DNA of 64,000 bases from Fibrobacter sp. UWB11 (GCF_900143015.1 NZ_FSRT01000003.1:310001-374000), one strand, 5' to 3'; positions 1-64,000 are shown, numbered from the stretch's first letter. The notes: generated from the sequence alone by a model not told the origin. A program made the numbers and translations.

Positions 1-207
1 AGAAAAACTCATGGGCGGCTTCGAGATCTACCTCGACCTTGGGCTGCTTGGAATCGACATCCTCGGCGACTTTTTTCACCAAGGCTGAATCAGCTGCGGT
101 TAGAGTTTTTGTATCAACGTCACTCTTTTTGGCAGGAGCAGAGCTACAGGCGCACAAAGCCGCCATTCCCAAAGAAAGCACCCACGAAAAAAGTACATGA
201 CGCATTA
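1..207 (-). CDS. Lipoprotein, N-terminal part only
   Basis: The gene runs off the left edge; only the first 69 codons are visible. The N-terminus is a lipoprotein signal: a hydrophobic stretch ending in the lipobox L17-C18-A19-C20, so Cys20 should be lipidated. After it comes a polar linker rich in Lys, Asp, Ala and Val. The ATG at 207 is 18 nt behind the stop of the PASTA gene, so it is probably the fourth gene of the purA operon. No domain is visible, so no function is assigned; the lipoprotein call is seen directly, the operon membership is inferred from spacing. Confidence 0.7.
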
Positions 208-225
208 CAAACTCCCAAAAATATC

Positions 226-987
226 TTAGTCAGCAATAATAAAGTTTACGCGAGTACCCGGCTTCAGATAGTCACCGTATTTCGGAGACGTTTCGATAAC
301 AGAACCAGGACGTGCGCCTTCTTCATTCTTTTGACGCTTTACAGAACCAACCTTAAAACCAAGCCTATCCATTTGCGGATAAACTTCATCCATGAGAATT
401 CCTTCGAAATTGGGGAGCAAAATTCGACCTGTCGTAACGCCGGCAGAAATCACGACCTTCACCGTATCGCCAACACGAACGGTATCGCCAGCAATCGGGA
501 TTGTACGAATCACGACACCGCGCGGAATACTCTGGTGGGCGCCCTTCACAATTTCACCTTGAATAAGGCCAGCTCGGGCAAGCGAAATATCGGCTTGCTT
601 TTGGCTCTTGCCACGCAAATCAGGAATAACAACCTTGCGGAGACCGAGGCTTTTCGTGAGCTTTACCGTGCGTCCAATTTTTGCAGTGCGGCCAGCTTTG
701 GGCATTTGCACAAGCACCATACCTGCAGGCACCTGCGTGCTGTAGCGGCCTTCTTTTATCCATTCGTACTTAAAGCCAGCCGAAGTCAAAGCCGCTTCTG
801 CAGCTTTTTCGGAAAGGCCTTCCAAATTCGGAACTTCACCTGTACGGGCGAATGCACCTGCAAATGCAGGCATCAAAAGCTTATCGACCATAAAGACAAG
901 CGCGACAACAACAACAATCCAAATGACGAAAGCCTTGAAAAAAGCTGTTTGCCTTATCTTATTCCAAATCGATTTTATTTTATTCAT
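226..987 (-). CDS. Membrane-anchored PASTA-domain protein
   Basis: A 253-residue protein with a short basic cytoplasmic N-terminus, one membrane helix (about residues 17-39) and three PASTA domains (about 50-113, 117-185 and 190-253, each starting with a V/L-P-N/D-L/F-x-G motif). PASTA domains are known to bind peptidoglycan or muropeptides and usually form the outside part of PknB/Stk kinases or of PBP2x. Here no kinase or transpeptidase domain is attached, so this is a stand-alone wall sensor or cell-division partner (inference). It starts 17 nt after the Crp/Fnr gene stop and is followed 18 nt later by a lipoprotein gene, so it is probably expressed with purA. Confidence 0.85.
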   Translation of the reverse strand: MNKIKSIWNKIRQTAFFKAFVIWIVVVVALVFMVDKLLMPAFAGAFARTGEVPNLEGLSEKAAEAALTSAGFKYEWIKEGRYSTQVPAGMVLVQMPKAGRTAKIGRTVKLTKSLGLRKVVIPDLRGKSQKQADISLARAGLIQGEIVKGAHQSIPRGVVIRTIPIAGDTVRVGDTVKVVISAGVTTGRILLPNFEGILMDEVYPQMDRLGFKVGSVKRQKNEEGARPGSVIETSPKYGDYLKPGTRVNFIIAD

Positions 988-1004
988 AACAATTCTTGTC
1001 GGGC

Positions 1005-1715
1005 TTAGCCCTTAGTAGCTTTTTCTTGGAGCGCATCTTCGTCAAAGATGACAATATCCTTGCCGGTCATCGCAATGGCGTTCGCCCTGACAAGCAAGGA
1101 ACAAATGCGGCTTACCGTTTCGCGAGTCGTTCCCGACATATCGGCAAGTTGCTGCTGCGTCGGACGGTTATGGATAACAGTCACCATGTTTCCGTTGTCC
1201 GTATGGATGCGGACACCGCGTTCCTGCATCAAGTTCAGAAGCGTTCCTGCCACGCGGCCGGATACAGACATTGTCGAAAGCGAGCCAATCTGCTTGTTCG
1301 CCTTGCGGAGTCTCTTGCAAAGTTCGCTCATGAGCGCCATTGCAATTTCGGGAGTCTTGCGAATCAAGCTAAGGAAAGATTCACGGTGAATGACAAGCAA
1401 AGTTGCATCAGTCACCGTACGGACGGAGGCAGACCGGGGTTCGCCGTCAATGAGCGACATCTCCCCGAAAAAGTCCCCGCGTTCAAGGAAAGACAAAATG
1501 GTTTCGCGGCCATCGATGCCCGTCATATAGACTTGCACGGAGCCGGTGGCGATTAAGTACAAAGCCTGTACGGAATCGTCACCTTCCAAGACCACAGTCT
1601 CATCGCGATTGAAGTTTTTAACGATTACCAGATTGGCAATCATTCCCAACTGTTCTTCGTTGAGCTCCGAGAAGAGTTCAACTCCCTTCAACAAATCAAC
1701 TGCGGTCATATCCAT
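1005..1715 (-). CDS. Crp/Fnr-family transcription regulator
   Basis: 236 residues, the usual Crp/Fnr length. Residues about 15-130 form the cyclic-nucleotide-binding-like beta roll, including an FGE...RSASVRT phosphate-binding-cassette-like stretch, then the dimer helix and a winged helix-turn-helix. The recognition helix reads TRETVSR; an E-x-x-S-R pattern is what Fnr-type proteins use to read TTGAT half-sites. There is no N-terminal cysteine cluster, so a 4Fe-4S oxygen sensor of the E. coli Fnr kind is unlikely. The start at 1715 is preferred over an upstream in-frame codon because GGGGAAAATAAA precedes it. It lies 22 nt behind purA, in one operon. A perfect TTGAT-N4-ATCAA site at 40245-40258 is a possible target (inference). 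The ligand is unknown. Confidence 0.9.
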   Translation of the reverse strand: MDMTAVDLLKGVELFSELNEEQLGMIANLVIVKNFNRDETVVLEGDDSVQALYLIATGSVQVYMTGIDGRETILSFLERGDFFGEMSLIDGEPRSASVRTVTDATLLVIHRESFLSLIRKTPEIAMALMSELCKRLRKANKQIGSLSTMSVSGRVAGTLLNLMQERGVRIHTDNGNMVTVIHNRPTQQQLADMSGTTRETVSRICSLLVRANAIAMTGKDIVIFDEDALQEKATKG

Positions 1716-1737
1716 TTTATTTTCCCCTTTTTTTGTT

Positions 1738-3021
1738 TTAGTCCAGATCAACGACGATACTCTGGTCGCGCTTAGCACCGATAGAAATCATACCGATCTT
1801 CACGCCAACAAGTTCAGCCATGCGATCGAGATACTTGCGAGCGTTAGCCGGCAATTCTTCGAGCTTACGGCACTTGGTAGTATCGCACTTCCAGCCCGGC
1901 ATTTCTTCGTAAACCGGCACGCAACGTCCGACCTTGGAAAGCTGGTTCGGGAAGTTTTCGATCTTTTCGCCATCACATTCGTAGTGAGTGCAAATCTTGA
2001 TGGTATCGAACGTATCGAGCACGTCGAGCTTGGTAATTGCGAGGTGCGTGAGGCCATTCACCATGGCAGCCTTGCGAACCACCGGAGCGTCGAACCAGCC
2101 GCAGCGGCGGTTACGACCGGTCGTTGCACCGTATTCGTTACCGATCTTGCGGAGCGTGTCGCCCGTTTCGTCCAAAAGTTCCGTCGGGAACGGACCGTTA
2201 CCCACGCGGGTCGTGTAAGCCTTGACGACACCGACAACCTGGTTGATAGCCGTGGGGCCAATGCCTGCGCCGCAGCTTGCATAACCGGCAACAGTGTTGC
2301 TGGAGGTCACGAACGGGTAAGTGCCCTGGTCGACGTCGAGGATTGTACCCTGAGCACCTTCGAACACGAGGCGCTTGTTTTCCTTCAAAGCCTTGTAAAG
2401 CATTTCGCTCACGTCGGCAACGAACGGCTTGATCTTCTGGCCTAGTTCGAGGTAGTCCTTGATGACCACTTCCGGATCGATTTCCGGAACATCGTACATC
2501 ACCTTGAATTCTTCGTTGTGAACCTTGGCCATGGCTTCGACACGCGGACGGAGTTCGCGTTCGTCCATGAGGTCACCCACGCGCACGCCAATGCGGTTCA
2601 CCTTGTCGCTATAGCACGGACCGATACCGCGACCCGTTGTACCGATAGCAGCCTTACCAGCCTTTTTTTCCTTGGCCTTATCCAAGGTGGAGTGGTACGG
2701 GAGCACGACGTGTGCGTTGTTAGCGATGAACAGACGACCTTCCGGGTTGATGCCCTTCGTGTGGAGGTCTGCAATTTCGTTCAATGTCTGGATCGGGTCG
2801 AGCACAACGCCGTTACCGATGACGCAAATCTTGTCCGGGTGCATAATGCCCGAGGGAATCAAGTGGAATACGAACTTCTTGTCGCCTACTTCCACGGTAT
2901 GGCCGGCATTTGCGCCGCCCTGGAAACGCACGATAATATCTGCATCGAGCGTTAAGAAATCAACAACCTTGGCTTTTCCTTCGTCACCCCACTGGGAGCC
3001 GATAACAACACGATTTGCCAT
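1738..3021 (-). CDS. purA: Adenylosuccinate synthase
   Basis: 427 residues, full length for PurA, which joins IMP and aspartate using GTP in the first committed step to AMP in the cytoplasm. The N-terminus carries the GTP-binding loop as GDEGKAK (residues 12-18), where most members have GDEGKGK; the nucleotide sequence clearly encodes Ala at that place. Other family blocks are present: the QGGANAGHT segment, HLIPSGI, TTGRGIGP and a C-terminal GTP/base region ending in DQSIVVDLD. AAGGA precedes the ATG. It heads an operon with the Crp/Fnr regulator, the PASTA protein and a lipoprotein. The pairing of purA with wall-related genes is unusual, but the assignment itself is secure. Confidence 0.98.
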   Translation of the reverse strand: MANRVVIGSQWGDEGKAKVVDFLTLDADIIVRFQGGANAGHTVEVGDKKFVFHLIPSGIMHPDKICVIGNGVVLDPIQTLNEIADLHTKGINPEGRLFIANNAHVVLPYHSTLDKAKEKKAGKAAIGTTGRGIGPCYSDKVNRIGVRVGDLMDERELRPRVEAMAKVHNEEFKVMYDVPEIDPEVVIKDYLELGQKIKPFVADVSEMLYKALKENKRLVFEGAQGTILDVDQGTYPFVTSSNTVAGYASCGAGIGPTAINQVVGVVKAYTTRVGNGPFPTELLDETGDTLRKIGNEYGATTGRNRRCGWFDAPVVRKAAMVNGLTHLAITKLDVLDTFDTIKICTHYECDGEKIENFPNQLSKVGRCVPVYEEMPGWKCDTTKCRKLEELPANARKYLDRMAELVGVKIGMISIGAKRDQSIVVDLD

Positions 3022-3230
3022 AAATCCTTCGTTTTATTCTTTGACAATCGAAACGGTTGCCCCAAGGTACTTCCCTGGAGCCCTTTTTCGCCATAAAGAT
3101 AAAAAAGTGACTAGTAAATAGTGGTTAGCAGTCAGGACATATACCTTAAAAATGCATCCAAAACAAGCATAATTTAAGACTCTCCGTTCCGCGCCACGTC
3201 TGTAAAATACAAATTTCTTATTTTTTGACC
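3022..3230. promoter_or_regulatory. Divergent intergenic region purA / unknown gene
   Basis: About 210 bp between the divergent starts of purA and the 3231 gene; it should hold both promoters. On the plus side TATTTTTT (3219-3226) sits 4 nt before the ATG at 3231 and there is no Shine-Dalgarno, a pattern seen at other starts in this window. I see no riboswitch-like fold and no inverted repeat that could serve as a PurR site. Confidence 0.4.
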
Positions 3231-3665
3231 ATGCCTGAAGAAATAAAAACGCTTATCAAAAAACTCGCACCGCTTCTCGATGAAGATTCGGATGTTTTCC
3301 GCGAACTCACGACATTCTTTAGCAAAAGTGCAAAAATCGACATGCACCATGGCGACCTAGCAAAATTTCTTAAGGACAACAGAACGTACCAAGTCATCCG
3401 CGTGAACGGAAAGAGCTACAAAGACTGCGTTTACGAACTCGTAGACAACTACCCCGAAATGATGGACAGCAATGGCATGCTGCGCTACTACAAGGCGCCC
3501 GCCGGAAACATCAAGTGGGAAGAAGTCGAAGCCGCCGAAATCGCAATGGGCAATGAACTCACGATGAATGCCTACGGCTGGGAACCGGACGCATGGACGA
3601 TTTTTGAATCGGACGAAAGCGAGCACAGCCTCGTCGCCATCGTCGCGCTCGATTCACTGCTCTAG
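3231..3665 (+). CDS. Small acidic cytoplasmic protein of unknown function
   Basis: 144 residues from the ATG at 3231; an in-frame TTG two codons upstream is possible but less likely. No signal peptide, no membrane helix, no motif I recognise. The composition is acidic (many Glu/Asp) with an N-terminal helical stretch (EEIKTLIKKLAPLL) and several aromatic residues (Tyr, Trp) in the second half. Its stop codon overlaps the stop of the convergent dacB-like gene on the other strand: both use the palindrome CTAG at 3662-3665. No Shine-Dalgarno is visible. The gene is supported by good codon structure and a divergent promoter region, not by homology. Confidence 0.7.
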   Translation: MPEEIKTLIKKLAPLLDEDSDVFRELTTFFSKSAKIDMHHGDLAKFLKDNRTYQVIRVNGKSYKDCVYELVDNYPEMMDSNGMLRYYKAPAGNIKWEEVEAAEIAMGNELTMNAYGWEPDAWTIFESDESEHSLVAIVALDSLL

Positions 3666-5803
3666 TGCTGTATAAACTTGAAGTAAGTAACGCCGGGGAT
3701 TTTGCGGGTTTGGAGGTATTCGGCGAGCGGAACTTCTACGACCTGCTTCTTTTGCGATGAGGCGTGACGCAGCACCGGCTTTTGTCCCGGATAGAAAATC
3801 ACAAAGCCCGTATGCGTCAAGTCAATCTTGTCGGACGTCCCAACAATCCCAACGCCGAGAACTTTCATTGTTCCTTTGTATGTTTTCTTCGCCATTTCAA
3901 TAGCCTTGTCCAACGGCATATAGCGAATCTTGATCGGAGTTTCCTTGCCCGTGTACGTTATGTTGTGATTCTTGAAAAATTCCTTCTTGGGCATGGTGCG
4001 CGTTACCGAGACCTCGCCTTCCATCGGAATGACCTTTGCATACTTACCTTCGCCAACCCAATCTTCGAGCAGGTAATGTTTACGCGTCAAAAAACTCACC
4101 TTGCTTCCTTTGTAGCGGAGGCGCTGCAGCTGTCTGTACAAGGACTTTTCACTTTTTGCCATCGCAAGGGCAACAACATGTTCCAAGTACGTCACGCAAT
4201 CGACTGAGTCAAGATAAACTAACGGTTTATCTTCAACCGTATCTAAATGACCTTCACCCATCGGGCCAAGCTTGTAAGGAGTTCCAATCAAACGCTTCGA
4301 GAAATAATCCAAACGCTTGTTGAGTCCGCTAACACCTTGGGCATCCAGCCACAAGTTTTTCATTTGCAAAAGGGAATTGTAATTATTATTGGTATAACTA
4401 ATCAACCGCATCCAGAGCGTATCAAGGACATCCTTGCTCTTGGCATCTGGATTGGTGTTCGTGCCGTTCAGGTACATGGATGCGGTAAGCGTATCGCCAT
4501 CTACCGTATAGATATAACCTACCAACGCATGGACTTCGGCAATGTAGCCCGTCTTGAATCGCGTGAGCCATGGAGCTTCAAGATTCAGCATGCGCTTTGC
4601 ACCGGAGCCCACGCCAGGACTTGCAAAACTATTGATATAATAATTGCCCTTCGGATGGCGAGCCATTTTCGCAAGCATCTTCGAAACGGTAGAAGGCTTT
4701 ACCTTGTTTTCCGGAGAAAGGCCGCTTCCATCCCAGACATCAAAATCGGTCGGGTTGAGATCCATATCCAAAAGGAACTTGCGTTCGGCCTTGCGGCCAC
4801 CTTCGACACTGCCTTCGCCAGAAATTTGCGCACCAAGATTTCTGAGCAACGTTTCGGCATGGAAATTCTGACTACGCTGATTGATTTCATCCAGAATACT
4901 CAACAAAGGAGCAGACGAGAACGAGAACTTTTTCAATTCCGTATTCGACTTCGATTTGCCTTCCTTGAAAACGATTCCGCGGTTCTTGAGCGCGTACATG
5001 AACGCCGCCCTAAAATAGCCAATCGGGTTGCGGATCGGGAGCACCATGCTTGCCGAATCCAAATCTTCGCCCATCGTTCCGCCAAGCGTAATGATAGACT
5101 TGTCGGGGTCAATTCCATAGACCCATTTCTTTTTCTTGCCCTTGACCGTTTTTAAGTTGTTTATAACCTTGACGTAGCCTACATCGGGCTGGATAGAAAC
5201 AACCGCCGTATCGCCACGGAAATACCCCGGCCAAAAACGAATCGTCACACAGTTGTCATTGAACCCGAGCGGACCAATTTCAGCTCCATACCAAGAATCA
5301 TAAAAGTTGCGGCGCCAGTTTTCAGCTTTCCACGGGCCCTTATAATAACTCGTATCCAAATCAATTTGGCCTACGATGGTATCTATATCCATCGCACGAA
5401 CGGAATCCACCATGGCATTCAGCATGTAGAACGGGTCATCGTAATAGCGCGCCGAAATGTTCGGGTCACCTTCGCCACGAATCTTGAGCGAGCCGGTCAA
5501 CGTGCGCTTTTTAATGTCGCCAAATACCGTTATTTCGGTTTTCGGTTCGTAATTGAGCGGTAAAAAATGAATTGCAGCGGCAGTCGTCAAAGTCTTGAGC
5601 GTACTTGCCGGCGTGAACATTTCATCGCCATTGATGTTGCCGATTTCTTTGCCCATTTTCACAGAGCGCAAAGACATGCCAAATGTAGTCCCCGGAAGAA
5701 GTGAGTCCACATAGGTCTTAAACGAAGCCACATTCACATGAGCAAACAGCGGTGCAACCAAGAACGGCAGCAACCCAAAAGCAATTTTAAGCACCTTATT
5801 CAT
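3662..5803 (-). CDS. dacB: PBP4-type D-Ala-D-Ala carboxypeptidase fused to a DUF1460 amidase-like domain
   Basis: 713 residues, well over the roughly 480 of a normal PBP4/DacB. A signal peptide (about 1-21) exports it. The peptidase S13 domain has all three active-site motifs: S67-T-L-K70, S311-Q-N313 and K417-T-G419; these enzymes trim or cleave peptidoglycan peptides in the periplasm. From about residue 480 to the end is a second domain with a DSVDCVTYLE cysteine motif and a later LTHTGFV histidine motif, as in DUF1460 proteins (NlpC/P60-like, N-acetylmuramoyl-L-alanine amidase-like). The fusion would join two peptidoglycan hydrolase activities. Its ATG overlaps the stop of the upstream gene (TGATG), so translation is coupled to it and to aroA. 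Confidence 0.9.
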   Translation of the reverse strand: MNKVLKIAFGLLPFLVAPLFAHVNVASFKTYVDSLLPGTTFGMSLRSVKMGKEIGNINGDEMFTPASTLKTLTTAAAIHFLPLNYEPKTEITVFGDIKKRTLTGSLKIRGEGDPNISARYYDDPFYMLNAMVDSVRAMDIDTIVGQIDLDTSYYKGPWKAENWRRNFYDSWYGAEIGPLGFNDNCVTIRFWPGYFRGDTAVVSIQPDVGYVKVINNLKTVKGKKKKWVYGIDPDKSIITLGGTMGEDLDSASMVLPIRNPIGYFRAAFMYALKNRGIVFKEGKSKSNTELKKFSFSSAPLLSILDEINQRSQNFHAETLLRNLGAQISGEGSVEGGRKAERKFLLDMDLNPTDFDVWDGSGLSPENKVKPSTVSKMLAKMARHPKGNYYINSFASPGVGSGAKRMLNLEAPWLTRFKTGYIAEVHALVGYIYTVDGDTLTASMYLNGTNTNPDAKSKDVLDTLWMRLISYTNNNYNSLLQMKNLWLDAQGVSGLNKRLDYFSKRLIGTPYKLGPMGEGHLDTVEDKPLVYLDSVDCVTYLEHVVALAMAKSEKSLYRQLQRLRYKGSKVSFLTRKHYLLEDWVGEGKYAKVIPMEGEVSVTRTMPKKEFFKNHNITYTGKETPIKIRYMPLDKAIEMAKKTYKGTMKVLGVGIVGTSDKIDLTHTGFVIFYPGQKPVLRHASSQKKQVVEVPLAEYLQTRKIPGVTYFKFIQH

Positions 5804-7407
5804 CAGCGAGATTTATTTTTCCTTCGTCTTACAACGCAAACAACAATTACACAAAGTACTAAAAATCCCGCACCAATAGAAGCAAACAAGAATTTAGACG
5901 AAACGAATTTATACTTAATTTCATCGGCCGTAGGCATTTCATTTCGTCCAATCAAGTTCGCCGCATTTTTAGGATAAGTTTCTTTGTAATCTTCCAAGAA
6001 GAAACGCTGGACCCAATGGAGTTTTTCGGCATAATTCAAGCTATCGGAATAAGCAAGTATTTCATTAATCCGGGCATTTGCATCATAAACTATCTGGGCT
6101 AGAGCCGCACTGCGTTTTTTCTTATGCTTTGTACTTGCAAACAAGGCACCCATTTTATTTGAAAGGTCAATCAAGACATTTTCAATCTCGCCCCATTCTG
6201 GAATATTCGGAAAACTGCGGCTATGTTCCAATTCTGCAACAAGCTTAGAATAGCGGGAATCGCGGTTCCAAATGTGGAGGATACTTCTGTCTGCAGGCAA
6301 GAATCCAACCTGGCGAGAGAAGGCATCTATGTTATCTGCACGGAGCATGTAAGCAAGCAGCTGTTCTGCAAGCGCGTACTTTGACGAATCCTTTTTATGG
6401 CCAAGCGCCAAATGGCTACCGCCCATGAACGAGAATCGACCATGCGTGCCCGACGGCAAATTCAAGACCTTGATACCATCTTTTGCAATTGCAGAATTAG
6501 CAAGGCCTCCGACTTCTACCGGATAATCCAATTGCTTAATCAGTTCCGATGTACCATAATGAATGACGCGTTCCGCACGCACAAAGCCATCGGCATTGTC
6601 CGAGGAATTTTCATACAAGCTATGGGGCGCCATCTGGGCATCGCCCATAATCGTTGCATAAAGAGCAAGCCCGACAAGCGTATTCGAATCCAAGAGAGCA
6701 CTGCGATAGCCCTTGCCTGCCGGCACTACGAAATCACCACCATGACTCCACACAAACGGAGCCATGCACTGCTGCCCCGCCCAGTCATTCTTGCCGGGGA
6801 GCGCAAAAGGCGTGACCTTGACACCAGCTTCAGTGGTCAAGTCGGTATTTGCAATCGTCTTCAGAACGCCAAGGAAATGCGAGTACGATTCAAAATCAGA
6901 ATCATCGAAACCCAGTTCCTGCCAAATACGTTCGTTCACAAAAAAGCCGCGAACATCAATGAACCACGGCACAGCGTATGTTCCGGGGCGCCCTGAAATA
7001 TGCGAACTGCGAAGACCTTCACCCAAGAATCGAGCCGAATCAATTTTCGCCATCATGAAATCAATAGGGCGGATGTAGCCAATCGACGCAAAATGCGGAA
7101 CCCACGTGGAACCAAGCTGAATGACGTCAGGAGCAATCTCGTTCGAATCCGCAAACGTGCGCGTAATTCTGTTGAACGCCTCGCCCCAGCTCAAAGAAGT
7201 CAACTTGACCGGAATACCCGTCTCGCGATAGAACTTTTTCACAAGCCGGTTCATTGCATTTTTCGACCCGAGCCCATTGTCCATGACCCAAATCGAAAGC
7301 GTATCTGCAGCCGCGGCCTCGGTCGTGAAAGCTCCAAGCATCAAGCCCACACAAAGTGCAAGCCGTGCAAAACCAGCATGTCCTATCTTCTTGACGAGTC
7401 CAATCAT
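5803..7407 (-). CDS. Extracellular solute-binding protein-like, membrane-anchored at the C-terminus
   Basis: 534 residues. An N-terminal signal peptide ends near residue 34 (AAAADT). The mature part resembles family 1 (sugar-type) ABC solute-binding proteins: a Leu-Ser-Ile-Trp-Val start, GIPVKL, a DVIQLGSTW stretch and an AVPWFIDVRG block are typical. Unlike ordinary binding proteins it ends in a membrane helix (about residues 500-526) followed by RRRKNKSR, so it is held in the membrane with a basic cytoplasmic tail. No ABC permease or ATPase is nearby. Its start overlaps the aroA stop (ATGA) and its stop overlaps the dacB start, so it is strictly coupled to shikimate and wall genes. It may be a receptor instead of a transporter part (inference). 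Confidence 0.75.
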   Translation of the reverse strand: MIGLVKKIGHAGFARLALCVGLMLGAFTTEAAAADTLSIWVMDNGLGSKNAMNRLVKKFYRETGIPVKLTSLSWGEAFNRITRTFADSNEIAPDVIQLGSTWVPHFASIGYIRPIDFMMAKIDSARFLGEGLRSSHISGRPGTYAVPWFIDVRGFFVNERIWQELGFDDSDFESYSHFLGVLKTIANTDLTTEAGVKVTPFALPGKNDWAGQQCMAPFVWSHGGDFVVPAGKGYRSALLDSNTLVGLALYATIMGDAQMAPHSLYENSSDNADGFVRAERVIHYGTSELIKQLDYPVEVGGLANSAIAKDGIKVLNLPSGTHGRFSFMGGSHLALGHKKDSSKYALAEQLLAYMLRADNIDAFSRQVGFLPADRSILHIWNRDSRYSKLVAELEHSRSFPNIPEWGEIENVLIDLSNKMGALFASTKHKKKRSAALAQIVYDANARINEILAYSDSLNYAEKLHWVQRFFLEDYKETYPKNAANLIGRNEMPTADEIKYKFVSSKFLFASIGAGFLVLCVIVVCVVRRRKNKSR

Positions 7408-8711
7408 TGAGCGAGTCTTCCGAAGTCTTCAAAGAAATGGGGATAAGTCTTATTCACACACGCGGGATCGAGAATCTTCATAGGCACACCACCGAGCGAG
7501 ACAAGGCTAAAGCACATGGCCATGCGGTGGTCGTTGTAGGTTTCAATCGTTGCCGGTTGCAACTGTTCGGGCGGTTCAATCGTAATCGTATCCATGTCGG
7601 CCACTACGTGCGCGCCAACCTTCTGAAGTTCCGCCGAAATAGCGGCAATGCGGTCGGTCTCTTTCACGCGCCAACTGCCAATGCCACGAATCGTAGTCGT
7701 CCCCTTTGCAAATAGCGCAAGCACAGAAACCGTCATCGCCGCATCAGGAATGTCGTTCAAGTTCATGTCGAGGCCCTTGAGTTCACAACCGCGGCCGTCA
7801 CATTCAATCCAGTCCGGACCAATCTCAATCTTTGCGCCCATCTTTTCGAGAACTTTCGCAAAGCCGACATCGCCCTGATGGCTCTGGCTACCCACGCCAA
7901 GCACGCGAACCTTGCCCTTGGCAATCGCAGCAGCCGCAAGCGGATAACTTGCAGAACTGGCATCGCCTTCGACAAAGAATTCGCCAGGAGACTTGTAATG
8001 ACCCTGCGGCACATAAAAATCTCTCAAATCGTCGTGACGGACAACCACGCCAAAACGTTTCATCACATCCATCGTAAGTTCGATATACGGAGCGGAAATG
8101 AGTTCGCCTTCCACATGAATGTGGAGCGGAGTCTTGCAGTACGGGGCACAAATCAAAAGCGCCGTAAGATACTGACTCGAGATGTTTCCGCGAACACTCA
8201 CGTCACCGCCTTCAAGACCATCGGCCTTGATTCGCACCGGTGGATATCCTTCGGATTCCAGATACTTGACATCTGCACCAAGCGTGCGGAGCGCATCCAC
8301 GAGATCGCGAATCGGGCGTTCACTCATACGTTCTTCACCACGCAAAATGAACTTGCCCCAACCGAGCGAAAGCGCCGCCGTCAACGAGCGCATTGCAGTA
8401 CCGGCATTCCCGAGGAAAAGTTCAATTGCCGGGCTCGGACCGTCAAACGGACCACCATGGCCTTCGACAACTGCATCCTTGTAATCGTCCGTAAAATCAA
8501 TTTTCACGCCCAGACGCTGCAAAGCCTCACCCATATAGCGGGTATCATCGCTCTTGAGCAAATTTTTAAGATGGGTCGTCCCCTCGGCAAGTGCAGAAAT
8601 CAAAAAAACGCGATTCGTGATGCTCTTGGAGCCGGGCAGGCAAAGAGACCCCTCAAAAGAATGGTAAGCTGGGAGCTGAATAAAACTAGGGCGAAATTGA
8701 AAATCGTTCAT
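7404..8711 (-). CDS. aroA: 3-phosphoshikimate 1-carboxyvinyltransferase (EPSP synthase)
   Basis: 435 residues from the ATG at 8711. AroA transfers the enolpyruvyl group of PEP to shikimate-3-phosphate in chorismate synthesis. Motifs seen: LPGSKSITNR near the N-terminus (substrate Lys/Ser), LGNAGTAMR (PEP binding), DASSASYPLA, KETDRIAA and YNDHRMAM. The reading frame stays open to 8780 but that extension contains no family sequence; TAATTTTT lies 5 nt before the ATG at 8711, in line with a leaderless start, and no Shine-Dalgarno is present (8729 and 8738 are other possible ATG starts). The 3' end overlaps the next gene by 4 nt. Chorismate also feeds the futalosine menaquinone route, for which mqnA is encoded elsewhere in this window. 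Confidence 0.97.
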   Translation of the reverse strand: MNDFQFRPSFIQLPAYHSFEGSLCLPGSKSITNRVFLISALAEGTTHLKNLLKSDDTRYMGEALQRLGVKIDFTDDYKDAVVEGHGGPFDGPSPAIELFLGNAGTAMRSLTAALSLGWGKFILRGEERMSERPIRDLVDALRTLGADVKYLESEGYPPVRIKADGLEGGDVSVRGNISSQYLTALLICAPYCKTPLHIHVEGELISAPYIELTMDVMKRFGVVVRHDDLRDFYVPQGHYKSPGEFFVEGDASSASYPLAAAAIAKGKVRVLGVGSQSHQGDVGFAKVLEKMGAKIEIGPDWIECDGRGCELKGLDMNLNDIPDAAMTVSVLALFAKGTTTIRGIGSWRVKETDRIAAISAELQKVGAHVVADMDTITIEPPEQLQPATIETYNDHRMAMCFSLVSLGGVPMKILDPACVNKTYPHFFEDFGRLAQ

Positions 8712-8800
8712 ACGAGAAAAATTATACATTTTTATCATACACTGTTTTTTCGGACGCATCCAAAGCGGAGCGAAAAACAAACAACAACGTGAGGAACAAC

Positions 8801-9547
8801 ATGGAACCGGAAGTCACAACCAAAAATTTTGAAGTACGTTTCTCGGACTGCGACCACCACAGCCGACTCAAACTTTCAAATCTCTTCCTGTTCATGGAAG
8901 AAACCGCTATCGCCGATGCCGAACAGAACGGCTTTGGCATTTGGAAAATGATGAAGGCGGGTTACACCACAGTCATCACGCGTATGAAAATTCGATTGCT
9001 CCACCACCCGGTCTGGGGCGAAAAGCTCTCTATTTCGACATGGGCAAAAGAAATCATCAAGGATAAAGTTTGTCTTAAAGACTATTCTATTCTCGACGCA
9101 CAAGGACATTCCATTGCGCAGGCCACCTCTTCGTGGCTCTTGGTAAACATGAAAACTGGCAAGGCCGAAAATCCAGCCAACTCGCCATACCCCATTCCGC
9201 TGATTCCGGGCAAGAACGCACTCCCCGAAATGATGGATATTCTTGATCCGCAAGTGGAGCCAAAGGTTATCGCCCAGGAAACGGCAAAATACAGCGACCT
9301 GGACATGAACAAGCATGTGAACCACTGCCGCTATGTAGAATGGGTAATGGACTCACTCGATCCGGATGAACTCAGAACAAGAAGGATCCGTTCGATACAG
9401 ATAAATTACATCACACAAATTCCGCTCGGTGGAAAAGTGAATATCGTAAGGTTCAAGAACACGAACCACCACGCCTACTTTTTCGGAATGAACGCCGATG
9501 ACATGACACAATGTCACTTCCAGGCAAGAATCGGATTTGCGGATTAA
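8801..9547 (+). CDS. Acyl-ACP thioesterase (FatA/FatB-like double hotdog)
   Basis: 248 residues. The protein has the two hotdog repeats of bacterial acyl-ACP thioesterases: the first begins FEVRFSDCDHHSRLKLSNL and contains the FMEETAIADAE helix; the second has DLDMNKHVNHCRYVEWVMD, matching the N-x-H...Y-x-x-W catalytic segment of plant FatA/FatB enzymes. It releases free fatty acids from acyl carrier protein in the cytoplasm. GAGG lies 7 nt before the ATG at 8801, so the GTG at 8789 is not needed. It is transcribed divergently from aroA with about 90 bp between starts. Confidence 0.9.
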   Translation: MEPEVTTKNFEVRFSDCDHHSRLKLSNLFLFMEETAIADAEQNGFGIWKMMKAGYTTVITRMKIRLLHHPVWGEKLSISTWAKEIIKDKVCLKDYSILDAQGHSIAQATSSWLLVNMKTGKAENPANSPYPIPLIPGKNALPEMMDILDPQVEPKVIAQETAKYSDLDMNKHVNHCRYVEWVMDSLDPDELRTRRIRSIQINYITQIPLGGKVNIVRFKNTNHHAYFFGMNADDMTQCHFQARIGFAD

Positions 9548-9586
9548 GAGTTAGGGATTAAAGGCTAAAGATTAGAGGCTAGAGAT

Positions 9587-9621
9587 GTCATCCTGAAGCC
9601 TGTAGGGCTGAAGGATCCAGT
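9587..9621. repeat. Dispersed GTCATCC...GGATCC repeat
   Basis: One copy of the window-wide repeat family: it starts GTCATCCTGAAG and ends GGATCCAGT, with a short variable middle. It lies between the convergent ends of the thioesterase gene and the 9638 gene. Confidence 0.7.
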
Positions 9622-9637
9622 GCTATTTTTTACGACA

Positions 9638-10408
9638 TCAATTCTCTTTGAGTTGAAGTGTGGGTTGGTTGTTCTTGATGATAATGTTTGACGAGCCTTG
9701 TGATGCTGGGGTGCCGTTGATTTTATAAGAAGGCTGATTTGCAAAAAAATTCTTTAACGGCTTACGGACAGGAAGCATTTTTTGATAATACATTTCACAA
9801 AAATTTTCGGGAACAGCTCTAAAATCTGGTAATTTGTCAAAATTTAGTGTTCCATCATCTTGAAATTCACATTGGATAGCATACGATTTATCCCCTGTCA
9901 GCATATTGCACAAAGCATTGTATTCAAACCTATCGCTGTATTTTTTATAAATAAAATATATTCCCTCATCTCCATTATAACAAAAATTATCTAAAGAATA
10001 CAGCAACGCAAAGTCATTGATTGAAAAATTTTCAAATGAAAATTCCTTTTTCACAACCTTATGTTCTAATGAATCATATACTAAAGAATCGTTTAAACAA
10101 CTTATAAAAAAATAAATAGAATCTCTTGTTGGAGGGTAATAATTTAATTGCAAGAAATTCAACATTTCACATGTTAAACAGAGCCCAAGTACATCAAAAT
10201 TAAATTCAAATCCAGAATTTTCAAAGTCCTGAAGTTTCCCCATATAAGGGAACGGTTTTATCCATGGATCGCCTTTATCGGTCCACTTATGGTCCGGGAA
10301 CCAGAAACCTTCTGTAACACCATGACATACTTGTAAATCACCTTCCCAAGTTTTAGCAAAAGCGGTGAAACATAAAAGAATCAACAAAGTAATTATAATC
10401 TTTCTCAC
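9638..10408 (-). CDS. Secreted protein of unknown function
   Basis: 256 residues with a clear Sec signal peptide (MRKIIITLLILLCFTAFA, cut near residue 18). The start is GTG at 10408, supported by GGAG 7 nt upstream. The mature part is AT-rich, aromatic (many Tyr, Phe, Trp) and has several cysteines (including LCLTCEM), which could form disulfides outside the cell. I recognise no family. It overlaps by 3 nt the end of the upstream subtilase fragment, so both are on one transcript. Base composition is lower in GC than the neighbouring housekeeping genes, which may point to acquisition or relaxed selection (inference). Confidence 0.7.
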   Translation of the reverse strand: MRKIIITLLILLCFTAFAKTWEGDLQVCHGVTEGFWFPDHKWTDKGDPWIKPFPYMGKLQDFENSGFEFNFDVLGLCLTCEMLNFLQLNYYPPTRDSIYFFISCLNDSLVYDSLEHKVVKKEFSFENFSINDFALLYSLDNFCYNGDEGIYFIYKKYSDRFEYNALCNMLTGDKSYAIQCEFQDDGTLNFDKLPDFRAVPENFCEMYYQKMLPVRKPLKNFFANQPSYKINGTPASQGSSNIIIKNNQPTLQLKEN

Positions 10409-10668
10409 ATTTCACTCCTTTTTCTGGTACGGCGGAAAAAGAACTTGCAGCACCCTCTTATTAACCAATTCAAGCCCTGTACCGTCCAACGCCTTTGTAC
10501 GCCATTGTATATATTGAATTCCCAGAATTTATCAAAAGTTTTCGAGTCTGAATCATAGCCGTCAATCATATCTAAAGCAGCCTTGGCATCAATACGCCCC
10601 CATCCCGTCGCAAAATCCGGCCCTTGCGTGTAGGGAGTACTTTGTCTTTTTTGGAATTTTTGAAACAT
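10405..10668 (-). pseudogene. C-terminal remnant of a subtilisin-like (S8) peptidase
   Basis: The middle of this 87-codon frame reads TPYTQGPDFATGWGRIDAKA followed by ALDMID, which is the end of a peptidase S8 catalytic domain (the G-x-G-x-I/V-D-A-x-A-A-L segment that follows the catalytic Ser helix). The catalytic Asp, His and Ser blocks are missing: only a few codons and a possible start (ATG at 10668) precede the fragment, and there is no sign of the GTSMA motif upstream up to the next gene at 10735. It is therefore a truncated remnant. It is followed by, and overlaps, the 10408 gene, which may have been part of the same transcript before decay. Confidence 0.65.
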
Positions 10669-10734
10669 TTCACGGCACACAAAAAAAATATGATAATTCA
10701 GGGGTGAAAGGAACATCAAATCGCAAAAATAGCT

Positions 10735-12606
10735 TTACATTTTTAAAGTTACTGATTTCAAAATTTTTTCTTCGACCTCAAATGCGCTTGGTTTGTCTTT
10801 GGGAGTCAACCGCGGACCGGTACCGTAGAGATGACGCATCATTTCGAACAGCGTATATTCGCGGTCAAAATAGCCAATGTCTGGATTCGGGCAAATGGTG
10901 ACCGGTTCGCGAGTGCGAGCGGGCTGCGAGCCACGAGCGACGGCGACACATTCCGGCTGGTAATGGAGCGAGGGATTTTTCTCACGAATTTCTTCGCGGC
11001 CGGCATTTCCGAGGAATCGGCAGATGCACTCGCGAGAAAGAGTCTCGCGACGGAGCGCATTGTACTTTTCGTGAATTGTATGGATTCTATCGGTCGCGAC
11101 GCTCCCTCCAGAATGACAGTTCGTTTGTTCGTTATTGATTCTATCGGTCGCGACGCTCCCTCCAGAATGACAATCCTTTTGATCGTCAATTCCGCACGTC
11201 ATCCTGGAGCCGGAGGCGATAGGATCCAACGACGAACGACAAAATGCCGCGAGTTCTTCCTTTTCCAAGCGGTCAATTTCCGCGAGGCGCCACACAACAT
11301 ACTCGCGGGAAGCTCTGCACACGGGATGGTCAAAACCCGGAATCTTTTGACAAAGATAATGTTGACGGCACGGGAATCCCGGCTTCAATTCCGGCAATCC
11401 AAACTTTTCGCTTTCTGGCGCAAAAAACTCTTCGACTTTTTTACGGCAAAGTTCTGCTGCTGTCGAAGTGCGCAAATTCACAAACGGGATTCCGAGCGGT
11501 GATGCATGGCTGATGTACACATCTTCCGGCGTCGCGGCCGCAAGCATGCGGCGGGTGGCTTTGTCCATGCTTGTCGCTTGGGGTACAAGTAAGAACGGAG
11601 TTCCGACACCAACGCCATCAATCCCAAGCGACATGATTTTTTCAATGTCTTCGGGGGTACAAAGCCCACCCTGCGCGGTAATCCGCGCCGGCGCCGCCGG
11701 CGGAACAATTCCCTGAACAGGCACATTCGAACCTGCAGACCGTGCGGCAGTTTCATCCGCAGAAAAAGTCGCATTTTCAGCAGACTGCGCAAACTTCGCA
11801 ATCATCGAGCGCGTGGTTTCAAAAAGTTCCTTGCGCTTTTCAACAAATTCTTGAACAACATCAAGCAACAACTTCTTGGACTCAAAAAACGCATGACCAC
11901 CGCAGTTCACGCCCGATTCAATGCGGTATTCGTAAACTTCCAAACCCTTCTTCGCCAAATAGCGCCCTTGCACAAGCGCCGAGCGGTAATCCGAGACTTT
12001 CAGAATAATCTTTTTCGTTGGAGCCTTGTCACGAGTTCTATAAAAATCCTTATACTTTGCAATTTCCTCAAACACAGCCAAGTTCACGCCCGCACTCAGA
12101 ACAAGCGAGCCCTTCACCTTCGAAACCGCAAAACCGCGAACCGCATCGAATGCAGCCTCGTCATGATTGAGGCCGACCATGATGTTCGCCTGGATTTCAC
12201 CCGGTTCCATTTTTTCGGTAAGTGCCGCCTCGGCCGCAATGCGGGCAAGCCCCGTCTTTGCAAAGATGCCATCATACTCTACGCGGAGCCTTGAATCTAA
12301 CGGGAGCATCAAAAAATAAAGGTCCTTGTCGCTACCGCCATCAAAACGTTCCGCACAAAGTCTCGTAAACTTGCGATCCACTTCGTCCGCCACAAAATCC
12401 AAATACGAACGAATGCGCCCAATGCGGGTTGTCTGCGGGGAGCCCAAATCAAGCCCGAGCCGTTCTGCATAAGCCATGCGGTATTCTTCGAGGAGGCCAT
12501 CATCCACAAGCGAAATCACGGAGGTAATGCCCAAATGCGCCACGCGAACAGGCGTATCGGCCGTGTAGCAAATGCCCATCACCGGAATGTGAATCTTGTG
12601 AACCAT
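10735..12606 (-). CDS. Nitronate monooxygenase-like TIM-barrel protein with repeat-derived insertions
   Basis: 623 residues from ATG 12606 (GAGGG just upstream); the open frame further out is repeat sequence. The N-terminal 400 residues resemble flavin-dependent 2-nitropropane dioxygenase/FabK-type barrels: IPVMGICYTADTPVRVAHLG at the start, NCGGHAF in the middle and ITAQGGLCTPEDIEKIMSLG followed by GVGVGTPFL (a phosphate/FMN-binding end). After it comes a cysteine-rich stretch (FPCRQHYLCQ...HPVCRASREY) that could bind metal. Between about residues 460 and 508 three copies of the dispersed repeat are translated in frame, two of them as CHSGGSVATDRI 18 residues apart. The substrate is unknown; family placement is moderate. 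Confidence 0.65.
   Translation of the reverse strand: MVHKIHIPVMGICYTADTPVRVAHLGITSVISLVDDGLLEEYRMAYAERLGLDLGSPQTTRIGRIRSYLDFVADEVDRKFTRLCAERFDGGSDKDLYFLMLPLDSRLRVEYDGIFAKTGLARIAAEAALTEKMEPGEIQANIMVGLNHDEAAFDAVRGFAVSKVKGSLVLSAGVNLAVFEEIAKYKDFYRTRDKAPTKKIILKVSDYRSALVQGRYLAKKGLEVYEYRIESGVNCGGHAFFESKKLLLDVVQEFVEKRKELFETTRSMIAKFAQSAENATFSADETAARSAGSNVPVQGIVPPAAPARITAQGGLCTPEDIEKIMSLGIDGVGVGTPFLLVPQATSMDKATRRMLAAATPEDVYISHASPLGIPFVNLRTSTAAELCRKKVEEFFAPESEKFGLPELKPGFPCRQHYLCQKIPGFDHPVCRASREYVVWRLAEIDRLEKEELAAFCRSSLDPIASGSRMTCGIDDQKDCHSGGSVATDRINNEQTNCHSGGSVATDRIHTIHEKYNALRRETLSRECICRFLGNAGREEIREKNPSLHYQPECVAVARGSQPARTREPVTICPNPDIGYFDREYTLFEMMRHLYGTGPRLTPKDKPSAFEVEEKILKSVTLKM
11082..11227. repeat. 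Three copies of the dispersed repeat inside a coding region
   Basis: Copies at 11082-11118 and 11137-11172 are almost identical and exactly 54 bp apart; a third, divergent copy is at 11198-11227 (GTCATCCTGG...AGGATCC). All three are read in frame by the TIM-barrel gene on the minus strand. The first two match the intergenic copy at 59072-59107. Confidence 0.8.
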
Positions 12607-12663
12607 AACCCTCGAAAATCTCGCGAATACCCAAAATGCGGTGAAACAATATAAAAAATAACT

Positions 12664-12764
12664 AGATCCTTCAGTCACTTCGTTCCTTCAGGATGACGAA
12701 TGCGGAATGACATGCTCATTCAGGATGACGAGATGGCGATTCCCGCTCGGTGGCGGGAATGACA
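12664..12764. repeat. Cluster of dispersed repeats
   Basis: Between the start of the TIM-barrel gene and the end of the 12772 gene: a complete GGATCC-type copy (12664-12699), partial copies (about 12700-12733) and one GATTCCCGC...GCGGGAATGACA type copy (12738-12764). Nothing else is seen in this gap. Confidence 0.7.
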
Positions 12765-12771
12765 TGTACCC

Positions 12772-13677
12772 CTACGGCACAAACACACCCATGCTAGGCG
12801 AGAGCTCGAAGCGGATGGAACCTTGCAAATCAGTGCGATAAAGCCTTGCAGAATCCCCGAGCACCAAGTTCAGTTTACGAACAACAGATGGCACCGGATG
12901 TCCATAGCGATTCCCTGCCCCGACGCTCACAAACGCATATTCCGGTGACACCCGCGATAAAAATTCTAATGTATTGCTCCCCGCCGACCCGTGATGCCCC
13001 ACCTGCAAAAGTTCCGCCGAAAGCGTCGGATTCATCTCGAGCAGTTGCCGTTCCCCCACCGAATCCAGGTCCCCCGTCAAAAGCAACTTGCCTACGCCCA
13101 ACCGTCCAAGCAACACCATGCTCGCCCGATTCTCGCCAACCCGCGTGTACCGTGTTGGCCACAGCACATCAAACCGCGGGCATTCATCAAGTGCACATTC
13201 CGCCCCTGCAACAACATTCCCGCCAACAGTCAAGCCATTAACCCCCTCCCCAAAACTTACGCTCTCGCCTCGCAATAGCGTATCTATCAAGCTCCCCATC
13301 GAACGCGCCACCCGCAACACACTGTCGCAAAAGAAACCGCAAGACGTGTCGGCCCCCACGTAAAGCCGCCGCACAAATACGCCCCGCCCCGGAAGCTCCA
13401 TAAAGCCCCCAATATGGTCGCGATGGAAATGACTCAGCACTACCCAGTCAAGCGTATCGACCCCTCGTGCCACAAGCGAATCCACCACGCCAACCGAATC
13501 GGGCCCGAAATCGTACATGGCGTAGCGACCGTCCCATTCCAGAAGCACCGCAAGCCCCTGCCCTACATCGATTGCCGTAACATTCAAGGTCGACTCCCTC
13601 TCCGCCGATTCACTCACGTACATGCAGCCGCCGAGAACCATCGATACAGCCACAACCAAAGTCCAAAAAAGATTCAT
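12772..13677 (-). CDS. Lipoprotein with metallo-beta-lactamase fold (ComEC C-terminal-like)
   Basis: 301 residues with a lipobox L-G-G-C near residue 18, so it should be anchored to a membrane outside the cytoplasm. The metal site is SHFHRDHIGG (H-x-H-x-D-H) in the first third, then LLTGDLD and LLQVGHHGSAGSNT, as in the metallo-hydrolase part of ComEC/Rec2. The DNA-channel part of ComEC is absent, and the enzyme is a free-standing lipoprotein instead. ComEC-type hydrolase domains are thought to degrade one DNA strand or act on phosphodiesters; whether this protein does is not known. AAGGAG precedes the ATG. The 3' end is next to a repeat cluster. Confidence 0.85.
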   Translation of the reverse strand: MNLFWTLVVAVSMVLGGCMYVSESAERESTLNVTAIDVGQGLAVLLEWDGRYAMYDFGPDSVGVVDSLVARGVDTLDWVVLSHFHRDHIGGFMELPGRGVFVRRLYVGADTSCGFFCDSVLRVARSMGSLIDTLLRGESVSFGEGVNGLTVGGNVVAGAECALDECPRFDVLWPTRYTRVGENRASMVLLGRLGVGKLLLTGDLDSVGERQLLEMNPTLSAELLQVGHHGSAGSNTLEFLSRVSPEYAFVSVGAGNRYGHPVPSVVRKLNLVLGDSARLYRTDLQGSIRFELSPSMGVFVP

Positions 13678-13812
13678 AAACGCTCCTTTTTACCGTTTCT
13701 ACTTATATAACACGCTTTTTTCGCAAATTTGGACTAAAACACCCCTCACAAAAACGAACTTTTTTACAAAGCCCCCATTTTTTTATTATCTTTACAGCTA
13801 ATTGAGGTCACT

Positions 13813-14169
13813 ATGCAATTACCTAAGTACAAAAAGAAGAAACGCATCAAGCTCAAAGTCTGTCAGGAACCCGGTTGCGGCCGCGAATTCTGGGGACACC
13901 CGATTGCGAAGTATTGCGAACTGCACCGCGACATCAAGCAGCGCCAGAAGCAAAAGAAGGACATCGAGAACATCGAATCCAAGAACATCATCTTCCGCCA
14001 CAACTATACGGAAGCCATGGACCTCGAATTCAAGTGCTGCCTCGATGGTTGCGATAACACCTTCACTATCCGCATTTTCCCGAAGCAGTACGTTTACCCG
14101 CGCTTCTGCATGGAACACAGGAACGACTTCAAGCGTGCCAACTTCCTCAGAATCATGCAGAAAAAGTAA
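13813..14169 (+). CDS. Small basic zinc-ribbon-like protein
   Basis: 118 residues, rich in Lys and Arg. Two cysteine/histidine clusters are visible: VCQEPGCGREF...YCELH near residues 17-38 and CCLDGCDNTF...FCMEH near 75-102; each looks like a four-ligand zinc knuckle (C-x4-C ... C-x2-H). The charged helix between them and the basic tail suggest nucleic-acid binding (inference). TGAGGT lies 6 nt before the ATG, and TATCTTTA (13787-13794) may be the promoter -7 element. A strong terminator follows. I cannot name the family. Confidence 0.75.
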   Translation: MQLPKYKKKKRIKLKVCQEPGCGREFWGHPIAKYCELHRDIKQRQKQKKDIENIESKNIIFRHNYTEAMDLEFKCCLDGCDNTFTIRIFPKQYVYPRFCMEHRNDFKRANFLRIMQKK

Positions 14170-14210
14170 CTTTTGCACCTAAAAACAAGTTTTTTGGAAA
14201 AAAAGTTGTC

Positions 14211-14241
14211 GCCATCCCTTGAAATTTGGGATGGCTTTTTT
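14211..14241 (+). terminator. Terminator of the zinc-ribbon gene
   Basis: GCCATCCC / GGGATGGC stem (8 bp) with a 9-nt loop followed by six T. The loop contains TTGAAA, which also fits as an upstream promoter element for the tRNA. Confidence 0.85.
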
Positions 14242-14248
14242 ATATTTG
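14219..14248 (+). promoter_or_regulatory. Predicted tRNA-His promoter inside the terminator
   Basis: TATATTTG at 14241-14248 fits the TAnnTTTG -7 consensus of the Bacteroidota/Fibrobacterota group and is 12 nt before the tRNA. TTGAAA (14219-14224) is 16 bp upstream. The terminator hairpin arm lies between the two elements, so ending one transcript and starting the next use the same DNA. Prediction from pattern only. Confidence 0.5.
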
Positions 14249-14260
14249 GTCTCGCTACAT

Positions 14261-14335
14261 GGTGGATGTAGCTCAATTGGTTAGAGTCCCAGATTGTGAT
14301 TCTGGATGTTGCCGGTTCGAGTCCGGTCATCCACC
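14261..14335 (+). tRNA. tRNA-His (anticodon GTG)
   Basis: A full cloverleaf: acceptor GTGGATG (14262-14268) pairs with CATCCAC (14328-14334), D arm GTAGCTCAATTGGTTAGAG, anticodon stem CCAGA/TCTGG around TTGTGAT with anticodon GTG, and T arm CCGGTTCGAGTCCGG. The extra G at 14261 opposite C14335 is the G-1:C73 pair that marks histidine tRNAs. The CCA end is not encoded in full. Confidence 0.97.
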
Positions 14336-14340
14336 CGCAA

Positions 14341-14370
14341 AAGACCCCGCTTCGGCGAGGTCTTTTTTTT
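14341..14370 (+). terminator. tRNA-His terminator
   Basis: AGACC-CGC stem closed by TTCG and paired with GCG-GGTCT (one mismatch), then eight T. Confidence 0.9.
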
Positions 14371-14412
14371 GTTTTTGATATTGCCCACGCTCCAAATCGC
14401 AGGAACATCTCA

Positions 14413-14443
14413 TAAAAAAACAAAACCGGCCACAAGGACCGGC
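14413..14443 (-). terminator. Possible minus-strand terminator
   Basis: On the minus strand GCCGG...CCGG forms a short GC stem followed by TTTTG and seven T. It would end any transcript from the small frame at 14471-14551. Confidence 0.5.
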
Positions 14444-14470
14444 ATTTAATTCACTAAAATGAGTTTGCGC

Positions 14471-14551
14471 TTACGCTTTCGCCAACTCCATAGACTTATC
14501 AAAATCGCTCATATCTACAGTCATAAGATACCTCGAACTAAAATTACTCAA
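14471..14551 (-). CDS. Candidate short peptide (26 residues)
   Basis: A very short frame between two minus-strand terminators: TTG at 14551 has GAGG 6 nt upstream, and an internal ATG at 14524 also has GAGGT upstream, giving a 17-residue product starting MTVDMSDFDK and ending ELAKA. It is followed at once by a terminator-like hairpin. It could be a small peptide gene or the tail of a decayed gene; no homology is claimed. The rest of the 306-bp gap between tRNA-His and the 14642 gene holds only the terminators listed. Confidence 0.25.
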   Translation of the reverse strand: MSNFSSRYLMTVDMSDFDKSMELAKA

Positions 14552-14576
14552 TTTGACCTCACTTTGCAATATCTTG

Positions 14577-14611
14577 AAAAAAAGACCCGCAGGCTATTTA
14601 ACCCACGGATC
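14577..14611 (-). terminator. Terminator of module A operon
   Basis: Minus-strand stem formed by GATCCG.GG and CC..CGGGTC followed by seven T, just after the stop of the GLUG-repeat gene. Confidence 0.6.
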
Positions 14612-14641
14612 TATCGAATCGTCAATCAAAAAATTAGAGAA

Positions 14642-17600
14642 CTATTTTTTCAGGAGCATCACTTTTTCGGTCGCCTTGCCGCCAACCTGCAAAATTCCTA
14701 TGTAACGCCCGTGAGCAATTTTCGCAACATCAAGCGTTTCGAAATGCGAGCCAGTCGCACGACGGCCAAGGTCGAAAGCCCGCACAACACGCCCCTGCAT
14801 ATCGACGAGCGAGAACTTTACATTACCCGATTTCGGCAATTCGTAGCGAAGCGACACAAGATTTCCATTGAGAGCAACATTAAAACGACCGCGAGATTTC
14901 TGTGCAATCATTTTTACGGAGCCATTCAAAGTAAGCTTTGTCTGCGCAGCATCACTCCAAATAGTATCGCCCGCAAATACAATCCCCACGCGATAATCAA
15001 TATTGAAGTTCCCTGAAGCGACAGCCCCTGCCTTTTCCAGCGAATCAAGGCATTTTTCGCTCGTTGAGTCGAACTTGACAACCAAAGTATAAGATGGATC
15101 GAAGACAATCGCATTTTTCTGCAAATCAGCACGAACCGCACTAACCTTAAACTTATCTGCATCGTACTTCAAGTCAACTTTACCTGCATAAAACACGTTT
15201 GGCAAACCGCGCAACATCGGATAAGTAATTCCTTCCTTAATATCCCAAATTGACTCAAAGTCAAACCCAGTAAAATTATTTTTCGTTCTTATTCCGATAG
15301 AATCAAGAGCTTGGCCATAATATTTTTCATCTTCGATATAACAAAATTTTGAAGATGTTTCGAAAAATACGTTTTCAAACGTTTTTGAATCATTCAGGGC
15401 GTGATAATTAAATTGACAGGAATTGCTAGCAATAAAGCTATTCTTGATACCATCCTTCTCATTTTCAGGTCTATTGGTATAAACAAAATATTGCAACCCT
15501 ATAGCATAGCAATTTTCAATGGATTTATTGTTTTGATTGACAAAAACATCGTTTTCATATCCAATGATATAAGCTCTATCAATAGTCCCATAGTTTTCGT
15601 AAACCAAAGCATCTGTTGAATCAATCATAGCGAACGATTTTATAATAGTCCCCTTGTTAGTATCCACTAAGCCGCTTCTTCTCCCTCCATGGAAAATAAA
15701 GGCTCCCGTAGTATGGCAGTTTTCTATAACGCCGTTATTTTCGTAAACAAGGGCTGCACCACTTATGGAGCCTTTAACAACAGTAGTCGAACTGTTCACG
15801 ATAGTTCCATTATTCTCGAAAACAAGACCCGCTCTTTCTATAGGACCTTTTACATGGACCGCATTAACAAGGCCATAATTTTTTTGAGCAAGTATCCCAA
15901 ATACGCGAGAACTGTCCGTAAGCACAATGCTCAAGCTGTCAACTTTCGCTTCTTCGCCAATCGTTCTGAACAGTCCCACATTACCCATATGCAAATTCTT
16001 TATCGAATAGCCATTTCCATGGAACACGCCCGTAAAAGTCGATTCCCCATCACGATCGTACAAAGCTCCAAACAGCTTACGACAATTATCTCGATAAGTA
16101 CCAATAGTCGCAAATCCATGCCACACAGAGCACCGAGAAGACCCATCTGCATAATGTATATAATACTCTTCATTTAGCGATGCAGACGCATCAATGTCAT
16201 TTGCAAGGCTATAGATTGCAGACATTTTATATTTTCCATAACCAATAACCTTTAAATCATCGTATGTTTTAACAAGGAATGGATCCTTTTCTGTACCAGA
16301 GCCTTTCATTTCATATTTTAATTCACGCTCACCATCTCGTACAGGACGGACATCTGTACCAGCCCAAATAAGTCGTGGATAATAATCTGCATCTTTTTTT
16401 GTCCATACATTTTCAAAATCCCAGTCCTTATACGAGGAAACATCCAGCATTTCTGCGGTAGTCAAAGCTTTACCAACAGAACTTTGATTATACTGCCAAA
16501 CTTCCTTATCGTAATAAACAGAAGTAAAAGTTGAACCCGAACTAGAACCAACTAGATTTCCCGTTTTAGAATTCCCCTGTACATGACTAATAGCATAAAG
16601 GTTTTTATATGTAGATGCAGAATCTATTCCAGAAATACCTCCAACATAAGATTCGCCTGTCACCGTTGCCATAGCAATATCATTCATATATGAAGCTTTT
16701 TGAGATTCTCCAGCAACTGCCCCTACATATTTTTCGCCTATAGCATTTCCATCCGCAATAACTTGACTTGCGGAGCCACCCTTTTTGGAACCAAAAAGCA
16801 TCCCAACATAACTATTTCCTTGAATTGTAGAATTAAAAATCCACACACGTTCAATCGAGGCTCCCTTGTCAACGCCAGCCAAACCGCCCGCATAGTTTTT
16901 GCCCTTGATAACCAAAGAATCCAACATCAAGCCCGTTACCTTGGCCTTCGGCGAAAGCGAACGGAAAAGTCCCACAGATTCTTCATCTGGACGATTGATA
17001 TATAGGCCTGTAATCATTTTATTATTGCCTATAAAGACACCACTAAATTCAGGAATCGGTTTAAAGCCCTTGCATTCCGTTCCGTCACTGTTGCAGTCTT
17101 CTCTCTCATTTTCCCATACATAAATATTATCTGTAAGTTTGTAATAAAGGTCTGTTTTGTACTCATACTTGCCAATATACTTGAGGTCATCGTAACTAGA
17201 AATAAGATACGGACTTTCTTCTGTACCTTCACCAAGCAAGAAATTTACAGAACCATCATCCTTAATCATGCTCGGCAGCATCGGGTCCATTCCCTTGAAG
17301 TACGGGTAAGATTTTCCTTCCTGGATTTCCCACACAGTCTCGAAATCATAGTCCTTGAATGTCGCCTGCTTGAGCATTTCTGCAGTCGAAAGGCCGTTCA
17401 TATTTGCGCCGCCATCGGCATCAACGTGTCCAACAACAGTGCTATCAAAGAAGCAGTTTGTCGAATCCGCAGCTCCAGTCCACATATTGGCAAAGCCATA
17501 GCCTTCGTATTCACCACTATTATCTTCAGGAGTCTTTACGATACTTGCAGAATAAGAACGATGAATTGCAGGGTCTTCGACATAATACCTCAAAGCAACA

Positions 17601-19804
17601 AAACCGAGAAGTCCACCAACAACCTCACGCCCCTTTACAATGTTAATCGAGAATGCATCATGCAAAACAGAATAATGGAAGTTACCAACAACGCCACCCA
17701 CATTTTTACCACCCTTGACATTTCCAGTAGCGGCAATCACGTCAAGGCTATCCTCATAAGACAAACCAATCAGGCCACCCACATTTCTTATTCCATGCGC
17801 TTCGCCGTTTAACGAAACAACATTGGTCACTACGGAACCATACATTTCGCCAGCCAAGACACCGACATTCCAAGCCCCAGAAACTTTTGCATTCTCGAAC
17901 CTTAAGTTCTTAATCGTTGCGCCCTGCACATAACCGAATAACCCCACCGAGCCATAGCTCGATTCTATCGTCAAGTTCTTGATGGTGTGATTCTTTCCGT
18001 CAAACGTTCCTAAAAACACCGCAGTCTCGGAGCCAATAGGTACAAAGTCTGATGCAGAAGCATCAATATCATCCGCGAGTTCGTAATTAGCCCATAACGG
18101 GTGACTAGCTTCATTGCCAATTTTCTTCAAATCATCTAAAGACGCAATTTTGATGATATTCGGAACAGCCATGTAGCTTGTCGTACCCCACACCGTATCG
18201 GAGCCATCGACATAGCCAATTCTATAACCATAGTAGATAGAATCTTTCTTATCATTCAATCGGTTCCAACGCAACCACGTTCCAACCAGTTCATGCCCCA
18301 CATCGTTTTTTGCAGCCACAACCGGTTTTTCCGTCCAGCAATCAGCACTAGTGGGGATTGCAATTACACCAGTACCAAAATTGCCAGCAACATGTTTCAA
18401 GTAAGGGTATGATTTACCTTCATCGATACCCCAGACTAGCGTATCCCAGCCAACAAAACTCGCAAACTTCATCATCGCAGAATCAGAAAGCCCTACACCA
18501 CCAGCGCAAGATTCCAGACCCGACAAATCAATATTCCAATAAGAAGCACTATCGGCATCTCCATCACCAACCAAGCCACCGACCCTTTTCAAGGAACCAT
18601 TCGAATTAACTTCAATCTTTCCAACAGCATAGCTAGTAAAAACATTTCCGCCACTTCCGAGCAAACCACCAATGTCAAAATAATCCACATCTGACGCTAA
18701 TCTCGATTTCACCATTCCTATTGCATAAGAATTGATGATGCCCCCACCATTGTTGCGTCCAACCAATCCACCTAAATCCGTCTTTCCTGCAACACTACCC
18801 GTTGCAAAAGATTCTTCAATGTGTGATTTATTTATTCCAACCAAGCCTCCGATTTCATCACTAAACGCACAATTTCCGTTTGGAGATTCACCAATATCTA
18901 CCGAAGCATAACTTCGCCAAATGGCCGAGCTATTATACCCAACAAGTCCACCAACTTGACTAATACTCAAACATTCCATCGGTACAATAATCCCGGTCGC
19001 ATGGCATTCTTGTAAAGTTCCGCGACTTTCACCAACAAGTCCACCTATTTTTTCGCCATAACGAGAACGATCTAGACTTTCCGTATATGCATAAATCTCG
19101 ACATCAGCAAAACTCTGGGAAATAAGCGCCGACGAATATCCGACCAAGCCCCCCACCTTTCTTTTACCCTTGATTGCGCCTTGATACGAAGAATGACGGA
19201 TGTCAGTATGGTCTCCATCATCAATTTCGCCAACAAGCCCGCCCACATAGCTTTGTCCCTGAACTTGAGCACGTGTAATATGGACATTGGCAATAGTACT
19301 ATGCGAAGCCTGGCCCGCCAAGCCACCAACATAATACGAAGTCGGGTCATGATCATCATCGGCACCACCAAGAACACTCAAACCATCAAAATTCAAGTTC
19401 GATACAGTTCCTTTCAAGACCGAAATAAAACCGATTTTATGTACGCAAGGGAGCCAAATCCTTAAGTCACGAATGTTATGTTCCTTACCATCAATGCTTC
19501 CGGTAAATTCCGAATTACCAGCAGCATCAGCGTTCAAGCCAATGGAAATAAAACCATTGCAACCATCCTGATTGCACATTTCTTTCTTCGAAGCAGACGC
19601 ATCAATATCTTTTGTCACGATGTAATTTGACGAATAAAGATAGGCGTTCTTGCCTATCGCCTTGAGGTCTTCGTAATCCTCAATCTGGAAAGGATTTTCA
19701 GCAGAGCCATCGCCCTTCATGGAGCCATTTGCGGCAAACGCAGGCACCGCAAGCACGGTCAACAAAACTCGAACAACATTTTTTAAATTCATATTATTTC
19801 TCAT
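14642..19804 (-). CDS. Very large exported GLUG-repeat protein with C-terminal sorting-like domain
   Basis: 1720 residues with a Sec signal peptide (about 1-24, ending AVPAFA). The body is built of GLUG-type repeats, short strands each ending in a G-G-L-V/A-G motif (for example VGGLVGEIDDG, IGGLVGINKSH), which fold as a right-handed beta solenoid in adhesins. At least four larger modules begin with a G-x-G-t-x-x-P-F/Y-x-I/V-x-x-Y-x-D-L-K-x-I-G signature near residues 30, 875, 1180 and, more weakly, 560. The last 70 residues (NVKFSLVDMQGRVVR ... EKVMLLKK) look like a type IX secretion type A sorting domain. It is the last gene of module A, 134 bp behind a FISUMP gene. Start 19804 or ATG 19792. 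Probably a surface adhesin (inference). Confidence 0.8.
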   Translation of the reverse strand: MRNNMNLKNVVRVLLTVLAVPAFAANGSMKGDGSAENPFQIEDYEDLKAIGKNAYLYSSNYIVTKDIDASASKKEMCNQDGCNGFISIGLNADAAGNSEFTGSIDGKEHNIRDLRIWLPCVHKIGFISVLKGTVSNLNFDGLSVLGGADDDHDPTSYYVGGLAGQASHSTIANVHITRAQVQGQSYVGGLVGEIDDGDHTDIRHSSYQGAIKGKRKVGGLVGYSSALISQSFADVEIYAYTESLDRSRYGEKIGGLVGESRGTLQECHATGIIVPMECLSISQVGGLVGYNSSAIWRSYASVDIGESPNGNCAFSDEIGGLVGINKSHIEESFATGSVAGKTDLGGLVGRNNGGGIINSYAIGMVKSRLASDVDYFDIGGLLGSGGNVFTSYAVGKIEVNSNGSLKRVGGLVGDGDADSASYWNIDLSGLESCAGGVGLSDSAMMKFASFVGWDTLVWGIDEGKSYPYLKHVAGNFGTGVIAIPTSADCWTEKPVVAAKNDVGHELVGTWLRWNRLNDKKDSIYYGYRIGYVDGSDTVWGTTSYMAVPNIIKIASLDDLKKIGNEASHPLWANYELADDIDASASDFVPIGSETAVFLGTFDGKNHTIKNLTIESSYGSVGLFGYVQGATIKNLRFENAKVSGAWNVGVLAGEMYGSVVTNVVSLNGEAHGIRNVGGLIGLSYEDSLDVIAATGNVKGGKNVGGVVGNFHYSVLHDAFSINIVKGREVVGGLLGFVALRYYVEDPAIHRSYSASIVKTPEDNSGEYEGYGFANMWTGAADSTNCFFDSTVVGHVDADGGANMNGLSTAEMLKQATFKDYDFETVWEIQEGKSYPYFKGMDPMLPSMIKDDGSVNFLLGEGTEESPYLISSYDDLKYIGKYEYKTDLYYKLTDNIYVWENEREDCNSDGTECKGFKPIPEFSGVFIGNNKMITGLYINRPDEESVGLFRSLSPKAKVTGLMLDSLVIKGKNYAGGLAGVDKGASIERVWIFNSTIQGNSYVGMLFGSKKGGSASQVIADGNAIGEKYVGAVAGESQKASYMNDIAMATVTGESYVGGISGIDSASTYKNLYAISHVQGNSKTGNLVGSSSGSTFTSVYYDKEVWQYNQSSVGKALTTAEMLDVSSYKDWDFENVWTKKDADYYPRLIWAGTDVRPVRDGERELKYEMKGSGTEKDPFLVKTYDDLKVIGYGKYKMSAIYSLANDIDASASLNEEYYIHYADGSSRCSVWHGFATIGTYRDNCRKLFGALYDRDGESTFTGVFHGNGYSIKNLHMGNVGLFRTIGEEAKVDSLSIVLTDSSRVFGILAQKNYGLVNAVHVKGPIERAGLVFENNGTIVNSSTTVVKGSISGAALVYENNGVIENCHTTGAFIFHGGRRSGLVDTNKGTIIKSFAMIDSTDALVYENYGTIDRAYIIGYENDVFVNQNNKSIENCYAIGLQYFVYTNRPENEKDGIKNSFIASNSCQFNYHALNDSKTFENVFFETSSKFCYIEDEKYYGQALDSIGIRTKNNFTGFDFESIWDIKEGITYPMLRGLPNVFYAGKVDLKYDADKFKVSAVRADLQKNAIVFDPSYTLVVKFDSTSEKCLDSLEKAGAVASGNFNIDYRVGIVFAGDTIWSDAAQTKLTLNGSVKMIAQKSRGRFNVALNGNLVSLRYELPKSGNVKFSLVDMQGRVVRAFDLGRRATGSHFETLDVAKIAHGRYIGILQVGGKATEKVMLLKK

Positions 19805-19816
19805 CCAACTTTAAAT

Positions 19817-19951
19817 TTAATCCTTGATACAACGGATAGAGTATCCGGCACTCTTTTCATACGGCAAATAAACAGGAGCATAATCACTATAATCTAAACA
19901 AAAACCAATTGCACCATCAACTCCACCTTCAGCAGCACTTAAATAACGCCA
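19817..19951 (-). pseudogene. Remnant of a FISUMP domain C-terminus
   Basis: In a frame different from the upstream gene, 44 codons starting at Trp (19951) run to a stop at 19817 and end SAGYSIRCIKD, the hallmark end of FISUMP domains. The frame upstream is closed by a stop, and the first 13 bp overlap the end of the 19939 gene, whose own product already ends in SIRCINDDGVI. This is the tail of a second, lost FISUMP domain or gene. It fills the 134-bp gap before the GLUG gene. Confidence 0.7.
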
Positions 19952-20883
19952 TCGTCATTAATGCAGCGAATAGACAAAGACCGAAGCTTAAGATTGTAAT
20001 CTATCTTAGCCTCATCGGTATGAAACCCCAATCTTAAAGTCTGCGCGCCCACGGAATAATATTCAGTAACACTCCAAAATTCCGTAGTCAACCCTTCACC
20101 ACGAAAAGTCCCAGGCTCATCAAATCGTTCGCCTGCCGGCATCGCCGAAAAACCAACCCTATCAGAACCATTTCCTCCATTATTCCAACCAGCCTGAGAC
20201 TTAAGGACTTTTCCCGCAGCAGAAACGCCTCCAACAGTAGCAACTAAAGTATCAAATTCCGCTTTTGTTGGTAAATGCCAACCATTTGGACAAATCCCCT
20301 GATAATTATTGGTAAATGGACATACTTTACCATCACCGCAAGCGTACTCACCAGCCTTCGCATGACCGATCGAATCCATAGCAACAGCCCAAGTATAAAG
20401 ACGTCCAGAGACATCACAATGCTGCTCAATTCCATGACACGTAGCTCTATAACTTAAATCCGAAGTAAAATAATTCAGATTCTGAGCCATCCATACTTGA
20501 TTGCCAATTTTCACGGTTTTATAGACTTGACCATCACGAGAATCCGTCATTTCACCATACTTAATATCGGGATTCAAGTAAGCTTCTTTTGGAATACTCC
20601 AATCTAGGCATTTCTCAAAACAGTATAACGACGAAGCAATCACCTTGCTACTACTAGAAGGTGATCCCGGAACGGAATCCGGGATGACAGCGCCAGACGA
20701 ACTGCTACTGGATTCCGCCTTGCTGCTCAACGTTACCGAACTACTACTAGATTCAATTTCGGAACCGGATGAAATTTCATAAGCACCAACAATATCGTTG
20801 CTATCGGAGCAAGCCCAGAACATAGCAGTAATTGAAAAAAACGCAAAAACTTTATCCCATTTCAAAAACAAATAATTACGCAT
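19939..20883 (-). CDS. FISUMP-domain lipoprotein (single domain)
   Basis: 314 residues; the ATG at 20883 has AGGAGA 8 nt upstream. Lipoprotein signal with lipobox FWAC. Unlike its neighbours it lacks the conserved QKGPF N-terminal domain: the lipobox is followed by a Ser-rich linker (about residues 35-80) and then one FISUMP domain (about 95-310) with VYKTVKIGNQVWMAQNLN, GRLYTWAVAMDS, CPNGWHLPT, AGKVLKS and a C-terminal SIRCIND. FISUMP folds resemble C-type-lectin/FGE-type ligand-binding domains (inference). The linker contains a dispersed repeat translated in frame (VIPDSVPGSP). Cell-surface location is likely; the ligand is unknown. Fourth FISUMP gene in module A. Confidence 0.85.
   Translation of the reverse strand: MRNYLFLKWDKVFAFFSITAMFWACSDSNDIVGAYEISSGSEIESSSSSVTLSSKAESSSSSSGAVIPDSVPGSPSSSSKVIASSLYCFEKCLDWSIPKEAYLNPDIKYGEMTDSRDGQVYKTVKIGNQVWMAQNLNYFTSDLSYRATCHGIEQHCDVSGRLYTWAVAMDSIGHAKAGEYACGDGKVCPFTNNYQGICPNGWHLPTKAEFDTLVATVGGVSAAGKVLKSQAGWNNGGNGSDRVGFSAMPAGERFDEPGTFRGEGLTTEFWSVTEYYSVGAQTLRLGFHTDEAKIDYNLKLRSLSIRCINDDGVI
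20663..20689. repeat. Dispersed repeat in a Ser-rich linker
   Basis: GATCCCGGAACGGAATCC GGGATGACA type copy, nearly the same as the intergenic copy at 37742-37768; read in frame by the 19939 gene. Confidence 0.8.
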
Positions 20884-20931
20884 ATTAAATTTCTCCTTTT
20901 TAAACACTCTAGATATTTTCCTTTTTTAATT

Positions 20932-22989
20932 TCAGTTCTTGACACAACGGACAGAGTAAGCGTTATCCTTAAAACCATCACTAAAAGAATCAATTCCATC
21001 ACTTGCAATCATAATACTGTAGGCGTGAAAATTCCTTTCTGCATTTTCTGTAGAAGTCCAAAGGTAAGCCGTACTACCAACAACATCATACGTGCCACTG
21101 CGATACAAAAAGCCACCCGGCAAAGCAGAAAAACCATAATCATCAGTACTTTCAAAATAAAGCCAACCTGCTATTGACTTGAGTTTTTTACCAGCAGTTT
21201 CCCAGCCTCCAACAGCCGTTATCAAAGTTTGCCAATCTGTTGTATCTGGCAAATGCCAACCTGCAGGGCAAACTCCCTGCACCGCGTATTTCGGCGAGCA
21301 CATAACGCCATAGCCACAGCCTTTTGCACTATCGCTCCACACGCCAGCGCTATCCATCGCAGCAGACCAAGTATAAAGGCGACCATATTTTCCACAATAA
21401 CTGATGCTATCGTTATAGCAATAACTGTTATCCGTTTTGTAATTCAGATTTTCAGCCATCCAAATCTGACTGCCAATTTTTACAGTCTTGTAAGTCCGTC
21501 CATCACGAGAATCCGTCAAGGTGCCATAAATTTCTTCTGGTCCATTTTCGCCATCCTTGAGGCAACGGATAGAAATTCTGGAATTTTTATCATGGCAACC
21601 TATTTCCGTAGAATCAGAAGCGCCAATCAAACTCATACTATTCGCACAAACATCTAACTTTTCAGATGAACTCCAAAAATACGCAAACGACTCGACCTCG
21701 CTAACGTCAATACTATCATAGCTAGCACGAATTGCAGAAAATCCATAAGCATCCGAGCCATTGAAACCATCGTTCCAACCATTAGTAGACTTTAGCACTT
21801 TACCAGCTATCGAATCACCGCCCACAGCCGAAACAAGTTCTCTCAACTCAATATCCGTAGGCAAATGCCAACCAGAGGGGCACGCATCTAAAGCAGCAGA
21901 CCAATCGTAATTGCGACCATATTTAGTACAGTTGGAATCCTGATCTTTATAGCAATTACTGAGTTCTGTTTTGAAGTTCAAATTTTCGGCCATCCAAACC
22001 TGATTGCCAATCTTTACGGTCTTGTAAACTTGTCCGTCACGTTCGTCGGTAAGTTCTCCATATTCGCACGTGTCCGTGCTATCGGTTTTGCAAGGAGTCG
22101 CAGCAACAACGCCATTAGACCCTTCGGCTCCGCTCAGGGTGACACCAACATTCTCAATCTGTTTTTCGAACGACGGGATTTCATCGGTGTATCCCCAGCT
22201 TTCGATGTTCTTGCGAATGGAATCAAGCTTACCACTCGTCGTTGCAGCAACAGCCCAATTTGCAATTTCTGTTTTTATCTCGCTATCATTCCATTCACCG
22301 TCTTCAGCAAAGTCATCGGCAAACTTCTCCAAGCGTTTCACAAGTACACCCACATCTTCATCTCCCTGCAAAAGAATACTCACCGCCAAAAGTGCCGCAT
22401 TTTCTTCGTCTTTTTCAAAGATATTCAATTCTTCGAATTTGAGATTTTCGTCCATCGCACTCGCCATACCGAACGACATGAGGACTTCTTTTTCGGCTTG
22501 CGCCTTCGCCTCCGCAAAAGACATTTCTTTATCAGCAGCAAGGTTCATCACGCGGTCATATTCCAAATGAGTGAGCACGTTGACGTTTACGTTCTTGCGG
22601 TCTTTGAGGTTTGTAATCGTCCGAAGTGTTATCTTATCCGCAGATTTCACTCCTGTAACTTCGTTGAGGTAGTATCCGGAAATTTCAAAAACGGCACATG
22701 GCGAAGACAAGTTTATACTTGAAACATCATAGTCGCCCTTGTCACTCTTGACCGTACTTTCAAAACGTTCGCCTGTCAGTTCCATCGTCTTACAGTCAAT
22801 CCCCTGCACAGTCACGGCAGAACCTTTAACAAACGGTCCTTTTTGTGTAACGCCCGCTACGTTCAAATCCGCGATAATTCCCGCATCTTCTGTAGTGCCG
22901 CCAGCAGTTTTATCGCCGTCGGAACAAGCCCAGAACAGGGAGACGAATATAAGAGTAAACAGTTTATTCCATTTCATACGCATTTCCAT
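20932..22989 (-). CDS. FISUMP lipoprotein, two domains
   Basis: 685 residues (ATG at 22989; 22983 and 22977 are also possible). Signal with lipobox FWAC near residue 22. The conserved N-terminal domain of this cluster follows: AGIIADLNVAGVTQKGPF, a beta-rich part, then a helical part with NVNVLTHLEYDRV, AALLAVSILLQ and LDSIRKNIESWG (to about residue 285). Two FISUMP domains follow (about 305-480 and 490-685), each with QVYKTVKIG-like start, CPSGWHLP / CPAGWHLP, FWSSSE / LWTSTE and a final SIRCL / SVRCV motif. The linker before the first domain includes the repeat-derived VTLSGAEGS. Third of four FISUMP genes in module A; 28 nt behind the previous one. Confidence 0.9.
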   Translation of the reverse strand: MEMRMKWNKLFTLIFVSLFWACSDGDKTAGGTTEDAGIIADLNVAGVTQKGPFVKGSAVTVQGIDCKTMELTGERFESTVKSDKGDYDVSSINLSSPCAVFEISGYYLNEVTGVKSADKITLRTITNLKDRKNVNVNVLTHLEYDRVMNLAADKEMSFAEAKAQAEKEVLMSFGMASAMDENLKFEELNIFEKDEENAALLAVSILLQGDEDVGVLVKRLEKFADDFAEDGEWNDSEIKTEIANWAVAATTSGKLDSIRKNIESWGYTDEIPSFEKQIENVGVTLSGAEGSNGVVAATPCKTDSTDTCEYGELTDERDGQVYKTVKIGNQVWMAENLNFKTELSNCYKDQDSNCTKYGRNYDWSAALDACPSGWHLPTDIELRELVSAVGGDSIAGKVLKSTNGWNDGFNGSDAYGFSAIRASYDSIDVSEVESFAYFWSSSEKLDVCANSMSLIGASDSTEIGCHDKNSRISIRCLKDGENGPEEIYGTLTDSRDGRTYKTVKIGSQIWMAENLNYKTDNSYCYNDSISYCGKYGRLYTWSAAMDSAGVWSDSAKGCGYGVMCSPKYAVQGVCPAGWHLPDTTDWQTLITAVGGWETAGKKLKSIAGWLYFESTDDYGFSALPGGFLYRSGTYDVVGSTAYLWTSTENAERNFHAYSIMIASDGIDSFSDGFKDNAYSVRCVKN
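22118..22145. repeat. Dispersed repeat in a linker
   Basis: GTCACCCTGAGCGGAGC CGAAGGGTC on the minus strand, read in frame as VTLSGAEGS by the 20932 gene. Confidence 0.75.
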
Positions 22990-23017
22990 CTAATGACCAT
23001 TGACCAACCACTACTTA

Positions 23018-25354
23018 CTAATTCTTTATGCAACGGATTGAAAAACCGCTATCCTTGAAGTCACCCGTGTAACCGGTACCACCATAAAAAATTCTGAACG
23101 TATAGCCCAATTGCTTGTCACGCGTATTCTCAGTAATGCTCCAAAAAAAGGCAGTCCGGTCATCAGGAGCGAATTCTGAAAAATCATAATCACGATACTT
23201 ATCCCCAACAGGATACGCCGAAAAACCATAATCATCGGTGCCGTTAGCTTCTTCAAACCAACCGACACGAGAAGCGAGCTTATAGCCAGCTACACTCGCA
23301 TCATCCGAAACTTGGAAAATCAACGTACGCCATTCCGTTGTATCGGGCAAATGCCAACCTTCAGGGCAAATGCCTTGATACTTCGCGGGGAAATTACAAT
23401 TCGTCCGGTATCCACAGAATTGCGGATTTTCGGCATCGTTTGCGAGCTTTATAGAATCAACCGCAGCAGCCCAAGTATAAAGGCGGCCACCAAACTCACA
23501 ATTTTCAGGCTTATCACCATAGCACCAATTTCGCTTCAAAAGGCTCGGAGTATTTACACTATCCGCATAATTCAAATTCTGGGCCATCCAAACCTGAGTG
23601 CCGATTTTGATGGTCTTGTAAACTTGCCCATCTCGTTTATCCACAATTGAATCGTATTTAATGTTCGGATTCAAGTGATCTTCTTTAGGAATGCTCCAGT
23701 CAATTTCATACGGAGACACAAACGCTTCACCACTGCTACTACTCAAATCAGCATTGCTAGAAGAACTTGATAACGACACAGCAGCCGGTTCATCTCTAAC
23801 GCAACGAACAGAATGGCCATTGTCCTTAAAGCCACATGAAAACCAAACAGAAGCATAAAAGAAGTCTGCGGAACAAGAAGAACGATTATCTTTCGATTCT
23901 TCAGAAGCTGTCCAAAAATGAACATCTCGGCTATCTTCAAAGAAAGATTGATCTCGATACTTTTCGCCAGCAGGGAACGCCGAGAAACCAAAATCATCAG
24001 TACCAGAATCTTCATACATTCCAATATGCGATTCCAGTCTTTCTCCGGCAATATCATCACCACCGGCAAAAGAAATCAGGGTTTTCCACTCGGTCGTATC
24101 CGGCAAATGCCAACCTTCAGGACAAATGCCACGCATCTTTTCTGTAAACACACAAGATTCCCCAAAGCCACATTTCTGAGGCTTTTCGGAATCTGTTGCA
24201 AGCTTCACCGAATCAATAATAGCAGCCCATGTGTACAAACGTCCTGCGACATCACAATTTTCAGATTTGTATGCAAAGCACCAGCTACGTTTCAAAAGAC
24301 TTGGAGTTTTCACACTATCGGCATAATTCAGATTTTGAGCCATCCATACTTGAGAGCCAATCGTCACCGTCTTGTAAACTTGTCCGTCACGGCTATCCAC
24401 AATGGAGTCATACTTTATTTCAGGATTTAAGTACGCTTCCTTAGGAATACTCCAGTCAATATAAAAACCACTATAATTTACTGAAGGATACTTAACAAGC
24501 GCCGTTTCACCGAAGTTCTTTATGAATGATTCAAATGAAGGAATTTCACTTGCAACGCCCCAACTTTCAATATTCTTTCGAATCGAATCAAGTTTACCAT
24601 CGGCAGCGGCATCTTGAGCCCATTTCGCGACTTCAAGTTTTGCATAGGAATCATACCATACGCCACTCTTTGCAAAAAAATCGTTGAATCTTTCAAAGCG
24701 TTCTCCAAGAGGCATGTCATCAAATTCCGCCTGCATCATCACACTTATAGCCAACAATGCCGCATTTCCGTCACCTGCTTCAAAGATGTTCAGGTCTTCG
24801 GCTTCTTCAAAATCACCCTTGATATTGAACGCTGCAAATATTTCTTTTTCAGCCTGTTTTTTCGCATCAGCCAAAGACATCTTGTTCACAGTAACCAAGT
24901 ACATCACGCGTTCGTATTCCAAATGCGTGAGCACGTTGATATTCACGCGATCTCGATTCTTGAGATTCGTCACCGCACGGAGTGTTAACTTTTCGGAAGA
25001 AACCGCTCCTGTAATTTCGCTCAAGTAATAACCAGAGACCTCGAACACGGCGCATACCGAGGACAAGTTAATATCATCGACCTCATAGTCACCACCATTA
25101 CTCTTGACAGTGGTTTCATAAGATTCGCCTGTAAGCTCGAATGTTCTGCAATTAATACCTTGCACAGTCACGGCAGAGCCCTTGACAAATGGGCCCTTTT
25201 GGGCAACGCCTGCCACGTTCAACTCGGCGATGATTCCCGCATCTTCCGTAGTGCCGCCAGCCATGCCCTTATCATCAGAGCATGCCCAAAGCATCGCCCC
25301 GACAATCAGGGTTTCTGCAATTTGGAACCATTTCTTAACCAACCACTTATTCAT
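23018..25354 (-). CDS. FISUMP lipoprotein, two domains
   Basis: 778 residues from ATG 25354, chosen because AGAAGGA lies 5-6 nt upstream. Lipobox LWAC. N-terminal QKGPF domain (about 35-280) with NINVLTHLEYERV and SIRKNIESWG, then two FISUMP domains (about 290-520 and 560-778) separated by a Ser-rich linker (SLSSSSSNADLSSSSGEA). Both domains contain DWSIPKE, YLNPEIKYDSIVD/HLNPNIKYDSIVD, QVWMAQNLNYADSV, GWHLPDTTEW and an SVRCV / SIRCI end. Close similarity of the two domains suggests an internal duplication. No enzymatic motif; a surface binding role is inferred. 50 nt behind the 25405 gene, so in the same operon. Confidence 0.9.
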   Translation of the reverse strand: MNKWLVKKWFQIAETLIVGAMLWACSDDKGMAGGTTEDAGIIAELNVAGVAQKGPFVKGSAVTVQGINCRTFELTGESYETTVKSNGGDYEVDDINLSSVCAVFEVSGYYLSEITGAVSSEKLTLRAVTNLKNRDRVNINVLTHLEYERVMYLVTVNKMSLADAKKQAEKEIFAAFNIKGDFEEAEDLNIFEAGDGNAALLAISVMMQAEFDDMPLGERFERFNDFFAKSGVWYDSYAKLEVAKWAQDAAADGKLDSIRKNIESWGVASEIPSFESFIKNFGETALVKYPSVNYSGFYIDWSIPKEAYLNPEIKYDSIVDSRDGQVYKTVTIGSQVWMAQNLNYADSVKTPSLLKRSWCFAYKSENCDVAGRLYTWAAIIDSVKLATDSEKPQKCGFGESCVFTEKMRGICPEGWHLPDTTEWKTLISFAGGDDIAGERLESHIGMYEDSGTDDFGFSAFPAGEKYRDQSFFEDSRDVHFWTASEESKDNRSSCSADFFYASVWFSCGFKDNGHSVRCVRDEPAAVSLSSSSSNADLSSSSGEAFVSPYEIDWSIPKEDHLNPNIKYDSIVDKRDGQVYKTIKIGTQVWMAQNLNYADSVNTPSLLKRNWCYGDKPENCEFGGRLYTWAAAVDSIKLANDAENPQFCGYRTNCNFPAKYQGICPEGWHLPDTTEWRTLIFQVSDDASVAGYKLASRVGWFEEANGTDDYGFSAYPVGDKYRDYDFSEFAPDDRTAFFWSITENTRDKQLGYTFRIFYGGTGYTGDFKDSGFSIRCIKN

Positions 25355-25404
25355 ACTAATCCTTCTCTTTTTTCCAAACACGAATTAATTTTTATTTGAG
25401 CCTT

Positions 25405-27723
25405 CTAGTTCTTGATACAGCGGACAGACCTTGCATTGTACTTATACGACCAAGCCAATTTTGCATATCTCGAAGAATAATCCATTGCAAGCGCATACCC
25501 ATCATCATGATCGCGACTCACAATACTCCAGAAATACGTCAAACCTCCGGCGTAATCGAAATGAGGATTGATGGAGCGGTCTTCGTCTCGGTAATCATAA
25601 CCACCGGCGGGTAAGGCAGAAAAGCCATACGGATTTTCATAGGATACACCCCAAGCCTCGTTCGCCTTCAACTTTGTAGCAGAACTATCGCCTACAAAAT
25701 TGAGCAGCTCTCTAAATTCCGTCGTGTCAGGCAAATGCCATCCACTCGGGCAAACACCGCGAACTTTCCCTTCAAATTCGCAGACAACTTCATTACCGCA
25801 TCCTTCTCCATCTTTACTGAATTGTGCAGCAGAATCCAGAGCCGCAGACCAAAGGTATAGACGTCCATACTTACCGCACGAATCCGGTTCATTTTTATAG
25901 CAGAAACTAGAAGCCGACCCCGATCTAGTCTTTTGTTCATATGCATAATTCAGATTTTGAGCCATCCAAACTTGATCGCCAATTTTTACAGACTTGTACT
26001 TCTGATTATCGCGATCATCGACAAACTCTCCATACTCAATTGCAGGATTAAGGAAATCGAGTGCCGTTTTTGGAGGTTCCACACTACTACTGCTTTCTGC
26101 ACTAGACGAAGAAGCTACAGAGGAACTAGAAACGGCTGAACCCATGACGCAGCGGATTTGACTCATGCATATTGAGGGAGAAACCGAAGTAAAACCGCCC
26201 CCAGAAATTCCAATAGCATAATACATAGCACCATCGCCATCGAGAGAATCCGTCCAAAAGGTAGAAAGTCCATCATAACGGTCCCAATAACAATCTTCAT
26301 ACTTTTTTGAACTATCCTCCATCAAGGGTTCATAATACGGTAACGTCATGGAAAATCCATATTCATTAGTATATCGGTCCCACACCTTACTAGACGTAAG
26401 TGGACTAATAAGATCCATGTTGTGCTTATTCCATACATAACCGACCAAAGAATCCATTTCATCATACGAAGGAAGATGCCAGCCGTCAGGGCAAACGTTC
26501 ACAGCCTCTTCCCATGTGTAAATAAGTCCATGAACTGGGCAAGATTTTTCAGTTGCAGAAGGGCAAAGTACACTTGATGCATTGGGAGTCGCATAGTTCA
26601 TGCTCTGCGCCATCCAATTTATCCCATCTATTTCTACATACTTATAAGTTTGACCATCACGTTTATCCGTAAATTCACCATAATCAATATTCGGATTCAA
26701 GTAAGCAGTTCTCGGATCCTCGATTGTAGCCGAAGAAGAGGGGCGATTCCCGCTCGAGGCAGGAATGACAGAGCTGCTACTGGATTGCTTCGCTTCGCTC
26801 GCAATGACGTTACTAGAAGAGGATCGGCTTTCACTGCTCAGGATAACACTGTCTCCATCCGCAAGTGCCTTCACGTACGTTTCAAATGCAGGTACAGAAT
26901 CGGTGAGGTTCCAGCTTTCGATGTTCTTGCGGATTGTATCGAGTTTACCGGTAGCTGTAGCGTTTGTAGCCCAGTTTGCAATTTCCGTTTTTACTTTATC
27001 ATCCAATGAACCATTCTGTGAAATTGCAACTGAATATTCATCCAAGCGTTCTGCAAGTTTTGCCTCATTCGCATTTGCCTGCACCATCACACTCACTGCC
27101 AAAAGCGCGGCATTGCCATCGCCCTTTTCAAGGATGTTCAGGTCTTCGGATTCTGCGATACCACCCTTAATGTTGAACGAAGCAAGCACTTCTTTTTCAG
27201 CCTGCTTTTTCGCATCATCAAAGGACATTTTCTGAGCGGTCACCAAGTTCATCACGCGCTCGTATTCAAGTTCTGTGAGCACGTTGATATTTACATGCTT
27301 TCTGTCCTTGAGGTTTGTCAGCGCATGGAGCGTCAACTTCTCAGAAGACTTCTTGCCATTAAGTTCGTTCAAGTAATAACCTAAGACTTCAAACACCGCA
27401 CATGTAGATGACAAAGTAACATTATCAACAACAAATTCACCTTTATCGTTCTTGACAGAGCCTTCAAAAGTTTCATCTGTAAACTTGAGTGTTTTGCAAT
27501 CGATTCCCTGCACTGTCACAGCAGAACCCTTTTCAAACGGTCCCTTCTGCGTAAGGCCGGCCACATTCAAATCCGCGATGATTCCCGCATCTTCCGTGGT
27601 ACCGCCCGCAAAGCCGCCATCATCATTAGAACCGGTGCAAGCCACAACAAAAGCCGAAGCCATTGCAAACGCGATTGTCTGAGCGAGCACGCCCATACTC
27701 TTTCCGAGCACTCTCTTTTTCAT
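25405..27723 (-). CDS. FISUMP lipoprotein, two domains, first gene behind regulator A
   Basis: 772 residues from ATG 27723, which has GAGGA 8 nt upstream inside the end of the regulator gene; the regulator stop is only 4 nt away. Signal peptide with lipobox VVAC. N-terminal QKGPF domain (about 35-285), a Ser-rich linker, a divergent FISUMP domain (about 335-545, ending CMSQIRCVMG), a second poly-Ser linker and a typical FISUMP domain (about 570-772, ending SVRCIKN). The first linker is partly made of two dispersed repeats read in frame (VIASEAKQS and VIPASSGNRP). As the gene coupled most tightly to the regulator it is the most likely primary target of regulation. Confidence 0.9.
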   Translation of the reverse strand: MKKRVLGKSMGVLAQTIAFAMASAFVVACTGSNDDGGFAGGTTEDAGIIADLNVAGLTQKGPFEKGSAVTVQGIDCKTLKFTDETFEGSVKNDKGEFVVDNVTLSSTCAVFEVLGYYLNELNGKKSSEKLTLHALTNLKDRKHVNINVLTELEYERVMNLVTAQKMSFDDAKKQAEKEVLASFNIKGGIAESEDLNILEKGDGNAALLAVSVMVQANANEAKLAERLDEYSVAISQNGSLDDKVKTEIANWATNATATGKLDTIRKNIESWNLTDSVPAFETYVKALADGDSVILSSESRSSSSNVIASEAKQSSSSSVIPASSGNRPSSSATIEDPRTAYLNPNIDYGEFTDKRDGQTYKYVEIDGINWMAQSMNYATPNASSVLCPSATEKSCPVHGLIYTWEEAVNVCPDGWHLPSYDEMDSLVGYVWNKHNMDLISPLTSSKVWDRYTNEYGFSMTLPYYEPLMEDSSKKYEDCYWDRYDGLSTFWTDSLDGDGAMYYAIGISGGGFTSVSPSICMSQIRCVMGSAVSSSSVASSSSAESSSSVEPPKTALDFLNPAIEYGEFVDDRDNQKYKSVKIGDQVWMAQNLNYAYEQKTRSGSASSFCYKNEPDSCGKYGRLYLWSAALDSAAQFSKDGEGCGNEVVCEFEGKVRGVCPSGWHLPDTTEFRELLNFVGDSSATKLKANEAWGVSYENPYGFSALPAGGYDYRDEDRSINPHFDYAGGLTYFWSIVSRDHDDGYALAMDYSSRYAKLAWSYKYNARSVRCIKN
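26745..26809. repeat. Two dispersed repeats in a poly-Ser linker
   Basis: GATTCCCGCTCGAGGC AGGAATGACA at 26745-26770 and GGATTGCTTCGCTTCG CTCGCAATGACG at 26782-26809, both in frame in the 25405 gene. A degenerate third copy may lie at about 26820-26850 (GGATCGGC...CAGGATAAC). Confidence 0.8.
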
Positions 27724-27727
27724 TTTA

Positions 27728-28615
27728 TCAATCCTCATCCCTAACATTTTTATTTGAATTCAAAAAAACTTCCGCATTTTCACTGCGGTCAACGCGGTTA
27801 TCAATCCGTTCACTTACAGGAAATAATTGCAAATTCAATCGGTAAACTTGTTCTGTTTCGTCATCTTCACTCGCTATTGCCACAATGCGACGGCGACAAT
27901 CAGCAAGTTCCTTTTTTATTCGTTCGTAGGCACGGCGCGTAATGCCCATCGTAAGCCCCGACATATCACGTTCCGATAGCGGCAAGTCCAATGCCTTGAC
28001 CGCAAACTCTCCCATTTGGCGCTGCATATCACGAGCCGCCACCGGAACCGCGTCTACATTACCCATCGAAATAGACTTATCCGTCTGGTAATAGTTACCG
28101 CTCTTGTCCTTCTTCAAGAGATTTGCCTTCACCAAAAAGTCCAGCGTTTCAGAAACTTCTGACGCTGAAATATTCGGTTTGCAAGCACGCGCTATTTCGA
28201 GAGGTTTTGCACCCGGCATGTGAGCAGCAAGCTCACGAATCACCGGGTTTTTCCACGATTTGAAGTAATCGAATTCCTCGTTCCCCAACACTCGGACCTT
28301 GTGCGCCATTGCAAGCGCACAACGTTCTTCGAACGCCGATCTCTTCGCCTCGTCGTTTTTTGCATGGGCATAAGAAACCATCAGGACAAAATAATCGTAC
28401 TCAAAGCCGACGAGCCCCATGGCACCGGCAACCGACCCTGCGGAGCCGATGCTCAAATTCTTCTTACCCTCGCAAACGTATTTCAGGTAAATCGGCGACG
28501 TAAAACCAGCCTTTCGAGCGAACTCACGCCACGTAAATGCCGAACAGCGCTTACGTTCATCGTAATAATCCTGGATGAACTTGCGATAATCGGTATATTC
28601 TACGATCTCCTTCAT
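27728..28615 (-). CDS. TIGR02147/DUF4423-family regulator A
   Basis: 295 residues. The N-terminal 60 residues (VEYTDYRKFIQDYYDERKR ... WREFARKAGF ... YLKYVCEGKKNLS) form a helix-turn-helix-like DNA-binding region; the rest matches the TIGR02147/DUF4423 family (YFKSWKNPVIRELA, AKPLEIARACKP, SETLDFLVKANLL, REPEAT-free C-terminal ERDMSGLTMGI). This family is known mainly from Fibrobacter and Bdellovibrio relatives and is poorly characterised. It is the first gene of module A. There is no Shine-Dalgarno; TATATTTG is 5 nt before the ATG, so the mRNA is probably leaderless. GTATTC-type repeats upstream are its likely operators (inference). Confidence 0.9.
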   Translation of the reverse strand: MKEIVEYTDYRKFIQDYYDERKRCSAFTWREFARKAGFTSPIYLKYVCEGKKNLSIGSAGSVAGAMGLVGFEYDYFVLMVSYAHAKNDEAKRSAFEERCALAMAHKVRVLGNEEFDYFKSWKNPVIRELAAHMPGAKPLEIARACKPNISASEVSETLDFLVKANLLKKDKSGNYYQTDKSISMGNVDAVPVAARDMQRQMGEFAVKALDLPLSERDMSGLTMGITRRAYERIKKELADCRRRIVAIASEDDETEQVYRLNLQLFPVSERIDNRVDRSENAEVFLNSNKNVRDED

Positions 28616-28744
28616 GTTTACAAATATAGATACTTTTGTACATTTTAGAATACAGATTTGGCGTTTTTAGTTAAATTTTACCACTTTTGACGTTTTTACA
28701 AAAATTTATGCAATTTAGAATACAAACATGTATTCCAGGAATAC
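28616..28744 (-). promoter_or_regulatory. Promoter and operators of module A
   Basis: Reading on the minus strand: a perfect 15-bp inverted repeat GTATTCCTGGAATAC (28730-28744), half-site GTATTCTAAA (28714-28723), the same half-site again (28644-28653, exactly 70 bp on), and a -7 element TATATTTG (28621-28628) 5 nt before the start codon. The second half-site lies where the -33 element should be. An AAAAACG-TC-AAAAGTGGTAAAAT block between the half-sites is shared with module B. Confidence 0.7.
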
Positions 28745-28775
28745 AAAAAAAAGCCTCACCATCTCTGGCGGGCTT
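28745..28775 (-). terminator. Terminator of module B operon
   Basis: Minus-strand stem AAGCCCGCCA / TGGTGAGGCTT (one mismatch) followed by eight T, 27 nt behind the stop of the 28802 gene. Confidence 0.8.
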
Positions 28776-28801
28776 TCCTTCCTCCCTTTTCCTAACAACA
28801 A

Positions 28802-31216
28802 TTACTTATCGTAGATGGTAATATTTATTCTGGCCCGGAACAGGTAGCCTTCCGCGCCGAGATTGCGGTAATAATCAACAACCGCAAAGACCTCTGCCTC
28901 ATAGCGGAATTTTTCGACTTCTTTCTCGAACCGGTAGAATGTCAGTTCGCCGTCATAATCCGATTTTGTATATTCCGTATATCGCATAGACTCAAGATCG
29001 TCTATGGTGAGCGTTTCCTGGCTCTTCAAGGTAAAGCCGTGCGCTTCCATCATCAAGGCGTATTCATCGGCCTTGGCCTTGGCTTCATCGAAATAGTCAT
29101 CATTACTAGCGCCGACACTAGAACCGAGTCGGGTATAAGCATTCCAAGACGTCCACTTCTGGTCATTCGAATAGTACCTATAATGGTACTGCGTCGAATC
29201 TAAGACAAACTTCAGGTCTTCGGGGATTTCCCTGTACTTGGGAGAATCATAGTCCTTTTTAGTTTCCGTCGGAATCTCGTCAACCCCTTCATCGCGAACG
29301 ACGAGCTTTACGTAGAACATCTTCGATGGCATGGTTATGCCCATCGGCGTCCAAACACGGACCTCGCCCTTCGTAATCACAAGCGTATAGACTTTGCCGC
29401 CAGACGTTTTCGTGTAAACATACGAATCCTCGGTATAATCGTTATCCAGTGAATCATTGGAATACGTCCCCTCATATTCGAAGCCCTTTCCCCCGGCTTT
29501 GTTTATCAGTTCCGTCGCAATGGAATCACACCCGCTTCCAAGCGCAGGACTCTGGCCCCGCCACATAATCTGGGCACCATCCGCATATTCCTTGTACTCC
29601 GTTTTCTTTTCAAGGAAATCCTCGACGAAGGCCAATTCTTCGGGCAAATCCGGCAGGGTGTCCTTTTTAACTTCCACGGAACTTGAAGACGAAGAAACAA
29701 ACGGGCTATAGATGGAACTCGAAGAAGCAACACTCGATGATGAAATATGTATCGGCAAATCTTCGAATCCTTCCTTCATCACGAATATGGCGACATCGAA
29801 CATGAAGGCTCCATAGCCAGCCCCTGCCGGAGAGAGAGTCTTCGTCATCGCAATTTTATAAACGAGATCACCCTTCTTCGCAGAATAGATATAAGACAAA
29901 CTATCATAGAACGAATGCAAATAGAACGATTTCAACGAATCACTCAACATCGTCTTTTCAAAAACAAATCCTTTCGCGCCCAAAGTATCCACCAATGCGC
30001 TCGCGGCAGAATCTCTTGTCGCGGTATCATGGACATTTGCCCAAGATGTACACGTCCACACCCTCTGTTCGCCATCGCCATAAATCACCGGCCCGCGGGC
30101 ACTGCAGAACTCCTCAAAAAACTGAAGTTCTGGAGGGAGCACAGAAAGCGAATCCTGCGAAGCCGATGAATTAAACGGGTTATAGACGGAACTCGACGAG
30201 GCAATACTCGAGGAAGATTCGTCCTTGCCGCTACTCGAACTCGATTCAGGCTCGTCGCCCGGAACATGCCAGCGGCCTTTTTCGCACACAAAGTATTCAT
30301 TGTACAGTTTGCTCAATTTGTTCACATTACGCTTGGTTTCGTTTTCACGCTTGTCATTGCAAACACCGAGACCGTAATTGTTCCACCAGAAGTTCGTCAC
30401 GAACTTTTCAAATACAGGCGCGGAATCTGCATACTTCCAGTTTTCGACATTCTTGCGCACATTTGCGAGCGTTCCCTTGAGATCTGTATCGCAAGCCCAA
30501 TCCGCAATCGCAGTTTTGGTATCGGCATCGTCCCAACTGCCACCTTCTGCAAGTGCAATGCTGAATTCGCCCATGCGTTCGGTAAGCCCAGCCACATCGA
30601 CATCGCTTTGCATCAACACGCTTACCGCGAGGAGTGCTGCGTTGCCATCACCTGATTCGAAGATGTTCAGGTCTTCGGATTCTGCAAAGTCACCCTCGAT
30701 AGCAAACGAAGACAAGATTTCTTTTTCGGCTTGCGATTTCGCATCTGCAATTGATTTTTTCTTCTCGGTCACCAAATACTTCACGCGTTCGTATTCCAAA
30801 TGCGTGAGCAAATTGATGTTCACCGTTTTGCGGTTCGAAAGATCCGTAAGCGCACGAAGAGTCACCGTTCCCGACGACTTCTTGCCAGAGATTTCATCGC
30901 GATAATAGCCATTTGCCTCAAGAATCGCGTACTGCGATTGCAAATTGATGTCCTTGATAGCAAAGTCACCCTTGTCGCTCTTGATAGTTCCCTTGAAACT
31001 TTTGCCTGTTTGCTTGAGCGTAATGCCGTCCAGTTCCTGCACGGTCACCGCAGAACCAGTTACAAACGGGCCCTTCTGCGACACGCCTGCCACATCCAAA
31101 TCCTTGATGGCGTAAACGCCCGCATCACCTGAAGCGCCACCCGCAACATCATTATCGGAACACGCCCAGAACAAAATTCCAAATGCAAAAACTGGTAAAA
31201 TTTTATTCAGCGTCAT
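28802..31216 (-). CDS. Lipoprotein with QKGPF N-terminal domain and a triplicated unknown domain
   Basis: 804 residues from ATG 31216 (AAGGA 8 nt upstream; ATG 31222 is the alternative). Lipobox FWAC. Residues about 25-285 are the same N-terminal domain as in the FISUMP lipoproteins, but no FISUMP domain follows. Instead there are poly-Ser linkers and three related units of about 130 residues (about 360-500, 535-655, 665-804), each starting [LI]-P-x-[ED]-L-x-F and containing a Tyr-rich strand, a D-S/A-rich helix, G-K/H-G-F and a Y-x-x-x-Y segment. I do not recognise this unit. It is the second gene of module B. Confidence 0.85.
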   Translation of the reverse strand: MTLNKILPVFAFGILFWACSDNDVAGGASGDAGVYAIKDLDVAGVSQKGPFVTGSAVTVQELDGITLKQTGKSFKGTIKSDKGDFAIKDINLQSQYAILEANGYYRDEISGKKSSGTVTLRALTDLSNRKTVNINLLTHLEYERVKYLVTEKKKSIADAKSQAEKEILSSFAIEGDFAESEDLNIFESGDGNAALLAVSVLMQSDVDVAGLTERMGEFSIALAEGGSWDDADTKTAIADWACDTDLKGTLANVRKNVENWKYADSAPVFEKFVTNFWWNNYGLGVCNDKRENETKRNVNKLSKLYNEYFVCEKGRWHVPGDEPESSSSSGKDESSSSIASSSSVYNPFNSSASQDSLSVLPPELQFFEEFCSARGPVIYGDGEQRVWTCTSWANVHDTATRDSAASALVDTLGAKGFVFEKTMLSDSLKSFYLHSFYDSLSYIYSAKKGDLVYKIAMTKTLSPAGAGYGAFMFDVAIFVMKEGFEDLPIHISSSSVASSSSIYSPFVSSSSSSVEVKKDTLPDLPEELAFVEDFLEKKTEYKEYADGAQIMWRGQSPALGSGCDSIATELINKAGGKGFEYEGTYSNDSLDNDYTEDSYVYTKTSGGKVYTLVITKGEVRVWTPMGITMPSKMFYVKLVVRDEGVDEIPTETKKDYDSPKYREIPEDLKFVLDSTQYHYRYYSNDQKWTSWNAYTRLGSSVGASNDDYFDEAKAKADEYALMMEAHGFTLKSQETLTIDDLESMRYTEYTKSDYDGELTFYRFEKEVEKFRYEAEVFAVVDYYRNLGAEGYLFRARINITIYDK

Positions 31217-31263
31217 ATTCATTTATCCTTATCATAAAATTAATTTAAGTATTTTCTAAAATT

Positions 31264-33258
31264 CTAATCCTTAACGCAACGGACTGCATAAGCATATCTT
31301 TTATTAAAAGTCGTACTCAAAGCAGCATCGTCATCCATAAAAAACAAATGTATATGGGCAGCGTATCTTTCATTCACTTCTGTCGAAGTCCAAAAACCTG
31401 CAAAACGACCTTCATTTTCATAATCATTAAACTCATCTCTATCACCAACCGGAAGGGCAGAGAAGCCAAAACTATCCGTACCGGCGCCATCATCATTCCA
31501 ACCATTGACAGATTTGAGCATTTTTGCAGCAGTATCTCTACCTCCTACTGAATAGTACAAAGTCATACCCTCGTTTTGCGAAGGCAGATGCCAGCCAGTA
31601 GGGCACGCATTCAACGCCGCAGACCACGTATAAAGGCGGCCATACTTTGTACAGTATTCGGCTGAATCATTATAACAATAACTTTCGTCCGTTTCATAGT
31701 TCAAGTTCTCCGCCATCCACACTTGCTTTCCAATTTTCACGGTCTTGTATTCTTGACCATTACGCTCATCCGTCAACATTCCGTATTCGCAATCATCTGT
31801 ACTTTCCGTCTTGCAGGCAGCCACAGCCGAATCTTCCACAAGAATATAAGATCTCAACGAATCATTTTCACCCTGGACACAACGGACAGAAAACGCATTG
31901 TACTTTCCTTCGTCCATATCCAATGATACTGTATTGAAGTTAGCGCCCACATGCATCACATACGCAAATTCGACTTTACTCTCTGTAGAACTCCAGAAAT
32001 CCGCAAGCCACTCCTTGTTTATGTATTCTCCACTTGCAGACCTACCACCAATGGGAAGCACCGTAAAACCGTAATCATCTGTACCATTGAGATCGTTTAA
32101 CCAACCACTCGTGGACTTGAGTTTACTTCCTGCCATCGCAGAGTCTCCTAATGCATCCACTAAAGTTTTAAAATCAGCCAGAAGAGGCAAATGCCAACCT
32201 TCAGGACAAGCTCTCATCGCAGCATTCCACTCGTAAAAACGTCCATACGTTGCGCAATATTCCACGGAATCATTATAGCAATAACTTTTTTCGGTTTCGT
32301 AGTTCAAGTTTTCCGCCATCCAGACTTGATTGCCAATCTTAACAGTCCTATATGTTTTTCCATCACGAGAATCCGTCATCGTATTTTGCGCAGCATCCGG
32401 CGAATCGGCGCCAAACTTTTCCACATACTTTTCAAAAGCAGGCACTTCGGCAGCAATTCCCCAGCCTTCGACATTTTTGCGGATTGAATCCAGCAGTCCG
32501 TCAGCAGCAGCAGAAACCCATTCCATAATCGCAGTCTTCGTACTGGAATCGCTCCACACGCCTTTTTCAGCAAACGAGTCATCGAACTTGTCCATACGTT
32601 CCACGAGAGCATCAACATCGGCACCGCCCTGCATCATCACGCTCACAGCAAGCAAGGCTGCGTTACCATCGCCCGATTCAAAAATATTCAGGTTCTCAAA
32701 CGCTTCAAAACTGCCCACAATGTCAAACGCAGCAAGCACTTCTTTTTCAGCTTGTTTTTTTGCCTCAGCAAACGACTTTCCCTTTTGGGTCACGAGGTAC
32801 ACAATGCGCTCATATTCTAGGTTTGTGAGAATGTTGACATTCACTTTTTCGCGATTTTCAAGGTCTGTCAATGCGCGAAGAGTCAGCTCGCCATCCGTTT
32901 CCTTTCCAGAAAATTCGCTACGATACTTACCCGTCGCCTCGAACACCGCACACGACGACTTGAGCGAGACGCCTTTCACCGCAAAGTCGCCCTTGTCACT
33001 CTTGACCGTACCTTCAAAACGCTCGTCTGAAAGTTTCATCGTCTTGCAGTCAATTCCGCGTACCATCACCGCAGAGCCCTTGACGAACGGCCCCTTCTGC
33101 GACACGCCTGCCACATCCAAATCCTTGATGGCGTAAACGCCCGCATCACCTGAAGCGCCGCCAGCAACGTCATCGTTCGAGCACCCCGCCAAAAACGATA
33201 CCGCCACAAAAGCCGAAGCCACAAATCCGTTCTTGAAAAATTCGCACACGTTTCTCAT
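31264..33258 (-). CDS. FISUMP lipoprotein, two domains, first gene behind regulator B
   Basis: 664 residues. The ATG at 33258 overlaps the regulator stop by 4 nt (ATGA) and has AGGATGAG upstream. Lipobox LAGC. N-terminal domain (about 30-290: DLDVAGVSQKGPF, VNVNILTNLEYERI, SIRKNVEGWG), then two FISUMP domains (about 300-465 and 480-664) with CPEGWHLP / CPTGWHLP, FWSSTE / FWTSTE and SVRCVQG / AVRCVKD. The first 68 nt of its N-terminal domain region are identical to the 28802 gene. No catalytic residues are evident. Surface binding protein by inference. Confidence 0.9.
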   Translation of the reverse strand: MRNVCEFFKNGFVASAFVAVSFLAGCSNDDVAGGASGDAGVYAIKDLDVAGVSQKGPFVKGSAVMVRGIDCKTMKLSDERFEGTVKSDKGDFAVKGVSLKSSCAVFEATGKYRSEFSGKETDGELTLRALTDLENREKVNVNILTNLEYERIVYLVTQKGKSFAEAKKQAEKEVLAAFDIVGSFEAFENLNIFESGDGNAALLAVSVMMQGGADVDALVERMDKFDDSFAEKGVWSDSSTKTAIMEWVSAAADGLLDSIRKNVEGWGIAAEVPAFEKYVEKFGADSPDAAQNTMTDSRDGKTYRTVKIGNQVWMAENLNYETEKSYCYNDSVEYCATYGRFYEWNAAMRACPEGWHLPLLADFKTLVDALGDSAMAGSKLKSTSGWLNDLNGTDDYGFTVLPIGGRSASGEYINKEWLADFWSSTESKVEFAYVMHVGANFNTVSLDMDEGKYNAFSVRCVQGENDSLRSYILVEDSAVAACKTESTDDCEYGMLTDERNGQEYKTVKIGKQVWMAENLNYETDESYCYNDSAEYCTKYGRLYTWSAALNACPTGWHLPSQNEGMTLYYSVGGRDTAAKMLKSVNGWNDDGAGTDSFGFSALPVGDRDEFNDYENEGRFAGFWTSTEVNERYAAHIHLFFMDDDAALSTTFNKRYAYAVRCVKD

Positions 33259-34109
33259 TTTCTCTCATCCTTATTCAAAACTGTTCCACTTTTATTCAAC
33301 CATTCGCTCATCGGGAACAGTTGCACATTCAAGCGATAAACACGCTCCGTTTCATCTTCTTCCGTCGCAATCGCGACAATGCGCCGATAAAACTCATCCA
33401 CTTCCTTTTTTATCCGTTCGTAAGCGCGATGCGTAAGGCCGAGCGTATAGCCCGACATTACGCGTTCCGAAAGAGGCAACTCAAGTGACTGTATTGCAAA
33501 CTCCCCCATTTGGCGCTGCAAATCGCGAGCCGCCAAAGGCACCGCCTCCACGGGAGCCATCTTAATTGCCTTATCCGTTTGTTGGTAGTTTCCGTTCTTG
33601 TCCTTCTTCAAGAGCTTCGCCTTCACCAAAAAATCAAGTGTCTCAGAAACTTCTGCCGCCGAAATCTTCTGTTTGCAAGCACGCGCAATTTCGAGAGGCT
33701 TTGCACCAGGCATGTGCGGAGCCAATTCTCGAATCACGGAATTTTTCCACGATTTAAAGTAATTGAATTCTTCATCACCGAGAACACGCATCTTGTGGGC
33801 AAGCGCCAACGCACAACGTTCCTCGAACGCGGCACGTTTTGTCTTGTCATCCTTTGCATGAGCGTACGAAACCATCAAAACGAAATAAGTCTGTTCGAAG
33901 CCGACAAGGCCCATGGCACTTGCGACAGAACCCGCAGAACCAACACTCAGGTTTTTCTTTCCTTCGCAAACATACTTCAAATAAACATCCGACGAAAAAC
34001 CCGCCTTTTGTGCAAACATATGCCAAGAAAACGCCGAAGTGCGTTTACGTTCGTCGTAGTAATCCTGAATGTACTTGCGGTAATCCGTATATTCAACGAT
34101 ATCCTTCAT
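33255..34109 (-). CDS. TIGR02147/DUF4423-family regulator B
   Basis: 284 residues from ATG 34109; the frame continues upstream, but 34109 aligns with regulator A (KDIVEYTDYRKYIQDYY) and TATATTTG sits exactly 5 nt before it. The protein is strongly similar to regulator A along its whole length, with most differences in the N-terminal helix region (SWHMFAQKAGFSSDVY versus TWREFARKAGFTSPIY). That is where DNA specificity would be set, and the operators differ accordingly (ATGTTC versus GTATTC). First gene of module B, overlapping the FISUMP gene. Confidence 0.9.
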   Translation of the reverse strand: MKDIVEYTDYRKYIQDYYDERKRTSAFSWHMFAQKAGFSSDVYLKYVCEGKKNLSVGSAGSVASAMGLVGFEQTYFVLMVSYAHAKDDKTKRAAFEERCALALAHKMRVLGDEEFNYFKSWKNSVIRELAPHMPGAKPLEIARACKQKISAAEVSETLDFLVKAKLLKKDKNGNYQQTDKAIKMAPVEAVPLAARDLQRQMGEFAIQSLELPLSERVMSGYTLGLTHRAYERIKKEVDEFYRRIVAIATEEDETERVYRLNVQLFPMSEWLNKSGTVLNKDERK

Positions 34110-34239
34110 GGTTACAAATATAAATGAATTTCTCCATTTTAGAACATAAAATTGGCGTTTTTGCGCAGATTTTACCACTTTTTGAGTTTTTATTAAAAAA
34201 TCGCAAATTTAGAACATGACATACATATTCCTGGAACAT
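34110..34239 (-). promoter_or_regulatory. Promoter and operators of module B
   Basis: Minus strand: imperfect inverted repeat ATGTTCCAGGAATAT (34225-34239), half-site ATGTTCTAAA (34208-34217), the same half-site 70 bp on (34138-34147), and TATATTTG (34115-34122) 5 nt before the ATG. Half-site spacing and distance to the -7 element are the same as in module A; the half-site sequence is not. Confidence 0.7.
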
Positions 34240-34242
34240 GGA

Positions 34243-34267
34243 GATTCCCGCCTTCGCGGGAATGACA
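34243..34267. repeat. Dispersed repeat
   Basis: GATTCCCGCCTTCGCGG GAATGACA; followed by a partial copy (CGCGGGAATGACA, about 34278-34290). Confidence 0.75.
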
Positions 34268-34289
34268 AATAAAAAAACGCGGGAATGAC

Positions 34290-34321
34290 AAAAATTCCCC
34301 GCGACGTTTTTCGTCGCAGGG
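34290..34321 (-). terminator. Terminator of module C operon
   Basis: Minus-strand stem CCCTGCGACG / CGTCGCGGGG with an AAAA-type loop followed by AATTTTTG, just after the stop of the 34344 gene. Confidence 0.8.
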
Positions 34322-34343
34322 ACTCCCCTTACATAAAATTACT

Positions 34344-35815
34344 TTATTCTGCGTCTTTCACGCAACGGACACTTTGTCCATAATACTTGTAATTTTGATA
34401 CGTATAAGTTTGAGTATAAATGTTGTTTATATTGAAATATCGACCATCATCGGCACTGTATTCGGTGGCGCTCCAGTAATAAACATCCGAACCCACCTTT
34501 TCCCAACTAGTTGCAGAAAGCCTTCTTCCGGTCGGAAGTGATGCAAAGCCATATTTATCAGTACCGTTATTGTTAGGCGTTCCGGCATAGTCCCACCCGC
34601 TCAAAGCCTTGAGAGGCTTTCCACACGTACTGTAATCCCCTATAGCCTCACACAACAAACTCCATTCACGGAGTGTCGGCAAATGCCAACCATCCGGGCA
34701 AATTCCCTGAACACTATGATTGAGTCCGCACGTCTTGCCATAACCGCAATCCAACGGTTCCTTCGGATCGTTCGCCAAGGCAACAGAATCGATTGCTGCT
34801 GCCCAGGTGTAATAGCGGCCACCCACATTGCAATTCTTTTCATCATTATTGTAGCACCAGTTGCGGCCCTTCAAGCTCGGAGTCTTGACGCTATCGGCAT
34901 AGTTCAAATTTTCTGCCATCCACACCTGCGAATAATTCGTGTCTGGCACGTCAATTTTCACAACCTTATACACTTGCTTGTCACGCGGGTCGACCATCGA
35001 GTCATATTTGATTTTCGGATTCAGGCGTGCTTCCTTGGGCACATCCCAGCTCCACCCTTCGGTATCACTAGAACTTGAAGAAGGTCTTACCGGCGCAGTC
35101 GAAGGATCCCCTTTGACGCAACGGACACTTTGTCCATAAGACTTGCTATTCTGATACGTATAAGAATTGGTATAAACGTTGTTTATATTGAAATACCGGC
35201 CATCATTGGCACTGTATTCAGTAGCGCTCCAGTAATAAACATCCGAGCCCACCTTTTCCCATTTAGTAGCAGAAATTCTTCTTCCGGTCGGGAGTGCGGC
35301 AAAGCCGTAAAGATCCGTACCGTTGTTGTCAGGCGTTCCGGCGTAGTTCCATCCAGTCAACGCCTTGAGTGGTTCACCAGATACAGGGGCATTTCCTAAT
35401 GCCACGCTCAATAGGCCCCATTCATAGATTGACGGCAAATGCCAGCCATCAGGACAAATTCCCTGCACAGCGCGATCAAGTCCGCACTTTTTACCATAGC
35501 CGCAAACCAACGGTTCCTTCGAATCATTCGCCAAGGCAACAGAGTCAATTGCCGCCGCCCAGCTGTAATAACGACCGCCCACCTTGCAATTTTTTTCTTC
35601 ATTATTGTAGCACCAGTTGCCGCCCTTCAAGCTCGGAGTCTTGACGCTATCGGCATAGTTCAGGTTTTCAGCCATCCACACCTGCGAATAATTCGAGTCT
35701 GGCACTTCAATTTTCACGACCTTGTAAACTTTCTTGTCGCGCGGGTCAATCATCGAATCGTATTTGATTTTCGGATTCAGGCGTGCTTCCTTAGGCACAT
35801 CCCAGCTCCACCCTT
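34344..35815 (-). repeat. 756-bp in-frame tandem duplication of a FISUMP unit
   Basis: Matching landmarks lie 756 bp apart, for example ACATCCCAGCTCCACCCTTC at 35041 and 35797. 756 bp is 252 codons, so the frame is kept. Confidence 0.8.
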
Positions 35816-36680
35816 CGGGGATTTCCTGTGCCACATTGATTTCTTCTATGGCCTTTTCAAAATCGGGAACTTCGTTTGCGAATCCCCAATTTTCCATATT
35901 CTTGCGAATGGAATCCATCACAGCCTTCGCCACGGCGTTTGCAATCCAGTCGATAATTGCTTTTTTCGTATCATCATCATTCCACGTGCCGCTTTCCGCA
36001 AAGGAACCATTGAATTTATCCATACGTTCCGTAAGCGTTTTCACATCGGCATCGCCTTGCATCAGCACGCTTATAGCAAGGAGAGTCGCATCGGCATCGC
36101 TTGTTCCAAAAATATCCAAATCTTCAAATTCGGCCGATTCACCAGCCATCCCGAATGCGGCAAGCACTTCCCTTTCAGCCAAATCCTTCGCCTCGTCAAA
36201 ACTCTTGCCCTTTTCAGTCACATAGTACATCACGCGTTCGTATTCCAAGTTCGTAAGCAAGTTGACATTCACATGCGTACGGTCCTTGAGATTCGTCAAC
36301 GCACGGAGCGTCAATTTGTCAGAGACCTTTTTCCCGGTCATTTCGCTACGGTATTCGCCCGTTACTTCAACAACAGCGCAAGTCGTTGACAAGTTCACTT
36401 TTTCAACAACAAATTCACCCATGTTGTTTTTGACTTCCCCCTCAAAAACCTCGTCCGTGAATTTCATTGTCTTGCAGTTGATTCCCTGCACCGTCACCGC
36501 AGAGCCCTTCACGAACGGGCCCTTTTGGGAAACGCCAGCAATATCCAAGTTCTTGATGGCGTAAAGGCCTTCGCTCTGTTCGTCCGTACCGGCCGTCTTA
36601 TCACCAGAACAAGCCCAAAAAGACGTCCCAAATACAAGAGCCGCCAAAAGATTCCATTTCGTCATTGTTTTAGTGAGCAT
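34344..36680 (-). CDS. FISUMP lipoprotein with a tandem duplicated domain, behind regulator C
   Basis: 778 residues from ATG 36680 (a GTG at 36692 overlapping the regulator stop is the alternative). Lipobox FWAC. N-terminal domain (about 30-285: NLDIAGVSQKGPF, VNVNLLTNLEYERV, SIRKNMENWG). Two FISUMP domains that are nearly the same (about 290-530 and 545-778): both carry GWSWDVPKEARLNPKIKYDS, VPD-NYSQVWMAENLNYAD, CPDGWHLP, YYWSATEYSA and YGQSVRCVK. The DNA repeats with a period of 756 bp. The close match points to a recent in-frame duplication. Surface-exposed binding protein by inference. Confidence 0.9.
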   Translation of the reverse strand: MLTKTMTKWNLLAALVFGTSFWACSGDKTAGTDEQSEGLYAIKNLDIAGVSQKGPFVKGSAVTVQGINCKTMKFTDEVFEGEVKNNMGEFVVEKVNLSTTCAVVEVTGEYRSEMTGKKVSDKLTLRALTNLKDRTHVNVNLLTNLEYERVMYYVTEKGKSFDEAKDLAEREVLAAFGMAGESAEFEDLDIFGTSDADATLLAISVLMQGDADVKTLTERMDKFNGSFAESGTWNDDDTKKAIIDWIANAVAKAVMDSIRKNMENWGFANEVPDFEKAIEEINVAQEIPEGWSWDVPKEARLNPKIKYDSMIDPRDKKVYKVVKIEVPDSNYSQVWMAENLNYADSVKTPSLKGGNWCYNNEEKNCKVGGRYYSWAAAIDSVALANDSKEPLVCGYGKKCGLDRAVQGICPDGWHLPSIYEWGLLSVALGNAPVSGEPLKALTGWNYAGTPDNNGTDLYGFAALPTGRRISATKWEKVGSDVYYWSATEYSANDGRYFNINNVYTNSYTYQNSKSYGQSVRCVKGDPSTAPVRPSSSSSDTEGWSWDVPKEARLNPKIKYDSMVDPRDKQVYKVVKIDVPDTNYSQVWMAENLNYADSVKTPSLKGRNWCYNNDEKNCNVGGRYYTWAAAIDSVALANDPKEPLDCGYGKTCGLNHSVQGICPDGWHLPTLREWSLLCEAIGDYSTCGKPLKALSGWDYAGTPNNNGTDKYGFASLPTGRRLSATSWEKVGSDVYYWSATEYSADDGRYFNINNIYTQTYTYQNYKYYGQSVRCVKDAE

Positions 36681-36688
36681 AATTCTAG

Positions 36689-37549
36689 TCACTCCCCTTT
36701 ATTTTTTGATAACACATTCATATCGCCATATTCAATCTTTTCCGTCAGCGGGAAAAGCTGCATGTTCAAGCGGCAAACTTTTTCAATGTTCTTATCGGCA
36801 GAGACAATCGACACAATGCGCTTGCGGCACTCCGCCAATTCTTCCACCACCTTCTTGTAGCTTTCGGCGGTCATGCCCATCGTGATGCCGCTAAAGTGGC
36901 GTTCCGAAATAGGCAATTTATCCAAAGCGTCAAGCGCAAACTCGCCCATCTGGCGCAACAGCGAATGCACCGCCACGGCCACCACATTCAAATTTCCCGT
37001 CGAAAGCGAAGTACTCGTCTGATGATAATTCCCTTTGATATCGCGAGTCAAAAGCCCAGCCTTGAGCAAAAAGCGCAAGCTATCACTGACATCCGCAGCA
37101 GAAATCGCAGGCTTGCACATTTTGGCAATTTCGTTCGGCTTTGCGCCCGGCATAGCCACAGCCAATTCACGAACAACAGAATGCTTCCAAGTCTCGTAGT
37201 AAGTGTACATCTCGCTGCCGAGAATTTTCACGCGATTCGCTTCACCAAGCGCCTGCATTTCCTCAAAGCACTTCTTCTTTTCCTGTTCCGTCTTTGCTCC
37301 CTCATAACGTACCAGCAAAACGAAGTAATCCAATTCATAGCCAAGTAAGCCCATTGCAAGTGCAGTCTTTTTCGCTCCTTCTTCGCGAAGACGCGTCTTG
37401 CCATCACATACAAGTTTCAGGTACGAACCCGACGCAAATCCAGCCACCTTCGCAAATTCTCGCCACGTAAACGCAGAACAACGCTTGCGTTCCTTGTAGT
37501 AGTCGAGAATATACTCGCGATAGTTTTTGTATTCTGTAACCGTTTTCAT
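36689..37549 (-). CDS. TIGR02147/DUF4423-family regulator C
   Basis: 286 residues, same family as regulators A and B but more divergent (VTEYKNYREYILDYYKERKR ... WREFAKVAGFASGSYLKLVCDGKTRL). Shared blocks include YYETWKHSVVRELA, KPNEIAKMCKPAISAADVSDSLRFLLKAGLL and ERHFSGITMG. First gene of module C; its stop is 8 nt before the ATG of the FISUMP gene. TATTTTTA is 5 nt before its ATG, again without a Shine-Dalgarno. Its upstream repeats are of the ATGCTTAA type. Confidence 0.9.
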   Translation of the reverse strand: MKTVTEYKNYREYILDYYKERKRCSAFTWREFAKVAGFASGSYLKLVCDGKTRLREEGAKKTALAMGLLGYELDYFVLLVRYEGAKTEQEKKKCFEEMQALGEANRVKILGSEMYTYYETWKHSVVRELAVAMPGAKPNEIAKMCKPAISAADVSDSLRFLLKAGLLTRDIKGNYHQTSTSLSTGNLNVVAVAVHSLLRQMGEFALDALDKLPISERHFSGITMGMTAESYKKVVEELAECRKRIVSIVSADKNIEKVCRLNMQLFPLTEKIEYGDMNVLSKNKGE

Positions 37550-37701
37550 GATATTAAAAATAGAAACACTGGATTAAGCATGCAATAGCATTTAATATTT
37601 TTTCAAAAACAAAAATGGCGATTTTAAGCATATTTCAGCACTTTTCAAAAGTGATTAAAGAAAATTCAAAAACATAAAACAAAAATTGAATTCTATAGAA
37701 C
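37550..37701 (-). promoter_or_regulatory. Promoter region of module C
   Basis: Minus strand: TTCTATAGAA inverted repeat (about 37690-37699), ATGCTTAAA (37623-37631), ATGCTTAA (37574-37581) and TATTTTTA (37555-37562), 5 nt before the ATG. An AAAAGTGCTGAAAT...CGCCATTTTTG stretch resembles the shared block of modules A and B. The layout is similar but spacings differ. Confidence 0.5.
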
Positions 37702-37731
37702 AAAAAAAATCCCCCGGCAAAAGCCGAGGGA
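37702..37731 (-). terminator. Terminator of the decarboxylase operon
   Basis: TCCCTCGGC / GCCGGGGGA stem with TTTT loop, then eight T on the minus strand. Confidence 0.85.
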
Positions 37732-37741
37732 ATTTAAAGGC

Positions 37742-37768
37742 GATCCCGGAACGGAGTCCGGGATGACA
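37742..37768. repeat. Dispersed repeat
   Basis: GATCCCGGAACGGAGTCC GGGATGACA, between the decarboxylase beta gene and its terminator. Confidence 0.75.
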
Positions 37769-37783
37769 CTGTAAGCAAACGAC

Positions 37784-38944
37784 TTACGAAAGACGGCTGA
37801 TCATATAACCAGCGCAAACTGCCGTACCAATCACGCCGGACACGTTCGGGCCCATAGCGTGCATGAGGAGGAAGTTCTGCGGGTCATACTTGGCACCTTC
37901 AACCTGAGAAACACGGGCAGCCATCGGCACAGCGGAAACGCCTGCGGAACCGATAAGCGGGTTCACCGGGTTCTTCGGAGAGCACTTGTTCATGATCTTT
38001 GCGAGGAGCAAACCGCCGAAAGTGGAGAAGCCAAAGGCAACCACACCCATAGCGATGATCATGAGAGTCTGCGGCTTGAGGAAGATGTCTGCAGACATCG
38101 TGAGACCCACGGACGTGCCGAGGAAGATCGTCACAATGTTCATGAGTTCGTTCGAAGAAGTCTTCACGAGGCGTTCAACGACACCAGCTTCCTTGAAGAT
38201 GTTGCCCATCATAAGCATGATGATAAGGGCAGAGGCATCCGGCACGACGAGCACGCAAACGATCATCACCATCACGGCAAACACGATGCGTTCGGCCTTG
38301 GAAACCTGGCGGAGAGCCTTCATGCGAATCTTGCGTTCAGCGTCGTTCGTCATAGCGCGCATAATAGGCGGCTGGATGAGCGGCACGAGAGCCATGTAGG
38401 TGTAAGCAGCAACGGCGATGGGGCCGATGAGGTGCTTAGCAAGCTTGTTCGCAGTGAAGATGGACGTCGGACCGTCAGCACCACCGATGATACCGATGGA
38501 AGCTGCTTCACCGAGCGTAAAGCCACCGAGAGCGACAGCTGCAAACATGGTCATGAACACGCCAAACTGCGCGCCACCACCGAGGATGAGCGTACGCGGA
38601 TTAGCGATAAGCGGTCCAAAGTCCGTCATGGCACCCACGCCCAAGAAGATGATGGGCGGGAAGAGTTCCAGATGGATACCCTGGCTGATGTAGTAGTAGA
38701 GACCGCCAGTCGGGCTGAACATACCTTCGATGCTCCAGCCACCGTCGTAGAACGCGACGGACGGGATGTTCACCGCAAGTGCACCGATAGCAATCGGCAA
38801 GAGCAGAAGCGGTTCGTATTTTTTGACAATCGCAAGGAACATCAACACGAAGCTCACGATCCACATGATTACCATCGGAACGGTAATCTGCGCGAATCCA
38901 GTGCTCGAGGCGAAGTCCGCGACTGAGTTAATAATTCCACTCAT
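37784..38944 (-). CDS. oadB: Sodium-translocating decarboxylase, beta subunit
   Basis: 386 residues, an integral membrane protein with about 10-11 helices. Matches the beta subunit shared by oxaloacetate, methylmalonyl-CoA and glutaconyl-CoA decarboxylases: GGADGPTSIFTANKLA (conserved Asp region that couples Na+ and decarboxylation), PPIMRAMT, GSAGVSAVPMAARV and MHAMGPNVSGVIG. It decarboxylates carboxybiotin and pumps Na+ outward. It is followed upstream in the operon by the biotin carrier (14 nt away) and a gamma-like subunit. The symbol oadB is a family name; mmdB (propionate from succinate) fits the succinate-producing lifestyle as well. The alpha (carboxyltransferase) subunit is not in the window. 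Confidence 0.92.
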   Translation of the reverse strand: MSGIINSVADFASSTGFAQITVPMVIMWIVSFVLMFLAIVKKYEPLLLLPIAIGALAVNIPSVAFYDGGWSIEGMFSPTGGLYYYISQGIHLELFPPIIFLGVGAMTDFGPLIANPRTLILGGGAQFGVFMTMFAAVALGGFTLGEAASIGIIGGADGPTSIFTANKLAKHLIGPIAVAAYTYMALVPLIQPPIMRAMTNDAERKIRMKALRQVSKAERIVFAVMVMIVCVLVVPDASALIIMLMMGNIFKEAGVVERLVKTSSNELMNIVTIFLGTSVGLTMSADIFLKPQTLMIIAMGVVAFGFSTFGGLLLAKIMNKCSPKNPVNPLIGSAGVSAVPMAARVSQVEGAKYDPQNFLLMHAMGPNVSGVIGTAVCAGYMISRLS

Positions 38945-38958
38945 TGACTTTTACCTCA

Positions 38959-39321
38959 TTAGGCAATGGTCATCAAGACCTGGCCATCAGTAACAGTGTC
39001 GGTTTCCTTGACGGAGATAGAAGTGACCTTGCCTGCGCACGGAGCGACGACCGGGTTTTCCATCTTGAGGGCTTCGATAACAGCCACTTCCTGGTTGGCA
39101 GCAACAGTGTCACCAACGTTAACCTTGAGCTTGAACACAGAGCCAGCGAGCGGGCTCTTGACTTCGGTGCCACCAGCGACGGCCGGAGCCGGAGCAGCAG
39201 CAGGAGCCGGTGCCGGAGCGGCAACCGGAGCAGCAGGAGCTGCAGAAACGGCGGAATCAAGAACTTCTACTTCGACGTCGTAGGTCTTGCCTTCGAAACT
39301 GATACGGACTGTTTTCTTCAT
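38959..39321 (-). CDS. Biotin carboxyl carrier protein of the decarboxylase
   Basis: 120 residues: an N-terminal strand region (KKTVRISFEGKTYDVEV), a flexible Ala/Pro linker (about residues 28-50) and a biotinyl domain with the biotin-accepting lysine in EALKMEN. It carries CO2 from the alpha subunit to the membrane beta subunit. Located between the gamma-like and beta genes, 48 nt and 14 nt away. Confidence 0.95.
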   Translation of the reverse strand: MKKTVRISFEGKTYDVEVEVLDSAVSAAPAAPVAAPAPAPAAAPAPAVAGGTEVKSPLAGSVFKLKVNVGDTVAANQEVAVIEALKMENPVVAPCAGKVTSISVKETDTVTDGQVLMTIA

Positions 39322-39369
39322 TTTTATTTTTCCTGGCTTAAAAGCCTGTTAAGTTTTAAAAGTTGAACC

Positions 39370-40209
39370 TTACTTGACGATCGTCCAAGCAGGGGAGTTA
39401 ATGTTTCTGTAAGCGGTCACGCGGCAGGGCTGACCAAGAGCCTGCGTTGCAGCAGCGGTAGCAATCACGAGGAACTGTTCGTTTGTAAGTCCCGGATGTT
39501 CTTCGAGAGCGGCGACAGCGGCAATGCCGAGGAACGCCTGGAGTTGCTTGTTGGTGAATCCCGGATGGATGCTCTTTGCATTCGGATCCCAGTCGCAGTG
39601 TGCCGGAGCACGAACCGCAGGAGCCGGAGCGGCAGCAGCTGCGGCCGGAGCAGCCTTCTTAGCAGGAGCCGGAGCCTTGACCTTGTCCAAGCCGAGCTTC
39701 TTCATGATTGCGCTCATGATAGTGCAGAGGACGAGGAGGCCAATGATCACAGACATCACGACGATGAGGCCTGTTGCCTGGAATTCGACGAGCTTGCCAA
39801 GGGTGAACTTCTGGACTTCACCATGGCACTTGCCACCTTCCATCTTGCCTTGGCAGTATTCGCTACCGAGCTTAGCCTTAGCAATCGGGAGCACGGCAGT
39901 ACCGTTGGCATTTTCGACGGAATCGCGAATATCGCGGGCGCGAACGGACTGTTCGTATGTCTTATAAAGAATGGAATAGCCACCACCGTGAGTTTCCACA
40001 ATCTGGAAAACAGTAGATTCATCCATCCACTTGAGCTGTTCCTTGAGCGGGGCAGCAATGGAGTCCGGCATCAGAGCAATCTGCTCGTCAAAACGGCCAA
40101 CCTTTGCAGCCTTGGAAGCAGCAGGTTGAGCTACGATTTCAGACGCAAAGGCAGCGGAAACCGTTGTCACTGCGGCAAAGACCATAGCTTTCTTTAGTGT
40201 ATCATTCAT
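39370..40209 (-). CDS. OadG-like gamma subunit with long extensions
   Basis: 279 residues, far longer than the usual 80-100 of OadG. A signal-like N-terminus, a 120-residue periplasmic part with a possible disulfide (YCQGKMEGGKCHG), one membrane helix (about 150-172: TGLIVVMSVIIGLLVLCTIM), an Ala/Pro linker as in OadG, and a C-terminal domain of about 80 residues with two related halves (HPGFTNKQLQAFLGIAAVAALEE and HPGLTNEQFLVIATAAATQAL) ending AYRNINSPAWTIVK. The central helix plus linker justify the gamma call; the extra domains may bind the alpha subunit or replace a missing partner (inference). First gene of the operon. Confidence 0.75.
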   Translation of the reverse strand: MNDTLKKAMVFAAVTTVSAAFASEIVAQPAASKAAKVGRFDEQIALMPDSIAAPLKEQLKWMDESTVFQIVETHGGGYSILYKTYEQSVRARDIRDSVENANGTAVLPIAKAKLGSEYCQGKMEGGKCHGEVQKFTLGKLVEFQATGLIVVMSVIIGLLVLCTIMSAIMKKLGLDKVKAPAPAKKAAPAAAAAAPAPAVRAPAHCDWDPNAKSIHPGFTNKQLQAFLGIAAVAALEEHPGLTNEQFLVIATAAATQALGQPCRVTAYRNINSPAWTIVK

Positions 40210-40244
40210 ATCGGAATGCGTCCATGTTTAATTAAGTGAACTGT

Positions 40245-40258
40245 TTGATAAAAATCAA
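40245..40258. promoter_or_regulatory. Fnr-type palindrome upstream of the decarboxylase operon
   Basis: TTGATAAAAATCAA, a perfect TTGAT-N4-ATCAA palindrome, 36 bp before the gamma-like gene start. TATATT on the minus strand (40267-40272) is a possible -10/-7 element; if so the site covers about +1 to +14, a repressing position. The only Crp/Fnr gene in the window has the matching E-x-x-S-R recognition helix. Confidence 0.55.
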
Positions 40259-40287
40259 CGCGCGTGAATATAGCAATTTTGACGAAA

Positions 40288-42429
40288 TTACATCGTCATT
40301 GTGCCAGAAGGAAGGCCCTTCACAGGCACATAGCGAAGCGTTCCGTCAACACCCATGATAATTGCCACACCGGCAAGGTAATTGATCCACTGTTTCGTGT
40401 CGAAATAGCGCAAATTCACCTTTCCCTCTGTGCAGAACGCTGTCAGCGGAACCACGAGCATATCATGAGAAATCCAGACCGCCATTTTAGAAACCTTTTC
40501 AAAACGCGGCACCACCACTTCGGTCATAAATTCTTCGCCACGAGACTTCAGCGGATAGTACGCATCGCTATAATTTCCTTTGTATGCATATTCCGAAGTC
40601 ACGACCCAACCGCCGCCATTGCTGTTCTTGTAATTTTCAAACTTGTCATTGTCCTTTACGAACCATTCGCCGTCCAGCTGCGGAATCGTATCGTTCCCCA
40701 TTTCAGTAATTCCGGCACCCAGAGCCACGTTTTCGCAAGTCTCGTAGCTGCGCGTGTAAGTCGAGTTTGCAAAGTAAATATTTTCACCCTTGAACTTTTC
40801 GCCCACGGTTTGCGATTGTTTCTTTCCGTTACTCGTCAGGTGACCATTCTTACCAGTATCATCTGAACGCTCCGCATGGCGCAAAATAAAGATGACTTTT
40901 TCACCGGCGGCAACGGTCTTCAAAACATCGCCAACATCTTCAAATTCAAGAATCTCGCCCGGCTCGGGTTCACGCCAGGTCTTTTTACTCTGGTCATAAA
41001 TGTAGGACTTGTCCTGATTGATTTTTCCGCTCTTAATTTGCCCATCATAATCACCAGCACCCAAGCCATACGTATCTTTTTCAAGGTCTGTCGCCACGCG
41101 CCAATTCTTAGTCGTCCTGTCGCAAATAAAACGGATCTTCGGGCCATCTGGTTGTTCGTAATAAGAGACAAAATATTCGCTCTGGCTGTTACCCACATGC
41201 TTTACCTGACCTGCAGTCATCGTGCCGCAAGATTCAAAGCCGTGAGTTTTCGTCCAGAAATTACGTACATGCTTTTCAAAATCAGGAACGTCACCGAGTC
41301 CCCAATATTCCATATTCGTGCGGATTTTTTCAAGGCCACCTTCAGCATCGAGCATCAAAAGTTTATCTGCAAGTTTTGCCTTCGATGAATTGTCGCCCCA
41401 GTTGCCATCGCCACGAATGTCATCAGCAATAAAGTCCGCAAACTTAAGCATATCGTTCACAGAGCCATAGCTCTGCATCATCACAGAAACCGCAAGGAGA
41501 GCGGCACTGTAATCATCAGAACCGAATAAACTTATATCTTCTGCGGATTTGCTCGACGTCGTAGATGTCTGACCACCACGGTTCCAACCGCCAAAGCCAC
41601 CATAGCCTCCACCGCCACCAGAGCTACCAAGGCTAATTCCGAAAGACGAAAGCACATCCGTCAACGCACGCCCGCTCTGGCTCCCGATCGGCTGGTTATT
41701 GCCAGAATCTTCCACAAGTTTCCTCACACGCGGAGCCGTCATGTGCGTAAGCATGTTCACATTGAACGAATCACGCGAAGACAAGTCAACAACTGCATTG
41801 AGCGTCACAAGCGACGAAGAAAGTTCGCCCGTGAGTTCATCCATGTAAAAGCCATTTGCCTCAACGCGCACGTAAGGAGATACAAGATTGACACTCGGGA
41901 AATTAAACGAACCGTTCGATGTAACAATGCAGGTTTCGTGCGCACGTTCGGAATCCGCCAAGCGCTTGAGGCTGTCCAATTCGACAATCTTAACCGAAGT
42001 TCCATAACGGAAAGGCCCCTTCTCCGCAAAGCCCGAAATAGCAACGCCCGCTCTGCGGAAATCCGTCGCATCATCTCCCATTTCTACAATAGATTCTGCG
42101 GGAACAAGAACACCATCGTGACATGTGAAGGTTCCAGTTATCGTCGTATCGTTAATAGGTTTTTGAACGACTGAAGTATCTTTGCCAGAACCTTTGCTAG
42201 AACTGGAGTAAAAATGATGGTGACCCCTTTGCGAAGAAGAGCTGTTCAACGAAGAACTGCTCTTATTATCTTTTGGCGGTTTTTCATTCGAGGAGCTACC
42301 CTTCGAATCTGAGCTATCGATTTCCGATATAGTCTCGCAATCGTCGCCATCGCACGGAATAGCCCCGTACTTGACGGAATCGCAAGACGACAAAAGAAGC
42401 GCCAATATAAATAATATCCAAACCCGCAT
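40288..42429 (-). CDS. Lipoprotein: QKGPF-like domain plus histidine phosphatase domain
   Basis: 713 residues. Lipobox L-S-S-C near residue 16, then a Ser-rich linker with an HHH patch. Residues about 120-410 are a variant of the N-terminal domain of the FISUMP lipoproteins (AISGFAEKGPFRYGTSVKI, FNVNMLTHMTAPRV, AALLAVSVMMQ) with a Gly-rich insert (GGGGGYGGFGGWNRGG) in its helical half. Residues about 530-713 are a branch-1 histidine phosphatase domain: FILRHAERSDD (R-H phospho-acceptor), NGKKQSQTVGE, TRSYETC and ISHDMLVVPL (second histidine). It is coupled to the paralog at 42450 (20 nt gap). A surface phosphatase or pseudophosphatase; substrate unknown. Confidence 0.85.
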   Translation of the reverse strand: MRVWILFILALLLSSCDSVKYGAIPCDGDDCETISEIDSSDSKGSSSNEKPPKDNKSSSSLNSSSSQRGHHHFYSSSSKGSGKDTSVVQKPINDTTITGTFTCHDGVLVPAESIVEMGDDATDFRRAGVAISGFAEKGPFRYGTSVKIVELDSLKRLADSERAHETCIVTSNGSFNFPSVNLVSPYVRVEANGFYMDELTGELSSSLVTLNAVVDLSSRDSFNVNMLTHMTAPRVRKLVEDSGNNQPIGSQSGRALTDVLSSFGISLGSSGGGGGYGGFGGWNRGGQTSTTSSKSAEDISLFGSDDYSAALLAVSVMMQSYGSVNDMLKFADFIADDIRGDGNWGDNSSKAKLADKLLMLDAEGGLEKIRTNMEYWGLGDVPDFEKHVRNFWTKTHGFESCGTMTAGQVKHVGNSQSEYFVSYYEQPDGPKIRFICDRTTKNWRVATDLEKDTYGLGAGDYDGQIKSGKINQDKSYIYDQSKKTWREPEPGEILEFEDVGDVLKTVAAGEKVIFILRHAERSDDTGKNGHLTSNGKKQSQTVGEKFKGENIYFANSTYTRSYETCENVALGAGITEMGNDTIPQLDGEWFVKDNDKFENYKNSNGGGWVVTSEYAYKGNYSDAYYPLKSRGEEFMTEVVVPRFEKVSKMAVWISHDMLVVPLTAFCTEGKVNLRYFDTKQWINYLAGVAIIMGVDGTLRYVPVKGLPSGTMTM

Positions 42430-42449
42430 AAGGTGAATATTAGAAATTT

Positions 42450-44444
42450 CTAGTCAGCGAACCCAGACTTGAGGCCCCGAATCGCGATATAACGACGGTT
42501 TCCGGCCTTGTCAACGATAATTGCGACACCCGCAAGGTAGTTAATCCACTTGCCTCCATCATATTTTCTCAAATTAATCTGCAAATTTGAGCAATAGGCA
42601 ACCAGCGGAACCATCAACTTATCATGGGAACTCAGGAGCACAAACTTTTCCTTGGTGTACTTCTTCAAAAGAACATCCTCGATGAGTTCCACGGAACGTT
42701 CCGCAAGATCATAGTACGCAGCGTCAGCACCCGTCGAGTAAGCACCTGTGTAGGCATACTTGGAAGTTACTTCCCAACCACCGCCACATTCGCTCTTTGC
42801 CTTTTCGACAGCTTCACTGTTCTTGGCATACCAGTCATCGTTCAACTGCGGAAGCGTATCGCGCGTGTCGTAAGATTGTCCGCGGCCTTTTGCAATCGAC
42901 ATCACCGTCTGGTGAGCACGCAAGAATTCCGATGCCCCAAGGACAAAGTCTTCCTTGAACTTCGTGAGTCTAGCACCGACTTCTTCGGATTGCTTTTTAC
43001 CATTGTCCGTAAGCGTTCCACCCTTACTCGTATCGTCACCACGTTCCGCATGGCGCAACACAAAAATTACACGTTCATCATCCTTGACGTTTTCGTAAAC
43101 ATCCTGGATATCGACAAATTCCTTTACATTCGAAGCAAGGACAAAATAACGGTCCTTTTCAATAGCCGTAGACTTGCGCCATTCCTTTTTGGTACCATCA
43201 TAGGTATAGAACTCGCCCGAGAATGCACCGCGACGCACATCGCCGTCTTCAGCCGTAGCCGTTTCCCCCATGAAGTCCTTCAAGCTATCCGGAATCGACA
43301 ACCAACCTTTCTGCTCATCGCAAACAAAACGAGCTGTGGACTTCGACACATCATCGTATGTCGCAGCGTAAAATTTGCTGGACTTGTTTTTCACAAAGAA
43401 GATTTCGCCCGCATTTTCAGCATCGCATGTGGGGAACTCAAGTTCTGTCAAATAAAAACTCTTGAGGTACGGTTCAAATTCAGCAGCTTTGCCCAATTGC
43501 GCCACAAGCGTCTTACGAACGGAGGCATAACCATCCTTCAAGTCGTTCGTCAAAGCCCAGTCTGCAATTGACAAGCGAGCATTAGAGTCATCCCATTTGC
43601 CATCTTTTGCAATATCGTCAACAACTTCCTTGAAGAACTTCGCAAAATCATCACTCCCGCCTTGCAACAAGACTGTTGCAGCCAATAGCGCCGCACCCGA
43701 TTCGCTAATATCAGAAACATGAATCATCTCGCTCACATCGTAATCAAAAGATTCCAGATGGAACATGTTCCATACTTCTTCGGCCGCTTTTTTCTTTGCT
43801 TCATCAAAAGAAAGTTTGTTCCCTTTCAAGAGCTCAAGAACTCGATGGGCCTCAAGCGTCGTCAGCATATTCAAGTTGAAAATTTCACCGGAAGTCACAT
43901 CACCCAACGTCATAAACGAAAGACTTGCGTACTTGCCATCTGCAACTTTTTTGATGGAGCCATCAACGGTGAACTTTACATAAGGCTGTGTCAAATTAAT
44001 TTTATTTATTTCGTACGCACCATTTTTAGCAACATTACTCACATAGAATGTTTTTGTTTCTTTATACGCAGAGTCAGCATCTAGCTGCACCATGCCTATT
44101 TTTGCATCCATCACGAAATAGTCCAGGGCTATCATCCCCGAAACAGTTCCATCGACAAAGACATAGACGACATCCAAACCGTCTTCTGTCGGAGGCAACT
44201 CGATTGTTATAGCACTAGAAGACGAGACCTTCCCTTTATTAACGCTACTCGATGATTTATTTTGCGAAACAACTCTTGAAGAAGAGCTATCTTCTTTTTT
44301 GCTAGACAGCTCGCTTGTTTTGTCGTCAAAGTGGCTAACAGGGTCATCACCGCATGCCGCTAAAAGCGATGCGCATAAAACAAAAAGTAAAATATGGGTG
44401 CATAAAGCACGGCCCTGAAAAACTTTCCGAGAAAAAATTCTCAT
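42450..44444 (-). CDS. Lipoprotein paralog: divergent N-terminal domain plus histidine phosphatase domain
   Basis: 664 residues; GGAGAGG 7 nt before the ATG. Lipobox LAAC near residue 31, a Ser-rich linker, then a strongly divergent version of the N-terminal domain (FNLNMLTTLEAHRV and AALLAATVLLQGG are recognisable, the QKGPF strand is not). Histidine phosphatase domain from about residue 480: FVLRHAERGDD, NGKKQSEEVGA, LRAHQTVM and LSSHDKLMVPL; both active-site histidines and the RH arginine are present. The ends of this protein and the 40288 product align closely (KWINYLAGVAIIVD). First gene of a two-gene operon; no TIGR02147 regulator is next to it. Confidence 0.85.
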   Translation of the reverse strand: MRIFSRKVFQGRALCTHILLFVLCASLLAACGDDPVSHFDDKTSELSSKKEDSSSSRVVSQNKSSSSVNKGKVSSSSAITIELPPTEDGLDVVYVFVDGTVSGMIALDYFVMDAKIGMVQLDADSAYKETKTFYVSNVAKNGAYEINKINLTQPYVKFTVDGSIKKVADGKYASLSFMTLGDVTSGEIFNLNMLTTLEAHRVLELLKGNKLSFDEAKKKAAEEVWNMFHLESFDYDVSEMIHVSDISESGAALLAATVLLQGGSDDFAKFFKEVVDDIAKDGKWDDSNARLSIADWALTNDLKDGYASVRKTLVAQLGKAAEFEPYLKSFYLTELEFPTCDAENAGEIFFVKNKSSKFYAATYDDVSKSTARFVCDEQKGWLSIPDSLKDFMGETATAEDGDVRRGAFSGEFYTYDGTKKEWRKSTAIEKDRYFVLASNVKEFVDIQDVYENVKDDERVIFVLRHAERGDDTSKGGTLTDNGKKQSEEVGARLTKFKEDFVLGASEFLRAHQTVMSIAKGRGQSYDTRDTLPQLNDDWYAKNSEAVEKAKSECGGGWEVTSKYAYTGAYSTGADAAYYDLAERSVELIEDVLLKKYTKEKFVLLSSHDKLMVPLVAYCSNLQINLRKYDGGKWINYLAGVAIIVDKAGNRRYIAIRGLKSGFAD

Positions 44445-44528
44445 AGAAAAGCCCTCTCCTATTCAAGTTCTTTGCCATTTAAACACCCCATAATAAAATT
44501 ATAATTTTTACAAAAAAATAGCAACAAC

Positions 44529-44562
44529 AAAAAACGAACAAAGCACCTTAAATAAGGTGCTT
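44529..44562 (-). terminator. Terminator of the CoA-transferase gene
   Basis: AAGCACCTT / AAGGTGCTT stem (9 bp) followed by TGTTCGTTTTTTG on the minus strand. The rest of 44445-44585 shows nothing else. Confidence 0.8.
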
Positions 44563-44585
44563 CGCAAATAGAACACAGCGTTTCG

Positions 44586-46073
44586 CTAAAGCATCTTACC
44601 CGTTTCAAGGAAACGGGTGTGCATTTCAAAGGCGCGTGAAAGCGCAAGCGGCAGATGGATACCCTTCGCATGCTTGATGCCATATTCCAAGACATCCGTA
44701 AGCTCAGCACGATAATCGGGATGGGCACAGTTCTTGATAATCAAGCGGGCACGTTCTTCTACCGGCAAACCGCGAAGGTCCGCAAGTCCCTGTTCCGTCA
44801 CAAAAATCTGCGTATCGTGATCGGTATGGTCAACATGGCTCACGTAAGGCACAACGCTCGAAATCGCGCCACCCTTTGCAACAGACGGTGTCAAGAAAAA
44901 TCCGAGAGCGCAATGGCGAGCAAAATCGGCAGAACCGCCAATACCATTCATCATGGCAGAACCGCAAACAAGCGAACTGTTCACATTACCAAAGATATCG
45001 ACTTCAAGCGCCGTATTCATGGAAATCACGCCAAGGCGACGGATTACGTCGGGACTGTTGCTCACTTCTTGCTGACGGATAACAAAATGCTTTTTCCATT
45101 CGGCGCTATTTTCAACAAATTCTTTCTGGGCAGCCTGTGAAAGCGTAAGTGCCGTACCCGATGCAATTCCTAGTTTCCCTTTCTTGAGAAGCGGAAGAAC
45201 AGCCTCCTGAATAACTTCGGTATAAAGATCAATTTGTCCCAAACGTTCATCATCGGCCATAGCGCAAAGCACAGCATTCGCGACCTTGCCTACACCGCTC
45301 TGGTAAGCAAGTCCCTTAGGGAGCCTGCCATGGGATTCTTCAAAGCGGATAAAGTCCAAGATGCGTTCACCGATGTTCTTCGAAATCTCATCCGGTTCTA
45401 CAAACGGAGTCACTTCATCATATGCTTCGTTTTCGACAATAGCAATGACCTTATTCGGATCAATCTGTACAAATTCACCACCTACGCGGTCACCGGCACT
45501 GTAAATTGCAAGTGGTTTTGCATGTGGCGGAAGTTCCGGGAGGGCGTTATCGTGCATACCGATGCAGCTATCGCCCAAACGCGTATTCAATTCCAAGATA
45601 ATCTTCGGCGCCATTTCCAAATAGCAAACGGAGTTTCCGCCCGAAGTCGAGAGACAAACACGACCATCTGGGAAAATTGCAGAGACCTCGACAATCGCAA
45701 CCGTAGGTGCAGGGACAGCACCAGTACGCACAAGATAACCCATCTTGCCTAAGTGAGCGTCAATGTAGCGAATACTGCCGTCGTTAATAGCCTTGCGCAA
45801 GCTCGGATTAGACTGGTACGGCATACGGAGGTTTAACGCATTGGCACGAGCAAGCGCACCGTCACAGGAATCGCCCGTCGAGGCGCCCGCAAAAAGCGTT
45901 ACTTTAAATTCTTCGCCCGATTCATGGAGTTTATCTGCACGAGCTGCAATTGCCAAGGGCACGGCTTTCGGGTATCCAGCCAAAGTAAATCCCGAAACGC
46001 CCAAAACATCACCATTACGAATCATTTCTGCAGCGTCTGCGGCGCTGCATTTCTTAGTTGTAATCCAGGTCAT
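44586..46073 (-). CDS. Acetyl-CoA hydrolase / succinyl-CoA:acetate CoA-transferase family protein
   Basis: 495 residues, normal for the family. N-terminal GDVLGVSGFTLAGYPK, TLFAGASTGDSCDGALA (CoA-binding loop), the catalytic Glu in NTALEVDIFGNVNSS, and the C-terminal GIGGSADFARH block that marks type I class B CoA-transferases (Cat1/Ach1/AarC). It moves CoA between acetate and succinate (or similar acids) in the cytoplasm, fitting an organism that makes acetate and succinate. The ATG has no Shine-Dalgarno; TATTTTTG is 4 nt before it. Divergent from gtrA with only 26 bp between starts. Confidence 0.9.
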   Translation of the reverse strand: MTWITTKKCSAADAAEMIRNGDVLGVSGFTLAGYPKAVPLAIAARADKLHESGEEFKVTLFAGASTGDSCDGALARANALNLRMPYQSNPSLRKAINDGSIRYIDAHLGKMGYLVRTGAVPAPTVAIVEVSAIFPDGRVCLSTSGGNSVCYLEMAPKIILELNTRLGDSCIGMHDNALPELPPHAKPLAIYSAGDRVGGEFVQIDPNKVIAIVENEAYDEVTPFVEPDEISKNIGERILDFIRFEESHGRLPKGLAYQSGVGKVANAVLCAMADDERLGQIDLYTEVIQEAVLPLLKKGKLGIASGTALTLSQAAQKEFVENSAEWKKHFVIRQQEVSNSPDVIRRLGVISMNTALEVDIFGNVNSSLVCGSAMMNGIGGSADFARHCALGFFLTPSVAKGGAISSVVPYVSHVDHTDHDTQIFVTEQGLADLRGLPVEERARLIIKNCAHPDYRAELTDVLEYGIKHAKGIHLPLALSRAFEMHTRFLETGKML

Positions 46074-46099
46074 GCCGCAAAAATAGTATTTTTACCGCC
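46074..46099. promoter_or_regulatory. Palindromic bidirectional promoter
   Basis: The whole 26-bp spacer between two divergent start codons is centred on the perfect palindrome AAAAATAGTATTTTT (46079-46093). It supplies TATTTTTG (46085-46078, minus) and TATTTTTA (46087-46094, plus), 4 and 5 nt from the two starts. Confidence 0.55.
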
Positions 46100-46522
46100 G
46101 TGAAACACTTTATCAAATACAACGCCATCGGCGTAATGAACACATTAATTACGCTTGTAACTTTCTGGATTCTCCACGAAAACCTGAACTGGGACTATAG
46201 ACTCGCAAATTTTCTCGGTTTCGTTGTTGGAGGCCTCAACAGCTACATCATGAACCGCATCTGGAACTTCAAGAGCACGAACAAAAAACGCACAGAAGTC
46301 ATCCGATTCATTATCGTTTTCCTCTGCTCGTACGGAGTTAATTACCTTGTACTTAAAGGAGCAACGCACGTACTTACAACAGCTTCTTGGTGCGCAAGCT
46401 TTACCGAATTCATCTCTCAGTTCATGAAGCCGACCACGTTCGCAAACCTCATCGCAAACGTAGTATACGTGCTCGTAAGCTTTACGCTCTATAAGAAATG
46501 GGTGTTTAAGACAAATGCGTAA
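46100..46522 (+). CDS. GtrA-family membrane protein
   Basis: 140 residues with four membrane helices. The N-terminus FIKYNAIGVMNTLITLVTFW and the GGLNSYIMNRIWNF loop are typical of GtrA, which helps move undecaprenyl-phosphate-linked sugars across the inner membrane for surface polysaccharide decoration. The start is GTG at 46100, needed to keep the conserved first helix. A glycosyltransferase partner is not adjacent; the GT2 gene at 60849 is the only one in the window. Confidence 0.92.
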   Translation: MKHFIKYNAIGVMNTLITLVTFWILHENLNWDYRLANFLGFVVGGLNSYIMNRIWNFKSTNKKRTEVIRFIIVFLCSYGVNYLVLKGATHVLTTASWCASFTEFISQFMKPTTFANLIANVVYVLVSFTLYKKWVFKTNA

Positions 46523-46755
46523 GGCGAGCGAAGCAGGATTGCTTGCAAGCCTAGTTCCGAGCCGAGCATTTAACGCCGTTGGCGTTCGTGGCTGCGGTTA
46601 TGCCATATCTGAATACAAGTATTCAGTTGCGTCATAACCTTGCACACTATTGGCACTTGAACGAAGTGAACATACAACTAGGCTATTGCTGTAGGCAATA
46701 TTAGCGGTTAGAAATTATAAAGGCGCACGGGTCAACTAACCGTGCGCCTTTATAC
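46520..46755 (+). ncRNA. Candidate structured RNA with a closing helix and terminator
   Basis: This 380-bp gap (46523-46899) has no gene but dense complementary pairs: AGCCTAGTT (46548-46556) with AACTAGGCT (46676-46684) as a closing 9-bp helix; inside it AACGCC/GGCGTT (46572-46586), GGTTATG/CATAACC (46596-46602/46633-46639) enclosing CTGAATA/TATTCAG (46609-46626), and CACTT/AAGTG (46554-46568 region of the next hundred: 46654-46668). TTGC-TT-GCAA precedes and TATTGC/GCAATA follows. AAAGGCGCACGG/CCGTGCGCCTTT (46719-46751) closes it like a terminator. No known RNA family is recognised; strand is assumed plus. It may also be a 3' UTR of gtrA or a mobile palindromic element. Confidence 0.4.
46719..46751. 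terminator. Strong hairpin, possible bidirectional terminator
   Basis: 12-bp stem AAAGGCGCACGG / CCGTGCGCCTTT with a 9-nt loop; T-rich on both sides (TTTATAC and TTTATAATTTC). Confidence 0.65.
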
Positions 46756-46845
46756 TATCAGCGTTATTGCTCTGCATTAGGAACTGCGCAGTGTATTACG
46801 ACATTGCGCAGTACGTTCATTGCGATTAACTCCATTCATCATATA

Positions 46846-46877
46846 CAAAAAGGGCGTCCTTGCGGACGCCCCTTTTT
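46846..46877 (-). terminator. Terminator of the OmpA-like gene
   Basis: AGGGGCGTCC / GGACGCCCT stem with GCAA loop followed by TTTTTG on the minus strand. Confidence 0.85.
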
Positions 46878-46899
46878 AGTTCTCAGTTATGATCGAAGA

Positions 46900-49002
46900 T
46901 TACTTTTCGAACGGAACGAGTTCAACACGGCGGTTGAGCTTGCGGCCCTTCTTCGTCTTGTTATCTGCGATCGGCTTGTCAGAACCGTAACCAACAGCGC
47001 GGAGACGTTCGCTGTCAATGCCCTTCTTGACGAGGTACTTGACAACAGCCTGAGCACGCTTTTCAGACATAACCTTGTTCTTTTCTTCAGAACCAGTGTC
47101 ATCGGTGTGACCCTGGACTTCGAGGTTGACAGCCGGGAGCTTCTTGAGCAACTTAGCGATATTGTTCAAGGTCTTGTTGCTGCTTGCAGTGAGCTTAGCA
47201 GAACCGGTCTTGAACTGGATACCCTTCTTGAGCTTGTCGAGGTCCTGGTTCTTGTTCGGGCAGCCGTTCTTATCAACTGCAACGCCAACGAGGGTGTTCG
47301 GGCACTTGTCGAGGTGATCGGCAACGCCATCCTTGTCGGAGTCAACCGGGCAACCAACTTCGTCAACAGAGACGCCAGCCGGAGTATTCGGGCACTTGTC
47401 GAGAGCGTCAACAATACCGTCCTTATCGCCATCCGGGCTGCAACCATCAGCGTTAACCGGGAGACCAGCCGGAGTGCTCGGGCACTTGTCGAGGTAGTCA
47501 GCAACGCCATCGTTGTCAGAGTCAACCGGGCAGCCCTTGCCGTCAACAGCAATGCCAGACTGAGTATTCGGGCACTGGTCGAGGTAGTCAGCAACGCCGT
47601 CCTTATCAGAGTCGATCGGGCAGCCAGCAGCGTCGATAGTAGCACCAGAAGCAGTGTTCGGGCACTTGTCGAGGTAGTCAGCAACGCCGTCCTTATCAGA
47701 GTCAACCGGGCAGCCAGCAGCGTCAACAACTACGCCAGCCGGAGTTTCAGCGCACTGGTCGATGCCATCAGCAACACCGTCATTGTCGGAGTCAACCGGG
47801 CAGCCAGCAGCGTCAACAACAGCACCAGCCGGAGTTTCAGCGCACTGGTCGAGACCATCAAACACGCCATCGTTGTCACCGTCAACCGGGCAACCGTTAG
47901 CGTCAACAACAGCACCAGCCGGAGTGCCTGCGCACTGGTCGATGTTGTTTGCTACGCCATCATTGTCTTCATCAGCACCGCGGACGTTACCGAAGCGCCA
48001 GACGAGAGAAGCAGTACCTGCATAACGCGGAGTCGGGGTATAGCCGTACTGAACCTTCTTGCCATTCTTGTCAGTGTAGTAGAGCTGGTATTCAGCAGCA
48101 TCCTTCATTTCGTCCTTATACTTCCAAGTGAAGTTGGAGAGAGCGCGGATGCCCACATCGAGACCGAGAGCGATGTCGATGTTTGCCGGGAGGTGGAAAC
48201 GGAGACCCGGGGTAAGAGTGAACGGATCGTAACCCGGTTCACGATGATATGTACCCTTTTCTACACGGAATTCACCGTTAGCTTCAACGAAGATGTCCAT
48301 CCAATCGGTCGGGAGGACGTTGATGCCACCACCATAGACCAAGGTGTTAGAACCCTTCGTCACGGTGCCGACGAAACCGACGTTACCGTTGAAACGGAGC
48401 GGAGCGCCAACCTTCTGGAGGTCGAGAGTGAGGATCAATTCACCGCCGAAAGCCATGTTGCGGAGGCCGTACGGATGGGTTTCACCACCGTTGGCATGCA
48501 AGAACCAAGCATGACGCGGACGAACACCGACGGCCTTGTCGCCAGTCGGGAAGTAGAACTGAGCAGCAATGGCAGCATTGAACATGCCATCGGTCATTTC
48601 ATCGAACGGAAGCTTTGCCTTGGCCCAGAGTTCGAGGTCACCACGGCTAGCCTTCCACATGTCACCTTCGTCGTTCAAACGAGAGTTAGCATGATCGTAG
48701 TAAAGCGGAAGAGCAAGACCTACGTCAATGAAGTCCGTAACACCAGCAGCAAAGTTGATATTTGCAGTGACGCTACCAGCATTTTCGTAGAACGAGCCAG
48801 TCTTACCACCCTTAGTATACTGGCCACCGCGAGAGAGGGACCAAGCATCATAAGAAACCTGACCACCGAATCCGGCAGCAAAGCCACCTTCACCGAGGGT
48901 ATTAGCGGTTTTCTGGTTGAGACCATCGGCTCCGCCCATCAGGCCAGACTGCGCAAAAGCGAAGCTACCGGCCAAGAGAGACATTGCGACTATTTTTTTC
49001 AT
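46900..49002 (-). CDS. OmpA-family outer-membrane protein with thrombospondin type 3 repeats
   Basis: 700 residues. Sec signal peptide (to about residue 17), a beta-barrel-like region (about 20-340; residues such as LALPLYYDH, AAQFYFPTGDKA), eight thrombospondin type 3 repeats of 30 residues (about 344-582, D-x-D-x-D-G-V-x-D-x-L-D-x-C) that bind calcium, and an OmpA/MotB C-terminal domain (about 588-700: GIQFKTGSAKLT, LEVQGHTDDTG, RRVELVPFEK) that binds peptidoglycan. It anchors the outer membrane to the wall. It is 12 nt behind the 49015 gene. The repeats keep the opposite strand open as a long false reading frame. Confidence 0.95.
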   Translation of the reverse strand: MKKIVAMSLLAGSFAFAQSGLMGGADGLNQKTANTLGEGGFAAGFGGQVSYDAWSLSRGGQYTKGGKTGSFYENAGSVTANINFAAGVTDFIDVGLALPLYYDHANSRLNDEGDMWKASRGDLELWAKAKLPFDEMTDGMFNAAIAAQFYFPTGDKAVGVRPRHAWFLHANGGETHPYGLRNMAFGGELILTLDLQKVGAPLRFNGNVGFVGTVTKGSNTLVYGGGINVLPTDWMDIFVEANGEFRVEKGTYHREPGYDPFTLTPGLRFHLPANIDIALGLDVGIRALSNFTWKYKDEMKDAAEYQLYYTDKNGKKVQYGYTPTPRYAGTASLVWRFGNVRGADEDNDGVANNIDQCAGTPAGAVVDANGCPVDGDNDGVFDGLDQCAETPAGAVVDAAGCPVDSDNDGVADGIDQCAETPAGVVVDAAGCPVDSDKDGVADYLDKCPNTASGATIDAAGCPIDSDKDGVADYLDQCPNTQSGIAVDGKGCPVDSDNDGVADYLDKCPSTPAGLPVNADGCSPDGDKDGIVDALDKCPNTPAGVSVDEVGCPVDSDKDGVADHLDKCPNTLVGVAVDKNGCPNKNQDLDKLKKGIQFKTGSAKLTASSNKTLNNIAKLLKKLPAVNLEVQGHTDDTGSEEKNKVMSEKRAQAVVKYLVKKGIDSERLRAVGYGSDKPIADNKTKKGRKLNRRVELVPFEK
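47258..47973 (-). repeat. Eight tandem thrombospondin type 3 units (about 90 bp each)
   Basis: In-frame minisatellite-like repeat in the OmpA-like gene; unit sequences differ mainly in D-S/G-D and Y/G positions. Copy number could vary between strains. Confidence 0.85.
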
Positions 49003-49014
49003 CTATTCTCCTTG

Positions 49015-49398
49015 TTATTGGTTAATATTCTTGTGACAGCCATAATAGCCAAAAGTGCTACCATAGCCAGTCCCCGCAAAACATCCGCACATGTTGAAGG
49101 CAACGGCCTTCTGCAAAGGTGCTTCCGTGCTGCGGTCAAAAGTATTCAAGGCATCTTGGATGCTTTCAGTTGTTTGAGTTGTGTGATTCGAAACACACAC
49201 CAAGTTCTTCAAAAAGCTTACAAATGCAGTGCTCAAATTAGCAATATCATTAAATAAACAGGTCAGACCATCGGTGGCAGTCAACAAGGAAATGAGCAAG
49301 AAATGAAACTTGCTTTTTAGATACAACAGTATCTCAAGAATGTCGATTTCGCCATCGGCAGACGTATTCGAAGCATTTTGAGTCATTTTCTTGTTCAT
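49015..49398 (-). CDS. Small protein of unknown function upstream of the OmpA-like gene
   Basis: 127 residues; GGAGA 9 nt before the ATG. Polar N-terminus, one hydrophobic segment (about 21-40, ILEILLYLKSKFHFLLISLL), then a helical part and a C-terminal Gly/Cys/Tyr-rich tail (NMCGCFAGTGYGSTFGYYGC). The family is unknown. It lies 12 nt upstream of the OmpA-like gene on the same transcript, so it may help that protein or only share its promoter. Confidence 0.6.
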   Translation of the reverse strand: MNKKMTQNASNTSADGEIDILEILLYLKSKFHFLLISLLTATDGLTCLFNDIANLSTAFVSFLKNLVCVSNHTTQTTESIQDALNTFDRSTEAPLQKAVAFNMCGCFAGTGYGSTFGYYGCHKNINQ

Positions 49399-49625
49399 CT
49401 AAAAAAATCTCCAAGGACACAGAACCAACCACCGAGCGTGGTCCAATTCGGAATATAAAATAAAAAAAATTTTATTGTTTATACATTGAAACATAATATT
49501 CATGTAATTTTTTGGTGTATTTAGAGTGGATAGCCTACCAAATCAACCAAATTACGCTTTCTTTCCGTGTAAAAGCAACCCAATCAAGGGGTTAAGGCAT
49601 CCAAAGAGACAAGAAAAAGGTCCTT
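49399..49625. promoter_or_regulatory. Divergent regulatory region
   Basis: About 227 bp, very AT-rich in the middle (49450-49520), between the OmpA-like operon (minus) and the ABC exporter operon (plus). It must contain both promoters; GTATTTAG near 49518 and the TTTATTTTATATT stretch are candidates. No gene is seen. Confidence 0.4.
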
Positions 49626-50405
49626 ATGCAAACCGTACAACCAATACTTTCCGTTCAAAACTTACGTCGCGACTTTAAGATGGGCGATGAAATAGTACAC
49701 GCCTTACGCGGTGTGAGCTTCGACATATTCCCCGGCGAATTTGTAACGATCATGGGCACATCCGGCTCCGGCAAGTCCACCATGCTGAACATTCTAGGGT
49801 GCATGGATCGACCGACTTCCGGCCACTATATATTAGATGGTCAACATACAGAAACTTTAAAACGAGATGCGCTCGCCCGCATCCGCAGCCAGAAGCTCGG
49901 GTTCGTTTTCCAAAGCTACAACTTGCTCAGCCGTACGACCGCTATCGAGAATGTGGAACTTCCACTATTATATAACTCGAAAGTTTCTGCCGAGGAACGT
50001 CACCACCGCGCCATCGAAGCTCTCAAGATGGTCGGGCTCGAAAGCCGCATGAATCACTTGCCAAACCAGCTCTCAGGCGGCCAGCAGCAACGCGTCGCCA
50101 TTGCTCGCGCGCTCGTAAACGACCCGGTGATTATCTTGGCCGACGAAGCGACCGGCAATCTCGACACACGCACCAGTTACGAAATCATGATGATATTCCA
50201 GGAGCTACACCGGCAGGGCAAGACCATTGCCTTCGTCACACACGAACCGGACATAGCGACGTTCAGCGGCAGAACTATCACACTTCGCGATGGTTTACTG
50301 AAAAAAGATGTCATCAATGAAAAAGTGCAAGACGCCAAAGCCGCATTCGAAGCACTGCCACCACCAGAAACTTTTGAAGACGATGATGAAGGAGAAGTGG
50401 AATGA
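49626..50405 (+). CDS. ABC transporter ATP-binding protein (MacB/LolD type)
   Basis: 259 residues. Walker [10 protein letters not shown] (about 44-52), Q-loop VFQSYNLL, signature LSGGQQQR, Walker [14 protein letters not shown] and H-loop VTHE are all present; it belongs to the LolD/MacB subfamily that drives FtsX-like permeases. The C-terminal acidic tail ([14 protein letters not shown]) is unusual. AAAGG is 5 nt before the ATG. It overlaps the permease gene by 4 nt (ATGA). Confidence 0.95.
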
Positions 50406-51607
50406 ATCCGTTTACATTAGCTAAGATCGCACTCCGCGCATTGTTCCGCAATCGCATGCGCACATTTCTTTCTGTACTCGGTATCGTCATCGGTGTTGCA
50501 GCCGTCATCACCATGGTCGCCATGGGCGAAGGCTCCAAAAAATCCATCAAGGAACAGATGACCGCGATGGGCACAAACGCTATCACTATCATGCCGAACC
50601 AAAGCCGTCGAGGCGGCGTGCAGACCGAATCTTCCGAATCGCTTGAAGAAGAAGATGTCATCGCCATCCGTGAAAACGCGACCTACATCAACGGCGTTTC
50701 TCCCATGGTTACCATTGGCGGGCAAGCCATTGTCGGGAACAACAACTCTCCCACCACACTTTCTGGCGTTTCTGCAGACTACCTCAAAATCCGCAACTAC
50801 GAAATAGAAGACGGCGTGATGTTTGACGACGAAGCAGACCGCATGGCAAAAGTCTGCGTCATCGGACAGACCGTAGTGAAGAACCTCTTTGCAGATGAAA
50901 ACCCCATCGGAAAAACGATTCGCTATAAGAGCATCCCGCTAAAAGTCATCGGAACGCTCAAAGCAAAAGGCTCCGGTGATTTCGGGCAAGACCAGGACGA
51001 CGTGATATTCACTCCATACCAGACTGTAATGAGGCGTTTTTCTGCAACAACGAACATCCGTCAGATATATGCAAATTCTATAGGCGAAGGCTATGCCCAA
51101 AAGGCAACCGAAGAAATCATGAACATCTTGAAAGAACGCCGCAACTGGACAAAACCGACTGATCCGTTCCGAGTATTTACACAAGAAGAAATGATCCAAA
51201 TGGTCACAAGCACCTCCGATATGCTTTCGCTCGTGCTCACCGCCATTGCGGGAATTAGTTTGTTTGTTGGCGGTATTGGTATCATGAACATCATGTACGT
51301 ATCTGTCACCGAACGTACCAAGGAAATCGGACTCCGCATGGCTATCGGCGCACGCGGTCGCGACATTCTTTTACAGTTTTTGTTCGAATCTGTCATCATC
51401 AGTCTGTTGGGCGGAGCTATCGGAATTGCACTCGGCATTGCCGCTTCAGAAACTGTAAAGCTCGCCATGAACTGGCCCATGAGCGTTTCCATGACTAGCG
51501 TTGTCGTAAGCTTTGGCGTGTGCTTTGCAACAGGCGTATTCTTCGGATGGTACCCGGCACGCAAGGCAAGCAGGCTTGACCCGATTGAAGCATTGAGATT
51601 CGAATAA
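50402..51607 (+). CDS. MacB-like/FtsX-family ABC permease
   Basis: 401 residues: one N-terminal membrane helix (about 20-42, RMRTFLSVLGIVIGVAAVITMVA), a large periplasmic MacB-like domain (about 45-275), and three C-terminal helices (FtsX domain) with ERTKEIGLRMAIGARGRDILLQFL and a final PARKASRLDPIEALRFE. It exports peptides, lipids or lipoprotein-like substrates. The membrane-fusion partner of MacA type is not in the window. Confidence 0.95.
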   Translation: MNPFTLAKIALRALFRNRMRTFLSVLGIVIGVAAVITMVAMGEGSKKSIKEQMTAMGTNAITIMPNQSRRGGVQTESSESLEEEDVIAIRENATYINGVSPMVTIGGQAIVGNNNSPTTLSGVSADYLKIRNYEIEDGVMFDDEADRMAKVCVIGQTVVKNLFADENPIGKTIRYKSIPLKVIGTLKAKGSGDFGQDQDDVIFTPYQTVMRRFSATTNIRQIYANSIGEGYAQKATEEIMNILKERRNWTKPTDPFRVFTQEEMIQMVTSTSDMLSLVLTAIAGISLFVGGIGIMNIMYVSVTERTKEIGLRMAIGARGRDILLQFLFESVIISLLGGAIGIALGIAASETVKLAMNWPMSVSMTSVVVSFGVCFATGVFFGWYPARKASRLDPIEALRFE

Positions 51608-51646
51608 CAACAGACTAACAAATACTTTGGCTGCAATGCCATACAC

Positions 51647-51672
51647 AATTCCCGCGAAAGCGGGAATTTTTG
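51647..51672 (+). terminator. Terminator of the ABC operon
   Basis: AATTCCCGC-GAAA-GCGGGAATT (9 bp) followed by TTTTG; it reuses the GCGGGAAT core of the dispersed repeats. Confidence 0.85.
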
Positions 51673-51703
51673 TATTATTAAGTTATTGTGACAAGGAGGA
51701 AAT

Positions 51704-54700
51704 ATGATTCACAACAAAAAAGCTAGGTTACTAGCATCCTTTACAACATTGGGAGCCATTTCCGTTTCTGCCGCTTTTGCAGCAACATCCCCATACGACT
51801 TGATTAGGCCCACATGGCCGTTAAGCTGGGATGCGAAGGTATTCGAAAAATTCGATACTACAGTCACCAAGAAAACCGGAATGCTCCCCAAAGCAACAAC
51901 TCCCGAGAGTTTCAAAGCCGGCGAGCTCATACCCGACACATTGGACCAGGCCTATTTCGATGCCATCAACACCAAGATTTCGCCTATCCGCGTGAACCAG
52001 GCAGGTTACCTTGAAAGCGACAACGAACGACAGTTCTACTTTGTCGGTTCCTCCGCCGAGGAATTCGAAGTCGTCGATGCCTACGGTAAATCGCTCAGCA
52101 AAAGGGTGACTGGGACATTCACCAAAAGCGAAGCCGAAACAGAAAGCAACTGGACAATTGTCGCGGGCACAAGCGCAACCACCCCCGACCAACAACGCTA
52201 CAAGGTGGAACTCACAGGACCTTCTGGCAAAATCTTTATCGGAAAAATTCCGCAAACAGTCCCTACCAACAAGCGACTCAGAATCAAAGTCGGCAATGAA
52301 ATTTCAAGCACGTTCATTGTAAGCGACAATGTTTATTCCATGGCCAAAGATGCAAGCCTCAAATTCTTCGGCATCCAGCGTAGCGGCAATTCTGAGTCTT
52401 GGTTCCATGGCCCGAGCCACATGAAAGACGGCGGTGGCGCCATCGTGACAAACGCAGATGAAGCCGGCGGGACATTCGACGAATCGCGTGCAGGGTCTCT
52501 TGCAGGCGGTTGGTATGACTGCGGCGATTACCTCAAGGAATCGCAAACACAGGCATTTGCCTTTATGGCCTTGGCCGTAATGTCAGCCACTAACCCATCA
52601 AAGGATGTTGACCATTACGCTTACAACCAAGCTGATTTTGTAAACACCGATAAAGTGCCCGACGTATTACGCGAAGCAAAGCATGGTGCAGACTTTTTCT
52701 TGAAAGCTTACAATTTTGCCAAGGGCGTTATCGATGACATGCCCGTTTCCGTTGGCAATTTTGGCAGCGACCACGCTTTATGGACGCGCCCGGAAGCCCA
52801 AGATTATTTACCCACCGACAACTCTTCTATAGCAACAGACCGAGGCGGTCCAGCCTCTAGAACGGTCCGCCTTGGAGAACTCGGATCCAACATCGCAGGC
52901 GAAATCGCGGCAGGCCTTGCCATCTTGAGCAAGGATTACGCAAAATACGACAAGAAATTTGCGGACAGTTGCTTGACAGTTGCCGAAAAGATGTACGACT
53001 TTGCTAAGGCTCTTGCTCAAGGCAAATCGAGCTACGACGGCGACAAAAAGTTCAAGAACAACAAGAAAGCCACAGACTGGGGCTCTCTCGCCTACATCGG
53101 CAATAACGAATTCTATGACGACATGGCACTCGCCTCGGTAGCGCTCCTGTACGCCACCAGCAAAAAACAATATGCCGATGACATGTTCCGCACCAAGAGT
53201 CTTGTGCCCGGCCAGCAATATGGCAACGGAGCAGGTTTCTTTGAAGGTGGATGGTTCGTCACAGACAACAAGGCTTTCCTGAAAAACACGAAGAACACTA
53301 GCTGGGCCAATTCATACACTTACGCCCTATACGCTTTGTACAAATTTATTCTTGCTGACAAGACCAAGGCCACAACCGAATACGGACTTACCGAAGACGA
53401 ACGACTCGCCGCTATCGAAGATTGCCTTGCGAACATGATTGCAAACCTAGGCGATATAGGCAATAATAATGGTGGTTCAGTAACACTCCCTGCTGGAGAT
53501 ATCAGCTTCAAGCAAAACAAGGTCTCATACGATCCCATTTGGTACAACATGATGACGGACCAGCTTTGGAATTTCAACCGCTATCAAATGGGCAATGTTT
53601 TCGAAGTGCTGGCATACTCCGATGTAGCAGCCGATATCGAAAAGCAAGGCATCACATTCCCCAAGATGGCTCAGACCGATTTAAAAGCTAACGAAATGAA
53701 GCAACTCGGCATCAACCAGCTGAATTACATGCTCGGCATGAACCCCTGGGATATTTCCTTTGTATATGGCATTGGCGACAAAAACGACGCCCACCCCCAC
53801 CACAGGGCATCAAACCCCGAAGGAAGAAACACCCCGGGCATCAGCTACAAATACAATTGCCCGGTCGGAGCACTTTTCGGAGGCCCCACCCCCACTGAAA
53901 AAAATACCTGGGAGCCCAACGGAATGAGCTGGGAATACTATTTCTTCTCAGAAACTTGCCTTGACGCCTCTACCGTTCTTTTGTCAGCTCTTACCATCCT
54001 TAGCAATGGCGGTGACGACTATTATGAAAAGAAATGCGACAACTGCAAAACTGAAGCGACTCCAGCTTTAGAAGGAGCATACGCAACAGCATACCATTAC
54101 ACATGGAAAGAGGCCGACAACTTCAGCATCCGCATTGTCAACGAATCCCTTGAAAAACTGGATAGCATTACCGCGTATATATACTTCGATGCAACCGAAG
54201 ACGATATAGAATCTTGCGGCCTTATGTTCGATATCGATATATGCACACTATATGATATTGCAGGATTCTCACAAATGTGCGCAACCAAGAGCAGCGAATT
54301 CCGCAATTATTTTAAAGAAAACGGCCCACAAAAAGTGGAAGGAACGGAAAACAAGGACAAGAAAACATACACATGGGCGCAAGCAATTCCTGTAGGATCT
54401 ATTAACATCGGCAATAAAATCAGATTAGACGTTACAACTTCTTCGGGAATGAAATCTGGAGGAAAATGCGAAACACTAGCCCAGCCCGCCAAAACCAAGA
54501 TTACCGACGGTTGGAGCTTCGCAAGCCACGCCGAGACCAAGGATGCTCCCGCATACGACGGTGCCCCCGACTGGGAAAAGGACTACGGCGATATCCAAGA
54601 TGCCCCGAAAGATCCTTACATCGTCATTCGCGACAAGGGAAAACTCCTGTGGGGCTACGGCCCGGGCAAAACCACCAGCGACCGCGTTGGCTTCGTGAAC

Positions 54701-54943
54701 GTTGCTAAAGTCAGCAAAGCCCGCATGCTGTTGAGCGACAACAGTCTCTTTGTCTTAGCGACCGCGCAAGGAACAAAGACCTTGAAGATCTTCGACATGC
54801 TCGGAAACCAGCTGTTGGAGAAATCCTTCGATGGCACTCGCGCAGAAGTAAACCTCGCAAATATCCCGCACCGCGGAACACTAGTTGCAAGAGTCATGCA
54901 AAACAACAAGGCCCTCTCGACAAAAGCGTTTAAAGTTCGATAA
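51704..54943 (+). CDS. Secreted GH9 endoglucanase (cellulase)
   Basis: 1079 residues, signal peptide to about 27 (AAFAATS). A CelD-type N-terminal Ig-like domain (about 94-207, PIRVNQAGYL) precedes the GH9 (alpha/alpha)6 domain (about 210-765). Catalytic residues: Asp272/Asp275 in GGWYDCGDY and the acid Glu750 in FFSETCLD; HPHHRAS (697-703) is the usual substrate loop. A Cys-rich Ig-like or carbohydrate-related domain follows (about 790-1000), and the last 75 residues (LKIFDMLGNQLLEKS...) look like a type IX sorting tail. It cuts cellulose outside the cell. AAGGAGGAAAT is the ideal ribosome site for the ATG at 51704. Confidence 0.95.
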   Translation: MIHNKKARLLASFTTLGAISVSAAFAATSPYDLIRPTWPLSWDAKVFEKFDTTVTKKTGMLPKATTPESFKAGELIPDTLDQAYFDAINTKISPIRVNQAGYLESDNERQFYFVGSSAEEFEVVDAYGKSLSKRVTGTFTKSEAETESNWTIVAGTSATTPDQQRYKVELTGPSGKIFIGKIPQTVPTNKRLRIKVGNEISSTFIVSDNVYSMAKDASLKFFGIQRSGNSESWFHGPSHMKDGGGAIVTNADEAGGTFDESRAGSLAGGWYDCGDYLKESQTQAFAFMALAVMSATNPSKDVDHYAYNQADFVNTDKVPDVLREAKHGADFFLKAYNFAKGVIDDMPVSVGNFGSDHALWTRPEAQDYLPTDNSSIATDRGGPASRTVRLGELGSNIAGEIAAGLAILSKDYAKYDKKFADSCLTVAEKMYDFAKALAQGKSSYDGDKKFKNNKKATDWGSLAYIGNNEFYDDMALASVALLYATSKKQYADDMFRTKSLVPGQQYGNGAGFFEGGWFVTDNKAFLKNTKNTSWANSYTYALYALYKFILADKTKATTEYGLTEDERLAAIEDCLANMIANLGDIGNNNGGSVTLPAGDISFKQNKVSYDPIWYNMMTDQLWNFNRYQMGNVFEVLAYSDVAADIEKQGITFPKMAQTDLKANEMKQLGINQLNYMLGMNPWDISFVYGIGDKNDAHPHHRASNPEGRNTPGISYKYNCPVGALFGGPTPTEKNTWEPNGMSWEYYFFSETCLDASTVLLSALTILSNGGDDYYEKKCDNCKTEATPALEGAYATAYHYTWKEADNFSIRIVNESLEKLDSITAYIYFDATEDDIESCGLMFDIDICTLYDIAGFSQMCATKSSEFRNYFKENGPQKVEGTENKDKKTYTWAQAIPVGSINIGNKIRLDVTTSSGMKSGGKCETLAQPAKTKITDGWSFASHAETKDAPAYDGAPDWEKDYGDIQDAPKDPYIVIRDKGKLLWGYGPGKTTSDRVGFVNVAKVSKARMLLSDNSLFVLATAQGTKTLKIFDMLGNQLLEKSFDGTRAEVNLANIPHRGTLVARVMQNNKALSTKAFKVR

Positions 54944-54966
54944 GCCTTTTACATATTTCGTATAGA

Positions 54967-54993
54967 AGCCGACTCGCCAGTCGGCTTTTTTTC
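54967..54993 (+). terminator. Terminator of the GH9 gene
   Basis: AGCCGACT-CGCC-AGTCGGCT followed by seven T. Confidence 0.9.
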
Positions 54994-55037
54994 ATTTTTT
55001 CTTGTCACATTCCCTATTCAGAAGCTATTTTAAAGTC

Positions 55038-55679
55038 ATGAATTTTCTTGAATTTTTACAGCCGATGCCGGTCGTGGGCATTCTCCGCGACATTCCTCAA
55101 GGCGCCGAAGAAGCGTGCGTGAACGCGTCTGCCAAATGCGGACTCAAGGCAATTGAAGTAACGATGAACACCGCTGCCGCAACTGAAATTATCGCAAAGC
55201 TTAAATCCTACGCCAAGCCTCTTGGCATTAAGGTGGGTGCAGGCACAGTACGTCACGGAAGCGATGTGGAAAAAGCAATTTCTGCAGGTGCCGAATTCAT
55301 CGTCACACCGAACACGCGTCACGAAGTTATTCGACTTTCGAACACCGCAGGCATTCCGATTATCCCGGGCGCACTCACCCCGACCGAAGTACAGAAGGCT
55401 TACGATCTCGGTGCAACCGCTATCAAGATTTTCCCTGTGAATTGCGTTGGCGGTCCGGAATACATCAAGGCATTGCGCGGCCCGTTCCGCGACATTCCTT
55501 TAATGGCATGCGGCGGAGTGAATGCCGAGAACGCCGCAAGCTACTTGAAGGCTAGCGCGAATCTTCTTTCGTTCGGCGGAAGCATCTTCAATGCAGAACT
55601 GATGAAAGCAGGCAACTGGGCAACCATCGAAGCAAGGATGCAGAAGCTGTTGGATGCAGTCAAGGCTGCGATTGCGTAA
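55038..55679 (+). CDS. eda: KDPG / 4-hydroxy-2-oxoglutarate aldolase
   Basis: 213 residues from ATG 55038. The class I aldolase residues are present: PVVGILR with Arg17, Glu40 in AIEVTMNT, and Lys130 in ATAIKIFPV, which forms the Schiff base; PGALTPTEVQ and MACGGVN also match. It splits 2-keto-3-deoxy-6-phosphogluconate to pyruvate and glyceraldehyde-3-phosphate, as in Entner-Doudoroff or uronate breakdown. No other gene of these routes is adjacent. TATTTTAA is 4 nt before the ATG and no Shine-Dalgarno is visible. Confidence 0.93.
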   Translation: MNFLEFLQPMPVVGILRDIPQGAEEACVNASAKCGLKAIEVTMNTAAATEIIAKLKSYAKPLGIKVGAGTVRHGSDVEKAISAGAEFIVTPNTRHEVIRLSNTAGIPIIPGALTPTEVQKAYDLGATAIKIFPVNCVGGPEYIKALRGPFRDIPLMACGGVNAENAASYLKASANLLSFGGSIFNAELMKAGNWATIEARMQKLLDAVKAAIA

Positions 55680-55703
55680 CAGTCCGGTATAACAATTGCG
55701 AAA

Positions 55704-55735
55704 AAGCCGCGGAAAATTCCGCGGCTTCTCTTTTA
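55704..55735 (+). terminator. Terminator of eda
   Basis: AAGCCGCGGAA / TTCCGCGGCTT stem (11 bp) followed by CTCTTTT. Confidence 0.9.
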
Positions 55736-55750
55736 ATTCCAAGAAATAAT

Positions 55751-55781
55751 GGATCCTATCGCCTTCGGCTTCAGGATGACA
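55751..55781. repeat. Dispersed repeat
   Basis: GGATCCTATCGCCTTCGG CTTCAGGATGACA; lies between convergent eda and the GGDEF gene. Confidence 0.75.
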
Positions 55782-55786
55782 CAATC

Positions 55787-56656
55787 CTAACTACGTTCCG
55801 CACGCATCTTGCGTTTGCACTCGTACATGGATGCATCCGCACTGCGAAGCATTTCGTCCATGTCCTTATAGTCTTCAGCAGAACTTGCAATGCCATACGC
55901 AAAGGCAACCGTCTGGTCCACAATCGTAAGCGACTTTACAGATTCCTGCATTCTTTCGGCACAGACAAAAGCACCCTTCACATCTGTATCCGGGCAAATG
56001 ACTAAGAATTCGTCACCGCCCATGCGGAACAGCATATCCGATTCACGGAGCAACTTGTTGCACGAAGTCACTACAGAACGGAGAAGCAAATCGCCAGCCA
56101 AATGTCCATGCTGGTCGTTAATCTTTTTCAGTCCATTCAAGTCAAAATAAACTATCGAGAAATTCGTTCCGTAACGTTTGCTACGAGCAAACAACTCACG
56201 GAGAGAACAAATCGCATGACGGCGGTTGTACGCGCCAGTCAAGTCATCCGTCAAGGAGATTTCGCGCAGGTTGCGTAACGAACGAGCCAAGCGCAAATGC
56301 ACACCAATTCGAGCAAGCAAAATATCTGGCGCGGCAGACTTACATACAAAGTCCGATGCACCCGATTGGAAACCCTGCGTTACACTTTCTTCATTTTCCT
56401 GATTTGTGAGGAATATAACGGGCAAATCGTCCAACGGGAAATGCTTACGGATATTCAAGCAAACATCATAGCCATTCATTTCAGGCATATTGACGTCGAG
56501 CAACACTAGCTCTACAGGATTATTGAGCAAATATTCCAAAGCCTCGGCACCGGATTTACAACCGATAACTTCGTAACCTACTCCTTTGAGAACGTCCGAG
56601 TCTCTTTTCAACTCAGCATCGTCATCATCGACGATAAGAATCTTTTCCTCTACCAT
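55787..56656 (-). CDS. Response regulator with diguanylate cyclase output (REC-GGDEF)
   Basis: 289 residues. REC domain (about 5-120): acidic pocket D10-D13, phospho-acceptor Asp54 in LLDVNMPEMNG, then FLTNQ where Thr sits. GGDEF domain (about 130-289) with SLTDDLTGAYNRR, an intact MGGDEFL active site and an RESD inhibitory (RxxD) site five residues before it. It should make cyclic-di-GMP when phosphorylated and be inhibited by its product. AAGGAG precedes the ATG. No histidine kinase gene is nearby. Confidence 0.95.
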   Translation of the reverse strand: MVEEKILIVDDDDAELKRDSDVLKGVGYEVIGCKSGAEALEYLLNNPVELVLLDVNMPEMNGYDVCLNIRKHFPLDDLPVIFLTNQENEESVTQGFQSGASDFVCKSAAPDILLARIGVHLRLARSLRNLREISLTDDLTGAYNRRHAICSLRELFARSKRYGTNFSIVYFDLNGLKKINDQHGHLAGDLLLRSVVTSCNKLLRESDMLFRMGGDEFLVICPDTDVKGAFVCAERMQESVKSLTIVDQTVAFAYGIASSAEDYKDMDEMLRSADASMYECKRKMRAERS

Positions 56657-56703
56657 TTTGTCTCCTTACCATCCTAACACTCATTCCGGACTACAAAATA
56701 AAA

Positions 56704-57525
56704 TTACTCGAGGTACTCTATCGGCGGATTCGATTCAACAAGCCCCATTTGAGACGCTAATTTGAAAAAAAGAGCTAACGACAGCTTGCGTTCATCCGTA
56801 AAATGGTAGTCCAAGACGCTAAAATAGTCTTCGATAAGGGGACGAGGTAAATTTACCGGATATTTTTCAAGCCACAAGTCCAACGCCTGCGATGGATTTT
56901 TCCGGAACTCCCGAATACCCGTTTCAAGCCGAGCCATGTAATCGACCAACACCGGTTTCAAACGCGGCTGCAGAGCATCCTTCGAAATCAGCCATGCGCC
57001 AAAGACAAAGGGGAGCCCTTGCCACTCTTGCCAAAGAGCACCCAAATCATAGCTGTACGCAAAACGATGGCGTTCATTTTCTTCAAGCGCCAAGTCGCCT
57101 ATCAAAAGGCATGCATCATCTGTCGCTTCTGCTGCAAATCCCGATACGTATTCAGGCCGCAACCCATACCTATTTTCAAGAAGTATCCTCAATAACGTAA
57201 CAGACGTTTTGCTCTGCGAAGTCATGCGGATACGCTTACCCGAAAGTTGCTCAATGGGATAACGCGAAAAAAGCTTGACCGACCGCACCTCAAAGGAACA
57301 GGACGTACAAAGCGAAGGTGACAGCACAAAGGCGCCCGGTTTTTGAGCAAAGGTAATGGAAGAGGCCGGAGAAAGATGAATAGAGCCATCTTTAAGGCCC
57401 GCACAGTGAGCGCTCGGCGGACCATCGACAAAGGCCACCTCGGGAAATTCGTTTTCGCGACCGACAGAATTAAAGAAAAACGGCGCACAGACTAAAAAAG
57501 GGATTCGACCAACACAGAGAGTCAT
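56704..57525 (-). CDS. mqnA: Chorismate dehydratase (MqnA-like), futalosine menaquinone pathway
   Basis: 273 residues, family-typical length. MqnA/MqnD (VitK2_biosynth) features: an N-terminal VGRIPFLVCAPF strand, the DGPPSAHCAGLKDGSIHLSPASS motif, RMTSQSKTSV, a DACLLIGDLAL stretch and a WLISKDAL segment. It makes 3-enolpyruvyl-benzoate from chorismate in the cytoplasm. TAACTTTT is 4 nt before the ATG without a Shine-Dalgarno. The usual partners mqnE/mqnC/mqnB are not nearby. Confidence 0.85.
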   Translation of the reverse strand: MTLCVGRIPFLVCAPFFFNSVGRENEFPEVAFVDGPPSAHCAGLKDGSIHLSPASSITFAQKPGAFVLSPSLCTSCSFEVRSVKLFSRYPIEQLSGKRIRMTSQSKTSVTLLRILLENRYGLRPEYVSGFAAEATDDACLLIGDLALEENERHRFAYSYDLGALWQEWQGLPFVFGAWLISKDALQPRLKPVLVDYMARLETGIREFRKNPSQALDLWLEKYPVNLPRPLIEDYFSVLDYHFTDERKLSLALFFKLASQMGLVESNPPIEYLE

Positions 57526-57613
57526 GTAAAAAAGTTAAATTTTTGTGTGTGGCTAAATTGTATGCCACGTCAAAAACAATTCGATTAATTCAAAAGTTAA
57601 TGGCTAAAGAATA

Positions 57614-57904
57614 ATGGCTGTATTTCACGTGAAGAAAACCTCGCTCGGCGAAGACCAGACTAGTCTCGTTTTCAAGGGCAAGATTGTAGAAGGTCCCATC
57701 AGCAAGGGCATGACTATTGAAATTCCTGTAACGCAGGAAGCCGTCGTCAAAATGAAGATTTACGACATTGTCCAGTTCGACAAACAAAAGGACGAAGACA
57801 AGAAGGTGGGCCTTGTTGTAGATTTTTATAATCTTCCCGACGATATGGAAGTCATCATGGACCTAAACATCGCCGACGAAGATTTGAACATCGTAAACGA
57901 ATAA
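57614..57904 (+). CDS. Small acidic beta-rich protein of unknown function
   Basis: 96 residues, no signal peptide. Alternating hydrophobic strands (AVFHVKKTSL, SLVFKGKIVEGP, GMTIEIPV, VGLVVDFY) suggest a small beta barrel; the C-terminus is very acidic (DLNIADEDLNIVNE). The family is not recognised. It is 48 bp before the GH5 gene on the same strand, possibly co-transcribed. Confidence 0.65.
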   Translation: MAVFHVKKTSLGEDQTSLVFKGKIVEGPISKGMTIEIPVTQEAVVKMKIYDIVQFDKQKDEDKKVGLVVDFYNLPDDMEVIMDLNIADEDLNIVNE

Positions 57905-57952
57905 CCTATTCATTCACCGGCTGCTCCGGCAGCCAAAGTATGGGATACACGC

Positions 57953-59026
57953 ATGAATAAAGAAAGATTGCGCGGAGTGAATTTGGGCGGATGGTTCAGT
58001 CAAGTTGACTGCATCGAAGAAAAGGACCCTGTCGGTTTTCCGGGAGTGGTCGGACACATCAAGACGTTCCTAGGAACAAGCGATTTCAAGCGCATCCACG
58101 ATGCGGGGTTCAACCACGTACGCTTGCCGGTGGACTACTTTAATTTATTTAAAGGAGACGAACTCAAGCCGGACGAAGAAATCTTTGCGCTCTTGGACAA
58201 GGCTCTCAAGGACATCCAGGATGCCGACCTCGATGTGATTCTCGATTTGCACAAGTGCCCGGGTCACGACTTCCACCTCGCCAGCAATCACGAACAAGCT
58301 TTCTTTGCCGATGCGAACGCCCGCAAGGACACGCGCAAGATTTGGGCATACATGGCAGAACGCTACAGTTCCATGCCGCGCGTGATGATGGAACTTTTGA
58401 ATGAACCGGCCGCAAGCGATTCCAAGGTTTGGGACAAAGTCAAAGACGAAATCTTCTGGGAAATCCGCAAGCACGCTCCGAAGAACACGATTGTCGTAGG
58501 CGCCAACAAATGGAACAGCGCAAGGGAATTTGAATTCTTGACACCGCTCGATGACGACAACGCCATCTACAGTTTCCACACCTACACGCCGGTGACGTTC
58601 ACACACCAAGGCGCAGCCTGGATTGACGACCCGTTCTTCAATATTGAACGCCCGTGGCCAGGCGACTACGCCGCACCGGAAACAGACGGAAGAACGCGAC
58701 TCCACGTGGAATACGGCAGATGGGACAAGGCTCAGTTGCAGGCTAGCATCCAGAACGCCCTTGATTTCCGCGCCAAGTACGACTTGCCCGTAAGCTGCAA
58801 TGAATTCGGCGTTTACGTACAAGTTCCTCGCAAGTATCAACTTGCCTGGATGCGCGACTTCCTTGACATTCTTCGCGATGCCGACGTGGGTTACAGCTAC
58901 TGGAACTACAAGAACTTGGACTTCGGTCTCGTCTCTAAAGGCGAATCGCTGCACAACAATTTACCGCAGTACAACAATCCCGAACGCCTCGACCGCGAAC
59001 TCATGGAAATGATCGCGAAAGGGTAA
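57953..59026 (+). CDS. Intracellular GH5 glucanase / cellodextrinase
   Basis: 357 residues, a complete GH5 TIM barrel. Catalytic acid Glu151 in ELLNEPAA and nucleophile Glu284 in SCNEFGVY; HVRLPVDY and IYSFHTYTPV also fit. There is no signal peptide, so it should act in the cytoplasm on imported cellodextrins or similar oligosaccharides (inference). Length and family match the cellodextrinase CedA described from F. succinogenes, but identity cannot be checked here. Together with the exported GH9 enzyme it would form an outside-cut, inside-finish cellulose route. Confidence 0.9.
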   Translation: MNKERLRGVNLGGWFSQVDCIEEKDPVGFPGVVGHIKTFLGTSDFKRIHDAGFNHVRLPVDYFNLFKGDELKPDEEIFALLDKALKDIQDADLDVILDLHKCPGHDFHLASNHEQAFFADANARKDTRKIWAYMAERYSSMPRVMMELLNEPAASDSKVWDKVKDEIFWEIRKHAPKNTIVVGANKWNSAREFEFLTPLDDDNAIYSFHTYTPVTFTHQGAAWIDDPFFNIERPWPGDYAAPETDGRTRLHVEYGRWDKAQLQASIQNALDFRAKYDLPVSCNEFGVYVQVPRKYQLAWMRDFLDILRDADVGYSYWNYKNLDFGLVSKGESLHNNLPQYNNPERLDRELMEMIAKG

Positions 59027-59071
59027 CGGCTTCGCCGCAGTAGACAGTAGGAAGTAGGAAGTTACTCTACC

Positions 59072-59107
59072 GTCATCCTGGAGGGAGCTTCGCGACCGAT
59101 AGGATCC
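59072..59107. repeat. Dispersed repeat
   Basis: GTCATCCTGGAGGGAGC ... CGCGACCGATAGGATCC; the closest intergenic relative of the two in-frame copies at 11082-11172. Confidence 0.8.
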
Positions 59108-59127
59108 AGTCAATTTCTGATTTTGCA

Positions 59128-59155
59128 ATGCCCGCCGCAAGCGGGCATTTTTTTG
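59128..59155 (+). terminator. Terminator behind the GH5 gene
   Basis: ATGCCCGC-CGCAA-GCGGGCAT followed by seven T. Confidence 0.85.
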
Positions 59156-59248
59156 TTTTTTCAACAAATGATTTTTATAAAAACGCAATCATTAAAAATT
59201 TTGATTAGATTATAATTGATTTCAAGTCCAAATATTTAAAGGCTAAAT

Positions 59249-60082
59249 ATGATATCTTCTCTAATAGCTTTGTTAATAAAGGTTGCAATAGTACTTGTTG
59301 TTGTAGTAGTAATTAAGTCTTTGAAATCTTCAAGTTCTGACAATTCTTTAAATAAAAACACTTCTACCATCTCAGACAGAGTAAAAAGCTATGCTCAGGA
59401 AAATCAAGAATACTATGAATCTATCGTAAACAGCAGTTCCTTTAATTTCAATGACAGATTCAACATATGCCCAGACAAATCTGATTTAGGAGATTATGGT
59501 GAATTTCTAACATTCAAAGAAATTGTTAGATGGTCGAGTTGCCATAGTTATAATTACAAAATTTTAAGAAATATCAATATAGGGACTCATTGCGAAATAG
59601 ACCTTGTATGGATTCACGAAACAGGGATATATGTTTTCGAAAGCAAAAATATTTCTGGACAAATATACGGAGACGAAAACAGTAACCAATGGTGCAAAAT
59701 ACTTAATAACAGAACAAAAAAACAATTCTACAATCCAATCTTTCAAAACAACGGTCACATTAACGCTCTTAAACGCATATTAGGAAATCATTATTCCTAC
59801 TGTTCCATAATAGTTTTTAGTGAACGATGTGAATTAAAAGATATTCCCCCTAACACACAATCAAGAATTATTACAAAACGAAATTATTTACAATCAAAAC
59901 TAACAGAAAGAATCGCAAGAGAACAAAGCAGACTTTCAATTGCGCAAATCGAAGCCCTATATCGAAAGCTTATTCCATACGCATACGCTTCGCAAGACAT
60001 CAAACAAAAACACTCTGATTACATCAACAAGAAATATGGTTACAAAAATGGCAACGATGATGATGTAGATTTACCTTTCTAA
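59249..60082 (+). CDS. Membrane-anchored NERD-domain (nuclease-related) protein
   Basis: 277 residues; AAAGG precedes the ATG. One N-terminal membrane helix (about 5-24, LIALLIKVAIVLVVVVVIKS), a polar linker, then a NERD domain (about 78-200): GDYGEFLTFKEI, a central EIDLVWIHETGIYVFESKN with the acidic and E-x-K residues of the PD-(D/E)xK-like nuclease core, and a C-terminal helical tail. NERD proteins may act in DNA processing or defence; the role is unknown. The gene is much poorer in GC than its neighbours, with AT-rich flanks, so horizontal transfer is possible. Confidence 0.85.
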   Translation: MISSLIALLIKVAIVLVVVVVIKSLKSSSSDNSLNKNTSTISDRVKSYAQENQEYYESIVNSSSFNFNDRFNICPDKSDLGDYGEFLTFKEIVRWSSCHSYNYKILRNINIGTHCEIDLVWIHETGIYVFESKNISGQIYGDENSNQWCKILNNRTKKQFYNPIFQNNGHINALKRILGNHYSYCSIIVFSERCELKDIPPNTQSRIITKRNYLQSKLTERIAREQSRLSIAQIEALYRKLIPYAYASQDIKQKHSDYINKKYGYKNGNDDDVDLPF

Positions 60083-60125
60083 GAATAAATTATTATTTGA
60101 GAAAATAAAAGCGTCGGCCAAGGAT

Positions 60126-60180
60126 GGGGAGGGTGCAGGGAGGGGCCCGTGCGGCCTTCGCAACTCCGAGCTGGGGCCCC
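60126..60180 (+). other. G-quadruplex motif next to a GC-rich hairpin
   Basis: GGGGAGGGTGCAGGGAGGGG (60126-60145) has four G runs with loops of 1, 4 and 1 nt, a textbook G4 pattern. Overlapping it, GGGGCCC (60142-60148) pairs with GGGCCCC (60174-60180); TGCG/CGCA forms a small inner stem. It lies in the 155-bp gap between the convergent NERD and 60238 genes and stands out from AT-rich flanks. Confidence 0.55.
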
Positions 60181-60237
60181 GCCCGCAAGATTTTCTTTTT
60201 GCATTAAAAAGAGCCACTTGGAGCGATAAGCCAAATT

Positions 60238-60696
60238 TTACATCTCTATGAGAATGCCGGCTTGCAAATACCAGTAGCCTTCACCGGAGTGATTCAAGAA
60301 TTGATAGCCTGTCGAAAAAATAATGGACGAGTTGTCACCATTCTTAATGTCGAGTCCGCCACCTGCACGCCAAAACATTTGATCGTCCTTGCCGAACAGA
60401 TAACCAAAATCACCTGTTGCAATAGGCAGCACAGTTCGGCCAATCGGTAAGCGAACCCAAAGACTTCCGGACAACGGCATAAGGCCGACATTATCTAATT
60501 CTTGATAGCCAATGCCAACACCAGCAAAAACCATCTGGTCAATCGGATACCACAGATGGCCATAGAAGCTCATGTTGAAATATCCCATGTGGCTCACGCG
60601 ATTGCAGAAACCGCCCTGCGCATCCAACGTGAAAGCGCTCGCCGGAGTAGCGACAAACGCAAGCGCGAATATAATAGCAGTCAAAAACTTTTTCAT
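60238..60696 (-). CDS. Small outer-membrane-barrel-like protein of unknown function
   Basis: 152 residues, Sec signal peptide (to about residue 21, TPASA-FT). The mature part is made of short alternating strands with aromatic residues (YFNMSFYGHLWYP, VFAGVGIGYQEL, SGSLWVRLPIG, FWRAGGGLDI, IIFSTGYQFL, WYLQAGILIEM), as in small eight-stranded barrels. No specific family is recognised. Its 3' end faces the NERD gene. Confidence 0.7.
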   Translation of the reverse strand: MKKFLTAIIFALAFVATPASAFTLDAQGGFCNRVSHMGYFNMSFYGHLWYPIDQMVFAGVGIGYQELDNVGLMPLSGSLWVRLPIGRTVLPIATGDFGYLFGKDDQMFWRAGGGLDIKNGDNSSIIFSTGYQFLNHSGEGYWYLQAGILIEM

Positions 60697-60741
60697 ATGC
60701 CTATACGCTAATATATAAATTCTTTTGCGCTACGAGAAGGA

Positions 60742-60817
60742 GATTCCCCATCAAGTGGGGAATGACAGTGCGAGAACTACTTCGGATGGAGATTCCCGCT
60801 CGGTGGCGGGAATGACA
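60742..60817. repeat. Two dispersed repeats
   Basis: GATTCCCCATCAAGTGGG GAATGACA (60742-60767) and GATTCCCGCTCGGTGGCG GGAATGACA (60791-60817); the second is identical in its core to 12738-12764. Confidence 0.8.
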
Positions 60818-60848
60818 AAGCAAAGACCTAAAACCTAACCCCTATAAA

Positions 60849-62000
60849 TTACTCGTCGCTGCGAGCTTCACGGGCCCAGCCGCCACTGCGTTCACGCTTG
60901 AATGCAAGGAAGAATCCCTTAAGCATAGCAAGGTTCATGAGCAAGAAGTAGTAAGCGCTCGGGAGGATTCTCGTCACCGCAACAATCAAGGCAAGCGTCA
61001 TGCAGCCAAACGAAATCTGGTAGAACAAGCCCTTCGTCAAAAGCAATGCGTTTGCGACATACAAAAGAATCAAGATGTGCGGAGAGAACCAGCGTACAAT
61101 CTTATGCGAAAAGAACAGGTAAGCAAGCAGCGGACGGAACGGATTCAAAAGCGGCAAGTAAGAGAACAAGTAATTAAAATTAGCGCGACCAATACGAACT
61201 TTACGTCTGTATTCACCGCTCGATTCTTTCGAAGTCTGTTCCGTACCAATTGCACTTGCAACAAACGTGCAATAGAATCCCTTTTGCAAAATTTTCGTCG
61301 TTACAAAGAAGTCGTCCATGACGCTCTTCTTGACCGGAAGTTCAGTATAAAGATTCTTGCGAATTGCATAAAGAGCGCCGTTGCCTCCAATCAAGCGGTC
61401 CAGCACGCCTTCGAACTTCTTGATTTCACTTTCCAAGTCCCAATAAGAACTTTCGCCTTTACCGAGTACGCTTCCGCTCTTGTCCGAAAGAATCAGGTGG
61501 CCGCAAGCGCATCCGATTTTCTTGTCCTTGAACGGATCGACAAGCTTACGCACAACATTCGGGAAAAACATCGTATTTGCATCGCAGAACAGCAAGATAT
61601 CGTTCTTTGCAATTTTCTGCAAGCGGTTCAGCATTGCAGCCTTGCCTGCGTTCTTCGGAGCCTTTACCAAAGTAATTCCCTGGTCGGCATATCGCGCCAC
61701 AATCTCTGCGGTCTTATCTGCAGAACCGTCATCGCCAATCAAGACTTCCAATTTTTCCTTGGGATAATCAATCTCAAGAATATTGCGAATCTTGCGTTCA
61801 ATCACGGCTTCTTCGTTATAGGCAGAAATCAAAATCGACACCGATGGAAGTTCGGCACAACCATCCATCGACTTCTTTTTGCGCTTGAAAATTTCACTCA
61901 CAAACGGGAGCGTCATCGGAAACAGCAAATAGCAATGTACAATCAGGAACAATAAAATCCAGAAAGCAATTTGTGCATAAAAGAGAATGTCTTCACTCAT
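60849..62000 (-). CDS. Family 2 glycosyltransferase, membrane-bound
   Basis: 383 residues from ATG 62000, which overlaps the stop of the thioredoxin-like gene (ATGA); AAGGAG lies upstream. One N-terminal helix (about 6-30), a GT2/GT-A domain (about 48-270: VSILISAYNEEAVIERKI, IGDDGSADKT, LFCDANTMFFP, GGNGALYAIRK, MDDFFVTTKI, a late QxxRW-like YRRKVRIGR) and three or four C-terminal helices. It resembles processive-type transferases such as those making N-acetylglucosamine polymers or transferring sugars to lipid carriers. The acceptor is unknown. Confidence 0.92.
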   Translation of the reverse strand: MSEDILFYAQIAFWILLFLIVHCYLLFPMTLPFVSEIFKRKKKSMDGCAELPSVSILISAYNEEAVIERKIRNILEIDYPKEKLEVLIGDDGSADKTAEIVARYADQGITLVKAPKNAGKAAMLNRLQKIAKNDILLFCDANTMFFPNVVRKLVDPFKDKKIGCACGHLILSDKSGSVLGKGESSYWDLESEIKKFEGVLDRLIGGNGALYAIRKNLYTELPVKKSVMDDFFVTTKILQKGFYCTFVASAIGTEQTSKESSGEYRRKVRIGRANFNYLFSYLPLLNPFRPLLAYLFFSHKIVRWFSPHILILLYVANALLLTKGLFYQISFGCMTLALIVAVTRILPSAYYFLLMNLAMLKGFFLAFKRERSGGWAREARSDE

Positions 62001-62467
62001 TTCGAAATCCACTCCTTCTCTTTTTCAAGAATCTGGTAAAGCAAATACTTCATTTCTTCGGCAGTAAAGGAATCCTTGATTGTCATAATCGAGAGCCCCT
62101 TCGGAGCAATCAAGACAAACGCAGGCAGCACGGTCAAGTTCCACACGTCAAAATAGCAACGCTGTACAGTCTTTCGCTTGCCATCACAGACAATCGTGTC
62201 TTGCGAATCCACATCAAGTTTTGTAGAAATGAATCTTGTATTCAAAAGCGATGCGACCGTCGGATCCGAATATGTATTTGCATCCATAATTCGGCACGGC
62301 ACACACCAGTCCGCATAAAGATCTACAAAAATCAGTTTCTTGGAATTCTTCGCTTTTTCCAATGCTTCGGTGTAGTCCATCCAATGCACAAGCTTAGGCT
62401 TGGGAGGAGGCGCCGCAAACGCGGAAAGAGCAAGGCAAAATACAGCAATCCATACACTCGCTTTCAT
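61997..62467 (-). CDS. Exported thioredoxin-like protein
   Basis: 156 residues; ATG at 62467 shares one base with the stop of the upstream lipoprotein gene (TGATG) and has AAGGA upstream. A signal peptide (to about residue 19) exports it. Thioredoxin fold of the DUF255/Thioredoxin_7 type with redox motif WCVPC (about residues 54-58) and cis-Pro in NLTVLPAFVLI. Likely a periplasmic thiol reductase serving outer-membrane or secreted proteins (inference). Confidence 0.9.
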   Translation of the reverse strand: MKASVWIAVFCLALSAFAAPPPKPKLVHWMDYTEALEKAKNSKKLIFVDLYADWCVPCRIMDANTYSDPTVASLLNTRFISTKLDVDSQDTIVCDGKRKTVQRCYFDVWNLTVLPAFVLIAPKGLSIMTIKDSFTAEEMKYLLYQILEKEKEWISK

Positions 62468-62799
62468 CACTTCTTATCCTTTTTTTGCACAGGTACAACT
62501 TTCGGGATTCCAAGCAAAGAATCAATCCGGTCCGAGACTGCCAACTGGAACGACATCCATCGTTTTTCGTCATCGAGAACTTTATCACAAGCCTTGATAA
62601 AATCTTCGCGGGTGTAGCCGTACTTTTTCAAGACCTCACGGCGGACAAGGCGCCCCATGGGGGATTCGCCACCATAAAGCTGTTCGGCAACACGCATTTC
62701 GACATACGCGGAAACAAGGCGTTTATCCGCTTTCGGAGCAGAATCCGTACAGGCACAAAGAGCTAGCGCCACTACACCGAAAAGAAACAAACGCCTCAA
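62467..62799 (-). CDS. Small lipoprotein (DUF4296-like)
   Basis: 110 residues from TTG 62799, chosen because GGGAG lies 7 nt upstream and because the protein then begins directly with the signal (LRRLFLFGVVALALCACTD, lipobox L-C-A-C). The longer frame upstream is the shadow of ftsY. The mature part is helical and charged (VSAYVEMRVAEQLYGGES, REVLKKYGYTREDFIKACD), like DUF4296 lipoproteins of the Bacteroidota group, role unknown. It sits between ftsY (4 nt) and the thioredoxin gene. Confidence 0.75.
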   Translation of the reverse strand: MRRLFLFGVVALALCACTDSAPKADKRLVSAYVEMRVAEQLYGGESPMGRLVRREVLKKYGYTREDFIKACDKVLDDEKRWMSFQLAVSDRIDSLLGIPKVVPVQKKDKK

Positions 62800-62803
62800 G
62801 AGA

Positions 62804-63724
62804 CTACTCCCTATTTTCCAGAGCGTTTTCGAAAAGACCGTCAACGTAGTCGCGCTTATTGAATTCCACAAGCTGGTCGATGCGTTCGCCCATGCCGACC
62901 CAGCGGATCGGGATTTGCAAAGAACTAGCAATCGAAAGCACGGAGCCACCACGCGCGGTTCCATCGAGCTTGGTCACGACAAGACCGGTGAGTGGGAAAC
63001 TCTGGTTGAAGATCTTCGTCTGGTTAATGGTGTTCTGTCCAGTGTTACCGTCAATCACAAGCCACATGTCGTGCGGCATGTCCGGACTCACCTTCTTGAT
63101 GACACGCACAATCTTCTTGAGTTCTTCCATCAAGTAGTCTTTATTGTGCAAGCGTCCGGCAGTATCAATCAGCACCACATCGCAGCCGCGCGCAACAGCG
63201 GCACTGCAAGCATCAAACGCAACCGCAGCCGGGTCAGAACCTTCCTGATGCTTCACGAATTCGGCACCGGAACGTTCGGCCCATGTTTCAAGCTGGTCAA
63301 TTGCAGCTGCACGGAACGTATCGCAAGCGGCAATCATGACCTTCTTGCCTTCGTTCTTGAGGCGGGCAGCAAGTTTACCGATAGTCGTTGTCTTGCCTGC
63401 ACCGTTCACGCCTATCACGAGCACCACATGCGGTTTGCCCTTGAGTTCAAACGGAGGAGGATCCTTGAGCAAGCGTTCCGCTTCGTTACGCATGATGTCG
63501 AGCACCTGCTCTGTCGTAAGAGACTTGCCCAAAGCGTTTTCGCGAAGTGCATCCGTCAAAAGGAATGCAGCCTCGACACCAACATCAGCCTTGATGAGAT
63601 GTTCTTCAAGTTCTTCGAGTGTCTCGTCCGTAATTTTTCCGGCGCCGACAATACCCTTCAATTCGCCAAGCAAGGCGTCGCGGGTCTTAGCAAGCCCGCT
63701 CTTAATTGCAGAAAATAAACCCAT
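62804..63724 (-). CDS. ftsY: Signal recognition particle receptor FtsY
   Basis: 306 residues: the NG domain only, without the long acidic A domain of E. coli FtsY. N domain helices (about 1-95), then the GTPase with GVNGAGKTTTIGKLA (P-loop), DTFRAAAIDQL, DTAGR, TKLDGTARGG and GMGERIDQL. It receives ribosome-SRP complexes at the membrane. ATG overlaps the clpP stop by one base (TAATG), so both are coupled. Confidence 0.97.
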   Translation of the reverse strand: MGLFSAIKSGLAKTRDALLGELKGIVGAGKITDETLEELEEHLIKADVGVEAAFLLTDALRENALGKSLTTEQVLDIMRNEAERLLKDPPPFELKGKPHVVLVIGVNGAGKTTTIGKLAARLKNEGKKVMIAACDTFRAAAIDQLETWAERSGAEFVKHQEGSDPAAVAFDACSAAVARGCDVVLIDTAGRLHNKDYLMEELKKIVRVIKKVSPDMPHDMWLVIDGNTGQNTINQTKIFNQSFPLTGLVVTKLDGTARGGSVLSIASSLQIPIRWVGMGERIDQLVEFNKRDYVDGLFENALENRE

Positions 63725-64000
63725 TAGATGATGCTCTCGACTTTATCCACGAGACCGTAAGACTTGGCTTCTTCGGCAGACATGAAGTTATCGCGTTCGG
63801 TGTCGCGGTCAATCTGTTCAATTGTGTGGCCAGACGTTTCAGCAAGAATCTTGCCCGTGATGCCACGGATGCGAAGCATTTCTTCGGCCTGGATTTGAAT
63901 ATCACTTGCAGGGGCAACAATTTCACCATGAATAAGCGGCTGGTGAATCATGATACGAGCGTTCGGCCATGCACAGCGCTTGCCCTTTGCACCGGCAGTG
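63724..64000 (-). CDS. clpP: ATP-dependent Clp protease proteolytic subunit, C-terminal part
   Basis: The gene enters from the right edge; 91 codons are visible. TAGAKGKR...PNARIMIHQPL is the ClpP segment just after the active-site Ser and includes the catalytic-histidine region (MIHQP); DRDTERDNFMSAEEAKSYGLVD is the usual ClpP end. The catalytic Ser is outside the window. First known gene of the ftsY operon. Confidence 0.95.
   Translation of the reverse strand, partial: TAGAKGKRCAWPNARIMIHQPLIHGEIVAPASDIQIQAEEMLRIRGITGKILAETSGHTIEQIDRDTERDNFMSAEEAKSYGLVDKVESII

Follow-up and report, generated by a model that had tools for sequence, protein, structure and literature searches.

Background

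The controller (C) proteins of restriction-modification systems are helix-turn-helix (HTH) proteins that regulate their own promoters, in which operator boxes are repeated, and they fall into separate specificity groups (PMC3874152). Contacts between protein and DNA have been identified in the MerR, LacI, NrtR, Rex and Cro families from the mutual information that links HTH residues to operator bases, and they involve residues 1, 2 and 6 of the HTH recognition helix (PMC5045206). A search for the operator or binding specificity of TIGR02147 regulators returned no open-access paper naming TIGR02147; DUF4423 was named in one open-access paper, in a proteome table only and with no operator described, and nothing on the regulation of FISUMP proteins was found in the open-access literature. 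The operators predicted here, at three regulatory modules of Fibrobacter sp. UWB11 and at their relatives, are the first predicted ones that we are aware of for TIGR02147/DUF4423, and both they and the helix-to-DNA code proposed for them cover one subfamily.

Results

Regulators and lipoprotein operons in the window

The analysed window, a 64,000-nt stretch of the Fibrobacter sp. UWB11 genome, encodes on its minus strand regulators A (27728-28615, 295 aa), B (33255-34109, 284 aa, ATG at 34109-34107) and C (36689-37549), which scored 328, 353 and 289 bits, respectively, against the TIGR02147 (Fsuc_second) profile (curated cut-off 50) and 103, 96 and 87 bits against the C-terminal domain DUF4423 (PF14394, gathering score 30); the family scores of regulator B were computed from codon 2 onward. 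A total of 39 TIGR02147/DUF4423 paralogs were found in this genome. A lipoprotein-linked subfamily, hereafter referred to as module-type, was defined by a score above 280 against our A1 alignment profile together with a half-site pair 69-75 bp apart. This profile cleanly split module-type regulators (at least 300 bits) from other TIGR02147 proteins (<230 bits), and the module-type set comprised 116 regulators from seven Fibrobacter genomes, with 95 of the 116 exceeding a detector score of 7.2 (15% of shuffles). Regulators A and B belong to the subfamily with a half-site spacing of 70 bp and detector scores of 9.6 and 10.5, while regulator C scored more weakly (7.9).

All 117 module-type regulators examined had an ORF of 150 aa or more behind them (median overlap 4 nt), and a lipobox-like motif was present in 114 of these 117 ORFs. 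The end of regulator A is overlapped by a lipoprotein gene (25405-27747, minus strand), the first of four extending down to position 19939 and apparently arranged in tandem behind the regulator (19939-27747, minus strand); the end of regulator B is overlapped by a gene for a FISUMP-domain lipoprotein (31264-33258, minus strand). Lipoproteins encoded beside TIGR02147 regulators (19939-36692, minus strand, and other loci) often displayed the motif G[TAS][STVAE]x[DE]x[GNS] soon after the lipobox Cys, with instances such as AGGTTEDAG, AGTSEEPN and GTVTDTGNT. The motif was found in 45 of 115 and 18 of 42 lipoproteins (3.0 and 1.1 after shuffling) and is possibly a surface-export or partner signal.

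Repeats at promoters A, B and C

Promoters A and B (minus strand) each contained a decamer in two copies, 70 bp apart from start to start: GTATTCTAAA at 28644-28653 (proximal, occupying the -35 position) and 28714-28723 (distal) in A, and ATGTTCTAAA at 34138-34147 (proximal) and 34208-34217 (distal) in B, exactly as reported in a preliminary description of the locus. The equal distances to the -10 element and start codon claimed there were likewise borne out, as TATATTTG (28621-28628 and 34115-34122, minus strand) begins 15 bp past each decamer (16 bp if counted to ATATTTG) and is separated from the ATG by 5 nt in both promoters. This element had been termed a '-7 element'; its position stands, and an ordinary -10 box fits at least equally well, given that most paralogs combine TTG(AC) with TATATT at a distance of ~17 bp. 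Both inverted repeats were also present on the minus strand, GTATTCCTGGAATAC at 28730-28744, the GGAATAC arm of which pairs with distal half-site A across a 6-bp spacer, and ATGTTCCAGGAATAT at 34225-34239, but not at the reported distances of 16 and 17 bp, the actual gap to the distal half-site being 6 bp in A and 7 bp in B (21 and 22 bp when measured between starts). Taken singly, each pair was of modest to borderline significance (p ~0.04-0.05 in dinucleotide shuffles of the same upstream region, any spacing of 50-110 allowed).

A third module, overlooked in the preliminary description, has its own pair and a third word in the window, GTTTTTGA at 37603-37610 (proximal) and GTTTTATG at 37673-37680 (distal, 70 bp upstream), both on the minus strand. 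The helix of regulator C reads S-G-S-Y-L-K, and its word is that of other S-G-S-Y-L-K regulators.

Promoters of the A/B class share a stretch AAAAGTGGTAAAAT...AAAACGCCA between the half-sites (28654-28713 and 34148-34207), which is better conserved than the half-sites themselves and could be a set of phased A-tracts or a site for another protein.

Conserved spacing and rarity in the genome

Direct repeats of at least 8 bp in the 116 module-type upstream regions occurred 19, 18, 16, 9 and 6 times at spacings 70-74, giving 68 regulator-spacing matches, as compared to mostly 0-3 at adjacent spacings. The peak was repeated in 92 further regulators, nearly all of them from other genomes (16, 14, 13, 5 and 2 matches). 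A second bump was seen at a spacing of 91-92, as would be expected from the additional forward half-site contained in inverted repeats of the A/B type. Other TIGR02147 subfamilies were rejected as carriers of the same architecture: their 45 upstream sequences displayed no peak at 70-74 bp, only weak repeats at other spacings. A detector score of at least 9 was reached by 53% of real, 0.9% of shuffled and 0% of other-subfamily upstreams. The detector has built-in preferences for T at base 2, flanking Ts and a -35 box, and it found no site above threshold in ~18% of module-type upstreams.

When the upstreams of all 39 paralogs were inspected, an identical layout with other words was found in most lipoprotein-linked members, and the comparison with other Fibrobacter strains proposed earlier showed architecture and spacing recurring with other words across the seven genomes. 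Half-sites across the subfamily included GTATCAT, GTATAAT, GTTGCAT, GTTTCAT, GTACTAT and others, some promoters carrying GTATCAT and others GTTGCATA. In one pair of orthologs (L024 and L106, helix S-P-T-Y-L-R), the GTGTCAT pair was spaced at 60 bp in both species, about one helical turn shorter.

The pattern RTRTTCTA-N58-66-RTRTTCTA had exactly two matches in the 3.76-Mb genome, promoters A and B, and GTATMAT-N61-69-GTATMAT had four, all in front of module-type regulators; reversed controls gave 0 in both cases. These genome-wide statements cover the patterns searched. Occurrence of the same repeats before unrelated genes, which would speak against the earlier reading, was checked genome-wide for the paired element and was not observed. 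Single decamers occurred at background level (11 versus 12 in the control, 13 versus 21), so that they gave no sign of a wider regulon and were discarded as its markers.

Promoter anatomy across paralogs

Alignment on the proximal half-site revealed that TTG(AC) begins 13-14 bp downstream of it in most paralogs, with a TATATT-like -10 element at 36-37 bp and hence ~17 bp from the -35 box, as in an ordinary promoter. In the A/B class, the -10 element is 25 bp from the half-site, which takes the -35 position itself; both the offset and the distance of 38 nt to the ATG vary little among ~30 regulators of this type across species. The two -10 offsets (25 versus 36-37 bp) are about one helical turn apart. 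An inverted arm accompanies the distal copy, with a 5-bp spacer in most paralogs and 6-7 bp in the A/B class. At the proximal copy, the same alignment showed no inverted arm clearly above background, and its reading as a full palindrome was rejected. Flanking promoter parts (a T-run ahead of the half-site, the -35 and the -10 boxes) were also conserved.

The tandemly clustered regulators with Tyr46/Ser48 (Y-V-S-E-G-R) at loci L152 (G000:C3:141000-160999), L113, L114 and L123 had long leaders separating the promoter from the ATG, and their words included ATTGTGAA. This class would not register in the alignment and was excluded from the code.

Covariation of half-site and recognition helix

Mutual information with the aligned proteins was calculated for 73 proximal half-sites that were in register. 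Residue 41 with base 3 was the top pair out of 1422 (0.80 bits, with a background from common descent of ~0.4), followed by residue 46 and base 4. Proline at position 41 was accompanied by A at base 3 in 38 out of 39 cases, Ser or Gly by T in 12 out of 14, and Ala or Asp mostly by G; in addition, base 4 was G in regulators with Met44 (7/8), and base 6 was C in those with Tyr46 (8/9). Regulator A has P41, I42, L44 and Y46 (codon 41 at 28493-28495, minus strand), and regulator B has D41, V42, L44 and Y46 (codon 41 at 33987-33989, minus strand).

Half-site identity tracks the recognition helix, not overall relatedness. Half-site similarity correlated with similarity of the helix quartet 41/42/44/46 at r = 0.63 and with C-terminal identity at 0.22; the partial correlation between helix and half-site was 0.60, a level which 2000 random residue quartets did not approach (0.37 at most). 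The best three single columns were 41, 46 and 44. In a 150-tip tree built from the C-terminal part, residue 41 changed 13 times and base 3 changed 20 times, with 10 changes on a common branch (p = 3.7e-11, the best of 1856 tests, the next being 1e-4). Among 29 disjoint nearest pairs, the association of residue 41 with base 3 (p = 0.003) was not distinct from that of other columns, the pairs being too few. Both copies within one promoter shift together to the same new word.

Under the proposed code, the variable half-site bases 3-6 would be read by recognition-helix residues 41, 42, 44 and 46, the clearest reading being that of base 3 by residue 41 (Pro for A, Ser/Gly for T or G, Ala/Asp for G). 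Regulator A is then predicted to recognise GTATTCTA sites, and a P41D substitution in A would shift its preference toward ATGTTCTA.

Prediction of half-sites in held-out regulators

The rule was fixed before 60 further regions were examined; 25 loci had been retrieved earlier with their upstreams unseen. A site was detected in 80 of the 92 held-out regulators, and in 56% of these 80 bases 3-6 were all predicted correctly, as compared to a mean of 13% and a maximum of 28% after permutation. Single-base accuracy was 91% for base 1, 90% for base 3, 85% for base 6, 75% for base 4 and 71% for base 5. The 22 held-out regulators less than 85% identical to the training set were fully correct in 27% of cases (permuted mean 9%, maximum 23%). 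Most failures had Met, Thr or Asp at position 46 and mostly used GTACT words (GTACTATA), a class at which two training members had hinted; its omission from the rule largely accounts for the weak result in diverged regulators. D41 (B-type) proteins had ATGTTC in eight out of nine held-out cases, and the ninth apparently uses this word as well, offset in register.

Structural models

An AlphaFold model of the regulator (mean pLDDT 87) has an N-terminal HTH with helices at 29-35 and 43-48; the covarying residues sit in this first HTH, with residue 41 just ahead of recognition helix 43-48. Inside DUF4423, the model also displays a winged-helix-like unit at residues 138-177 (~28085-28204, minus strand, in regulator A), which might serve as a further DNA-binding or dimerisation part. 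A five-helix HTH of the Xre/lambda-repressor type is a candidate assignment for the N-terminus. No Pfam HTH match was obtained for regulators A, B and C, and PDB profile matches to the HTH were weak and fell on Xre-type proteins (3kxa, E = 0.0026; C.BclI, E = 0.09). Structural comparison of the HTH with HigA and DdrO was marginal (VIA-align Z 7.3-8.3), as were the matches of the winged helix to ArsR-, MecI- and MarR-type proteins, and Foldseek gave no match under E = 0.001. The nearest HTH folds listed were, with weak scores, antitoxins and phage-type repressors (HigA, DdrO, Stl).

Discussion

We consider it highly likely that the lipoprotein-linked TIGR02147/DUF4423 regulators, about twenty in each genome, each bind at the promoter of their own gene. 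Autoregulation, put forward in the preliminary description, follows by inference from three observations combined: the putative operator is located at the promoter of the regulator itself, its sequence covaries with that regulator, and the pairs searched for were present in front of such regulators only. We interpret the distal palindrome, together with a proximal copy lacking an inverted arm, as a dimer at the distal site and one subunit at the edge of the promoter. A dimer of the N-terminal HTH would most likely occupy the distal palindrome, ~115 bp upstream of the transcription start (~105 bp in the A/B class), with a further subunit on the single half-site, which abuts the -35 box in most paralogs or replaces it in the A/B class. 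With sites about seven helical turns apart, bound molecules could lie on one face of the DNA and cooperate or loop, and their binding would set expression of the operon comprising the regulator and its surface-type lipoprotein(s). Stoichiometry of dimer and monomer, binding and autoregulation are what we infer from this arrangement of sites; the spacing (about six turns in the one ortholog pair) is compatible with the 70-bp DNA loop suggested earlier.

The earlier proposal that regulator and operator co-evolved after duplication received strong support, as the half-site follows the helix rather than relatedness and shifts on branches of the tree where residue 41 also changes. Gene duplication would preserve the architecture, with joint shifts of helix and half-site parting A from B. 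Alternatively, an inherited architecture could be bound by a shared factor, such as RNA polymerase or a global regulator, with half-site differences reflecting drift along the gene phylogeny. Such a reading draws on the conservation of the flanking T-run, -35 and -10 boxes and on the considerable mutual information due to common descent (~0.4 bits), but the poor tie of half-sites to C-terminal identity (0.22) next to the strong one to the helix (0.63; partial 0.60), the ten branches on which residue 41 and base 3 change together, and the joint alteration of both copies per promoter to the same new word all argue against it. We regard it as very improbable and, in view of the helix correlation and the branch coincidence, set it aside.

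Within the co-evolution of self-acting regulators and operators, the sign of regulation may be either. In the case of an autorepressor, the palindrome-bound dimer and a subunit bordering the -35 box would loop or block RNA polymerase and produce negative feedback, for which we see about even chances: most paralogs have a near-consensus TTG(AC)-N17-TATATT promoter, which should fire unaided, the half-site lies on the -35 position in the A/B class, and the nearest HTH folds include, with weak scores, the antitoxin and phage-type repressors HigA, DdrO and Stl. However, the proximal half-site is mostly upstream of the -35 box, at about -45, which is the usual position of an activator, and the A/B promoters are without a good -35. 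Those same features favour a class-II-like activator, whose proximal subunit would contact sigma or RNA polymerase from -45, or from -35 in A/B; the -10 offsets of 25 and ~36-37 bp, being about one helical turn apart, further suggest a face-dependent contact. Activation is plausible at somewhat less than even chances, the good core promoters of most paralogs having no obvious need of it. Overall, the promoter quality of most paralogs leans toward repression, and the position of the site, along with the lack of a -35 in A/B, toward activation.

The proposed insulation between modules held in part. Judged by their sequences, A, B and C would be insulated, and with binding to own promoters A and B are very probably separated by specificity (GTATTCT versus ATGTTCT). 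As a rule for the family, insulation fails: GTATCAT is the word of no fewer than four regulators in this genome, namely R10, R21, R26 and R27 (loci L010, L021, L026 and L027), and cross-talk is therefore to be expected within that group.

More tentatively, and as a picture we would still rate on the doubtful side, each Fibrobacter genome may harbour ~20 self-regulating surface-lipoprotein operons, generated by cassette duplication and governed by one shifting helix-operator code, forming feedback circuits that are largely separate, perhaps behave as all-or-none switches and possibly each respond to their own lipoprotein or substrate. The predicted operators turn the 'function unknown' of TIGR02147/DUF4423, among the largest regulator families of Fibrobacter, into a testable assignment, and they point to the promoters that would control the multicopy surface lipoproteins in a bacterium of major importance for fibre degradation in the gut. 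They also provide a natural set of well over 100 regulator-operator pairs in one fixed architecture, in which the emergence of non-interfering pairs after duplication can be followed, and the pairing of regulator and word is readable and testable from sequence alone.

With respect to known systems, the N-terminal fold is marginally alike to the HTH of HigA and phage-type repressors, but here a toxin gene is absent and an extra winged-helix-like domain is present. The likeness to C proteins such as C.BclI lies in an HTH with repeated boxes at its own promoter and in a weak profile match. C proteins, however, are short and located beside restriction genes, whereas the regulators described here, at ~280 aa and with lipoprotein genes downstream, do not qualify as restriction-modification controllers; they have a second, winged-helix-like DUF4423 part and, unlike C proteins, occur as multicopy paralogs before lipoprotein genes with a 70-bp spacing of sites. 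Compared to the codes of the MerR, LacI, NrtR, Rex and Cro families, which are mainly cross-species, much of the diversity here is contained within a single genome, and, unlike in those families, the sites were found without prior knowledge of a regulon.
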